The position numbers and the translations under genes are program-made. From Paracyclopina nana (taxonomy: Eukaryota; Arthropoda; Copepoda; Cyclopoida; Cyclopettidae): a stretch of DNA of 64,000 nt. Under the pieces are notes generated by a model. That model worked only from the letters and a program-made list of their open reading frames with translations. It was not told where the DNA came from and made no database searches. The stretch spans positions 5,600,001-5,664,000 of the forward strand of contig JAGUCH010000006.1 of assembly GCA_019096065.1 (NCBI GenBank), given 5' to 3'. Positions 1 through 64,000 of this stretch are shown here, one piece after another (the first letter of the stretch is position 1; every line of letters starts with the position of its first letter).

Positions 1-3000
1 TCACAACCACTTGGGGGCTGCCAGCCGCAGCAGCTATGATTGTGGGCGAGGGCACGCCCGATTTCCGAAAACTGCCCGGCCGCGGTGACCTCGAGCTGTT
101 TCGGCGCGTCAGCTGAAGGTCGAGCGCCTGCGGGTCATCCTGATTCGACAGCTGACTCATCCGCCGCTCCAAAATGAGGTGCTCTATTGTTGTGGCGGCC
201 GGAGTGACCAGAACCTGAAGTAAGCTCATTAATTAGTGGTTAGACAGGCTTCTAGGGCAACTAATTGGGAGAATGCAATTATGTGACCTTTTTTGTTTAC
301 TTTACCTCAGCTGTTGTTGTGGTCAAGGCAGCTGACGCTCCTTGGTAGGATCCATTGTTACTGCCACCACCCAGTGAGGATCTATGGCTTCTTCTGCTAT
401 TTCTGCTCAACTTTCTCTCCAATTCATGGCCATTACGTTTGAGGCTGTTTTGATGTGCAATCAATTTGGCCACTTCAACAGCAGCCTCAGCTGGATCCTC
501 GATCATCTGGGACTTCCTTCTTTCATGTCTGAAATGGAAATCATCAGCTTTCCTTTGTCCAACTTTTGACCAGGATTTGCCTTTGCAGGCATGACAACAA
601 TATTTTTGCGGGGGAAAATCACAAATTTTGCTGGGGGCCCGATTTCAGGCAGGACATTGGAAAATGCCTAAGCTTGCCATCACTTCAAAGCAAACTTGTT
701 CAACAAGCAGGAATTTCATGTCAAGAGCTTTCTTCAGGGCAAAAACATTCTTCCATTATTATGGACTTACAGTGTTTCAGCCAGACTTGGGTGCACAGGC
801 TGAGGCTGGTAGCAGCACAGCGTGGTCACAGTGGGGTGCAAAAGCCAAAAATTGCCCCTGCTGTCACCATCTGGAGACGTTGACACTTGAGATGCAAAAA
901 GCGAGGCCAAAATGGCCACCAGAAACGTGAGGCAGAAGCCCACTAAACCTGAATAGAACAATTGGTCTTACATATGGTAGCAAGTGACTTAGGCTGCACA
1001 CTTACTGAACAGATGGCCAGAGATTTTGTAAAAGGAGCTCACATCACTTTCCATGTGAAATGTGATATTGGAACTGTCTGAAGTTTTCTCTTCATCAACT
1101 TTCACACCATAAATGGGAGATCCGGATATGAGAGGCGGCTTGTTTCCAGTGTACTGCTGGCCACTGCTCTCTGAGCCTCTGAATTGGAAATAGAACATTC
1201 ATATTTGAATAGACATGCTTCTTAAGAACAGCCAATGCACATTCATAGCTAGCCAAGTCCTGACGAGACAGCTTTGAATGTATTCGATACATTCGCTTAA
1301 CATTTTTTCAAATTGATACAATTTCAATGCTGCCATGGGTTGAGTGATGCCAACCTTTAGCAAAGTTGAGCATGATTTGAGATTGCATGAAAATCATGCC
1401 TGGCCATGTTGAATTGTTGTTTTAGCCGCTAATACTTGAATACAGTGAATACGGTCAGTTACAGCATGACAACAACTTACCCTACAGTAACGGGAGTTCT
1501 TGGGTGACTGACAGAGGTTTGATCTTGACTAGTACCAGATACAACAACAGAGTCTGAATTTGTGCTACAAATGACAACAATTATGATAGTAATAGATGTA
1601 CAGGATCAACAACACATGATGATGTCAGACTTATGATACACAATCACATATTTATTGGTGATGATTTACCTGTAACTGGATTCCAGGGCCAGAGGTCTTC
1701 CTGGATTTGAAGTGGGCTACAAAACAAGGAAAAAATCCAGTTGGAAAGAAGAGAGTGGATACATTTGACTGGTTACAGATTCATTCGATGGGTCTCGTTG
1801 AGTCAACGTAGCTTTGATGTCTCTAGGATCAATCCAATTCGACACAGGGGCTCGAGGTAGCATGCTATTACCCTGCAACGAGAGAAAGTTAACAATTAAA
1901 CATGTTCAAGCATGATCTCCACACAACTTTAAATCATGCGCAACTTCATAAGGGGTTGTCATCACTCAACCCATGTCAGCATAAAAGTTGTCGCAACTTG
2001 AAAAAATACAAAGCGTCTCAGCTCAAAATACAGTGTTATGCTAAATGTAAAAATGGCTTTTTTCTAAATACATTGAAATCATAAAAGATTATGTTGTTAG
2101 CATGATTACCGGTTCTGATTTGGTGTCAGAGCTTTTTGTCTTTGTCACTGGGATATGAGACGGATAATCTTCTTTAGCAACAGCTGACGAGGGCCAATTG
2201 GGCTGCAGGTTGGTTGTATAGCTGAAAAAAAAGATCCTCAGTTTTACTATCCATTGATGCAGTGCAAGCTAGTTTAGCACCTGCTGGTCTCTTTTGCTGC
2301 ATTCTCCCCATTGTGTAGACTGTTTGTATTTAACCAGTTTGGGTTGTTGCACTGCTTCCACACTGGCTGGTGGGAGAAATGCACCATGGACCCAATTGAC
2401 ATCCAGTGCCCAAAAGTGAGTGAAATTAAGCTGGCAAAAACCAAGGCCTTTCCACTTTTAGCAAATGGGAGAAAAAGGCCTAGAAGAAAAGGAGGCATCA
2501 ATTAATTCAGGTCCACCAACTTCTCCTCCCAACTTTTTGACATGAAATGCTAATTTAATTTTAAGCCACACACACACCAGCACTTCTTCCATTATATTCT
2601 TGCCATAATAACAGTTAAATAAAATATCTTAACTATTCAAATGTTGGATGTCACCAGAAAGGGACTTGAGGGAAAGCTGCTGTGGCAAGCACAAATATAT
2701 GTAAATTTGAAGGTCAAATTCACTTTCTGCCGTGGCTCAGTTGTACGCCAATTTCCAATAAAAAAGTGTAGAAATGCAAAATCTACTCTTTTTTTGCATT
2801 TGCCTTCAAAATGGTAAGTAGTTGGCTTTGCAAGTCTTTTCATTTCTTTTTCCTGGGATTTTTGCACACACTCAACTCATATAAAATATAATCCTTGCAC
2901 CAAAAAAGGGGTCGTTAACAAATTAGTGACTCCCTTGGGAATTTCAAACGCGTGCTCAGCATGATAAAAAAGACTATTTTTAGAGAGAAAAAAAAGGGAG

Positions 3001-6000
3001 AAAAAGTACCAAAGATGGAGATTTGCTTTCCCAAATGGAAACTTTTACTCGTGAAAGCAAACTTGCCAAATCAGTATTATAGGACTTCTTTTCATGTAAT
3101 ATTTTTATTTTAAAATTCTACATTTAGATCATGAAATATGATAGTTTAATTATAGGGCTTTCCTTCATCATGAGCTGATTTTAGGTGAGTTTCGAGATTT
3201 CTCTTTTGGGCAAATTTCCTGCCACAATTGTCACATTCGTGGCGTTTCAACTCTCCATGCACGGATCGCACGTGAGTCACTAATTGACTTTTGAGTGAAA
3301 ATCGCTTGTAACAGATGTCACACAAGTGAGGTTTGACTTCTTCATGCACAATTCGAATATGAGCAGTCAAGTTTGTTTTGCGAGCAAATCTTTTGTAACA
3401 AATGTCACAAATGTGAGGCTTTTCACCCACGTGAACTTCTTGAATGTGGTTTGCAGGCTTGCCATTTTCGTAAATGATTTCTCGCAAATGTCACAAGTTC
3501 GCATTTCTTTAAAATGAACAACTCGTTTGTGAAGACGAAGCTTTTGCTTCGAAGGAAATTCCTCGTTGCACCTTTCACATTGGAACATCATTAATTGTAA
3601 ATTAACTTTTTTGCACTGCTGTTCGCCTGGGAAAAATTTTCCAATGATCAGTTCTTCTTCACTGCCTCACAGTTGAACAACAACTGCAGTGACAATCATT
3701 AACTCACTTATGTGTTTGGGTGCTTATATAGCTGCAGTGTCAATTTTCAAGATTTCTGCATGTTAATTTCTGTCAGAAACCCCCTGCAAAATGCACAAAC
3801 AAAGCCGTGAGAAAATGTGCCTTTTGGCTAACACAAAATGAGTCGTCAGCTGATGCAAAAATAGGATCGACTTCAAGTCAACTTGAAAGCAAGCAATTGT
3901 AATTTGTACAAATAAGTACGCTGAAATTGGCAGGATGTGTCAGCTTGATCATGTATTTTTTACTTTTAGCCTACATAGGTATATGAAAGCTATGGCTTAC
4001 TAATGTGCTTAAAAATTAGCAAAAAATTAAGAGAATTTGCCCTAGAAAAAGCGGCTCGGGCTCAAGCTGAACTTGTTGTTAGTCAGAAGCAATTTCACTG
4101 CACTGAGACAATTTTATATCCCAATTTGTGTTTGAATTTTTCTAGCATACTGAATAAAAAAATTTAGTAGCATACTGGCGATTTTTTTAGAACAAAGTGT
4201 TTCCCTCCTTTTTTCTACCTCCTCTCAAATAAAATAAAAATATGAAATCATTACGCGAAAAAAAGACTTTCGAAGGATTTCTCCACTACTATTAAAATGT
4301 AAAAATAATTTTTGATGAACTAACAGAGCTTTTTCATGCGATGAGTTTTCCCCATAGGTGCATCAGGGTGACATTTATTGATGAAAACCCACATAAAAAG
4401 TTGAGTTCAGCAAAAATTCCCCCTTTCTTGCAGGAAAAGAGGCCTTATCAACAAATCTTGAAAATTCTCGGTAAATGACTCCTCCATTTTGGCTGATTGG
4501 ATTGGTTTTCATCCAAGCAAAAGTGGCTCTCTTGTCTTGGGAAAAACTCAAAGCAAGCCACTCAAGCAGGATACAGCAGCACAAAGGAAAAGGCAAAATA
4601 AATACAGATACATTTTAGCCAAAAGCTATACAGCTACATTTCTGCTTGGTCAGCAGTTTTTCTTCTGTATCTTACATCACTCCTTTCTTTTTGTCTTCTT
4701 CTCACTCATAATACTTCATCTTGTCTCAGCCAGTTGGCCATTTTCTGGCTTATTCTCCAAATTAATGTACTTTTCCCTATAGATCCTAATAGTTCGAGCT
4801 TAACTTGCCTGATTGAGGCAAAAGACAAACGAGGCCTGATTACGTCTAAGGCCTGGATCAGCTGGTTATTTCACCGCAATTTTGAGCGCCGTAATTGCGA
4901 TGCAATTGTCAACATAACAGCGATCAGCTGGTAATTGTAATCCAATTTTTGCTATGTCCAAAAATTACTATTTTAGCGGGTTTAAAGTAAAACTTTAAGA
5001 CCAAAATTCAGAAATCGGATCATAAGAGCTTAAATTATCAAAAACAGCCTCTTTTATGACAAGTAAGGCCAAAAATTCGGCCATCTGAAATTGCAAAGGT
5101 TTGGTTGACTTTATTCTTTTATATACTGTAATACGATTTCCTCGTGTTATAATTCAGTTTACCGATCCGACTCAGCTCTTTTATATCACAGTTCTTTCTA
5201 TGCAATTTGGGGGATATTATAGTTATTTATTTCGAGCTGGGGCACGTAAAGTAGGGTCATTAAATAGCTGAGCGAGGATTTTAAAATGGGAAAACTCGAG
5301 TACAGCTTTACTAGCCCGAGCATCAGATGTGTGCCTATGGCACAATGGTTAGAGTGCTAGGCTCTTGATTCAGGAGTCTAGGGTTCAAACCCCACTCACT
5401 CCTTAACTTATTTTTTTTCTTTATCTGGCTTAAATTATGGTTAAAGTCCTATACATAGTATGCAATTTTCATCATGTTTCCATAGCTTAGTGGTTCGATC
5501 TTTGGAAAGCAATTCCAAATGTCTTAGGTTCGAATCTTGGGTGATCGTCTCTTTTTCCAACTTCTTTGGAATTTGGATTACTTCCATGGAATATGAGGGG
5601 CATTAAATTACTTAAAATCCCTCAAATTTGATTCAAGGGCTGTTAAGTATTTAATATCCCCCAAATTGCTTAGAAAGAACTGTGATATATAAGAGCTGAG
5701 AAGAAATGGTTTTAAAAGTCTAATTTATTGCTCCCAAACCACAGGATACTAGCTCATGAGAGCCAGTCATACATATCAACTAAAAACCGAGCAGCATTTT
5801 CTGGGGCACGGGGCAGCCCGGTAACTTCATTAAAACACTCAAAAATTGTATTACAGAATATAAAATTGTATATTTTGAGCTGGGGCACGTAAAATTGGGT
5901 CATTAAATAGCTGACCTCGGATTTTAAAATGGAAAAACACTCGTACAATTACAGCCCTCGCAGGCTCGGGCTAGTAAAGCTGTACTCGAGTTTTCCCATT

Positions 6001-9000
6001 TTAAAATCCTCGCTCAGCTATTTAATGACCCTTCTTTACGTGCCCCAGCTCGAAATAAATAACTAAAAGTTCCGCAGCTGCTTTGCTCGCCGAAATTGCA
6101 CTAATAGCTGATCCACTTAAATTGCAGCGCAATTACAAACAGCAGCTGAAATTATGACCGAAATTGCGCTGCAATCAGGACCAGCTGATCCAGGCCTAAA
6201 TCTCGTAAAGGGGGAAATACCACAAGTAATTTTACCTGACAAGTAGATGGCGATGAGCGTGCCCAGAAGGATACCCGTGGACTTAAGTACAACCTCGTAG
6301 ACATCTGTGGAGCCTGCCATGGCAAAAACGAGGCTGCCAGCCATTAATGTGGAGGCTGAGGCCGATATCCGAACAAACATTTGTTGGCCAATTTCGGGCG
6401 AAGAGCTGCCCAAACAAGCAGACTCATCCTGCAATAAAATATGTAATTTTAGAGCATTATTCTTGGAAGAAAAAGGTATCATAAAGAGGGCTCAAATAAC
6501 CTGGGTATAAAATTGCTGCAATATTTTCAGCCCAAATTAACCTTGCTTTACCATGCCTGACTTTTTTAAAAGATTTTTTAAAAATTCATGTGATCGGAGG
6601 AGAAAATAATTTGATAACGTCAAGCTTATTTAAAAAAAGAAAGTTATTCAAGTTGACTCATTTTGCATAATTATAATAAAAAAGATGTTGATTCTTGTCT
6701 TTAGTTGATATTCAATTTTTCTAGGGAGTTTGGGTTTGCACGAGCAGAGCATAATTGCAGGATTTTTTTTTGCCTGGCATGACCCAAGGCAATATTCATT
6801 AAGGATGAGTGTATTGACTGTAAGCACATAATCACAGTACAGCTACTTCCTACCATTTTTACTTAAATGAAAGTGGTATTTGCTCATTTGTGGCATAAAA
6901 AAGAGGAACCAGCAGGCTCCTTTCCACACAAATATAGTACGTATAGCCAAAAGGCCTGCTTTAATAAGATTGCCAAGCCCCAAGATGTGTGCATTTCGCG
7001 TGCAAAATGTATCGAAAAATCGGGATTTTATTCAATATATGGAAAAATTCAACCTGTCCTCAAGCTACTAGTTCTTTATGAAATTGGCAAATGAACCAAT
7101 TCTTCTTTCTTTCCTGCTGCTCAATCAGCACTTTTTTGGAATTATTTGAGCAGAAAAAGGTAAAAGCAAATAAGAAAAAGCAAAAGTAGGAAAAAGTTCT
7201 CCAACTGAAAACAAGGTAACAGAACTAAAGCTCAAAAAAGGAGGAAAAACTACCAAAAGTTTGGCCTTTATGGCCATAAATCGGAATTTTTATGAGCTTT
7301 TTTCAATTAGGTTTTCCAAAGAAAAAAACAATGACAAAAAACGAATCAATGCAGCTATCTAACTTTGACACTGTTTTGCTACCTTCTGTACTTAACTTTT
7401 GGTGAGCTGCTTTGCTTGACTTTTTCTGACACAAGAGGAAAGTGTTGAGAGTTTGGATGCTTTTAGCAAACTTTTCCAGTACATTCTTTCAAAAGTAGCT
7501 AGTGAGCAAAAAACTTGGCCTAGCATTGGATGTCTGCAGAATCTCTCAAGAATTAGTGAGGGGCATCCAAACAAACACAATGATGGTGCATTGATGTGTC
7601 ACATAAAATGAGCAACAAAATAGCATACTCAGCTCACAGCAGAAATAGCCTGGAAACTTCCAAAGGCCTTTCTCATATCAAAAGGTTTGGAGCTCTAAAT
7701 TCTGATACTTATAAAAAATATGAGGCAGCTCTTATCATATTTTTAGGCACTTTTTGCCCTTTTTCTGAGGCATAAGGCGCAGAAAAATGGATTTATGGAA
7801 TATTCACATCTTGCATAATAACCATGGGGATCCCAATTTTCATGAGAAGATTTGATGTGGCCAATAGATGATTCTATTGAAGCTGATTAAGTTTGCTAGC
7901 TGCGGGTCTCTCCCAATCAAGTATATTGATATACACATAGAGCCTAGCAGACATAACTCAGTTACTCAGCAGATAAAAAAGTTACATACTCCCATTCCCA
8001 CTGAACTTTATCTACTCACCATTCTCAACGAGGCCCAGGCTCTGTAAAAAAGATTGTTGAAGCCAGTGGAAACAATGGAGAGACTGTGAGCTGTTAATGC
8101 AGCCAGAAAAAGGCCAGAAAATCCAGCAAGGCCATGATGGTTGCCCAACCTGAAAAGTGAGAAAAATGCTTATCATCAGGAGCCACCAAGCTCATTATAG
8201 TGAAGCATACACCATACCAAAGCTATTCAAGCAAATAAAGGCCTAGCTCAAGAACTGCATCACAGGGAAAGATTTTCCACTTGCTTTTGTCATCTAAAAG
8301 GCCTTTCAAGTGATTTCACTGAATTCTCAGCCCCAGCCTAGCAGAATAATGTTTTGGTGCCATGTTGCATAACAATGGCATGCTTCAGCACTAAGCTAGT
8401 ATGTGTACTGCAAATGCCAAAGTGATTGTGTGCTTGGAATAAGTGTGAATAGCCAATATTCTGAATTACGAAGCATAAAGCTGCTTTTCTTTCCATAAAG
8501 AGAATTTGAGTGGGCAAACAATAGATGGGCTGTTTTGGCAAGTTACCATTGCAAAATGTAGCTGGTGAATCTTTGGTCTGGCCATTTGTCAATGTTGTTG
8601 CTGTCTGGTTGACCACATGACTGCTGTTGTTGTTGTTGGCTGTTGTGATCTTGATTATTTTCTGGAGTGATGGCAAGCACCAGTCCAATCATGGTCAGAG
8701 TTGCCAGAATGAGTAAAGTGAAGGGAGTATGCAAAATGGCCACACAAATGCTGCTTGAGGCTTTGGCTTTGCAATCTGGAAATACCCCAAAGAGTGAAAA
8801 AAAGTGAAAAAATGGAAGCTCTTCAAGCTCACCAGCAGCATAGAAACTGGCATAGAATGGAAGCCAAATCATGAAGTGGCCAAAGAAAGCAGATATGTAA
8901 GAGTCCTGAAATTAGAAAATGGCTTGCAATTTGCAGTTGGAAGGAAATTCCAAGTATACCTGCGCAGTAGGGCTGAAGCTGAAGGAATCCAGCTGAAAGT

Positions 9001-12000
9001 GGCCTTGTAGTCTGGCCTTTTGGATTACAGCACTCATGCCTCCGGATTCTACGGAGCCTGTCACGAAAATGGTGAGCAGGCCTCCAATCAAGATCATTGT
9101 CAGGGCAAGGTCTGTCCACAGGATTCTCGACTTGCCTGGAAAAAATTCAATTTTTCTTGGGATGCACGTATTTTTCACGTGCCAAGCGTGCAGTTCAGAC
9201 TTCCAATTGCAGAAAAAGGGAAGCAAAAAATATATCTCCCCAAAACGGAGAGTCAATGTCAATTCCGAGAAGATCTCCTGTCATTCCTTTTTCATGGAAT
9301 GAATAAGAAAAAAATAATTTATCTGAATGTCAAAAAAGAACTTTCTGTAGATGAAGAATGGGCTAAATGGCACGATTTCTCCTCGGATTTCTTCATTATG
9401 ATTCAAAATTCAAATTTGTCAAAGTCCGTTAAAACTTCGTTTGTTGTTTTCAATAAACTAGCTGAACGTTATTTAAAAGTCCGATAGAAAAAGCAAATAG
9501 TGTCCTTTCCTCGTAGCGCGCCACTTTCAGCTGCGATGTTTTGAATTCATTTCAGAGTTACCAGGCAAGGCTGCCAACAACATCGATAACAATTTGGCTT
9601 TTTCGTTAAGTTAGCGTCGCCTTCTCCAGCGTTACGATTGGTCAACAAAAACCAGATTTGTAAACAATAACAAAGCGACGTGATTCCTTGCCTTAAGTGA
9701 AGTATAAGTGGCCTTTTTGGCATCTAAGTTGAATAAATTGAGGAGAGGGGAATCTGTTCATCTCCAGCCATCAATAATTGAAAAGGTAGGAAGTTTCAGC
9801 TGCATTTCACGAGATAAATTCATGCAAAGTACGGAAATGCACACATCCAAATGAAAAAATCCGAGAGGCCTTCCTGCAAAATTTCTCAACTTTCTAGGAC
9901 TTTGTTTGACATTTTGCAGTTCGAAACGGAAAAAATGTCTCGTTGCTGCAACAGGAGTAAGTGTGAAAAAATCTGTTGCTATGGCGTTGCAAGGCAAAAA
10001 GTTTCTTTTTTCCATCTGCTGAGAAAATGTAGCAACTTTCTGGGCGACAAACTGAAACTTTCAATGGCGGAAAGATGGTGCTAACAAGTTATTGCCAGAA
10101 GTGCACACCTTTTGTGCCTGGCATCACCTTCTTTGTTATTATTATTTAATGGCAGAATTTAACCTAGGAAAGGACATAATTCGAAAGAAAAACAATATAA
10201 GGTAAATACCTGCAGCCCCTTAGGTGCTATTGCACTATTTATCGAAACATTTGCTGAGAACTGCTTACCTTCTATAGCAGTGAAGAAGGTGGCAATCATC
10301 ATGGTGCAAACTATGCTTCCATTAGGACCAAAAGGTGAAATTTGATCAAACACTCCAGAAATAGCATACAAAATGGAGGCCTGGAAGATAAGAGAAGTGT
10401 ATCAGATTTCTTTGAGTGCTTCTTCTCCTTCCTTAAAATTGGGGAAAGTGCATCTGATCAATTTTGAAAACACCTGAAAGGGAACTTAATTATTTAATTC
10501 ACCAATGTTGGATAACCTTACAGCTTTCCTACGGTTCAAGTTATGTTCAGAAGCAAGCTTTCCATATTGAGGAAGAATCCAGCTGTTTTATGTGATTCTT
10601 TGTGCACTTTTTGGCTGCTTATTAATCAAGTCATTGCTATTGACAGTTTTTCTGCTGCAGCTCGCCAAATTAGATTTCTTTTACTTCTACCAAAATTCAC
10701 CCATGAAAAGCTTTCTTCTTGCCATCAGTTGCAAATGATGTATAGATGCAGGCATAAAGCCTTATTTTCTGAATTAATATGGTTATGCCAGTATTAAAAG
10801 TAGCAGATCTGAGGGACTTGGTTGTATCAAGAAAACGGATACAAAACGGATACATCTATGCGGAATGCACATCGCTCATATAAAATACAGACACAAAACA
10901 CTACCAAATGTAATAATGTACTGCCCTAGTGTTAGAGCTACCAACGCAGTCTCTTGGGCCCACTCGATTTTTGGAACTACTCAGGAAAAAAGGCAAGAAG
11001 AAGTGAGTTGATTGACACTCATAAAAATATGTACTGGGATATCATAAACTAGTAGGCCTAATTTTAAGGTAATTTCTCATTATATCCCATTTTTAATGAA
11101 TTTTGCAATTGCCAAGCATTAAAAACTGGATTTAGACATTGCAGATTTACTCTCCTTGGAGTGGCAAACTCAATACTAAAATATAGAGGATTGTGTGTTT
11201 AAAAAATGCTAACAATTTTCTGAATCAGGCTGTGTGCAATAACAATAATTTATGGGACACCATTTTGTGGAAAAATTGCTGCTGAATACACAGAAAGATC
11301 AATTGGTTGAGATAAATAGGAAGCAGTATGTATTATGTGGTAGTTGCGGAGAGATAGATAGAAATATATGGGCAGAAAGGAACTTTTGTATGGTGAGTCT
11401 GCTTAACAAAAAGATCCTATTTCTGTAAGTAGTGGGAGTGAAGAGCGAATCAAAGAAAGCTTTGAGCACCTGCATGCAAAAGCAGCAAGGAAACGAAGGC
11501 TTCTCAAGGTTTTCAGTTGTACTTTGGGAACTGTAGCAAAAACTTGCGAAAATGCTCTTATTCAGTATATCCAATGGGGGGGATGAAAAAAGTGGGAGTC
11601 CAAAGTTCAGCAAAGCTGAGAACTGCCATTTAACCTTTTCCAATCCCATAACTTTGCTCAACTAAAAAAAAGAACTTTTGCTAGCATCTCAAATGAAGAT
11701 TTGCAATCTGGATTTTGTAGCTTTTTGATTATCTTTTTTCTGTTCTGGGAGGGAGAAAATCCTAGCTTAGTCTGTACTTGCTGGCTTTTCGCAGAGGAAA
11801 CTACTGATAAGAAAAGGGAGTCTCGAGATTTCTAAGCGTGCTTTAGGTTGACTTTGTTGCCTATTATGGATTTTGTTTATGGACCTGCTGCTGCCACAAA
11901 CTGTACTAGGGAAGCTGGTCTCAAAGTCACTAAATCAGGCCTATTAGAGTCATAAAGTGACCCATAAAAATTGCTAAACACATCCATGAAGGCTTTGTTT

Positions 12001-15000
12001 TACTGCATGCTTACAGCAGCAAAATGAGTCATTTCCTAAGCTTTTGTGTGTACTCTCTGTGGTCTCACTTTTGTAGTAGTGCCATCCTACTTTGAGACAA
12101 AAGTTGGCTGCCATTGGAGGGCCCCAAAGTTGTGCCTGTCATAATTGAGCCCAAGGGAGGAAGATTGTCTTTGCAAACACACAGACACCAGAAAAAAGGA
12201 AGAAGAAAAAAGAACTCTGGGAAATGGACCTAATCTGAACTAGTACAACTGCATTTGTCTGCTGCAATATCTACTACTGTGACATGCAGGCCTTTGGCAC
12301 ATCCTCTCAAAAAGAGGCACTGCCTTGGAAGTTACTATGAATAAATTGACTCTTTATTTCTTTAATGTGCAGCCTAATTTCTGTTTAAAAGGCTCCTCAA
12401 ACAAATGTACAAGGCAATCAAGTGGATGTATGACTAAGTCAAGGATGAGTCAAAAAAGGCAGTATAGCTATTACCTCAATGTTCAGCCCTCTATCAACTC
12501 AAGTGCACACTTGCTGCATGATAGTGCCATGCTAGTTAAGCAATCCCAAGTGACAGCACTTCTTCTAGTGGAGACTCAAGTCAGATGACAAATGAGAAAA
12601 CTAATCCTACAACTGCAGTTGTACTGAACAACATCCAGCAGAAGTTGGCCAAGTGAAAGCCCAGAAGGCTTCTTCAAAAATTGGGCAAAAGTTGTGAAGG
12701 ATTCACATCTCCTTAAAGATCTGGGCTCATGAAAAAGTTTGTCCCAGGTGGTGATGGATCAATGAGGGCTCTTCCTGCTGGAGTTGTGGAAGTAGTACTA
12801 CAATGAAAAGTTGGATGTGTGTGATGACAGCTTAGCAGTAATTGCATTTGCAGCACCCACTACAATGCTCCCAAAAAAGGCCATAAATTTTCAAGTTGTG
12901 GTGCAGAAGCAGCACATATACATACATGGAGCCCCAAGGCCCTGTTCATGTTTTAAAAAGGCCTTGAAGTATGAGGGAAAATTGACCTTTAAGGAAAAGT
13001 GCAAATTCTGATGAGTAAAGCAAGTTGAGCTTGAGGCTGAGCAACATTTTAATAGGCCAATTAGGAAAGTTTTGCTCATCCTAATCAAGATTTTCATCTA
13101 CATAGTACATTTTTGTTACTATCACTATTTTAAGCTTGTTATAACACAAATCATACCCATTTGAGTACTCTATTAGCAAACATAAAGATTGTTTTATTCT
13201 CGAGTTGACTTGAATTTTATTTGATTTTTTTTTCAATTACTTGAAGGTGAGCTATTTGGTCATATTATTCTCCTTATCTGAGCGTTTTTGTGCACCTTTC
13301 AGCTGTACATGAATGGTGCATAACTTTGGCGCAGCAGAGCATATTCACACTTCTCATGATATTACAATGGTGCTACTATCTACAAGGTGAATTCTACTTT
13401 TGGCCTTTGCTTCAACTACTGAAGATGTAGTAGGGTAGTAAAAACCCTTTGAGCAGCATGGCATGAAATATCAAAGGAAGATAAATGGTATCTTCAGCAA
13501 TCAATGGTACAAAAGAATTTTTAGGCTGAACATGTCAATTTTAAAGATCACCATTCTAGAAGGCTTTACAAATGAGAAAGTAAGCACCAAGTAAAGGTGC
13601 TGGATCTCAAAGAAAATAAATAGGATTTTAAGCTTGAGCAAAGCTTAGTAACTTTGGTAGTTCAGTTCTCAACAACTTCTCCACCGATTGGCACGAAGGT
13701 CAATTATTTGTAATTGTTAGGCTCAGTAATTTCATTCAGAATGACTCACAAACGATGTGATGTAAACAATTACTCATGCCTTTGGCAGTCAGCTGCGTTA
13801 CACAATTAACGAAGCTCTCAACTTTTTAGCAAGAAATTTCAATGAGCCTCAGGCTCAATTTAACTTGCTCAGCTGAATATCATTAAAATTGAAGCTACTC
13901 ACAGAGCTCCCGTTAAAAGTTTCAAATTGGATTAGAAAACTTACGGATATGAGAGTCCACAGTGCAAAAATGAGGATGGCAACCAGAACATTGAGTGAGG
14001 ATGAGCGAAACCTTCTGCGAATGTAGGACTCCAGGCTCAAATGCCTTCTGCCTCGGATGGAGGCCGATGAGACGAGTTCAGCTGATGAGGCCACGCTGCT
14101 TATGTCCTTGTTGGCCTTTCCAAAGACCGGGAGGACTATAAACAGGGCTGAGACCTGGGCCAAAATGATTGCAGGTCCTGCAGCCAAGATGGAAGTTCCA
14201 TACTGGTAAACATGCGTGGGAATGCCTGCAAATTTCAAAATAGTCTCGTCAATTCACTTTCCCGCACTCGCTACGCTCGGCCAAGAAAAGATTGCTCGGG
14301 TTTTCCGAATTTACAATCCTCTCTCAGCTGCTGGAAGCTAGTCATTAACACAGTCTGTTACCTAAAGCACAAAAAATATTTAGAGATTCAATCTCGGAGG
14401 TTCTTGGTTAACATGACACATCTGACAACTCATTTGTCACTCTGTAGCAGTGAGAAAATGAGAAAAAAGAAATCAATGCTCTGAGCAGAAGCTGCAGACT
14501 TTCATAATTAAGTGAAAGCAATTAAGGCAGACAAATAAGTACTGCGCAATATCTGGTGAGAGATAACTAGGTGACAAATGCAGTCATTAATGGTGAATTT
14601 CTTTTCCCATTGGCTCGTTTGAGTCCTCTATACCACAATAAGTACTTTAATGGAATAGCTGTGCATTTTCTCTATGGTACTACACAAAGCCAATTCATCT
14701 TCTTAGCTGGCTTAGCCAGGAGGCTTTCATGCCTTTGAAGCAACAAAGACAGCCTCTGCTAAAGTTACTTGACCAAATAATAATCAGAATATGCTACTAA
14801 ATTTGCTTCATAGGAGCTGAATCAATGCAGAAAAAAGCAGCTTTCTCTTGTCACTACCCTGAGCCCAAATGACTCTAATCCAATTTGGAAGTGAATCAGG
14901 ATTGTCTGTTCCAATCATCATGGGAAGCTGCCATGCATTGAGGTAAATAACAAGGAATTGACTGTGACACTCATAGATTATGAAGCTTTTAATTACAGTC

Positions 15001-15970
15001 CAATAGATGTAAGCTACAAATACTACATATAACCTGAAGTATCTCATTTCATGTTGTGCATTAAAGCACTCCCACATGCCATTTTCGCATTTGCTACTGC
15101 TAATCTTGGTCAACTGAGCATCTGCTTGGTGAAAGCTTACACTTTTTACTTCTGTGGCAGCAGCTCATTGCAGGGGCTATTTTTAGCCTTCCGAAGGCTC
15201 CATTCTTTGCAGGAAAAAAAGGTATCAAAGAAAGCCCATTAAATGGATGTTAGATTGTTCGTAGTCGAAAATTGCCAATTTTGATGTGTGCATGTGTGCG
15301 CGAAAAGAGGCCCCATTGTTCCTTACAGCATCTTGGTACCTTGGCAACTTGAAGTGAGTTTTCACCTCAAAAATCTTGAAAAGCCACTTTCTGCTGCTGC
15401 TGCTGCCACACACAACTTTCTCTCTCTGCTGCCTGCATCCTTCATAAACTTCCTTCTTCTTTGCAAAAAAGACTTTTATGCCACCATGGCAATACCAAGC
15501 ACTGCTTCATTAACTGTAAGCAGCGTAAAAGTGGGAATAATGAAGTTAACAAGATTTCCTCGTGCTATAATTAAGTTTTGGTACTTTCCATTCCTCACTT
15601 TGCTCGTGCTAGAAAAATAGCGCTCGGTATTACATTGCAAAGATAAATACTCGTACAATGTATATGTATCCAACTTTTGTATATGTAAAAGTTGATTGTG
15701 TAAGGGCGACAATTTCACGCACTATAGTGTATACAAATAGATATTCTTACCTAGGACAAATGGTACGCTGCAAGTCAGTACGATCATACAGAGGAAATCC
15801 AAAATGGGACCTTTGCCCCTGGGCAATGCTAATCCTCTCTTGTGCTCTGCATTTTGCTGAGCACAGCCTTCGAACCAGCCTTGGAAAAGGCCACTGCCGA
15901 CAGCAGCCACAATGACCAAGGTGAAAAGGACCGAATCGAGAGGCCCAAGAGATTGGCTTATCTGGTTCAT
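1..15970 (-). CDS. Sodium/solute symporter, SLC5-like, 17 exons, C-terminus cut by window edge
   Basis: Probable multi-pass Na+-coupled solute transporter of the plasma membrane; the substrate cannot be told. Exons in transcription order: 15970-15751, 14225-13945, 10380-10269, 9135-8960, 8905-8833, 8775-8547, 8149-8020, 6428-6236, 2479-2335, 2221-2110, 1872-1777, 1716-1670, 1564-1481, 1178-1006, 942-868, 562-306, 214-<1. All junctions are GT-AG and phases agree; the total is at least 872 codons. Family-like landmarks are GIPTHVYQYG in exon 2, the RILWTDLAL segment in exon 4 (compare SLC5 AVIWTDVFQ), the LAGFSGLFLAALTAHSLSIV helix in exon 7, and a last membrane span in exon 15 (MGFCLTFLVAILASL). 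The start ATG at 15970 is followed by a first hydrophobic segment. Oddities: the segment before GIPTHVYQYG lacks the usual Ser/Thr-rich run, a Gln/Asn-rich loop in exon 6 contains six Gln, and there is a long Ser/Arg-rich cytosolic tail. The acceptor of exon 16 is weak. The SLC5 assignment is from memory of motifs. Confidence 0.75.
3104..3109 (-). promoter_or_regulatory. Polyadenylation signal of the zinc-finger gene
   Basis: Canonical AATAAA on the minus strand, 37 bases downstream of the zinc-finger stop codon. Confidence 0.45.
3146..3591 (-). pseudogene. Intronless C2H2 zinc-finger gene with one frameshift, nested in a symporter intron
   Basis: A compact array of five C2H2 fingers (C-x2-C-x12-H-x3/4-H), probably DNA-binding. 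The first ATG is at 3591. Finger 1 (CERCNEEF...) and the first half of finger 2 (CDICEKSF) are in one frame. The histidine half of finger 2 and fingers 3-5 (two CDICYKRF fingers, then CDNCGRKF) are in another frame, ending at the stop at 3146. The switch falls at about 3445-3455 and fits loss of one base. There is no intron, and linkers are TGEKP-like (VGEKPH). On the same strand, a TATATAA lies about 135 bases upstream and an AATAAA 37 bases after the stop, so it looks like an independent gene rather than a symporter exon. Either the frameshift is real (pseudogene) or it is an assembly error. Target unknown. Confidence 0.75.
3724..3730 (-). promoter_or_regulatory. Possible TATA box of the nested zinc-finger gene
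   Basis: TATATAA read on the minus strand, about 135 bases upstream of the zinc-finger ATG. Position and orientation suit a core promoter, but the flanks are AT-rich, so a chance match is possible. Confidence 0.35.
3795..4200. repeat. Dispersed repeat family, copy 1
   Basis: This copy shares ordered blocks with 23215-23600: a 'cagctgatgcaaaaat'-type block, then 'gatcgacttcaagtcaact' (identical in both), an 'aagtacgc' / 'aatgtacgc' block, and about 150 bases later 'caagctgaacttgt' against 'caagttgaacttgt'. It lies in symporter intron 8, upstream of the zinc-finger gene. No coding capacity is visible. Probably an old non-autonomous transposon relic. Confidence 0.55.
5330..5402 (+). other. tRNA-like Pol III module 1
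   Basis: Both internal Pol III promoter boxes are present: A box TGGCACAATGG (5338-5348) and B box GGTTCAAACCC (5382-5392). An 8-T run follows near 5411 as a possible terminator. A D-stem GCAC/GTGC can be drawn. The anticodon arm does not fold with a normal 7-base loop, and the ends of the acceptor stem do not pair well, so this is not a convincing functional tRNA. It sits just inside the 101-base inverted repeat, as in a tRNA-derived SINE or a captured tRNA relic. Confidence 0.5.
5475..5552 (+). other. tRNA-like Pol III module 2
   Basis: A box TAGCTTAGTGG (5483-5493) and B box GGTTCGAATCT (5527-5537), with a T5 run just downstream. A strong stem TTTGGAA/TTCCAAA occupies the anticodon-arm position, but its loop is too short for a normal tRNA and the expected U33 is absent. 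It lies 70-140 bases after module 1 in the same orientation and inside the same foldback element. Confidence 0.45.
9490..9720. other. CpG-bearing stretch in symporter intron 3
   Basis: A local cluster of CpG dinucleotides (GCGCGCC, GCGTCGCC, CCAGCGTTACG, GCGACG) and an ATTGG (inverted CCAAT) box stand out in an AT-rich intron. It could be an internal promoter or an old insertion. No gene can be attached to it. Confidence 0.2.
14258..14350 (-). repeat. Diverged copy of the 101-base inverted-repeat arm
   Basis: The run 'gctcgg...gctcgggttttcc...atcctctctcagct' resembles the right arm at 5964-6064 in order and spacing of blocks but is much degraded. It overlaps the region just upstream of symporter exon 2. 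Confidence 0.3.
15551..15660. repeat. Fragment related to the 5.1-5.3 kb repeat region
   Basis: The stretch 'gatttcctcgtgctataatta' (from 15552) matches 'gatttcctcgtgttataattc' at about 5135-5155. It is followed by CTCG-rich blocks as in the inverted-repeat family. It lies within symporter intron 1. Confidence 0.35.
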
Positions 15971-16591
15971 CTTGAGTCACAAGTCGTCTGCTGTAATAAG
16001 AGAACAAAGAGTAAAATTAGGCCTTTCATTTGGTGTTGCGGCCTTCCGCATCTACGCAAGAAGTCGAGTGTTAGCTTTGTGTTTATTTACAGCAACTCTC
16101 AGATGTTTCTGGTCATCCTTGATCCTCTTTCCCACTTGACCTGTCAAAACTATACAGTTTTTCAAGTGCAGTCTTTGAACCCTCGTAAAATTACCGTCCT
16201 CGCTGGCTCGGATCAGTAAAGCTGTTTGACGTCTTAATAAAAATAAATATCAATGCACTGTAACAGTTTTTATTTTACAACTGCTTTGCAAATAAGATGC
16301 CAGTAATTTTAGACAGCTTGGTGATGATTTTCAAAGTGCGGATCTATATTGTATGTTTTTTTTTGTTTCACATGCCCATTCTCTGAAATTGAGGCATCTA
16401 AGAGCTCAGTGAGAAAGCATGGAAAAGTTCGACTTTAGGGACCTACAAGGCATTGAACATAGCAGCAGCGCCCAAAGTAGCATAGGAAACTTATCGAAAG
16501 CTATTTCACAAAGCAAATGGTCCCACCAAATGAAAAAATGTAAATTTCAAGGTAGACAACACATTGTTCACTGTAAGCCTTTGCTTAGCTT

Positions 16592-17833
16592 CCCCACCAG
16601 AACTTAGGTTCCCGATTCGAGAACGAATGTTACACGATTCCTCCAAAGTAGGTATTCGGTAAAGAATCGTTCTACGATTTTGTCTCGATTAGTCGGTTAA
16701 TTTGACTCAAAGAAATAATCGTTTATGATTATTACTCAAATTGTTGGCAAAGAATCTTTAACACAAATCTCGATAAACATTCTTCGATTAATATTACTTG
16801 ACTATTCAAGAACTATTCAGTAATGTTCAATTCAACAACTTTTCAATAATGAATACTTTTTGATAATTCAAGAACTATTCAAGAACTTTCAATCATCAAC
16901 TTGTCAACAATAAATTATGCTTATTTTTTTCAAGAACTATTCAGTGATGTTCATTTCAGCAACTTTTCAACAACAAAAGCTTCTTGACAATTCAAGAACT
17001 ATGCAAGAGCTTATGTTCAGTAGCTTTTCAATAATGAATGAAACTTGAGTATTCAATAACAATTCAGGAATGTTCATGTCAATAACTTTTCAAGAATGAT
17101 TATTTTTTCTTAGTTCAAGAACTATTCACATACTTTTGTTCGAGAACTATTCATTATAAATACTTTTTCACAGTTTCAAGAGCTATTTTGAACTTTTTAT
17201 TTCAGCAATCTTTCAATTGTGTATTCTTCTTGAGCAGTCAAAAACTATTCAGTGACACCTGGACTTAAAAAACATATCCCAGTACACTAAAAATTAAAGC
17301 TAGCTCCATCTAGAGTATGTTCTGCACAATATTATAGCTAAAAAAGCCCAAATCAGAGTGAGACATCTGTGGTCTAGAGGCAAGGCACTGGATTCCAAAT
17401 CTGAGGTTCATGGGTTTGAGTCCACCCTGGGTAAACTTTCATATTGGCTTTTCTAACTTTCTTTCTTTCAGTTATAAGCCATCATTGTTTAAAGAATGAG
17501 TAAGCCTAATCAAAAAGCTAGAAAGCTGTTAAAAAATAATTTTTGACAGGTCCCTGAATAATAGCTGAAATCAAGTCCTTGAATACTAACTGAACTCAAT
17601 TCTTGGAAAGTTCCTGAAAAGTTCTTGAATAATCTGCTGAAAGTGGCCAAGCATAAGAAATGATCAGGAAATAATCAACTTTGAATATCAGTTACTTTTC
17701 ATTAGCAAATTGATTTCTCAGCATTGAATTCCGTCACCAATTTGCAACCGAGACAAGTAATCATCGAGAACTAAAATCAACCATGATAAGTAATCGATTA
17801 TTTAACGAAATAAAGGGAAAAGTTCTGGTGGGG
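16592..17833. mobile_element. 1.24-kb terminal-inverted-repeat element with internal inverted minisatellites and a tRNA-like module
   Basis: It is bounded by CCCCACCAGAACTT (16592-16605) and its exact complement (17820-17833). Inside the left half is an array of imperfect repeats around TTCAAGAACTATTCA/TTCAATAATGAA (about 16800-17250). The right half (about 17540-17650) carries the complement-type motif (TTCTTGAATAATCTGCTGAA). Subterminal blocks also correspond in inverse orientation (TTGTCTCGATTAGTCGG at left, CCGAGACAAGTAATC at right). No transposase frame is present. No clear target-site duplication was seen. The structure resembles Foldback-type elements. Confidence 0.7.
17360..17432 (+). 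other. tRNA-like Pol III module 3
   Basis: An A-box-like TGGTCTAGAGG (17370-17380) and a B-box-like GGTTTGAGTCC (17413-17423) enclose a sequence that can place TTCCAAA as a normal 7-base anticodon loop (anticodon CCA). The 5-bp stem has one mismatch and two wobbles. It lies inside the inverted-repeat element at 16592-17833 and shares 'ATTCCAAAT' plus a B box with module 2. More likely a tRNA-derived relic than a working tRNA. Confidence 0.4.
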
Positions 17834-18189
17834 TTTCAGGGGAGGAAAAATAGTACCAACTGTGATCAAGGTCTAAATTGGCTCCATTCTCCCAAACTGG
17901 TGGTGGGGGCAATTTCTTAAAATTGCCTTTGTTTTATGGCTGAGAGAAATAGTGCTACTCGAGACTGAGCCCTGACAAAGAATTGAGTTTGGCAAATACA
18001 GTTCTGCTAATGCTACTTTTTTTTGCCCAGCTAAAGATAGACAGGCTACAAAAAGCAGCTAGATTGTTCTCACATTCCTCACAGAGAAAAGCAAAACTTG
18101 CACTGCTTTCGTATATTTAAAATGCCTTTTAAAAGTGCAAAAAATATCTTGTGTGTAAAGTGAATCAGTTGCTGAATATCTATTTTGAA

Positions 18190-18500
18190 ATTAGTTCAGC
18201 CAGGGGTCGAGCAGCGTTTTCAGAGGCAAATTTGGCTTTTTTATGCCTATAGCTAAATAAAGTTATTTTCTTATTTTTCCTCAGTTTTCTTTATGTTCGC
18301 TAGCCGTAAATTTCTGATAGGGCTGAAATTGTACCGATTTGAGTACACCAAATTGAAAAATTGAGGTTGCTGACATAAGATTGACTTGACGTCGATTCGA
18401 TTTCTTTGCGTCAGCTGAATTATACATTTTGTGAATGTCATAGTACAATTTTTCTCCTTTTGTTAAATTTCACACTTTTTCAGGCTGACATGACCTTGGC
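18190..18500. repeat. Dispersed repeat family, copy 2
   Basis: Blocks shared with 25868-26162: 'gttcagc.ag' then a 'cgagc.gcgttttc' block, a 'gagtac.c' block, 'ttgcgtcagctga' against 'ttgcatcagctga', and 'acattttg'. It ends near 'caatttttctcctttt', which also occurs at about 29165 and, reversed, at about 23236. Intergenic, non-coding. Confidence 0.45.
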
Positions 18501-21500
18501 ATCATTTTTTTCAAAGTGGAGTCAAAATGATTGACTTTGATATAGTTGGAACACCATCAGTGGCAGATGAACTTTGATTCCCCAGATCTGAGGTTAGCAA
18601 AGCCAGCCAAGAGTGAAATTATATACCTTTTTGCTCTACTTCTCAAGGCTGCAAAAAGTTGAAAATTGAAATTGTGAAGAGAGCCATATTTTGTACTGGG
18701 TAAAGTCACCCAAGGAAAGGCCATTTGATACCAGGTTTTCCCCAAATTACATTTCTGAAAAATTCCATTTTCACCACCTATAAAAAATTACATTTGGAAA
18801 AAAGTTTCTCGTTTTGCTGCCTTGTAGAAGAAATTGCTCTTGTCACCTGCACTTGAGGTCAGAGCCTTTGAAAGTGACCTTTTTCCCAAGGACAATCCAG
18901 TTTTATGGCCTTGTAGCTCACACAGCTTTTCTGATCTTTTTAACTGCATCTTTGATTGTTGAAGAGCAAATAACACCTTCAAATCAAAATCATCTTTGAA
19001 AACACAATTTTCTTGTCAAAAAGATAAATCTTTCCCAAGTTTGGCACTTTTCTGATTGACCTCCAGGGACCTGGATGCTTCTCATGTTTCAAAAGCTAAA
19101 AAGTTTGAAAAAAGTCTGGCCATTATGCATAGATTTATCTTATGTGGGAATTTCCTTGTTTTTGTCAAAATGTGGTTGAGCCCTACTTTAATGGGCAAAG
19201 TTGCCTTCTGTTTCTGCCACATTTTAGTTGAAGCTGGAGAGAGAATGTCAGAAGATCTAGCTATAGCCACTTTTGGGTGCTCTGGAATGAAAAGCACTCA
19301 AGAAGCCTGAGAATTGCATAGAAATCCGATGAGTGAAATTCTCCTAATGAGAGAGCTGCTGCTATCTACTTTTCAATCTGCATTTTTGAACAACCACCAA
19401 GAACAGTCTAGAAAAGACTTGCTCCATCTCGAAGTGAAATGAGGCTTTCCCTTGGCACCATCAGGTGACAGTTTGTACATACCATCTATAAATCTTGGAG
19501 ATTTCCACTACTAGAACACACCAACTTGACTTAAGAAAGGCAAGTAAAAATTCTACATTCCTCAAAACTAAAGACAAAAAGATACTTTTTTTTCATTCAT
19601 GAGCTAGTGACATGTGGGAAAATTATGAATTTCTTAAATGTTTCAAAAATTCAACTCAGCCAAATGATGGAAAAGTTATGGTAAATTAAGTTTCCTGTAT
19701 TGTCTATTTCAATAACTTCTCATCAGCGCATGGCAAAAATGCTTTCCCTGGGTGTGGTATTTTGAAAAACAGGAATAGCCCATTACCTCCATCATCATTA
19801 CATAAAGTGTTTCTGATCAATATTTAGTGAGTACCAAAAAAGTGGGAAACAGCTCTGATAATCAAGGCCACATAATTATGTATTATAGGTGATTTTGTGG
19901 AACCTTACAGCCAATTAGATCAAGTACACCTTGATCCAAAGATAGATCATAAAAAGAAGCCCAATTAAATGTATAATTAACTCAACATTTTTTCTATTCC
20001 ATCCATGGCTTAGCCACTGTGGGGATGGATCGCTATTCAGGAAATTAAACCATCCTGGAGTGGCAGCAAAATGCAGCCTTGGAAATTCAATAAAATTGGA
20101 AATCAGTCACTGTCCTTGTTGCTTTACCAACAGTGTACTAGACTGGAAGAATTAAAAGCAGCAGCCTTTTTTGTTCACTGCTTTTAGTGAAAGCTTCCTT
20201 TGCTTTGAAGTGCAATACCCAGCTGAGCTCTTGAAAAAGCCTAAAACAAAGATGGAAAAGCAGGAGCCTAAACCTTTCTTCTTAACAAATTGTGAGTTTG
20301 TACTCACTTTCCACCAAAGTTACTCTCATTTGAATGCAGAAAACAAAAATCAGATTCAGAGCCTGATACCATCAACTGATTTATGCTGCTTTCTTGATAA
20401 TAGCAGTGTTTCATCTCTCATCCACTGGGAAAATGTTTTTGGGGTCTAGTTCTGAAACTAGTAATTAAATTCCAGCTTAGGCCAAACTTTTGCCAGTTAC
20501 AGAAAAGCAAATCTTGGATGAGCAGCATAAAACTTTCAAAAATACACTCTTTTCCTAGCATCATTTAAGCCATAAGAATTTGCAATAGCACAAATAGTTG
20601 GCATTTGTGAAATGTCTCCCATCACAACAAGGCTTTATTTTCAGATGAAAACTGTTAGATTTGAATTGAGTCTGGATAGAGAACATCTTCAAGATTGGCT
20701 CTTATCATTTCCTTCTGGAGGCAAAAAAAGCAACATGCCAAACAACTTCCAAGGGTTGCCAAGCAATTTTTATCTCCATCAGAAAACACATTGACTACTC
20801 ACTTCTTAATGATGCAAAGATAATTTTTGACATAATTTACAACCATGAATAGTGTCCTATTTTGAAACTACTATTGAATTATGCCTTTGACACACACAAA
20901 CTTTTGCTTGGGATTTATTTTTGCAACAACTTTTTTCAAGGGTCCCCAGAGATTCATTTATGAACATATAAGATATTTGCTGTGTTTGTTGCAGGCAAAA
21001 ACAATATTCTCGAAATTCTCACCAGAGCTGGTTAACTTGAGGTGTGTTGTCATCCTGTGCAAAAGGCCAACTTTGTGCCGGTTGTTTCTCCTTTTAAGAG
21101 TTTACTTGTAGACCTCAGCCATGCAACTGGACTGCCACCAGTTGGAAAGCTCCAAGACTGAGAGCAAAACCGCTGTAAGCATCAGCTATATCAGCTACTG
21201 CGCTCTTGAAAAACTACTACGCGGCCTCAAATGTCCTCGCGGAGGCCGTGAAAACGTGCATTGAGGCCGTTTCAGCGTCAGCTGCGTCAAAATTGCTCAA
21301 AAAAGAAATGTAATGCTCAGATCAATTACAATGTGCAAACATTGAGAAAAAAACTATTGTTTTCCACATCTCTATGTTTCATTGAAAATTTTCCAGAGTT
21401 GGCAAAAGAGGGTAGGAAACTTTGCAGCAATTTCAGGCAAAGTTTACAAGCTTTAATTGCCAGGGAATTTTCCCAGTTGGCAGCAAGAACTTAGCAGTAA

Positions 21501-22012
21501 TTGAGTTCAGTTCAATAAGCATACAAGCAAACAAAGAAGAAATCTTTAATCAAAAGCTCAATAGCAGAAACTCTCTCCAAGGAAATGCAAAAGAAGCCAT
21601 GGGGATTCACATATAAAAATAGTGGCTGTAATCCAATTAAACCTCCTATGGTATAATTCATATAACCTTCTGATGTCAATAACAGCTAGGGAAAGCATGA
21701 TCCATATTTCTCCCCTCTGCATTGAATGAAAACTGTACTTTACTCACCTTATCTAAAAAATTGGTATTTGATACTATAAGCATGTAGCTTTATTTCACCC
21801 TTTTGTACTATGCAGCAGTTAGAAGCATTATTCCCCTATTTTTTGCCATAAAGCCAAGTTTAATGCTCACTTTGCACAAAATGACTCTACCAGATGCATT
21901 TAAACTTTACTGGTAGCCATAAAAGAAACCCCTGCCTTGATTTGACTACAAAAGCTAGTTTTGGAGGCCCAATTATGTCTAATTGGGCTTTTGTTTGTCT
22001 GCAAATATACCT

Positions 22013-22027
22013 TTTATTACCTTTATT
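22013..22027 (-). promoter_or_regulatory. Polyadenylation signals of the prolyl hydroxylase gene
   Basis: Two AATAAA hexamers on the minus strand (22027-22022 and 22018-22013), about 32-46 bases past the stop codon at 22059. Confidence 0.6.
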
Positions 22028-22058
22028 ATCACAGAGAGTACACAATTTAAAATTAGCA

Positions 22059-25000
22059 TCAAAACTCATAATCATATCTAGTTCTGCTGACCAAATCACA
22101 TTTCCTGTTGAATACTTGAGCTCCTTCTCTTATCCATTTGTTAGACACTGAAAAGTGAAAATACAATTGAGTTTTTTTTTTGTAATATTGCATAGGTGCA
22201 AGCTGTCTAATTACCCCATTTGGTTCCATACATAACTGGGCAAGCTCCATGCAATGTCATTTTGTCTGGAGCTCCATTGGGAAAGACGTTATACCAAAAG
22301 ACAGCAGCGCCCTCTGTGGCAGGAACACCAGCTCCAATTCTGGGGAAAACTGTGCGACCTCCTGAAGATGGCTGAGTCAGCTGAAAATGTCAAATTTGCT
22401 CCAATTAGCTCAAATCCATTCTCCTGACATCACAACCTTATGCTCTGTTCATGTAAAGTATTCTGAATGTCCATAAAGGCAAATCAATTTTCTATTGAAC
22501 TTACTAGTTAAACCCAAAACTGAGCAGACAAGTTTAAGGCAATCTGTGGAAAAGCTTTCAATTTTCAATTGTAAGTTTGATGCAATCAATGAATTGGTGC
22601 ATTTTTTATTAGGTACATGAACGGGGCATTAACTGTGTAGGATGGAATTCCTTACATAAAACATCCAAGTGGCAATTCTGTCCCCAACAAAGGTTCCATC
22701 TGGCTTATATATCAGCTGGAAAAATAGACATATTGGCCTGGCTGGAAGTGGAACTAATGCATATTTCTCCAATAACTCACATGATCGGGATCTTTTTCCT
22801 TGAGCACGTAGTCGTGGTGAGGGCTGTAGTGACCTCCATTAATGTAGTTTGCCACCTACAAAAAAATGAAATAAAAAATAAAGAGAGCCCACTTGATTGA
22901 GGCCTATTGATAAATGAAAAGAGATACAAGGCTTCATGAAAGCTATGATGATCTAATTAATCACCATAATGCTGATAATCTACTGAAAAGCCTAATGCAG
23001 TACACACGTTTGCAGCAACGCCCACGTGGTGTGCTGGTTATTGTTGTTTTTGTTTCTGTCATGATCTTCATGAAAAAAGCTCTAACAGCCAAGAAGCCAA
23101 ATTTCGTCATCAAACTTCTCGTTTTTCATGAAGCTAATGACGTCTGCAAAGTTAATTGGTACTCTATAATGGAGCCTTTATGCCTTGTACATTTTTAAGA
23201 ATCATAGAAAATTCACAAAAAAACCACAAAGTGAAAAGGAGAAAAATTGTCTTGTGACTTATGCAGAATGAGTCTTCAGCTCATGTAAAAAATCAGATCG
23301 ACTTCAAGTCAACTTTAAGAAGAGCAACTTTAATTTTTTTTTCAAATTAATGTACGCAAATGGGTTTATTCAAGTACAAAATGTAACTTTTAGCTAAAAT
23401 GTGTGAATAAATCCAGGAGAGTTTAAAAAAACAATGTCTATTTAGATATTCTCATTAGCCCATGATAAAGTTGCTCAGTCCCAAGTTGAACTTGTGGACA
23501 AGGCGTCAGCAGCAGATTCACTTTACTTTTCCTCAATTTTTTTCAGACTTTCAGGCATTTGTCAATTATGAACAGGGCATCAATGAGGGTGTTTTCTAAT
23601 ATTACAGTATTCAAAGTGCTTTTTAATTAGTCAGAGAGTATCAGACATGCAGGAAAGCATGACAGACAACTGGCTTTCCCTTCTCATAATATTTTTACGC
23701 CTTAATAAGAGGCATTTCTTGTAGTCTCCATCGTTTTCCTAGGTAGTTTAGTAGCTTACCTGCAAAAGCTCAGCCTCATCATAGTAAGTGTTGACACTCA
23801 GGCCTGTGATGTGGGCTATCCTATCAGTCATCTTTTTGATGGCAGGGCTGAAAGAATCCTGCAGCCAGCCAGTTTTTGAAGTTCTAGTCATGGAAACTTG
23901 GGAGCCTGGACTATTATTTCCTCCACCTGACATTGCCTGGACTTGAGACCTCATCATCTGTAAGCAGAAATTAATCCAAAGATGACACTCATAATTAGTT
24001 TTCATCACCAGTGGGCCAGCAGCTTTTATCACTTCTGCTCTCTCAAATGGTGAGACTACATCATGGTACATCCAGATATGAGGCTCCTTGTGCATCAATT
24101 CCTCTTTGATAGGCCCCAATTTGTAGTAGGGATCTTGTTTGTCTTGCAAGGAGCATTTCAATTCAGCAACAAAGGTGGCAGGCTGAAAGCACAAATACCC
24201 TTGTGAACTTTAAGCTTTTGAAAAAAATAATTATTTTACCCTGAGCTCCTCTCCTCTGCACAAGGCTGAAAATCTGGGCAAGTCCAAGTCTTCTAATTGC
24301 ACCCTGGGAGAAGTCATGTTTGCCTCAAACTGCTTTCTAATTGCAATGTTCATCCTTTCCCTTTGATCATAAGGGCTCTCCTCATAGACAGGTCTGGGGA
24401 ACAAATCTGGGCCTTTCTCACCATTGAGCACTTTGATATCATGCACCTTGGCAGCATGGTCCAGAAACTGCTGGACTTGCTCTTGCTTCACTGTTCTATT
24501 GCCCTCAGCTCCAGCCATGACCCAGGCCTCTTCAAACCACTCCAGACTTCTGGCCAGCAAGCCTTGAAATTATTTAAAATTGGCACAAAATTAAGCATAC
24601 ATATGGCCCAGTTTGAGCACCTGCATTGAAGCAATGCTTCCCCATGAATAAGCAGTCCTGGGCATTCAAGCCGGCTCGAGTCATCACTCGATCCCTGCCT
24701 ATGCCCAAATCCCCCTGAGATAGATGTCTGATGTCTAATTCATAGATGTCTTGGAGTCGAATCAGAGCCTGTGCAGCTCCATGTAAATCTTCCTCCCTGG
24801 GAATGACTGAGCCCAATTTCTTTTTCTTGAGTGCGAAATCGATTTCGTCCCAATCCAGGGATTTGAGCTCAGTCTCCAGGACTTTCCAGTCCACTGTGAA
24901 ACGTTTCATCATTTTGTAGGCATGAATTGGGTTGGTGGCAATTTTTTCCAGCAGATCTGCGTCAGAGTTGGTGCTCTGCCTTTCCCTCATCACATCATCA

Positions 25001-25727
25001 AATTCCTGCACCAAAAATGGAAGTTTGCTCAGCAAAATTATCAACAGAAATAAAATTCAAGCAGAGCTAGCTCTTAAAATAGCTTTCCTACATCAGAATG
25101 TAAGTAATTCACTGTAATTTCAATTGTCTCGATTTTTGCTAGGTTTTTATTTATGGAGCTCAATTTTAAGAGATTTCATATTTGAGCCTTATTTTAGCAT
25201 TACAGTTGACATTACTTGGTAATTTCTTGGTTAATTTCAAAATACAGAAGTTTTGCCTGATGTATTCTGAGGTTGACAGTTTGAGGAAACTTTTGGCATA
25301 GTCTTTTTTAAATACAGCACTCTGATGATGATGGCAAAAAGATAGCAATGTGTAACCTAATTTTGTTGCAAAACCTTGATTTTGCTTTGCTTTTGCACGA
25401 ATGGCTAATTTGGTGGAACGGAAAAATGGCTCCAACTTTCATTGTTGTTTTCTCCTTTTTTGTTTCGCTACAAAACCATATTTCTCCCATATTTGCCATG
25501 GCATGTCAATGCATCTGCAATTCATTTTCACGTTTTTGTAGTACATATTTTACCTGGAGGTAGGCATTGATTTTTTCCAGCTTCTTTTGTAATTTCGATG
25601 CATATCCATTCATTATGGAGGCCAAATCTCGTTCAAGTTTGAAAACTTCCATCATGTCAGCTGCTGAGCTGTAGACCTCTCCCCGAATGAATGGGATCAA
25701 AATGGCGACGACAAAAAGTGCCCTCAT
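22059..25727 (-). CDS. P4HA: Prolyl 4-hydroxylase subunit alpha (complete, 9 exons)
   Basis: Collagen prolyl 4-hydroxylase alpha chain: a 2-oxoglutarate- and Fe(II)-dependent ER dioxygenase that hydroxylates prolines of procollagen, normally with protein disulfide isomerase as partner. Exons: 25727-25554, 25005-24621, 24562-24240, 24182-24009, 23957-23760, 22855-22781, 22715-22656, 22380-22215, 22147-22059; about 547 residues, the usual length. Residues 1-16 form a signal peptide (MRALFVVAILIPFIRG), followed by the family N-terminal SAADMMEVFKLERDLASI. A peptide-substrate-binding (TPR-like) region spans roughly residues 135-235. The catalytic double-stranded beta-helix shows the iron ligands H-x-D in SPHHDY, the distal His in TLHGACPV, and the 2-oxoglutarate Lys ten residues later in GTKW; the family end SNKWIREGAQVF is in the last exon. 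The start fits because it directly precedes the signal peptide. Intron 4 is only 51 bases and is open in frame. Confidence 0.95.
23215..23600. repeat. Dispersed repeat family, copy 3
   Basis: This copy is collinear with 3795-4200 (shared 'gatcgacttcaagtcaact' and the later 'aagttgaacttgt' block). It also contains 'aaaaggagaaaaattgtcttgtg', whose complement appears at about 29160, and 'gaacagggcat', which recurs at 29226. It lies in the 0.9-kb intron 5 of the prolyl hydroxylase gene. Confidence 0.5.
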
Positions 25728-25867
25728 TTCTGAAATATCCAAAAATCTGTGTAAACATAATGGGCAGACAAACTGGCGCCTTATAATAAATATATTAATG
25801 CCCTGTTCATGTATGAAAAGGTGTGGAAAAAATTGTAATAAAAAAGAGTCGGCTACTGATGATAACT

Positions 25868-26162
25868 TAAAGTGAAGCATTCGACAAGTTCAGCTAGAGA
25901 CCGAGCGGCGTTTTCTTGGGCAAATTCCGCCATTTTTGTTTTCCCAAGAATTATAAATTTTTTCGGTCTTTCGAGTTTCGAATTTTTCACATTTGTTTAA
26001 GCTTTGAGTACGCTAAAAAAGCAAAAATCGTAATTGTTTATTGCTGAGTCTACCTGATTTTTTGCATCAGCTGACGAAACATTTTGCGATTTTTGCAAGA
26101 CATTTTTATACTTAAACGAGTTGTCCGCGCATTTTCTCGGCTACCACGAACAGGGCTTAAGT
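25868..26162. repeat. Dispersed repeat family, copy 4
   Basis: It begins 'gttcagctagagaccgagcg' and ends 'cacgaacagggctta'. The first block is also seen at about 5778-5810 ('aactaaaaaccgagcagcat') and at 18195. The 'acgaacagggc' end recurs at 29225 and, as 'tgaacagggc', at 23570. It sits immediately upstream of the prolyl hydroxylase start and may overlap its promoter. Confidence 0.45.
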
Positions 26163-27935
26163 GGCGCCAATATTGGGTACGATTCATTTATCTGCCAAAT
26201 TGTGCAGGAAAGCATTGGGGAATTCCTTTGGGGAATTAAACGGGAAGTCAGCTGACAGCCAACCATCACTCATTGATTTTACGCTCAATAGTCCAGCAGG
26301 GCCTTTCCTGCTATTGCAAAAGTCAAATAAAATAGTGCTTTTTTCAGCCCACTTCACAATAAGACCCAATAAAGAGTACTGCAGAAATTCTTAGGTTTTA
26401 TAGGCTTTAAAAATTAAAGCCTATAAAAAGTAGTAGCATTACTCTTGATTAACGCAAAAAAAGGTCTTACCCTTTCTGTGGTTTTCGTAGCTAAACTTGG
26501 TTGTGTATTTTTGCAGTGTAATCACATCACTGCTAAATTTTGCTGCATTGTAGTTGTTGCTGTTAGCTCATTTGGTGCAGGTTTGAGACCGTCAAGCGAT
26601 GCGTTCAAAAGAGCATGTAACAGTAGAATTTCAGCTGCTGCTGCTTCTGGCATGACTTCGAGCAAGTAGTGAAATCTTTTACCTGAATGCAGAAGCACCA
26701 CAAACACAATAGGAAAAACTCAAGCACTATTCAAAGTGTTTTTTACCTAAGAACAACATTTTCTATCAAGATTCTGTTTGCATGAATTCTTTTTCATGGG
26801 AATTTCAAGCAGCTTCAAAGCATGAATTTATTTGAATAATTTGCAAAAAAAGTTAGGCAAAATATCACTAAGCCTTAAATGCAGTTGCTTCACTTTTCAC
26901 TTATTATCCTAGTGAGTAAATGACAAAATGCAAGAAGACACACCAATTATGGCTATTCTGGTCAAGCTGCAGTAATTACCAGATGACTGAATGAAAGTAG
27001 ATTGCACAGACAAAAGTAATTAAGATTAAGGTGTGAAGATTGGCCAATCAGCAGTTATAGTCACTTTTGTGTCTGCCTGGACTTCTGGTCCACCATATTT
27101 TCAATAATTTCAAATCTAGGGCTGAAGGGCAAAAATGGAATTTGATATTGTGACCAGTGAAAACTTTCTTCTAATGTATGACAAAAAAGGCAGCTTTGAT
27201 GATGTTTTTCCCAGTATAAACAATCTGTCCAAATTAAGGCTGATGAAGAAGGTGAAAATTGGTTGGATCAAAGAAATTTAATAATAGCAGCAATTATCAT
27301 TACTTGGCTATTGTGACTACAATTTACTTTGAAACGTAATTTTGTATTTGTTCATAAAAATCGGAGGGATTACAACATGTACTTTACATACCTGGTTTTG
27401 CCATATTTGGCCGCTAGGTGCGCTGCGCGTCGCTTTTAATGCTCATGTTCATCTCAAAGTCAAGAGGTTATTTTTTCTGCTGCTGCTGTTATGAAAACAG
27501 CATCAATATTTTTGTCATGTTTCTCTTTCAGCTTGGTTGAGCAGCATTGAAAGCCGATGCATTTCTAATGATGCAATTTGATTTACTGTCAAGATGCCTG
27601 AGAAGAAGAATTTCCCTGCTGTAATAACAACGAACATTTTCTTATACCAGCCACAATCATTGCCATAAAAAAATTACTGTCATGAAAAAAACCATGAAAG
27701 TTTTACGCACTACTTTGCTTGCTTATAAAAGTGCTGCATTCAATTACTTTATTGCATTATTCTTAAAATTATGTGGCTACTCTCATTTTTATTATTGCAC
27801 TTCATATTTTCTGACATAAGGTTGAGTGATTTTTCTTGAGAAAGTTCCGCCGAAAAAATTGGCCTGAATCAGGCCTTTTTGGGCAATTATTGATATTCCG
27901 CGAAAAGAAGGTGAACCAGTTTAATCAAGTGAGAT

Positions 27936-27941
27936 TTTATT
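27936..27941 (-). promoter_or_regulatory. Polyadenylation signal of the chloride-channel gene
   Basis: AATAAA on the minus strand, about 65 bases beyond the channel stop codon at 28005. Confidence 0.55.
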
Positions 27942-28004
27942 GGTGCTCTAAACTCTCTTTAATATAATAGTTAACACTTTTCGTTTAAACAGTGCGTATT
28001 TGCT

Positions 28005-31000
28005 TTAACCACTTCGTGTCAGATAATAGGACCAATACATAACATTGAACCCTAGGAAGGAGAAAGGGAAAACAATCCTGGAGATGACGTCAATCTTCTT
28101 GGCCCCATTTTGCGGAGCTGGTCTAACCAGTCGAGGGACTGGCGGAGGCTCCCTGAAACTCGTTTTCACCGACCCTGTCTGTAGTCGGCCTAACCGGTTT
28201 CGGGGCACTTCAGAGAGCAAAATTTTCTGCTCCTGAGAATGGCGAACAATCATGGAGCCTTCGAGCCTTCGCATAAGAGGATCCTGAAAGAATCCAATTT
28301 AACTGGTCAATTTACGTGTATTATCTATTTATACAGAGCACAGGAATGTAAAGCTGGGAATTCAATAACTGAGGGAGGGTTTAAAATGGGCAAAACCCTA
28401 GTGGAGCTTGACTAGCCCGAGCATGCGGGGTCAGTAATTTCACGAGGGAAATTGCATTACAAGATACAAATAAAAAGTCCCCTTTGTATCCATGCAAGGT
28501 TGAGTGGCCTCATAAGTAAGTAGTACAGCTTTCAAAATCACTGGTGTGTGAACCGAGAGGCAATTTGTACCTTTTGGTAGGTGCTTCCACCTCTGTTTCC
28601 ACCTGCAGAGTATGGAATTTTGCCATTTTCCAAATAAGGCTCAGGCTCTAGAATGGGTCTGTTTATCTTTGCCTCCATGTCAGCATTTGCTTTGGCATCA
28701 GCCCTGGAAGCAAAAAGTGCTAAGCATCAATTGGGTTCAATAGTTGTTGTTGTTGATTGAGGGGACCTTGATGATTACCATAAAAGAATGCTGAGTCCTT
28801 CTTTCTGATTCATTGGTGCATCCTCATAGTAGCTCAGTAGCTTTCTTTTTGATGGGCTTATACACAAATGTAGCAATAGTATGGGAAAACCGTACATGCA
28901 TATCATGTTAAATGGCTACATTTGATGCTTGTCATGCCATTAATTTTTATGAACTGTGCAGAAATGGGATATCCAGGCTCAGCTCCTTCATCTTTTATTG
29001 CTAGACATTCTAAAGTGGAATCTGCTTCATTTTTCGAGCAGCTTTTTCATGGGCCAATTTCAGTCCATCTAAACCAACAATTTTCATACTACATAGCATA
29101 ATTTACTATAAGTCGTTTGTTGCACTGGAAAGTGCGACAAATCATCTTGCGATAGCCACAAGACAATTTTTCTCCTTTTCTTTTGGCGTTATTTGTGCAT
29201 TTTCTCTTAGACGCTGAGGCTTACACGAACAGGGCATAAACTATCCCTAAGCAGGATTTCTTAATTTGTTTAAATCTTGCTTACTAACCTGGCAGCGTAG
29301 TTGACCAGAGCGTACTCCAACAGTGCCAAAAATACAAAAGAGACGCAGAGATTGGTCCAGACATCGATAGCTTTGGTGTAAGCCACTGGAGGTAGAGAAT
29401 TGTTAATCGAAGAGGTTGTCGTGGACATGGCAAGAAGGGTAGTCACTGTCAAAGCAACTCGAGCTGGGGCCTGAAACCAGGGATGACAGGTTAATTCCAT
29501 TACCAGGAATGCATTGCCAGCTCTCTTGACAGTTAATTTGGCTCGCATAAATATTTTTCTATTAGCTTCCTTTTCTGCTGACAGCACGATTTGTGAGCCA
29601 AGACATGATTCCCTTTTATCTTCCAAAAGGTGAGAGGAATCAAAGGTGGAAGCAGCTTTTGGGAGAAGACTGAAATATCCACTACTGCTATATTTAGACC
29701 TCTCTAGTAATTCTGGGTTGTTGTTTTTTGGAAGGTGCCATAATTAATTCATTAGCCACTCTTTTCACTGCAGTTTTTAGTGTCTATGGTCAGCAAGCAT
29801 TTGGGGGATTGGAAAAACCTTTCTTGGCACAGGAGAGTAATCTCCCTTTTTATGCACTGAACACACAGTTCTTTTGTTCATTGGTTTCGTGCATTGCAGC
29901 AAATCTTGCTGGTCCATCAAAGTCTATTATGATGGCTCAACTCAGGATTACTTTGTCAGGCTTTATACTTGGTGCCTTTTATAATGTAAGCAGCCATGAA
30001 AGCCAATTACTCACAGATTTATGGTCGAGCCAAAATGACATCCAGGAAACCATAACAATCATGAGAGTAGGGATATAAATGGTGAGAATGTAATAGGAAA
30101 GTTGTCGTTTAAATGTCATGTCAACTGTGAGGCAGCTGTAGCGGCCTGTAACGAAAAGGATGCAGAAAATGAAGAAGATTATTAAGGTATTCATTTTACC
30201 CGTGACAGTTGTGATGTCACAATTTCCATCAATGTAATCAGCCAACTCAAAGCCTCCAGGTAAAAACAGGTTGGTCACAAATTGAACAGGGTCAGGTAAT
30301 TTCCACGTGTAGATGACATCATCAGTGGTGAAGCCATCTGAAATACAACAGGCAAAAATGTATCCATACTACATCAATTATGTATAGCAAAGTATTTCAG
30401 CTTACAGCTGGCCACCCTAAGGAAGCATATTTGAGTGTCCAGGGGAAATAATTCGAGGCTCATGGGACAAGCAAGCGTAAGTGAGACCCTACAAATTAAA
30501 TTACATCATTACAAGTTAATTATCTGTGTGCTATGTATTCTTGCCTGATACTATAGAGAATATCTCCATTTGGGAAGACTCTTATGTACAGGTTGGGCTG
30601 AATTATTCTGTGAAACTGGCCTTGCTTTTCATTACGAAAAAACGTGTCTGGCATCCAAACTCGACGGGAGTCGGTCATAGTTAAGTATTTGATACGGCCT
30701 GCAACAGGAGGATTACATTGGCATTTTATGCCAATACTTAGCATGTAAAATACAGCTCACCGTCCATGTTATTGAATGCCAATCTGTTGTCATTCCATTG
30801 CTGTCGGAAAGTGATTTGCACACTGTATTCCTGAAATTGAAAGCAAGTTTCTTTGTATCTGAATAAGCAGTATTTTCAGTGGCAAATATTTATTCAGGAT
30901 GTAGTATGGTGAGAATACAGCGCAAACATCATATCTTGTAATAATACTGTATTTCCTAAGAATCATGCTTAATAATCTATCTTGGAAGAAAATAAGCTTT

Positions 31001-34000
31001 TACTTTTTCCTTCGTTTGCCAAAAATAAAAAAGAGAAAAACCTGAGGTAATGTTAATCTTGATGATCATGTATTGTGTGTAGTACTACAATACACAAAAA
31101 ATAGATCTCATCCTTTCCTTATATACTGGAGTAAAAGCATCATCTGTTTTCTTTTCTCCAGCCAATTTCGGCTACTAAAAACCTGCCACCCATTAATAGA
31201 CAAAAGTATCATAACAATGATACGCCATCAAGTGACATTACTGAAGAAATACTTGGGATTTCAAGGTTCACGGTTTACACAACCGTACTACTTTTTTGAG
31301 GCTGAAATATAAAAAGAAGAATCAAAATAATCTCCAGACTTCTCAATTGGAGAGCCAAAAAACTTGCTCCATTGATCTTAATGATTTCTAACAGTTTAGA
31401 AAACTTGTAGCCAACACGAAACTAAAAAAAAGCTAATGCACACAAAAATTGCCCTAAGATCGGTCCTTTTTTTTGTCCTTTTCTTGCTAGACGATGTAAA
31501 CGATCCAAAATTCACTGCACGCTCACATCAAGGGATCTTGTAGCACTGAATTTTGAATCGACTACTCCCTAATCCCAAATGTTTCAACTTTCCGTCCGCT
31601 AGGCGTGCTACTTGCGTTTGTTATTGTTATGTTACTGTTGTGAATGCACTTTTGTGCTGTACAACATTGTACTCAACGTTGGACCAGATGAGAATCTCCC
31701 CGCAAAACACATATTACTTCTCAGCATACAATTGCTTTGACCGCACAAATGAAAAAAGACTAATTACGATGACCAAATTGCTGCTGGTCACTTCACTAAC
31801 ATTGCAGAAAAAGAGCAATATACATAACATGAAGTACATTTATGAGGTCTGGTTCACTTTCGCACTTCGGCAGATACATTGGCAAAGTACCAAAACAAAA
31901 TATCAAGAAACTGAGATATTTTACATTGTAGCAGGATGGCTTTTGGTGCCAACAGATCGATTCAAGGGGAAACTGTGGAAAATGACATGTTCACATACCT
32001 GATATTTGCGAATATCAGCAAATCATTGTACAATATTTCAGTCATGACTAATCAGGTTAACCAGGCCTAAATTAAGATTATCGAAAGATTTTTTTGGAGT
32101 GTCCCATGCAATGACAAGTTAGCAAGTTTCATGTCCTGTTTTCCTTGGCTCAACTTCAATAGTTTGCTCAGCTACAAGCAAAAAGATTCTTGTAATGTTT
32201 TAGTTATATTCCAGTATATTCCGCATTATTCACTCAACATTTCTATTTTCTAGCTAGCTGCTCCATTTCCCTACATAGCTTGCACAATGTATCCGTCAGT
32301 CATTTTACGAGGCCATTATAGTAAGTGAATTACATGAATAGCAGAATCCTTTGAAATAGTAGATTTAGGCCTGGTTTTCTTTTGGTATCATGATAGCTAT
32401 GTTGTGCAATAATTTGCTGATATTTGCAGATATCAGTTGCTTAAATCTGCCATTTTCCACAATTTTTCCATGGAATTGATTTTTGGCGCCAAAAGCCATC
32501 CTTCTATGACATAAAATAACTCATTTATTAAAGATATAAAGTTATTAATTTGCCCAAATATCAAACAATTATGAGCACGTAAAACAGGCGTAATTAATCC
32601 TCAATATGCAGATCGATTGCTCATTTTTCTGCCATGTAAGTGAAACGACCAGCAGCAATTTGGCCATAGTAATTTGTCTTTTTTCGTTTGTGCATCCAAA
32701 GCAATAAAATGATGAGAAGCAAAACGTGAAAAGTGGATTTTGCTTGCTTACCATTTTAACATCATCTATTTTTTCAAAGCTGCGAAAGTAGAGGTTGACA
32801 TTGACGATTGTTGGTCCATCTGAAGAGTTGAGGCCGCTCGGCCTCATGCGGTTATCGTAAACTTCTCTGTCAAGAATTTCATCGAGGATCTTCTTTTCTT
32901 CTTGCCGATAATTCACTATGGCCGATCGGCGGGTTATTTGGTTGAGCAAACTCTGGTGATGAGCATTATTTTCGTGTCGTATTCGGTTTTGAGTAGAACA
33001 AACAAGGCTGCTGCAAAGAGGATTTAAAAATTCTGAATACAGCTTTCCTAATACCAGCAGATACTAAATAGTACAGTTAGAAAAAGATACAAATATCAAA
33101 GCTTTTTGGTGTGCGGAAAGTTTTGCTACCAAAGAAGAAACTTTCCTATACTAATGATAAAAGGTGCAATAAAAAGGTTGGCCTTGCCTCAACAAAAAAG
33201 AGAATACTTTTGCTCTATTTACTCTAGCAGTTGTACAGAACAATTCCCAATAACACAATTTATTATCATTATTGCCATTGAGGTCAGGCAAGTGGCTTAG
33301 TTTTGTGTTGTTGCAACTACACTATCATCATATCTAGCTGTATTCCAAATGTATTGGCATGTTCAAGTGGAATATCATCAGTCAGCTCTCTCATACCTCT
33401 AACGTGTCTCAAAGCACCCAATTGAGTTAGCTTTGATGAAGGCTTATTTAGCTGCTTTCACCTCGGAGCTTTCACTTACTTGGTAATGTAAATGAGGCAG
33501 AGGAGACATTTGAAACAATCCATTGCTCTTGGTTTTGAAATCACAGACCAAATTCCATTGCATTTAACAATTCAAAGCAGTGCATGGCAACAACAACAAC
33601 AACTCTTGAGTAGCGTTCGTGTTTTTACATGTGGTGAAAGCCTCTTCATAATAATCATAACATAGAAGTAGCAGTAGGCAGCAGCAGCAGCAGTTGAAAG
33701 CCAGCAGTTATTATTCCATTGTCAAGAAGTTCCATTGTTTTCACAAAAGTTGGACCAATCAATCTCAGCCCATGCTCAGCACAGCACTGAAGAAGCAAGT
33801 CCTCTCCTTGATGGTGTCAGCTGACAATTGAGCCTTAGAATCTGCGTCCTCGGAGGCCGCTACTAGCCTCTTCAAAGCTTTCTCTCTTGGGAGGTTTTCT
33901 ACTACTACAGCATCACACTTGAGTTGGACGAAAGGCCTACGCACTACACACAGCTTTTGCTGCAACCAATGCAACTGCTATTCAATCTGTACTGCTTCAA

Positions 34001-34507
34001 CATAGAAAGGTGGCGAGAGACTGATCCTAAGGCTTAGCCTGTCATGCAACTAATTATTTGTATTGTCAATGACAATTACTGTTTGATCAATAAACAATTG
34101 GTATGATAATCAGCATGATAAAGTACCTTTACACTTACTTTTTGACATGCTCTGTTTCTCCATTTTAAACTGACTTCTCATTTAAGTTTTTAAGGACATG
34201 TATTAAACTATTCTTTTTTTTAAATTCATAATTGTTACATTGATGCAAAAAAAAGTGGATTTTGTATTGTAAGGCTTTAATGCAAGTTTTTACACAGTAG
34301 GGTCAAAAGTTGAATTCCCACATGTGTAATTAACTTTGGTAATTCAGCCATTGAGAAGCAGATGACACGAGTACTTAACCTAATGACAGAAGTTTTCCTC
34401 GTCTCGAGAGCTTTTCCTTCAATTTTCGTTGGCCAGAAAATAATGGAGGCTCTTATGTATAGAGGAATGTTGAGAAACACGAAGATAAACAGATGCAACT
34501 TTGTCAT
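28005..34507 (-). CDS. GluCl: Glutamate-gated chloride channel subunit (complete, 10 exons)
   Basis: Cys-loop ligand-gated anion channel of nerve or muscle membrane. Exons: 34507-34380, 33010-32752, 30830-30761, 30698-30545, 30488-30406, 30337-30200, 30145-30015, 29470-29289, 28703-28571, 28283-28005; about 518 residues. A signal peptide ([19 protein letters not shown]) is followed by a ligand-binding domain with RVWMPDTFF, the Cys-loop [15 protein letters not shown], and ASYGFTTDD plus a DPVQF segment typical of GluCl. The extra loop-C disulfide cysteines are in [15 protein letters not shown]1 is [19 protein letters not shown]2 begins with the anion-channel PARV motif and has Ala at 2'; M3 ends EYALVNYAA; the M3-M4 loop is short; M4 is in the last exon ([14 protein letters not shown]). 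Intron 4 uses a GC donor. Exon 2 can begin at 33010 or 33007. A second Met codon at 34510 precedes the chosen start. It is divergent from the twitchin gene. Confidence 0.93.
28348..28422 (+). repeat. Copy of the 101-base inverted-repeat arm
   Basis: The run 'gtaaagctggg...ttaaaatgggcaaaa...gcttgactagcccgagc' matches the arm at 5247-5321 block for block, with moderate divergence. It lies in the last intron of the chloride-channel gene, so the family is dispersed. Confidence 0.55.
29095..29245. repeat. Dispersed repeat family, copy 5
   Basis: It contains 'caagacaatttttctcctttt', the complement of 23236-23258, and ends 'acacgaacagggcataaa', matching the end of copy 4. It lies in intron 8 of the chloride-channel gene. 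Confidence 0.45.
31705..32740. mobile_element. Foldback inverted repeat with ~360-bp arms in chloride-channel intron 2
   Basis: The left arm (about 31705-32070) is repeated in reverse complement at about 32361-32740, with roughly 285 bases between. Matching blocks include 'aggatggcttttgg.gcca', 'gatat.tgc.aatatcagcaaat', 'ccaggcctaaat' at the inner ends, and 'caaattgctgctggtc' near the outer ends. The right arm ends within about a dozen bases of the donor of exon 2 (32752). The inner 'TTTAGGCCTGG' is also the terminal motif of the element at 4847-6198. No coding sequence is intact. Confidence 0.75.
33590..33695. repeat. CAA and CAG trinucleotide repeats
   Basis: A short (CAA) run near 33590-33603 and a (GCA) run near 33679-33693, both in intron 1 of the chloride-channel gene. 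Simple repeats, probably neutral. Confidence 0.7.
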
Positions 34508-36408
34508 CACTTGATTGATTAGAGATTTGCCTTCAACTCTTTGGGAGTTGGCTACGAAGCCATTGTTTCCATTGTCTCTTTTTTTTTGGCTGGTACAAAA
34601 AAGAAGAGAGGATCGAAGGAGCTCGTCGTGGTTTTAGCATCATCAAACATTGTTGTTGAAGGTAACATACACAAAAAACAACAACCTTGGAAATGGAGAG
34701 AGAGGAACAATGGCTAAATAGTAGCAGAGGATGTACTTCTGTGTTTAGTAAGCATGACTGCCTATTAAGATGTACGAAAGGAGTAGTAGCACTGACGACG
34801 AGAGCAAATTGAGAAAGTTTTTCAGCTTAGAAAGCCCTCAATTTCCCAAGGGACATGCTTCAACGTTATGCCTAAGATGTGTCTTTCTGGCTTCTTCTGA
34901 CATTAGAGTACAGCCCAAAAAGGTTGAGAGCTAGCATGAATGTCTCAAATAGGCTCAATTGAGTCAATCAAAAAGTCGTACTACCTTACTTTGATACAGC
35001 TTTTTCTTTTATGAACCTGCCTTAAATAGCGAGTCACGCTGTAATCCTCGTCTTACTTTCTGGCGCTAGACAGAAATAGATAAGAAAGGCAAATTAAGTC
35101 AAAATGGGGTTTTCCAATTTAAACTGGGCAATAAATTGGTGAAGCATGACTTTTTCATCAAGATTAAAAGCCATGTTTCAGATTTTTTTTGCTTTTCAAT
35201 TGACCCTGAGCATAATTCAGACTTCTCAGTTTACTAAATGCATTCATTTGATGATAGCTTTTATAAAGTGCATCATCATTGCTCCAACTTTGAGCTTTGC
35301 ACAACTCAACACTTAGCTTCACTTCTCAATGATGCACATGAGACCGAGCTAATTGCCACTGATGCAGTAAAATCCTGTTACATCACATCCCAAGTAGGGA
35401 AAAAGTTTATGGGCTGCTTCCCTAGCTTGCATCATGGCATGGGAAGAAAAAGTGAAAGCTTAGAAAATCCCATTAATTCATCAGAGCATGTAAATGAGCT
35501 CTCACTTTCACGCTTTTCCAACTTTGCATGTGCACTGAGAGGCCACAGAAAAAAGTTTGAGGGCAGCCTTTTTCACCTATTCATACTATTTGTATAGCAG
35601 AAAAGACAATATTCCTAAAAGACCTCCTTTTCGGTTGAGGACAAAATCCTAGCACAAATGGACCATAAAGATGGGTGAATAATGGCCCTTTTGTGATTTA
35701 AATGTGGTTTTTACTGTTATTCAACATTGAAAAGGCACATGGTTGTATTATAGGGATGACCCAAACAAACATCAGCTGATGACCACGTGGCTGTTTACTG
35801 AATTATGTAAAGTCTCGGAAATATTTGTCACATTGCCTCAATAGCTTTCTCCTCACCCAATTGAGGCTGAATTTTCAGCAGCAGCTGTTTGACAAAAATT
35901 AAATAATGCAAACATGCGCCTGATTTAGGCCAATCTGAGTATTCTTGTGTGCCCAATACTTGCATCACAGCTTTCTACTTTAGCAGCAGTGACAAACTGA
36001 GGTCAGTACTATTGCACTGCTTTTTTGCTGATTCCACATAAACGTGAGCAACTTTTGCCATAGCCTCCAGAGCAAAAAAGGAGCCCACCAAATTGAATAA
36101 ACAACTTTTGGAAGAGCATAGCGAAAAAGTATCCTGGATACTTCAATACACCCAGAGATAGGAAAAGCAGAGCTGTTGCTCATGATTCCATAATTATCCA
36201 GGAGCTTTCTTCCCCAGCTTTTTGGCAAATTTCCCAAAATTTTGGCTGGGCCAGAATAACTTTAAGTAGTCGCGAACACTGCTTTCGCAGTGGCACAAGC
36301 AACATAAAGTGAGCAAGTGTGTGTGTGCTATTGCTGGAACATGCTGCAATATCGCTTATTTTAGGTAATAATCATTATAAAAAATCTGTATTATTTTTTA
36401 TAATACAG
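34508..36408. other. Shared intergenic region between the divergent chloride-channel and twitchin genes
   Basis: About 1.9 kb separates the two first recognised coding exons, which face away from each other. It should contain both promoters and any 5' untranslated exons. No gene-like frame was recognised. A pyrimidine/AG junction immediately before 36409 suggests at least one upstream non-coding twitchin exon lies here. Confidence 0.5.
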
Positions 36409-39400
36409 ATGTTTCAGAGGGAGCATTGCAAAATGGGTACTTTGGGCGAAAACAAGGCCCCCAAATTTGTCAGAAAGCCTCAATTGAGGCAGGAAGACGA
36501 TGGAAATCGTCTCATTTTCGAGTGCGAGCTCAGCGGCCATCCGCAGCCCGAGGTTTCGTGGTTCCGCCAAGATGAGAAAATTTCCGAAGACGACCGAACC
36601 GTCTTCAAAACAACCGAGACTCAAGTGGGCACTTTCATGGTTGTCCTTGAGCTCGATGATGTCGTGGAAAGTGATGCTGGCCTCTACAAAATCAGAGCCA
36701 AAAACAAATTTGGTGAAGTGGCAGCCTCCATCAACCTGAATTTCAGCCGTGAGTGCTTTCATTAGAAAGAGTAGCGCCACTCGCTTGCAAAAATTGGCCA
36801 CCAGCAAAAAATGGCATATTTACATCCATGCTTTGCCAATATAAAAAACCTGATGAAATTCCTCTTTTTTCCAGCTGTGGATGCTCCACAATTTCCGTAA
36901 GTGACAAATGTGCCAGAAATTTGAGTGTAGAGTTTGTTGCAGCAATGCTTTTCAAATTGCTGCTGCACCAGCTTTCCAAAGGTGACGATTTTTGCATTTT
37001 CACCAACTTTGGTTACGTTTGGTGCAGAGAAGTCCTTCACTATTTGGCAAAACATCCACTTATGGAAATGTTCTACATCTCGTTCCATTCCGCTCCTAGA
37101 AAGCAGCAAAAATCCTCTTCTGTCTAATAGAAAGTTCCATCTTCAGACACGAGCAAAAAAACGGAAAGTTTGCAGCCTAAAACTTTCTTCTAATACTTTG
37201 TCATCAGAGAAATCAATTAAATTGCGGGGGTAAAAATGAAAGCCTAAAAGCTTATCCATAACATGCTCAATGCTTTTACATGACAGCTAAAGAGGCTGGC
37301 TTATTTTGCCTTTTTTTTTACTTCGTTAGGAAATTAAAGCAAATTCTTGAGAAATTGAGGCTTTCTAAAAACTGCTACGTTGCAATCTATCAGCCAATAA
37401 ATTTCCTTGATGAATTGATCTACTACTAAATTGCTTTTCTCCCCCATTTCGAGCTTCAAAATGCCTGACTTTCACAGTAGATCAAATCAAGAGGAATTTC
37501 TGCCCACATTTTGTAATGCCAAGCAATACACTGGGACATTTTCAGCCTTGCTGCAATCAGCAAAAGCTCATGCGACAAGCCTTTAAAATTCGTCAGCTTA
37601 CTTGACTTGAATGCTGCTTGAGAACGACCTGATGTCTGCCAAAAGAATGTCTGACCGCTGTCATGATATTTCATGTGCTTTTCGGATACTTGATTTCAAT
37701 TCAATTGTGACCACTTCTTCAATAGCAGCTTTCCATTACATTTTTTGAAGGCTTCTATTTTCAGCCAAAAATCCGCGTTTTGGGCTTACGATTTTCGAGC
37801 ACGCTGTGAAGCTTGCTACTTACTCTTCGAGCCAGGAAATCGCTCGTTTCGTCCATAAATCACAGGGATTTTTTTATGACTTTTATACACACTCCACAAA
37901 AGCAGGATGTAGGTGCAAAGGAAGATTTTTTCCCCACCATTCAGTCTACTTTTTGCCAAAAAGTAGCAGCCTCAAAATATAAGCACTTTTGCACACCTGG
38001 CTCCATCTTGAAAAAAAATTGCAGTTTTGATACTATGAATTGCCAGTAGAAAGCTCCTATTTTAATTGGGCCATTTTAGAATGTGAGGAGCAGCTGTATT
38101 TTAAGCCATGACACAATCTTTGCTTTTGTACTTTTCCCCTATGAAAGAAATGGACATTTTTCCTCCTTTGTGGAAGAGATGGAAGAACCAGTCATTTTTC
38201 ATGGGGGGGCAAAAAATGGTATATCTATATACTGTGCAATTTACGGTCAACCAGTCTTGGTATAGCGCAGGTTCTTTCCAATTTTCCATAGCTACATATT
38301 TTCCATCCTCATAGCAATAGCAGCAGGAAAAACGTGCCAAGAATGATTAGTGAGATTGCTAGTGTTTTTCTACTAATAGCCAGCCTAGAAAAACAGGAAT
38401 TTCGTGGCTTTTCCCATTTAGCCTCTTATCTGCTTTGTAATTATGTGCCTTGCTAGGGCAGCTAGTTAATTAATTTTTTCAAGAGCATGTTTTCTTCTTG
38501 CTTGCCTGGGTAAAGACAATGACAGTGAGCTCCTCAAAAATCGACTTAATCTTTGAACAATGAGGAATCTGAAAACAGAAGGCAGAGAAAGCAATTGAAA
38601 GCTGCACAGTTCAAAAACGAGGGGAAAACAGCCTTCAAACATTGCAATTTATATATGCTAGAAGCCCACACCCATAAAGCATAAAATTGATGAGCAGCAG
38701 TTTTGTTTTCAACATAGCATTTCCATTTGGAATAATAAAATGCATATCTGGCCAAGTCATGAAAAAGTAACTTTCTCTTGGGAATTCTCCTTCATCAATG
38801 TCATATCCTAAAAATAAGACTTGCTGAAAGCTATGCTGACAGATTTGCCACAGTGAAAGGCACTTCTGAAAACAACTCTTTTGATAATTTGAACTTGAGG
38901 CTTTTTTTGGAAGGAAAAAAATGCTTGATTTTTCATGAGTTTTCTTCACCATAGAGTTGTGCAACATTTTTTGAAAGCTTTGGACCGAAAGCAGATGTGT
39001 GCTGAGGATTAAGCTGTCCTTTTTTCAGGATTTTTTTTTCAGCCTAAATGCCATCTTCATAATTTTTCAGACAAGTTGATGGAAACGCGCCCACTTTTGT
39101 GACAAAGCCAACAATCCGCCAAGATGCAGATGGCACCACTCTTATTTTTCATTGCTCAATTTTCGCAGACCCTAAACCGGTTGTGTCTTGGTTTCATAAT
39201 GGGGATAAGATCCAAGACAACAAAAAGTTTCAGGTGAGACTAAGAGAGTAATGAATTTCTCGGAATGCCCGCCATTTTTGCCTTCAAAGAACAAGCATGC
39301 AAAGCTGATGCACTTTTTTGACATATGAGACATTTCCCAAATTGTGAAAGCATCTTTGAAATGAATATTTCTAGGTGGTCACCAAAGAGCTTGATCAATA

Positions 39401-42349
39401 CACAGTGGACTGCACTTTGCTACTGAAAAATGTCACCGTTGAGGATGCTGGCAAGTACAAGGTCACAGCTCGGAATGACCTTGGTGAATCCAATGCCACA
39501 ATCAGCCTCAATTTCGACAGTAAGTGAATCAGAAGTAACTCTACCCATATTAAGAAGTCAGTACTAGTTCTGTGTATATGCTGCATCATGGGAATGAAAT
39601 ATTCCAAATAGCTTCCAGACTTTTCCATTTTCAGCAGATTTTTTCCTACCTTCTGGCATTTTGTATATTTTTCACTCAAAAGACAGAGAGCTATGGAAAA
39701 TGTAAGGGCATAATAGGCTTGTCAAACTTCAAGCTCCTTTTGAACTTGAAAAAGAAGAAACTACATTTTTCTCCTACATATATAGCAAGTTTTTCAATCA
39801 ATTTTGCAGCAGCATGCAAGGCCAAAAATAGCTTTCTAAACTTACAAAAAATCTTCTGATATTAAGAATCGTCTGGGAAGCTTTCACGAGAAAATATTTG
39901 GCCTTGAAAAGGCCTGGCCTTTTGCTAATGTTCCTTGGAGTGGAAATGAGGCTTTTTTATCGCTTTTCAGGCGAAGAAGCACCCGTTCCCAAGGGAGGAG
40001 TGAAACCGACGTTCACAGAGAGACCGGTGATCCGGCAAAGTGAGGAAGAACCGAATAAGATCATTTTTGAATGCAGGCTGGTTGGGGAGCCAAGGCCTGA
40101 AATCACGTGGTTTCACAATGACAAGCAAATCGTGGAGACGGACAGACACAAATGCTCCATGGAGCTTGATGCCAAGCTCTACTACCTTTGCAGGCTGGAG
40201 ATAGCCAATGTTGATGCTCGGGACATTGGCTGCTACAAGGCCGTGGCAAGAAACGCCTCTGGGGAAGGCCATGCCACCATCAACTTGACCTTTGAAGAAG
40301 GCACTCCTGGTGAAAAGCCCAAACTTCCAGATGGCATCCCACCAAGGTTTCCCAAGAAGCCCTCAATCAAGCAAGAAGGTGATGACCTCATCCTGGAGTG
40401 CATTTTGGAGGCCAATCCTCTGCCAGAGATCACCTGGTTCAGGAAAGACAAAATCATCAAGGAAGACTCGAGAATCACGTGGGAGTGCAAGAAGGGGAAA
40501 AAGAACAGATTTCTGCTCACGCTCCGGATCAAGAATCCAACCTTGAAGGATGCTGGCATGTACAGATGCAATGCCTTCAACTCATACGGGGACAGCAATG
40601 CAAACATTGACTTGAAATTCGAAAGTAAGATCCTTAATCAACTCACCTCGGATTCCAGAAAGCTCAACAACTCTCGCTTTTTTCACTTTTCACTGCTTTG
40701 TTTACGTTCTGCAATTTTTCCGCGAACGCGCGCGGCGTCAACGAAAAATCTGAAAGTCATTTGTTTACGTTTCCAGCTGAAGACGAAACCGGCAAAACTG
40801 AGGCTGATTCCGGCGCCTCCGGAATCCCGCCCACTTTCACTGAAAAGCCCAAGATCGTGCCCAATGACAAGGGGACTTTGGTCACGCTCAAATTCCGGAT
40901 CCGGGCGGATCCCAAGCCGGAAATCCAGTGGTTCAAGGGTATGGAGAAGATCCAGAATTCGGCCAAATTCACGCAAAAATACATATCCTTGTCCGCCTCA
41001 AACGAGTACGAGATTGCCTTGGAGATCCAGGATCCAAGTGCCGATGATGGCGGAGACTACAAGTGCCTTGTCAAGAATGACATGGGCCAGCTGCAAGCCA
41101 AGCTGAACTTGAACATTGAGGCTGAGCCAGCCACTCCAGGAAAGACCACAGATGCACCTTCTTTTGTTGAGAAGCCTAAGATTGTCACTCTGAACGAGGG
41201 CAAACTTGTCCAGCTGATTGTGAGGTACAAAGCTGTGTCCAAATGCACATGCAGCTGGTTCTACAAGGAAACCTTGATCCAGCAGAGCCAAAGTGTTCAG
41301 GTAAAAGTGTAGCTCCTATTAAAGTCTCTTCGAAACCAACCAACCTTTTCACTCCAGGTGTTCCATGAAAAAATCGACACTTCTTCCTATGAATGCCGAT
41401 TGGAGATCAGGGAACCAGGACCCAACACCGCAGGCATGTACAAGTGTCTGGTCTCAAACGAAAAGGGGGAGATCAATGCCAACCTTATGCTGAACATCCA
41501 GATGGCTCACCAAGAAACTGAGGTGTCCGAATCAAAAATGACAAGGAAAACTAGCCAAACTGGAGTGAGTGTGAAAAAAGAGAGACGAAGGAGCGTCATT
41601 CTCCAATGCGCTGTTTCTGGAGAAAAAGAAGTGGACATTGTTTGGAAAAAGGAAGGTGTCACTCTGGAGACAGCTCAAAAGAAGAAATCTTCCAGATACT
41701 CTGTGGAGAAGAAAGTCTCGGAGCAAAACCAGACCATTGTTCAATTGGAGATTCTGGATGCCGATGTCGATGATGCTGGAGTGTACGAGCTTCAAGCCAA
41801 GGGTGCTGATGGAGAAACCATGTCTCAAAGAGTTGAGCTCACTGAGGAGCAGGTGAGAATGAGCCTCCAGGCTCAAGATGAAGCTGAGGCCAAGAAGGCC
41901 AAAAAGAAAAAGAAGAAGAAGAAGACCACTGAGAAAAAAGAGATTATTGCTCCTGAAATATCATCCTTCCTCAAGAACTTGGTAACTATCTGATATGGCA
42001 AGTCTCAGACCTTGAGTGTGACTCTGATTGTATTCTAGATTTTAAAAGAAGGCGAAAATATTGAGATGAAATGCAGACTTGAGGAGGAGATTGACGAGTC
42101 TGATGTCACCATCACCTGGTACTTCAATGACAAGGAGTTCACTGAGAATGAAAGAGTTCAAATTAGCTTTGATGGAATCTTTGCCAGGCTCTTCGTTGCC
42201 AGGTAGGAATTTCAGTTTCCAATTTTGTGTTCTTTTTTATACAACTTTGTGTCCTAAGTTGTACTATGGCTGACATGGGCTCCTACAAGGTTCATTTCAA
42301 AAATGAAAAGGGTGAAGATGAAACCACTGGAAAGGTGACCGTCAAACCA
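36409..42349 (+). other. Twitchin N-terminal block: exons 1-9, Ig domains 1-8
   Basis: Exons 36409-36748, 36875-36896, 39071-39233, 39375-39519, 39971-40624, 40777-41300, 41358-41981, 42039-42202 and 42259-42349 give 909 residues. Ig domains by position: 1 at 36448-36745; 2 at 39080-39517 (split by an intron); 3 at 39997-40290; 4 at 40340-40622; 5 at 40830-41120; 6 at 41150-41505 (split); 7 at about 41540-41850, weak, missing parts of the usual core; 8 at about 41945-42349 (split twice). Each strong domain shows the Ig core C...W...D-x-G-x-Y (for example FECELSGHPQPEVSWF and DAGLYKIRAKN). Exon 2 is a 22-base microexon. A poly-Lys run (K8) lies between Ig7 and Ig8 at about 41898-41920. Confidence 0.9.
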
Positions 42350-45300
42350 GTAAGTTTTGGCCTCTTAACATTCAAATACCTGGAAAATCTTAATTCCAAA
42401 TGTTTTCAGGCTCCAAAGGTGGAAGAACCTGTAAGTATCTTTGCTCAAATTCAACATGAAAAGTGAAATGTTTCAAAGCTTGATAAAGTCTCCACTCTAA
42501 AAACAAATCTGACAAATCACTTTTTGTCAACAAAGGAACCAGAGCCTGAACCTCAAGCAAAGCAAGAGCCAGCTAAGCTGAACATACAGCGTAAGAAAAG
42601 CGAGGCAGTTGCTAAGAAAGAGGAGGAGCCAGCTCCAGAAGCGGGTGATATGTTTAAGCTAAAGAAAAAGTCAAGTGTGACACCCAGAAAGCAATTGCCT
42701 GCTCAGGAGGAGCAACCAGCGTTTGCAGGGATGAAGCTTAAGAAAGCTGAAACAGTGAAAAGGCAATGGGATGATGCATCCCTTCAGAAGGTTGACCTCA
42801 AGCATCACGAGTTTGAGGGTCAACCTCAAGAGGAACAGGTGACAGCTCCACATTCCAACACTTTGGGCAACCTAATTTAACCCCCCATTATTACATGATT
42901 AGCCTGAGAAATCCGTCGGCACAATATCCGTCTCGGATGCCTTGCCTGATGATGACAAGGACAAAAAGACCAAAAAGAAAAAGAAAAAAGAGGGGGATAA
43001 GGTAACATTGGGGCTTCTTTCAGAGCAACATACAGCAATGCAGAAATTAAGACTCCTGCTATGAAAAATGTTCTCTACATTTCTGAGAACTAACTCACTT
43101 TCTTCATCTTTCTGAAAAAGTGTTGCTCTTTCTCAGGTGCAAAAGACATCACAAAAACAAGTTCTTGGTGCTGATCAAGAATCTGAGGTAAACACTCATT
43201 TTTGCACAATTTACACGGCTCAAGGAGATCTTTATTTAACCATATCAGTATACACCCATATTTCTTTCAAAATGATCGGCTCCTTGCAAGACGTGATGGC
43301 CATTTTCTTATCTCCTTGAAATCAAAGCAAACAAAAATGGGAAAATATCTCTTCCTTCTCTCTCATTTCATCTTTCATGCGATTTTTACTCCATTTAGGG
43401 AACAGAAGACCAAGAAGCTGCAATGAAGGATCATGATGAGGTAAAAATCATTCATTTATTTAATGTATCAGCCAAAACTATTATCATACAAACAAACCAA
43501 ATGTGCATCTAGGAAACACTTGTAAGCATTGAAGAATTGAGTTCTTCAATTGAAGACATAGGACAGGCAGACAAATCATCAAGTATTACTACTACACACC
43601 ACAGTCAGAAAAATTCTCAACAAAAAATCACTAAACAGCAATCAGAAAGACAGATGCAGATTGAAGAATCTTCAGCTGCCATCACCAAGGTAAATCTGCA
43701 TCCATAAAACTAAACAAACTTAAACTACTACATTGAGCCATTGAACAGAAAACATCCATGACTGTTACAAAGCAATCAAGGCTTGAGGAATCTGGCTTTA
43801 GAAATGCAGCTGAGCTTGATGCAAATCAGGCTGGTCAAGTTGATTCAGCTACTTCATCTGGTAGCAGTACAACTCAAAAAAAGAGTAGCACAATGCAAAC
43901 ATCAATTGCCATAGACTCTTTGGTTATGGAAGCTAAAGAGGTAAAAACACAAAATAAAACCACTAACGCATGCACTTGCCTGATTTGATTCCCCAGCTAT
44001 TAGTACATCAAAATAATAATGAGATTGCATCATTAGGCTTCTAAAGTCATTTTGGCAGATGAAGAGCTTTCTGTCACCCTCAAGGACAGTGAAACTGAAA
44101 GTGAATTTTCTGCCACTGACTTAGTTGAGGTTGAGTTTTCCCAATCATCTGATGATGAGCTCAAGTGCTTGTCAAAAACTTCCACACTGGTAAACCTTCT
44201 TCACGATTGTACTGTTCAAGTTCGAATCTATTGTATCCTTGCAGTGCTAAAAAATAATTATTTTCACTTGTCATTTGCAAATGGACACAGCATGAATGCT
44301 TTTCAAATACCTTGAGATATTGCCTTTGAATACAGTTTGCTCTCATAATATGACTTCACAGGTTTCAGAGGAGACACATACCAAAGTATTGGGTCAAAGA
44401 GAAACCGAACAAACAGGAACATCACAAAGCTCCAAACAGAAGACTACCACATCAGTGAGAAATGTGCCATTAACAGTTGAACGCAAACCAAAAGTTCAAG
44501 TACCAGACAGCAGCAGCGAGTCAGATGAAGACTCCATGCTTATACACCAAACATCTAGAAACACTACAACAAAAACAAACGCCATTGAAATCATAGAGGT
44601 GATGGAAGAATCTGAAGATTCTCCTTCTCAGGTAAATCACTCAGATGAGCTCATGAAACTTATTACTCTTAATCATCATTACACTTTACAGAGGACAAAC
44701 TTAGACACAAGTACCATCAAAGATGATACTGGCATTAAACATAGTGAACACAGCCAAAAAGAGCTTTCTACCAGTGAGACAGACTCTTCTCAGGTAAACA
44801 GTTCAGGAAATTTTGATTTCCCTTTCAAAATTGAACCTTGTGGCTTTTTATACAAGGACCAATATGTACCATCACATGACATACCCAAGGAAGTTGCTCA
44901 GGATGACCAGGACTCATCCTATCAACTTCAGACCAAGACACAAACCCAAAAAGACACAGCCCTACTAGAGGTACCATCATCTCTATTCAATCTTCATCAA
45001 ATACCACTTTTCTCATCACTTTGATAATTTAAGGCTACTATCAAGCAAAAACAAAGCCTTGGATCATCAAATGATGAAGCAAGTGCTTCACAGGACATAA
45101 AAATCTTAAACAAATCTTCAGTGAAGGTACACATATTTTTCAACTTACTTTCCTATTCAATCCTGTTAGCTTTTTCTATTGCACTCAATTTTTCCAAAAC
45201 CCATTACATAACAGTGTTTTAATCCATAAAGGATGGAAAACAAAGTCACACAATACACAAAACTATTACCAAAATAACCAGAAGAACCAGGAAAATTGAT

Positions 45301-48300
45301 GAAGAATCTGAGGAGTACCTGTATGAAAGTGAAGGCACTGATTCGTCTGAGGAAGACCATGAAAAGGACCAAGTTGCTAAGCTTGACAGCCAGAGGAAGA
45401 CAAAGCAAGATACAGCTGGACAATCTTCAATCAAGCGGAGAGGATCAAGAAAAATGTCATTACATAAAACAGCCAGTGACAATAGTGCTTTCAAATTCGA
45501 AACTGAGGTGCAAACTGAAGACAAAAAAGTTGAGGCACAATCTTCTACTATGAAATCTTGGGAAATTGTTCACATGGAAGGCTCTCAATTTTCTTCAAGT
45601 TTCGAGGCCAAAGTTGATGATACATCTGATCAAGGCTCAGCCAAAGAATTTGAAGATTGGGAGGTGGTAGAAAAGGCTCAAATTGATGAGCTCAAAAAAG
45701 AGTCTGATTCACAAACATCTAGGAAACAATCGCAGAGCGAGTCTCTGAAAGCTAATGCAGCCAATAAAGGTACATCAATTAGCCTTGGCCAAACATTGGC
45801 AGAAAAGTCTAAGCCCATTGTGCAAGAAGGGAACAAGGAAGTTTTCCGGGATATGAAAACGTCTACTGCAAAGTCTGAAGAAGCAGAAAAAGTGAAGAAT
45901 CGAAATGAAGTAGTTAGGAAAGAAATTAAGGATTCAGTTTTTGAGCTAGACGATTTGGAATTGGAATTGTTAATGGAGAAAGCTCCCTCTGAGCTCAAAG
46001 AAGATTTACCATCGGAAAGTTCTGAGTTTGAAAATACTATTACAGAGATTAAAGGGAGAAGCAAACCTGAAAAAACTGCAAAAATCAAGATTACCAAGAA
46101 AAGTCAATCAAAATCTAGATCTGAAGACTCGACAAGCACAATCACTAACAAAGATATTAGGAAAGAAGAGGACACCTTGTTTTTGGAAAAAGATACTTCT
46201 GCTGATGATAGAACTTTAAGCGTTGTGGAAGAAGAATCAGTTGAAAAAAGTGCCTCAAAATCGAAAAGAGGATCGAGGCAAAACCCTGAAAAAATCAAAG
46301 GTTCTACCCGTGCTTTGTCAAGCATTTCTTCTCGATCTGATGAGAAAGAAGCAACTGACATTCATATTGGCGATGAATCTATGATCACATCAAAGGGCAG
46401 AGATTCCTTTGCCTCAGATTCAAGCACTGCAGAAAAACAAGAATCTTCTCTTGGTTCCTTGACTGGTTCAGAGACAACCGACGAGGTCAAGAGTATGGAA
46501 AAATTAGCTAAGATGCCATCATATGAAGACCAGAATACAAAAACTATAAGTGAAAGTCAAAAAGCCAAATCTATGCTTGAGATTACTGAAGAAACTGAAG
46601 AAGGCCTTGGTAATGACAAGAAGATGAAAGATCAAACAGGAGACCAAGAAATCCAAATCAAACTTGACACTGAACCTAAAAGAAGCGTTCAGAAAAAAAT
46701 CAAGAAAACCAAGGTTCTTAAAAAGATGAGCTCTAGTTCATTTACTCGTGAAGAGGAAACTACTGATAACATTGAGGCTGAAACTGCAGCTAATTTAAAG
46801 CCAACAAAATACTTGGAAGAATATCAGCCTGTCAACGCCAAAAAAGCCTCCGAGTTCAATGTGGAGAAAGCATCAGTTGAAGTAACCCCAACTCAGCAAC
46901 TTTCTGGGTCAGAAGATGGCTCTGTAGATTTTGAGGTTCAAAAAGGCCATCATTTAGAGCTAGAACAAGATATTATGCACGTTGACAACACGGATAAAGC
47001 AAGCTTAGCTAAACCTCTGGAAGATGTGGGGCAAATATTGGGAAATGCTAAGACAAGACAACACGCAACCGAAAATGTTGCATCCAAAGCTATTGATGAA
47101 ACGGAAGCTAATTCAATTGAAAACATTTCCTCAAAGACAGAATTTAACAAAAAACATGACACAACAATTCTTACCACAGACAGAGATGCCCAAAAACAAA
47201 CGTTTGAAACCCCCACACCATGTTCCCAGGTAAAAAACATCATATACTTTTTCATTATGCTCAAATAGAAACAGTCCTTTAAGATTCTATCATTTTTGCT
47301 TTCCAAGGATACACAACCCTCAAAAGCTCAGGAAAGCAGCAAAAAAGTTACCAAAACTAACCTTAGGAAAAAACAGCCAACTTCGCTTGATTCACAAACA
47401 GAGCCATCAAAAGACCAAAATCTTGAGGTATTAGAACCGTTTAATGCTTGCTCATGAGTTATTTTGAAATTGCATGAATTTTAATTAGGCAACAATGCAA
47501 ACTGGAGAGTTTCATGCTGAGACAATGAAACCCCTTAGTAAACTACAGCAGACAACATCAGCCCAAGAATCTAGCGATTCGCCTGAAAAACTGACGCTTT
47601 CTGACGTTCAGACTTCCTTTGATACCAAATCCAAATGCATAGTTGATACTGAAACTGAACAAATTGAAGAGGTACTTGCCACAATTATTGAACATCTTAA
47701 TTGCTTTTCATTTACCTTTTGAGATCTTAGACAAGTATTGAAAACAAGAAGCAAACTCTTGCACCAAGAAATAAGGCAGTAAATATCGATATCAATTTGT
47801 TTTTGAGCATATTAGCTATCAGCTATTTTTTTAAAATAACCGTAGGCTTCAGATGATCTGGTTACAACAGTTGATGAGAGACAAGATTTAATACTTCAAT
47901 CCATGTCTGAATTAGAACTAAAACAGCCCAAATTAGCAGATACCCAAGTAAGCAACTGTGAAAGCATGTTGATTGGTGATTTTCCAATGACGCTTTTCTT
48001 TATGCATGCTCTTGATAAAATCCATTTTGGATGTCTTTAGTAATAATGAAGATTTTTCAGAAATCTGAACAAGAGGCCCCACCTCCTCCTTTTGCTGGCT
48101 TAAAGCTCAAAAAGGCTAAACCTATACAAAGGAAGCCATTGGAGGAGCCAAAGATAGAGAAGGTTGAACTAAAACACCATGAATTTGAAAAACAACCACA
48201 AGTGGAAGAGGTATCATGACACTTAGCTCATAATCCATGCACAAAACATTCAAATTCATCATCACAGGTTGAAAAGGATACTAAGGTAATACTAACAAAC

Positions 48301-51300
48301 ATCGAAAAAGACAAGAAAATCAGCAAAAAGCCCAAAACGAAAAAACTTGCCCAAGAAAAGATTGTTACAGAACAGGTAAAAATGTCAGAAACCAACAACA
48401 TAACAAAAATAGCCATTCACATCATAATTCTAACATTGTATTTTCATCCTGCAGGATGACCAATCATCTGCAATTGAGACAGCAGATGAATCTTTAATAC
48501 AAACTGAAGTCATTCAAAAGGATCTCAAGACTCCTGATGAACCAAAACAACCAAAGCCAGATTTAGTTAAAAAGCCAAAACAGGTTGACACATGATTTTC
48601 CGCTCTTTTATGCTGCTTGCAGTTTAACATTATTTTTCTTAGCTAAAAATTGATGAGGAGCCTTCCTTTTTGGGCTTGAAGCTAAAAAAAGCTTCAACTG
48701 TAAAGCAAGCTTTACCTGAGGCAGGTCTTGAAAAAGTTGACTTGAAGCATCATGAGTTTGAAAAACCTCCTCAAATTGAAGAGGTAGCAGAACATTTACT
48801 AATTGCAATCAGGAATCTCTATGAAAGTTTTTATTTTCAAGCCTGAGAGGAAATCTAGCGTGCATTTGTCAGAGCCAAAAGTATTAAAAGAGCCTAAAAG
48901 TAATGAGTCACCTGAGGTTATACACAAGGTACACTCTTAGCCATTTCGGGATATTTCATTTGCAATTTTGAATTGATTCACATAGGATGAGGATGACTCC
49001 ATAACCAAGAAGGTTGTGGTGAAAAAGATCCTTAAAAAGAGGGATAAAGAAGCATCTGACTCTACAGAGCAGGTAACAAAAATGATCTTATTTCTTGAAA
49101 AGTAGATCCTTTTTGATCTAAAACAAATTAAAACCAGCTTGAGGATCATCCAAAGAAAAGTGTGGCTTTTGAAGTGGACCAGCCTTCTAAAAAAGAAGAC
49201 ACAGCAATCAAGATGAAAAAACGCATCGTGAAACAGGTAGGCATGTGATTGTGCAGAGTGGTCAAAGCATCATAAATTTGCCTTGGATTTTTCAATAGAA
49301 AGTAGATGCTCCCGAGCTTCATCATGCTACAGAAGAACAAATCAGTGATGATGAAGTTGCCAAACAATTGAATACAGAATCCGCTCCTTCTCAAAAGCCA
49401 GATTTGTCACAGACAGAAAGTGACTCATTTTCATTTGAAACATCCGAGAAGATGGAAAGTGTCCAAGGCTTGAAATCTAACCAAATTCCTAAAGAGCATA
49501 ATAATGCCAAGAAGATTCATGGTGGTCAAGACTCTGTTCGTGTTGATATTGCTGAAAGAGTGGAATTTGCCTCAGCTTTGCATCCAGAAGAGCCAACAAA
49601 AACGTCAATATTTCCTCAACAATCAGGAGAAACAATTCAATCAGTGTCAATACATGCTCCTGACCATGATGAGAGCTTCCAAAAGTTTCAGCCAAATACT
49701 CCTGATTCATTAAAGCCTCTAATCACTACTGAAAGGAGCATAAAGCAGGAATCTGTTGGCATTGACTACAAAGATGAAATGGAGTCAACAAAACCCATTG
49801 AGCCTGAAAATGTGCCCAAACACAAAATCAAAGCATCTTCTGTTGATAAGACAACTCAGCCTTATGGCATTGACTCTCAAGACTTGACCATAGAAGGTGT
49901 TGGAAAGATGGAAGAGGATAAAAGAAAATCGCACAAATTGAGTCCAAAGCAAGTGGAGGAGAGAGAAAATTATGTTAAAATTGACAATACAGAGAGCGTC
50001 GAAGGTCTGGCAACAATTGACATAGTTGAAGAAAACAAGAAGACCATTTCACCCAAGGAAGTACAACATAAAAGGAGCTTGGTAAGCATCAAACCAGCTG
50101 AGGAGCAACTGGAATCAGTGAAAGATCTTGAACTTGATGAAAAAGAGGTTAGTCAATCAGTGAAGCCTATATCAGTTGACAGAAGAAGGGAATCAGTGCA
50201 GATTGATCAGCAAGAGCAAATGGAGGCAGCAGCTGATTTTTCGACTGAGGCCCGTGAAGAGAATAAGGTTGAACCTAGATTATCTGGACAACATAGGAGA
50301 TCAGTCAGTGTGACAAGGGTTCGTAAAATTGAGAAGGCTCAGTCTTTCACTGAAGATGAGCCAGAAAAAGAGCTCATTCAACCCTCTTCTACTGATGATA
50401 AAAATGAAGCTATCCAAGTGACTGAAGCCAACAAAGCTGAGAATACTTCTGTTGTCCATCCAATTTCACCAGAAGTTGTTGATAGAGTAAAACCTAAATC
50501 TGAGCCCAAAAAGAAGGGAGCCATGATTGTGGCTGAGCAAGAAAAATTAGAAGCTGCGAAAGGGTTTCAAGAAGATTCAGCTGATACGGAACGACTTATC
50601 TTGAAACCTGCTGATGAAAAGTCTGCTGCTTTCAGTGTCACTGCTGAAAATCAATTTGAGTCACTTTCTAGCTTAGAGGAGACCAAAGAGAAAAAGCAGA
50701 AAATCAAGTCTAAATCAATAAAAGAGAAGAAACCATCTTTGAATGTGAGTGAGTCAGAAAAAGTTGAGTCAGCTGACAAATTCATACATGAGACAACCAA
50801 AGTTGAAAATTTGAAGCCAATTCAAAGTGAGGACAAAAATGAGTATGTTGAAGTTGATGCCAAAGAAAAAATTGAAGTAATTGATTACCTTGTTGAGGAG
50901 CCTCTTGATGACCAAGATTCTGTGAAACCGCAACATGTGGAAGACCGCAAAGCCTCACTAATGGTTAAAATTGTGGATGAGTCTGAGGCTTCAGAAAATT
51001 TTCTGCCAGAGTTAGCAGAGAAAGAGCAAAGTGCTTCAACCAAAAGAGTGCTTGATAAAAAGTCTTCCCTTGTGATGAAAGCCTCTGAAAAAATTGAATC
51101 TTCAAAGACTCTGGTGCAAAATGAGCCAGACATTGCAGAGCATGCAATGCCCTTACAAGATGAAAGGCTCTCGTCCAAGATGACCTCATCTGAGCAAGTG
51201 GAAAATTTAGGCATTCTTAAGAAGGCTGAAGACGCCATCATGGAAAAAGGTTCATCATCAAAGGTATCTGGCAAAAGGTCATTGGCTGTAACTAAGACTT

Positions 51301-54300
51301 CTGAGCAGCTGGAGACCACAAAACCTTTCAATGAGGAAGTCCCTGTTCCAAAAGACAAGGCCAAGCAAATCAAAGAGGCTAATGAAAAACCATCAGTCAC
51401 AGTAGAAGATTCGATGGAGAAACTGGAATCTGTTACCGTTTTTGAGCCTGAGGAGCCCGATATTCCAAATGTTACTCTACCTCAGACGGTTCAAGAGGAA
51501 AAACTTGCGATCAGCATCAAATCCTCTGAGAAAATTGGCTCTCAGAGCGTCCTCCTTGGTGAAAAGAAAGAACCACAAGAGAAAATTAAGCCCAAGAAAA
51601 TTCAAGAAAAGAAGAGGTCTGTTGTAGTAGACTCGCTTCAAAAGGTTGAAACATCAAACTCATTGAAGCCTATTGATCCACCCAAAATAATTGAGCCACA
51701 ATTATCACAGGCTCAAGAATCCATCACTGTTGCCTCTTCAACAGAGTCTCAGGTAGCTGAGACGATTGAGAAGCCAGCTAAAACAAAGAAAGATTCCATT
51801 AAGCCCAAAAGTGAGAAGGCTAAAAAGGAACCAATGCAAGTGTCAGCTACTGAGAATGAAGAAGTTGCCAAACACTTTATACCAGAGAAAGTCAAGGATG
51901 AAAGAGCTCTTCCAGCCCAGCCAAATGAACAGGAATCAATCCAGGTTACAAGAGCGAAAGATTTAGAACCAGTGACCAAGTTAGCTGCAAAAAGTGCCCC
52001 TGAGAAAAGCAAATTAAAGACTTCAATCAAGAGAAATAAAGTTGTGGAAGGTGGTGAGAATGTAACTGAAGAATTAGCTGCTTCTAAAGAGCCTTTGGAG
52101 ACTCCCGAGCTGAGCATTAAGCCTTCAGATGACATTCCAGAGACCATCAAGCCTACAATATCAGACACCAAAGCAGTAATGATTCTTAACACTACCACTT
52201 CTCAGGACAACAATACTAAGGTTCTCTTTCAGGTGACAGAAAAAGCCATAATATCAGATTCTGCAAAAGTTGAACAACTTAGGAAATTGAAGGTAGTTTT
52301 TAGAGTTAGCATGCATTTCATTGAATGTAGATTAGCATAGCATGGTCCCCTGTTATGTGTACATAAGAGCTTCTTTATCATTGTGGCTTTTCTTGTGTAT
52401 ATTTTCAGAAAGAGGAGCCAGAACCTGAACCAGTGGTAATTAGAAAGCAAGCTACGCATTAACTCTAAACATGCCTTTTAAAATTGTGTGTCAGGACATA
52501 TTTTTGTCCATAAAAGTGTTTATTTTCTAACACATCTCTTCAAGAGCTATCCTGCTGTCACTTTCATTTTCTTCACAAAACTGTCATTTCTCACGCTTTA
52601 TTTTATTGCCACATTTGGAGCTGAGTGTTGAAAGGCAAGAATTTTGCAAGCAAAAAATGTTTCTGGCGCCTTGACCTTTGAAATCAAGGATATCGCCACT
52701 AAAGTAGTATAGCATTCCATGTTTTCATAGCATTCTTTGTTTTCGTTTTCACATGCACACTGGACTGAAGCTGAAAAATTACTCAATTTTTGCACCCTTT
52801 GCTCATTGTGCTATCAAAAACAACACTTAATTTGTTTAAACTTATGATCATGAAGATCATCATTTTAAGCTCCAATCCTCAAAATATAGCATTTACTTAT
52901 TTTCCTTCTTCATCTCTCTCTGTCAAAATACACTTTATATCAACTTATTTCCTCTGTCAAAAAGGATGATGTGGTTGTGTCCAAAACATCTGAGCAAGGT
53001 AGCATGCCACAAGCAAGTGGTACTCTTGCTCAGACTGAGGGTAAAGCAGCCACCAGACAACCAGACAAACCTAAGGAAGACCAAAAGATGCGTCAAAAAG
53101 CGTCGACATCTTCCAGTTGCTCAGAATCAGAGACGGACAATTCTGGTGAAACTGACTTTCAGGTTTGAGCAGACCCGATTTCTCACAGTGTGAACTGTAG
53201 CAATGTAATTTTTCATGTTTTTCTGTACGTGATCAACTGCGGCTGCAGTTGAGTGTGTAATTTGACCTTTCAGCTCCTTTCATTCCACAAAATGAGGAGA
53301 ATCATACTAGTTGTAAGCTTTTCTGTTGTTGTCTTGACTTGCTATTCCCATTTTGACACTCCTAGCCATGTTCACACCGCCAATTAATTAATTTTGCAGC
53401 CACCACCTGTTGAAGAGAGAAAGAAAACTTACAAAGAGATTCAGGAGGAGGAAAAAGCAAGAAGGGCTTCTCTGCAAAATCCAAAGAAAGATGAGGTAAG
53501 CATGACACAAAAATTCTTAGCTTTTAGTCATTCAATTAGTGATTTTTTTGCTGAAAAAACTTGGGAAACTAAGAGTTAAAACTGAAATTGTTTCAATCTT
53601 TCTTGGCTGAGTTGTAAAGAAACTGTATGGCTGTTTTTGTTTTAACTTATAATCTTGAGAAAATACTCTTTATTTTTCTATATTTCTGTTGATATTGTGT
53701 AAAAATAGCTATAAAGTCAAACGAAGCATTTCAAAATCGTTGGGCCTGTTTCATTTCAAATGTCGTAATTTATGGAATTTACGTTTGAAGTGCAATCAAT
53801 CTTCATGTAGTTAAAAGAAGCTTGGCTGTTTGTATAGCGCTGATAATGAGGGAAATGAAACGCTGACCTTTGCGTTTTGACAGTTAGTTAAAAAAGGAAA
53901 AATGCGAGTCATGCTTTAAATATTTCAGGAGAAACCTAAATACGTTTACGTTCCCAAAAAGGTATTTGATCAATGTTTAGACCAGATGACAGCAAAAAGT
54001 GGAAATCAGTGCCTCACCAAAGGCATTATTTTCAGACTCATTAAAAAATCACCTTCTCAAATCTATCTGGGTGTCTTATTCGTGCTGTTTATGTATTACA
54101 CACATTTTCTTCACATATTTAATGTATGGGAGGGTAACTCAGTCAGATTACCAAAATATAACCATTTATGTGGTTAAATCTCTTCTAGTTTCACTGTCAC
54201 TCTCTCTCACTCTTTCATTGTTGTTGTCCTTCTTTAAGGGCATTCTCACCTCCAACATTCAGTCTACTTGACTAGAAAAGTGTTATGTTGTGAGAATGCC

Positions 54301-57300
54301 CTTGGTCAGCTTGGCTAATGGCAGCATATTGCAGAAATCCGAAGTCAAAGAGAAGAGAGATTCCATGTCAGAATGGGAAAAACGTCTGGAAAGACCCTCT
54401 GTACCTCTTTTGGCCAAGGGGCCACCTGGACCTCCCAAGATTGTTGAAATTGAAAAGAAGTACAGTGCCATTGAAGGTAATCTTAAGTCATCTATTATGG
54501 CTATTTTTGATCAATTTTAATTTCTTCCAGAGCAAACTGCCTGCTGCTACATGTTTGTTGAGGGCAATCCTGCTCCTACCTTCAAATTCTTCAAAGGTAC
54601 TAGTGAGATTATTGAAGGTGGCAGGTACAAGCTCATCAGTGATGGTGACAACAACAACATGATCATGATGGCCATAGCCAAAGTCAAAAGCTCTGACGAG
54701 GCTGAATATAGGGTCTTGATTGAGAATTGTCATGGCAGTGATGAAGCCAACTTTATGCTCTTTGTATCAGGTAACATTTACCCAATAACTAACTAAGTTT
54801 AAATTATTAATTTCTCTTTAACATAGATGGCTCTGGCATGGATTTCAGAACCATGCTCAAAAAGAAAAAGTATGCCAAGCATGCCGCAGATGATCAAGGG
54901 CCTGACTGGGGAGACCTGAAGCATGTTGAGAGAGAAGAGGGCGAGACTGAACCCTCTCCAGATAAGGTCAGTATTGAGACTAATTTGATCACGATGATGC
55001 ATACATTTTTTGACTCTGGACTGAAATGCTAGAATGTCGCATCAAGTTACTATTAAAAGTTCAAATATTCTCGCAGAGCTCGAAGAGAAACTCAATCACT
55101 GCTGAGAAGGTGGAAAATTGGCCAGAATTAAAGCCAGTTCCAACTTTGAGAAGGGTATGCTGCTAAATCAGTTCCAAGATTTTTTGAGCCCAATTAAAAT
55201 CACATTGATATTAAGGAGAAAAGCTGAATGTTTGCAAAAGACCACATTTAATTTTTTGTACAGCACATCAAGTGTACTACAAGTGATTTTCCGCTCAAAT
55301 TATCTTGGATTTGGCTTAAATGGCAAAGAGATACCTTTTGCCTATTTGAGCCGGAAATCAGCTGATTTTATTTAAAGTTGAGTCACCAACCGGTTTCGAA
55401 TCGGAAAAAAAGCCTGGCTGAAGTTATACCAGATTGGCCCACCCTAAAGCCTTTTCGCAAGGCCAAAAAAGAGGTTCACACTTGTTTAAAAAAGAGAATT
55501 CAGCATGATAAGATAATCATTGATGGAATAAATTGATGGTGGTGCATTCAAAATTCAAAAAATGGGTGTTTTTCAAATGTTTTAATCTCATAGTTCACTA
55601 AAGAATTGCCACAAGACTTCTTAGCTTTTCTTTTCCAATCATCAATTCTGCTATCTTTGAGCCAATTCTAAAGACACAAATGTTAGTTTTGGTGAGACTT
55701 GTTTAGAGTGGCAGTTCTTTAGTCAATTATGTAATCATGGATATGTTGGATATATAAATCGTGAAGCTCTTTATTTCAGCGTCTTAAATCTGCTCTACTC
55801 TTTTACGATAAAAAAATTCTCTTGTTAAATCTATCATGAACATCTTGCTTTAAACTGTCATCCCAATACTCTTATAAAGATATGTAAAAGTTAAACTACT
55901 TGACACACTGCCTTTCTTTAAAAGATAAAAATTGAACTCTCTTGTAACAGTTCCTATCTTTCTTCACTGATATTAACTGAAAAATATTGAGTTCTAACAA
56001 TGATTTTGGTATCTTCTAGGAGAAGGGAGAATGGACCATTCCACTGAAGGACAAGCAGGTGACTGAGAGGAAGGACAAATTTGTGGAAATGTCTTGCACA
56101 TTCTCAGTCAAAAGTGCCAATTGCATTTGGCAGAAAAATGGAAAAGTAAGTTATGTGTATTCCAAACAAAAGTTTCTAGTATGCTTAAACTTGCATACCA
56201 AAAACAGGAAATTTCAACGACAAAACGTATCAAAAGCACTGTTGATGAAGAGGGTACAACTTTCACCATCAGAATAGAAAAGCCAAATTACAAGGACAGA
56301 GGAAAATATTCTTGTGACATTGATGGCATTGTCACTTCTGCTTATCTAGATGTTGAAGGTAACTTATTTTCAGCAGGTGCGTTACCATAAAAATACCATT
56401 GCATTGTCATGCTTTTTTCCAGAAATTCCTTGCAAATTTACCAGAGTGCTCAAGAGCAGGAGGGAATACGAAAAAACCACATTTGATCTGCTATGCTCAG
56501 TGGAAGATGAAAGTGTTGAAGTGGACTGGTTCTTAAATGAGCTGGAAATCACTCCCAATCTGACACACTTTGACAAGCTTGAGTTCATTTCTGATGGCAG
56601 GGATAGAATCTTACGCATTAAAGATTGCCCTATGGACTTTAACAATGCTGAATTTAAAGCTACCACATCAGCTGATGAGACCTCATGCAAACTCATCGTG
56701 AGGCCCTTGCCAGAATTCAGGGATAGGCTTGTTGATGTTGAAGTCAATGTTGGCAACGAGGCTATTTTTAAATGTACCATTGATGATGCAGAAGCTGAAC
56801 CAGACTGGTTCATTGGTGGAGAGAAGATCAAGGAGAATGACAAGTTCATCTTCAAGTCAATTGATGAGAATGAGCGAAGATTGATCATCAAAGATTGCCA
56901 GCTGGTGGATATTGGCACTGTTGCAATTCAGTTTGCTGGTGGTCTTGTCTCCAGCACTGCCAACCTGACTGTCAATGATGGATCAGGTAGAAACAAAGGT
57001 GATGGTGATGACGACGGCGATGGGTCCAAGTTCGGCAAGGGCAAGGCTCCACCAAGGATCCTCTCTGATACTCTAGTCAATGCTGTCATCAAAGTGAGTA
57101 AGTCACATACCTGGACTGCTGAGATTATTGGGAAACCTGCCACCGAGAAAAAATGGTTCTTTGAGGGTAAAGAGCTCTTTGAGAGTGAAAAAATAAAAAT
57201 TATCAATGAGGAGGCCAAGACAACAATTACCATCCAGGATGGTCTCAGGAGAGACACTGGTATGTACAAGCTACATGTTGAAAACATCAATGGCTCAGAT

Positions 57301-60300
57301 GAGGCCAGTGTTGAATTGGTTGTCCTCGGACCCTCAGCAAGACCAATGGGACCTTTGGAGTGCCTTGATGTCCTGGCCAATAGTTGCACCTTGGCTTGGA
57401 AGGCTCCTGGGGATGATGGAGGTTGTCCAGTTCAAGAATATGCTATTGAAATGCTTTGCCCCAAGACCAAAAAGTGGAAAAGAATTGGAAAATGCCCTCC
57501 TCAGCCTCCACTCAAGTTTCCTGTCAATGATCTTGAGGAGGGCCAGGAGTACAAGTTCAGGGTATTTGCTATCAACGAAGAAGGAGAGTCTGAGCCCCTG
57601 GAGAGTGAGAAGCCCATAAAGGCTAAGAATCCATTTGGACCACCTGGACCACCTCAAAATGTTCAGTTGGCAGATTGGGACATAGATCACATGGATCTCA
57701 CTTGGAGCCAGCCTCTAAGCAACAATGGGGCTCCTATAACAAAATACAGTGTAGAAAGGAGGTGTGAGACAACCAATTCAGCTTGGGAGGAAATTTGTGA
57801 GACTGATGCCAAGGTCAAAGAGCACACTGACACTAAAGGACTTGTCTTTGGGCACAAGTACCAGTATAGAGTGTTCTGCTACAACAGGGGAGGCAAGTCA
57901 GAGCCAGGAGGACCAACTCCAATTGTGGCATGCAGGAAACGTAAATGTAAGTCTTATTTGGCAATTCTTAGTAAGCTTACTTGATGATTTACTTTTTCCT
58001 TGCAGTGCCTCCAAGGATTGACAAAGATCATGTCTATCGGGACAAAATTTGGTGCAGAGTAAACAAATCTCTTAAGCTGGAGAATGTGTCTGTTGAGGGC
58101 GAGCCGCCTGCTAAAGTTACGTGGACTTTGAAAAATATTGACCAAGTCAAAGTTGAGAATGTCAAGATCGCCAATCCTGAATACTTCACATCCATTGTCA
58201 TTGAGAATGCTCAGAGAAAGCAAACTGGAATGTACAAGATTCTTGCTGTTAATGAACATGGACAGGATGAATGCGAGGTTGAATTTGTTGTCTTGGCTCC
58301 ACCTAGTCCTCCCATTGGACCATTGGTGATCAGTGATGTACACAAAGAAGGCTGTAAGCTAGCTTGGAAAGAGCCTCTGGATGATGGAGGCTCTCCAATT
58401 GACTCATACATCATTGAAAAGATGGACACTGAAACCGGGAAATGGACAGTTGCTGGGCGCACAGATGGTGACTTGTCAGTCAACCTGGAAGGTCTTGAAA
58501 CTGGCCGAAAATTGCGATTCAGGGTAAGGGCTCACAATGAAGAAGGTGAATCTGAACCATTGGATGGACCAGAAGATCCAATCTTAATCAAGGATCCATT
58601 TGATCCCCCTGGACCTCCTGGCTTGCCAGAAGTAATTGACTGGTCTGAGAGCATGGTCAAGCTGAAATGGTCTCCTCCGCTTAGAGAGAATGGAGCTCCA
58701 GTGACCAGCTATACCATAGAGTTTCGTGAGGCAGGTACTGATACCTGGACTACTGGACCAAAGGTGAAGGCCAAGAAATTTCCTGATGGAGAAGTTCACA
58801 ATTTGACTCCTGGAAAAAAGTATGAGTTCAGGGTTAGAGCAGAGAACAAAGCTGGTATAGGAGAGCCAAGTGAACACACCAATCCTCATTTTATGAAGGC
58901 CAGATTTGCACCACCTAAGATTGACAGGACCAACTTGGACACCAAGGTTGTCAAGGTGAATCAACAAGTAGTTATTGAAGTTGATGTTACTGGTGAGCCA
59001 GCACCAGAAACAACATGGTACATCAATGGGGAGCTCATTAAAGCTGAGGGTGCTGTCAGAAGTGCACACAGCCCTTTCCACACTAAACTCATGCTGATTC
59101 CAGCTAAGAGAGAGCTTTGTGGCACTTACAAGATCAAGGCCAAAAATGGCTCTGGTGAGGATGAAGCTGAGGTTCAACTCATTATTAGAGGAAAGCCTGG
59201 TCCTCCTGTTGGACCTCTTGAAGTGTTTGACATCACCAAGAACAATTGCAAGTTGAAATGGAAGCCTCCTCTAGATGATGGTGGATCACCCATTGAATAC
59301 TATGAAATTGAGAAACTGGATCCTAATAGCGGCATGTGGATTCCTTGTGGAACTTCAGCAACATGTGAAGCTGAAGTGAAACCTCTCAGTGAAGGCAAAG
59401 AGTACAAGTTCAGGGTTCGAGCTGTGAACAAGGACGGCGAAAGCCCTGATTTGGCTACCACTGAGCCCATAATTGCCAAAAATCCTTTTGATCCTCCTGG
59501 CAAACCAGATCCACCTGTACCACTTGACTGGAGTGTTGATTTCTGTGACTTGAAATGGGTGCCACCCAAGAGTGATGGTGGATCTCCAATTACTGGTTAC
59601 ATCATGGAGATCAGGGATAAAGACAAGAGAGCTTGGAAAGAAATTGATCAAGTTTTCAATGAGTCTGCTAGAACTTGCAAGGTTGAAGCTCCTCCGCTTG
59701 TTGAAGGTAACTACTATGAGTTCAGGGTTATTGCTGTGAACAAAGCTGGACCTTCTGAACCATCTGAGCCATCAACAACAATTAGGGCAAAAATTCGTTT
59801 TGCTAAGCCCAGGATTGACAGGTCGCAACTTCAAAAAAAGGTTCTTCATGTCGATCAATTGCTTCGCATCGATGCAGATTACACTGGAGAGCCAGAACCT
59901 GTGATTACTTGGATGGACCCAAGTGGAAATGTTCTTAAGGAAAACGATCGTATGACTATTGACTCTGGAGATTACCACACATATATGACAATAAAGAAGT
60001 GTCAAAGATCTGATACGGGAATCTATAGAGTCACCGCCAAAAACGATCAAGGAGTTGACTCTGCTGAGATAGATGTTTCAGTCATTTCAGTTCCTGGAAA
60101 ACCAATGGGTCCAATTTGGGTGACAAATGTTACATCCAGCTCTTGCCACTTGGAATGGAAGCCTCCAAAGGATGATGGAGGTGATCCTATCAAGTACTAC
60201 ACAGTGGAGAAAATGGATACTGAAAAAGGTGTTTGGATTCCATGTGGAGAAACCATGGGCAAAACACCTGAGTTTGATGTCACTGGACTCCATGAAGGTT

Positions 60301-63300
60301 GCACCTACATGTTCAGGGTTAGAGCAGTCAATAATGAAGGAGAATCTGAGCCATTGGAAACTGATACTGCAATTCTTGCCAAGAACCCCTATGATCCACC
60401 TGGTCCTCCATTGAGGGTGAGAGTTCTTGATTGGGACAGGAAGTGGGTAAAACTCTCCTATGAGCCTCCAGAATATGATGGTGGCTCTAGAATTCTGCAT
60501 TACATCATTGAGAAAAAAGAAGACTTCAGTTCAAAGTGGAGTAAGCATATGCAGACTGACTCTGATGACTTAGAAGTCAAAGTTACTGAGCTGACTGAAA
60601 ATAGCAAGTATCGATTCAGAGTTAGGGCAGCTAATAAAGCCGGCCCAGGAGCTCCTTCAGAACCCTCAGAAGAAGTTACTTGCAGAACAAGAAATGCTCC
60701 CCCAGTAATTGACAGAAACAGCATTGATGATGTGAGAGTTAAGGTAGGCGAGCCTATCAAAATTGATGCTAGAATTAGTGGTGAGCCAGTGCCTGAAACT
60801 GTCTGGTCAAAGAGCAAGATGACAGTGAAAAGCACACCATCTTTGTCTGTAATTCATGAAGACTTCAGAGCCAAAATGGTGTTTACTTCAGCTAAGAGAA
60901 GTGACTCTGGCACCTATCTGATCAAAGCCTCAAACAAGAATGGCACTGACGAGGCTGAAATTGCCATATTGGTTGTTGGACCTCCTAGTCCTCCCTTGGG
61001 ACCTCTTAAAGCAGAAGACATTTTCTCGGATAGATGCACTCTAAAATGGAGATTGCCAATTGATGATGGTGGCTCACCTATAACTCACTATACAGTTGAA
61101 AAAATGGACCTAGAGCAAGGCACATGGATCCCATGTGGCAAATCCCATGATCTTTCTTGTTTGATTGATGGTCTTGAGAATATGCATGAGTATCTCTTCA
61201 GAGTGAAAGCTGTCAATTCTGAGGGAGACTCTGAGCCTCTTGAAGGAACTGATCCAATACTTGCCAAGAATCCATTTGATCCTCCTGGTCCTCCAGGCCA
61301 ACCTATGTTAAAAGACTGGGATTGGGATCATTTTGATCTTAAGTGGACTGAGCCAAAACATGATGGAGGCTCAAAGATTACCTCATACATCATTGAGAAG
61401 CGCTCTGCAACTGATGACTTGTGGCTCAAATGTGCTGAAATCAAGCCCAAGCTGGAATTTGGAGCAGCAGGAGATGTTGAATTGGGAAAGTCTTATGTAT
61501 TTCGGATCAGAGCTGTCAATGCTGCTGGTCAGGGTCCCCCTGGTCCTGAGAGCGATACCTTTGTATGCCGCTACAAAAAACTTAAGCCAAAGATTGACAG
61601 GAAGTCTTTCTATGAAATGACAGTCTCAGTTGGAGATGTCATTGAATTTAGTGTACCTATCTTTGGTGAGCCACCTCCAGATGTGAACTGGTCAAAGGAT
61701 GCGAGGTCAATCAGCGACTCTGCTCATCGTAAGATCAAAAGTGTGGACTACCATACATCAATGAGAATAGAGGAAAGTACTAGGGCGGATGATGGTGTTT
61801 ACATGATCACTGCTGTCAATATTCATGGTAAAGATGCAGCTGAAGTAAGAGTCAATGTTGTTGGTCGCCCTGGGCCACCTGAAGGTCCTATGGAGATAAC
61901 TGACATCCATGCAACTGGTTGTAAAATTGCATGGAAACCACCTAAAGATGATGGTGGGCTTCCGATAGAATGCTATGTTGTTGAAAAGTTAGATGTGGAC
62001 ACTGGTATTTGGAGTTCAGTTGGCACCTCAGCAACTTGTATGATCAAGTGTGATGCCTTAGAAACTGGAAAGCAATATGAGTTCAGGGTAAAAGCTGTCA
62101 ATTCTGAGGGTGAATCCAAGTACTTGCAATCATTGAAGGCAATTGTTGCAAGAGACCCATTCACTGTTCCACTGCCACCATCAGCTCCTGACATAACTGA
62201 TTGGAGTGAAAAACATATGGAGCTTCAGTGGAAGGAACCTTTGGATGATGGAGGAGCTGCTATCTTTGCTTACACTGTGGAAAAACGTACCAAAACATCT
62301 ATGGAATGGACTATGTGCTTCAGGCAAGAAAGCATTAGGTGTAAAGGAACTGCTACTGGCCTTCATGAGGGGGAAGAGTACCAATTTAGAGTGTATGCAG
62401 AAAACAAAGCTGGATTGAGTGAGCCAGGGCAGCCATCCAGATTCAAGGAGGCTAGGCCAAGATTTAAGCCTCCTAAGATTGAAAGAAAGCAATTGAAAGA
62501 CATGACTGTCTCAGCAGGAGAAATGATCAAGCTAGAGGCAAATATCATTGGTGAGCCACCAGCAAATGTAACCTGGTACAAAAACGAAGAAACTATGGAA
62601 ACAACTTCCAGCAAGTCAATGGTCATTACAAACATTCCATACAACACTAAGCTAATCATGAGGAGCTGCAAGCGTTCTGATGCAGGCGAGTACACTGTTA
62701 TGGCAAAAAATAGTGAAGGCAAGGATACTGTGACTATCAATTTGACTGTCCTAGACAAACCAGATCCTCCAGAAGATTTGCAGGCTTTTGATGTTCATGC
62801 AAGTGGTTGCAATCTCAAATGGAGAAGACCCAAGTTTGATGGTGGATGTCCCATCGAATATTATCAAGTTGAAAGGTTTGATGTTGAGACAGGCATCTGG
62901 ACTGCTTGTGGTAGATCTTCCTCCACCACTTTGGAAGTCAAAGGTTTAACATATATGAAAGCTTACAAGTTCAGAGTAACAGCTATCAATGAGGAGGGTG
63001 AGTCATACCCATGTGATGGAAAAGATGCTGTCATAGCTAAAAATCCTTTTGATGTGCCTGGTCCTCCAATTGATGTCACTATAGCGGACTATGATGCAGA
63101 CTCTGTTATGCTCAAGTGGCAGCCTCCTTACAATAATGGAGGTTCAGATATAACTGGATACATCATTGAGAAGAAGGGCAAATTTGGAGATTGGGAAAGA
63201 GCACATGAAGTGCCAGGATCTCAGCTTAAAGCTACAGTTGTCAACCTTACAGAAGGCTCAATATATGAATTCAGGGTTAGAGCTGTTAACCTTGCTGGAC

Positions 63301-64000
63301 CTGGTCAACCATCAGATATTGCTGGCCCAGTGACTTGCAAAGCTAGAAATCTGCCTCCCAGAATTGACAAAAGTGTATTCCTTGAAGTTCGATGCAATGC
63401 TGGAGAAACTTACAGCTTTGATGTTCATGTATCTGGTGAACCAGCCCCTGACAAGAGATGGTTTTGCAATGAAAAGGAGATTGAAACTTCTGATCGCATC
63501 AAAATTACATATTCAGAGCACAACACCAGGATTACTGTAAGAAAAGCTGCAAGGAAAGACACTGGCTTGCTTGTTCTTACTGCTGAAAATGTCAATGGTA
63601 CAGACAGAGCTGAAGTTAGCATTACTGTTATTGACGTACCTGGAGCTCCCATGGGACCACTTATTGTCAAGAATATGACAGCCAGGGACTGTGATCTTGA
63701 ATGGAAACCACCCAAGGATAATGGGGGACTGCCCATCAACTATTACATTGTAGAAAAGTGTGATGAAGATTTGGGTGGCAGATGGGTTCATGTTGGAGAA
63801 ACTGATGGACCTGAAACATGGTACAATGTACAAAACCTGACTGAAAATCATAGGTATAAATTCAGAGTTAGGGCTGTCAACAAACAGGGCAAGTCTGAGC
63901 CACTTGAGACATCTGGTTTGTACACTGCTAAAAATCCATTTGAAGTTCCAAGCAAGCCTGGAAGACCAAAGGTGATTGATTTTGACAGTACTTGGGCAGA
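36409..64000 (+). CDS. bt: Twitchin/projectin-class giant muscle protein, 47 exons seen, open at right edge
   Basis: Ortholog-class of nematode UNC-22 twitchin and insect projectin: a sarcomeric thick-filament or connecting-filament protein with Ig and FN3 domains and normally a C-terminal autoinhibited kinase, which is not in this window. Coding exons run from 36409-36748 to 58006->64000, at least 6,470 residues. Order: 8 Ig domains (36409-42349), a PEVK-like insert (42410-53961), 5 Ig domains (54335-57330), then seven complete FN3-FN3-Ig units and an eighth begun. Twitchin-specific landmarks are PPRFPKKPSIKQ in Ig4 and SGMDFRTMLKKKKY followed by a DWGDLK motif after Ig9. The exact N-terminus is uncertain: MFQ at 36409 abuts a splice-acceptor-like TAATACAG, and MGT at 36433 is an alternative start. 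All junctions are phase-consistent. The symbol follows the arthropod name; unc-22 is the nematode equivalent. Confidence 0.95.
45232..47229 (+). other. Giant PEVK-like exon 22 (666 codons), Ser/Glu/Lys-rich
   Basis: A single open exon between 'aaag' and CCCAG|GTAAAA. It has no recognisable domain and is Ser/Thr-, Glu- and Lys-rich with many SKS, KSE and SSS clusters and basic patches (KKIKKTKVLKKM). It contains the acidic/aromatic motifs MKSWEIVHMEG and EFEDWEVVEKAQ, which resemble short linear docking motifs and are unusual in an otherwise Trp-free region. Confidence 0.8.
49299..52292 (+). other. Giant PEVK-like exon 34 (998 codons) made of degenerate ~40-45-residue repeats
   Basis: One uninterrupted exon in phase 0. 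At least 15 units share a core of the form [KR]-x-S-[LV]-x-[VI]-x-x-[SA]-E-x-[VIL]-E-[ST], such as KPSLNVSESEKVESA, KSSLVMKASEKIESS, KRSLAVTKTSEQLETT and KRSVVVDSLQKVETS. The cores are separated by acidic, Pro/Lys-containing linkers (…KP…). Divergence between units is high, so the tandem array is old. Confidence 0.8.
54335..57330 (+). other. Twitchin central block: exons 39-46, Ig domains 9-13 and linker
   Basis: Exons 54335-54476, 54531-54770, 54827-54966, 55077-55154, 55378-55473, 56020-56145, 56208-56358 and the first part of 56423-57946. Ig9 spans 54390-54770. It is followed by the twitchin linker SGMDFRTMLKKKKY and two W-P-[ET]-L-K-P motifs (WPELKPVPTLRR in exon 42, WPTLKPFRKAKKE in exon 43). 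Ig10 is in 56020-56358, Ig11 about 56440-56706, Ig12 about 56707-56980, Ig13 about 57046-57330. A Gly/Asp-rich hinge (GDGDDDGDGSKFGKG) at 56985-57045 separates Ig12 and Ig13. The acceptor of exon 43 (TTTATTTAAAG) is the least certain. Confidence 0.85.
57331..64000 (+). other. Twitchin FN3-FN3-Ig super-repeat region (exons 46-47)
   Basis: Exon 46 ends at 57946; exon 47 starts at 58006 and is open to 64000 (at least 1,997 codons). Domain starts (approximate): FN3 57340, FN3 57634, Ig 58003; FN3 58300, FN3 58595, Ig 58906; FN3 59195, FN3 59490, Ig 59795; FN3 60093, FN3 60396, Ig 60690; FN3 60980, FN3 61276, Ig 61580; FN3 61867, FN3 62160, Ig 62460; FN3 62758, FN3 63055, Ig 63350; FN3 63640, FN3 63945 (cut). 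FN3 domains show W(K/S)xPxxDGGSPI and YxFRVxAxNxxGESEP; Ig domains begin PPKIDR-like. This three-domain periodicity is the A-band-type repeat of twitchin/projectin. Confidence 0.93.

Follow-up and report, generated by a model that had tools for sequence, protein, structure and literature searches.

Gene identity and domain layout

The window, i.e. the whole stretch of 64,000 nucleotides of Paracyclopina nana DNA analysed here, carries on its + strand a gene identified from its sequence as twitchin/projectin (A-band titin); the genome is that of a crustacean close to copepods. The modelled protein of 10,100 aa, derived from the gene model and a local Ig HMM, consists of 8 Ig domains, an insert, an Ig tract, Fn-Fn-Ig repeats and a kinase (Table 1). 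The borders of the first exons of the N-terminal tract are uncertain, and the core exon extends beyond the window to 72610 (window numbering), the kinase ending at about 74 kb.

The assignment to the twitchin class, already made in the preliminary description, held up. The first PDB matches of the kinase piece were the twitchin kinase structures 1kob, 1koa and 3uto (best E 1.9e-76), and in the genome this piece scored 405 bits at its own locus compared to 159 for the next match. Among the matches listed, the core showed 62% identity to a salmon louse protein, its closest named match, and 39-52% to insect and nematode proteins. The local HMM detected 8 Ig domains N-terminal to the insert, as twitchin/projectin requires, and the domain string contains the long Fn-Fn-Ig core of twitchin/projectin, possibly with its 14 modules, and ends with five Igs after the last FN3. 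Between the insert and the first FN3, 4 Igs were detected versus 6 in twitchin/projectin; two may sit in exons that the model shortened.

The insert is located between Ig8 and Ig9, as is the projectin PEVK region, and the exons flanking it also join it in phase 0. The segment 54389-54769 is 61% identical to salmon louse sequence. In a salmon louse protein, a disordered segment with one KLKK/HEFE-like stretch runs into Ig9 and the core. Membership of the insert exons in another gene was rejected, as they lie on the same strand, their phases fit Ig8 and Ig9, and a salmon louse protein links a disordered segment to Ig9 and the core. Nested genes on the opposite strand were also rejected, since Pfam matched none of the three minus-strand frames examined.

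Table 1 Modelled features of the twitchin gene in the window (window numbering).
Feature	Position	Strand	Evidence
N-terminal twitchin tract, 8 Ig	36433..42349	+	gene model, local Ig HMM; Pfam I-set on pieces tried
Ig8 exons	42039-42202 (phase 0-2); 42259-42349 (phase 2-0)	+	gene model
Insert exon 1, 7 aa, 86% PEVK	42410..42430	+	gene model
Insert exon 2, 101 aa, 47% PEVK, first KLKKA...LKHHEFE motif	42536..42838	+	gene model
Insert exon 3, 33 aa	42903..43001	+	gene model
Insert exon 4, 17 aa	43137..43187	+	gene model
Insert exon 5, 14 aa	43399..43440	+	gene model
Insert exon 6, 59 aa, rich in Ser/Thr; incompletely recovered under some settings	43513..43689	+	gene model
Insert exon 7, 64 aa, rich in Ser/Thr; incompletely recovered under some settings	43749..43940	+	gene model
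Insert exon 8, 51 aa	44037..44189	+	gene model
Insert exon 9, 90 aa, Ser/Thr-rich	44362..44631	+	gene model
Insert exon 10, 34 aa; both adjoining introns in frame, without stop	44692..44793	+	gene model
Insert exon 11, 38 aa	44857..44970	+	gene model
Insert exon 12, 31 aa	45034..45126	+	gene model
Insert exon 13, 666 aa, Ser/Glu/Lys-rich, 32% PEVK	45232..47229	+	gene model
Insert exon 14, 40 aa	47308..47427	+	gene model
Insert exon 15, 61 aa	47489..47671	+	gene model
Insert exon 16, 16 aa	47731..47778	+	gene model
Insert exon 17, 34 aa	47846..47947	+	gene model
Insert exon 18, 50 aa, 60% PEVK, second KLKKA...LKHHEFE motif	48061..48210	+	gene model
Insert exon 19, 36 aa	48268..48375	+	gene model
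Insert exon 20, 43 aa	48455..48583	+	gene model
Insert exon 21, 47 aa, third KLKKA...LKHHEFE motif	48643..48783	+	gene model
Insert exon 22, 29 aa, 59% PEVK	48842..48928	+	gene model
Insert exon 23, 29 aa	48986..49072	+	gene model
Insert exon 24, 33 aa	49138..49236	+	gene model
Insert exon 25, 998 aa, ~22 degenerate ~37-residue repeats, some partial	49299..52292	+	gene model
Probable 57-nt intron within exon 25, in frame and possibly retained	52176..52232	+	base composition, splice model
Insert exon 26, 9 aa, 100% PEVK	52409..52435	+	gene model
Doubtful 15-nt (5-aa) exon, outside the 29	52689..52703	+	gene model; lost when the fully trained model used its top intron cost
Insert exon 27, 66 aa	52965..53162	+	gene model
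Insert exon 28, 32 aa, 56% PEVK	53400..53495	+	gene model
Insert exon 29, 11 aa, 82% PEVK	53929..53961	+	gene model
Exons with run-up to Ig9 (54335-54476, phase 0-1) and Ig9 (54531-54770)	54335..54770	+	Pfam, alignment, gene model
Remainder of second Ig tract, start of Fn-Fn-Ig core	54827..64000	+	domains, identity, gene model

Phase and support of the insert exons

Exons were modelled with a home-made splice/coding model that allowed all three phases, under varied intron cost. The insert (42410-53961) had been described as 29 consecutive phase 0-0 exons, each a multiple of three and removable in frame, giving about 2,740 residues. The modelling agreed on all these points: the 29 modelled exons are all divisible by 3, stop-free and of phase 0-0, and sum to 8,217 nt or 2,739 residues. 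In the rest of the gene, 3/20 internal exons are of phase 0-0, compared to 29/29 in the insert (Fisher p 1.8e-10). The median exon codes for 36 aa, and two giant exons, of 998 and 666 aa, account for 1,664 of the 2,739 aa (61%).

With full training, the free-phase model exactly recovered 29/29 exons at intron costs of 8 and 10, 27/29 at 6 and 23/29 at 4. When the coding model was trained without the insert exons, exact recovery dropped to 13-17/29 over eight settings, with 21-38 phase 0-0 exons among the 27-62 modelled, so that single exon borders are partly self-trained. The best free-phase model of the 12.5-kb stretch reached a score of 843 with 30 consecutive 0-0 exons. The same modelling of 13 controls (the reverse complement, 8 strand-stretches from four partly overlapping places of the window and 4 Markov sequences) gave scores of 17-87 and 0-0 runs of 1-4. 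Chance open frames were rejected, as the control sequences yielded no comparable exon chain. The T content of each of the 28 introns between the 29 exons exceeds the exon mean.

Exon 25 is probably two exons, 49299-52175 and 52233-52292, as suggested by the candidate intron between them (gtaatg...ttctctttcag), which has a T content of 0.32 versus 0.19 and 0.22 in its flanks and is treated as an intron by the model at cost 6; this split would make 30 exons and 2,720 aa. Two modelled introns, 44632-44691 and 44794-44856, are also in frame and without stop. Owing to these three segments and the doubtful 52689-52703 exon, the count is estimated at 29 give or take a few, all in phase 0 as modelled. 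We regard it as quite improbable that several of the small exons were created by the model or are seldom included, leaving a much shorter true insert of perhaps 1,700-2,000 aa. The self-training of the model, the incomplete recovery of exons 6 and 7 and the three in-frame, stop-free segments would agree with such a shorter insert, but the two giant exons, each one long open frame, already supply 1,664 aa, and neither the controls nor the T-rich introns fit it.

At the insert donors, a G at position +5 was found in 5/29 cases versus 7/13 for donors chosen by hand elsewhere in the gene (p 0.026). This low frequency would fit regulated splicing, as weak evidence.

Composition, disorder and repeats

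The whole insert contains 38% P+E+V+K, with 5% proline, and after rounding 13/29 exons have at least 42% PEVK. Using the rule of >40% PEVK in 250 aa (PMC12063666), 992/2,490 windows pass, jointly covering only residues 1235-2739; the earlier reading of the insert as PEVK-like throughout is not supported by these values. Exons 4-17, a block of 1,215 aa that includes the 666-aa exon, contain 18-35% PEVK, 0-23% Ser and 3-18% Thr. By the charge-hydropathy rule, 50/53 windows of 100 aa are disordered, and the exon 4-17 block is likewise called disordered. No known domain was found in the two plus seven pieces of the insert tried. The three copies of the KLKKA...LKHHEFE motif are plainly alike, and the match of the salmon louse stretch to it is short (blastp E 0.002).

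From this composition, exons 4-17 could be a Ser/Thr-rich regulatory or binding scaffold in which the KLKK...HHEFE motifs serve for docking, elasticity being confined to the flanking PEVK-rich and repeat exons. The likeness of the motif copies and the similar stretch in salmon louse would suit this scaffold, which we nevertheless hold to be rather unlikely, given the predicted disorder of the block and the pieces without known domain; Ser/Glu/Lys-rich elastic segments also exist in crayfish connectin.

In the 998-aa exon, 22 repeat units scored >5 bits versus 0 in each of 20 shuffles, using a profile trained on the same exon; profiles from each half found 5 and 7 units >5 bits in the opposite half. 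The searches for relatives of the two giant exons scored 7,988 and 7,989 candidates, within a restricted length range. The 998-aa exon has one relative, P0122 (862 aa; E 5.8e-33, 28% identity over 64%), in which a profile built on this exon alone detected 12 units versus 0 in 5 shuffles, and the match indicates that this exon is protein-coding outside Paracyclopina nana too. For the 666-aa exon, no relative at E 0.01 was found among 7,989 candidates. A duplicate of the 998-aa exon elsewhere was rejected, as the 92-Mb genome contains a single match to it. A relationship to Sallimus was also rejected for both the repeat and the motif, since their profiles gave no hit with E under 0.05 in the Sallimus stretch searched; by eye, one Sallimus exon ends in a stretch of loose resemblance.

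Comparison with relatives and known springs

Insert length was measured in 58 relatives, those with at least 7 Igs before the first FN3 among the best 120 of 491 (62 dropped). The insert is longer than any of these 58, the longest of which has 1,213 aa. Eleven of the 58 gave 4-13 aa, namely one snail protein and ten mosquitoes with the Ig count shifted by one, for which an alternative measurement gave 226-300 aa. None of the relatives listed exceeds 7,983 aa, though up to ~12,059 aa were allowed; the database thus seems to be without the longest isoforms, and no length record is claimed. Nematode twitchin (UNC-22), described earlier as not known to have such an insert, does contain a unique segment at the equivalent position, six Igs ahead of the first FN3. 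It measures 193 aa in C. elegans, 491 in C. briggsae and 834 in Strongyloides stercoralis, with 26-42% PEVK among the nematode proteins measured.

Insect projectin, as described in PMC3835035, presents an alternatively spliced PEVK-NTCS-1 region between Ig8 and Ig9, with PEVK isoforms of 34-624 aa and 42-100% PEVK; 2 alternatively used PEVK exons are given for Manduca, 11 for fly and beetle and 21 for honeybee, and repeats are reported in honeybee only. The insert resembles this region in gene family, Ig8-Ig9 place, richness in exons and poor sequence conservation. It differs by its ~2,739 aa, far above the insect lengths as initially proposed, its 38% PEVK, below the insect range, its 29-30 exons, its two giant exons and its repeat exon, internal repeats being a trait of honeybee alone among the insects of that account. 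The spliced insect region at the same place (PMC3835035) speaks against the independent evolution of the spring suggested in the preliminary description.

A parallel to the titin PEVK cassette had also been drawn, and part of it stands. The insert shares with titin the frame-neutral exons encoding a disordered chain, many of which make up the vertebrate PEVK cassette. The vertebrate exons are small and near-uniform, with a much higher PEVK content. Set against these general features rather than a titin sequence, the insert is Ser/Glu/Lys-rich and has most of its length in two exons, not in small frame-neutral ones. Splicing and tension of the titin PEVK are described in PMC3835035.

The giant exons bear more likeness to those of the fly Sallimus spring, which include one of ~1,700 aa (PMC12063666). 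Like Sallimus/D-titin/I-connectin, which in flies has very large exons and a spring length set by splicing (PMC12063666, PMC9886281), the insert would be a long disordered spring. Unlike twitchin, Sallimus is another gene, with a kettin-type Ig-linker array and SH3 and without the kinase core. The Sallimus spring of the same genome models at ~1,880-1,974 aa (with shaky borders), shorter than the twitchin insert; in flies, by contrast, it is Sallimus that has the long spring. In this genome, 12/24 of the modelled Sallimus spring exons are of phase 0-0.

This partial phase-0 symmetry suggests that symmetry may be a habit of growing disordered segments. It is possible, if doubtful, that the insert does exist but is, in essence, a disordered linker included constitutively, its symmetry a by-product of growth (exon duplication, intron gain in repeat-rich sequence), without muscle-specific skipping. 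The giant exons leave less tuning to the small ones, and fly projectin splicing is described as minor (PMC12063666). However, alternative splicing affects the projectin PEVK exons of the insects covered in PMC3835035, with no more than two such exons in Manduca, and neither the weak +5 donors nor the contrast in symmetry with the rest of the gene favours a constitutive linker.

A probable splice-tunable spring

We consider it probable that an old PEVK/NTCS-1 site between Ig8 and Ig9 grew into a splice-tunable disordered spring of ~2,720-2,739 residues, which at full stretch would measure ~0.96 µm. The gene identity, position, length, open frames, phases, composition and repeats are read directly from the DNA, while the spring role and its tuning are inferred. 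The chain is composite: PEVK exons rich in proline stand at either end and midway along it, and it further contains a block rich in Ser/Thr/Glu/Lys, the three motifs and the 998-aa repeat exon. It would act as an entropic spring linking the N-terminal Ig tract to the core bound to the thick filament. Because all modelled exons are of phase 0-0, different muscles or stages could skip different exon sets, thereby tuning spring length and stiffness. Insect projectin is a precedent for such splicing, with far fewer residues, and in fly flight muscle splicing removes most of its PEVK (PMC9886278).

Several points weigh against this splice-tunable spring: the exon borders, which come from a model partly trained on the insert itself, the PEVK content below that of insect projectin, the 666-aa exon without a relative among the candidates scored, the short salmon louse match and the minor splicing of fly projectin (PMC12063666). 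In fly leg and larval muscles, projectin sits on the thick filament (PMC9886281), so a spring there would be unstretched unless it extended to the I-band.

The place and the kind of spring are known from insects; the length and the built-in repeats are unusual here. In the fly work, the two arthropod titins split labour: Sallimus is the long spring, and projectin, running along the thick filament, has a short one. If the twitchin spring equals or exceeds that of Sallimus in the same genome, this division would not hold here, and the gene would offer a naturally occurring test case for the effect of spring length and splicing on the length and stiffness of the sarcomere. Copepods have very fast escape muscles. 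A further, unlikely step would be that in this copepod lineage the main tunable sarcomere spring moved from Sallimus to twitchin. With a spring contour of up to ~1 µm, twitchin would then extend over the I-band in the direction of the Z-disc, starting at the thick filament, as an additional elastic filament akin to titin, its length set by phase-0 exon splicing and by the repeat exon growing or shrinking by 37-residue units. No copepod twitchin PEVK study was among the literature matches listed, in part a poor test, as some of the queries also matched unrelated words (twitching, projecting).

Identity and domain order of the twitchin gene

The window covers bases 5,600,001-5,664,000 of contig 6 in a genome of 92 Mb and 10 contigs, and the gene runs on downstream of it, the full model comprising 10,100 residues. 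The domain order in this model is 8 Ig, the insert, a second Ig tract with 4 Igs detected against 6 expected, the Fn-Fn-Ig core and the kinase, while five Igs end the domain string. The first matches of the kinase piece were solved twitchin kinases and, in the genome, this piece scored 405 bits at its own locus and 159 bits at the next match. Among the 120 matches listed of 491, the core was 62% identical to a protein of the copepod Lepeophtheirus salmonis, two further proteins matched it at 65-66% and the other named proteins reached at most 52% identity. The core was modelled as a single exon of ~14.6 kb and 4,868 aa, its open frame being of 4,879 aa.

Positions of the features discussed in the text (window numbering unless a contig is named; C6 and C1, contigs 6 and 1; L003-L009, fetched genome stretches)
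Feature	Position	Strand	Basis
Insert, 29 modelled exons	42410-53961	+	gene model
666-aa exon (insert exon 13)	45232-47229	+	gene model
998-aa exon (insert exon 25)	49299-52292	+	gene model
Candidate retained intron in the 998-aa exon	52176-52232	+	intron-like sequence
Doubtful 15-nt exon	52689-52703	+	cost-8 model
Twitchin core exon	58006-72610 (beyond window end 64000) = C6:5658006-5672610		gene model
Sallimus/kettin-like I-band titin	G000:C1:15706000-15747300 (L005-L009)		domain order
Sallimus exon with motif-like end	C1:15731222-15731489		by eye
C2H2 zinc-finger gene piece	3149-3490	-
Prolyl 4-hydroxylase alpha-subunit gene pieces	23751-25889	-	Pfam
Neurotransmitter-gated ion-channel gene pieces	29273-30368	-	Pfam
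T-box transcription factor-like exons	C6:5682561-5685372 (L003-L004)		by eye only

Exon chain of the insert

According to the preliminary description, Ig8 and Ig9 are separated by 29 consecutive phase 0-0 exons that encode about 2,740 residues. We listed the open frames and then used a home-written gene-modelling program, which assigns scores to splice sites and coding frames and places no constraint on intron phase. The same chain was obtained: translated as modelled, the 29 exons (8,217 nt) give 2,739 residues with 0 stops, and the cost-8 model returned them together with one doubtful 15-nt exon. When some insert exons were in the training, exact recovery was 29/29 at two settings, while two looser settings gave 27 and 23. 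Training without any insert exon led to exact recovery of only 13-17 of the 29 across eight settings, and phase 0-0 was still found in most modelled exons, e.g. 29/38.

Free modelling of the insert stretch gave a score of 843 and 30 consecutive 0-0 exons. The 13 control sequences, i.e. the reverse complement, 8 strand-stretches (four partly overlapping window places) and 4 Markov sequences, gave scores of 17-87 and 0-0 runs of 1-4. Outside the insert, the internal modelled exons of the same gene are 0-0 in 3 cases out of 20 (p 1.8e-10). The T content is above the exon mean in all 28 insert introns. Two of the called introns keep the frame and contain no stop, and a 57-nt piece within the 998-aa exon is in frame, stop-free and T-rich with intron-like ends; the insert therefore has some 29-30 exons and a length of ~2,720-2,739 aa. 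Judging by its sequence, this piece looks like a candidate retained intron. As modelled, the frame of the protein is kept even with all 29 exons skipped.

Composition and repeats

The whole insert presents P 5%, E 13%, V 6%, K 13%, S 12% and T 8%, with P+E+V+K at 38%. The PEVK content is high (42-100%) in exons 1-3, 18-24, 26, 28 and 29 and 18-35% in exons 4-17, most of which are Ser/Thr/Glu/Lys-rich; exons 25 and 27 contain 41% and 27%, respectively. Under the PEVK rule of >40% within 250 aa, given in PMC12063666, 992 of 2,490 insert windows pass and jointly span residues 1235-2739; by the charge-hydropathy rule, 50 of 53 windows are disordered. Nine insert pieces tried gave no Pfam domain, and scoring of 7,989 candidates against the 666-aa exon yielded no relative at E 0.01. 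A KLKKA...LKHHEFE motif has copies in three insert exons, and one similar stretch is present in a salmon louse protein (49% over 43 residues, E 0.002).

In the 998-aa exon, ~22 repeat units, partial ones included, score above 5 bits; their spacing is ~36.5 residues in the regular part and their consensus is KKEKIKPKKVQEKKESVSVDSSEKVESAKSLEPEEPEKESIK, and no unit was found in 20 shuffles of the exon. Since the seed of this profile was chosen by eye and its retraining used the exon itself together with P0122, a database protein from a 7.3-kb contig, half-versus-half and P0122 cross-checks were made. With the same 5-bit cut-off, the profile from units before residue 500 detected 5 units in the remainder of the exon, and that from the later units detected 7 in its first part. 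Built on the exon alone, the profile found 12 units in P0122 and 0 in 5 shuffles of it. Of the 7,988 candidates scored, P0122 alone matched the exon at E 0.001, with an alignment that starts at the first residues of the exon (28% identity over 64%, E 5.8e-33).

Comparison with the inserts of relatives

According to PMC3835035, insect projectin consists of 8 Ig, PEVK-NTCS-1, 6 Ig and the core. Its PEVK-NTCS-1 isoforms span 34-624 aa, the PEVK exons in alternative use number 11 in fly, 11 in beetle, 21 in honeybee and 2 in Manduca, and, honeybee excepted, the PEVK is without repeats. The place between Ig8 and Ig9 is common to both, whereas the P. nana insert is longer, has a repeat exon and is of mixed composition. 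The earlier statement that nematode twitchin is not known to have such an insert is not supported, as a segment of 193 aa is found at the corresponding place in C. elegans, compared with 491-834 aa in some other nematode twitchins (database proteins P0104, P0086 and P0103). The place is thus old and shared, the P. nana insert being unusual in how long it is, in carrying a repeat exon and in its mixed composition.

Insert lengths were measured in 58 relatives among the 120 matches listed of 491, the longest being those of Euphydryas editha (1,213 aa), Leptidea sinapis (1,193 aa), Aphomia sociella (880 aa), Strongyloides stercoralis (834 aa) and a barnacle (705 aa). The claim of exceptional length is thus borne out against these 58, with 2,739 aa in P. 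nana, but it cannot be extended to a record, because the longest of the 120 listed proteins has 7,983 aa and longer isoforms are probably missing. The salmon louse model begins within its own insert, of which at least ~580 aa are visible. The P. nana insert is a variant form of the projectin PEVK region, and this real feature is striking in its length, its repeats and its comparison with Sallimus, the I-band titin.

The Sallimus spring of the same genome

The I-band titin, on contig 1 at 15.71-15.75 Mb, presents a kettin-like Ig array, a spring, SH3, Igs and FN3; it was assigned by domain order, kettin and SH3 being recognised by eye. Its spring model ranges from ~1,880 aa (24 rows summed) to 1,974 aa (31 exons), with unsure borders, and on these models the twitchin spring would be about equal to or longer than the Sallimus spring. 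The fly has the opposite arrangement of the two titin springs, as described in PMC12063666 and PMC9886281. Phase 0-0 was observed in 12 of 24 modelled exons of the Sallimus spring. The end of one Sallimus exon is, by eye, loosely KLKK...LKHHEFE-like; the profile search for this motif gave no match below E 0.05 in the Sallimus stretch covered.

Putative spring function and splice donors

We infer that the insert is a putative entropic spring, with a fully stretched contour length of ~0.96 μm at 0.35 nm per residue, a figure used in PMC12063666. Inclusion of the whole insert could place the N-terminal Igs at a large distance from the thick filament, perhaps across the I-band. In fly flight muscle, projectin Ig5-8 and the first FN3s are ~25 nm apart and the projectin PEVK is largely spliced out, as reported in PMC9886278.

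The frame-neutral insert exons may undergo regulated splicing. A G at donor +5 is present in 5/29 insert donors versus 7/13 picked elsewhere in the twitchin gene (p 0.026), and in 10/22 modelled Sallimus Ig introns, which pooled with the 13 twitchin donors give p 0.016 against the insert, these samples being small and model-derived. Such weak +5 donors would fit regulated splicing of the insert; against it, fly projectin splicing is termed minor in PMC12063666. The insert donors (42430-53961) have A and G before the cut in 25/29 and 26/29, respectively.

Neighbouring genes

Three other genes are represented by pieces on the minus strand: a prolyl 4-hydroxylase alpha-subunit gene, with Pfam P4Ha_N in 2 of 3 frames tried, a neurotransmitter-gated ion-channel gene, with Pfam Neur_chan_memb once above and once below the cut-off, and a C2H2 zinc-finger gene. 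Downstream of twitchin lie exons that, by eye, are T-box transcription factor-like.
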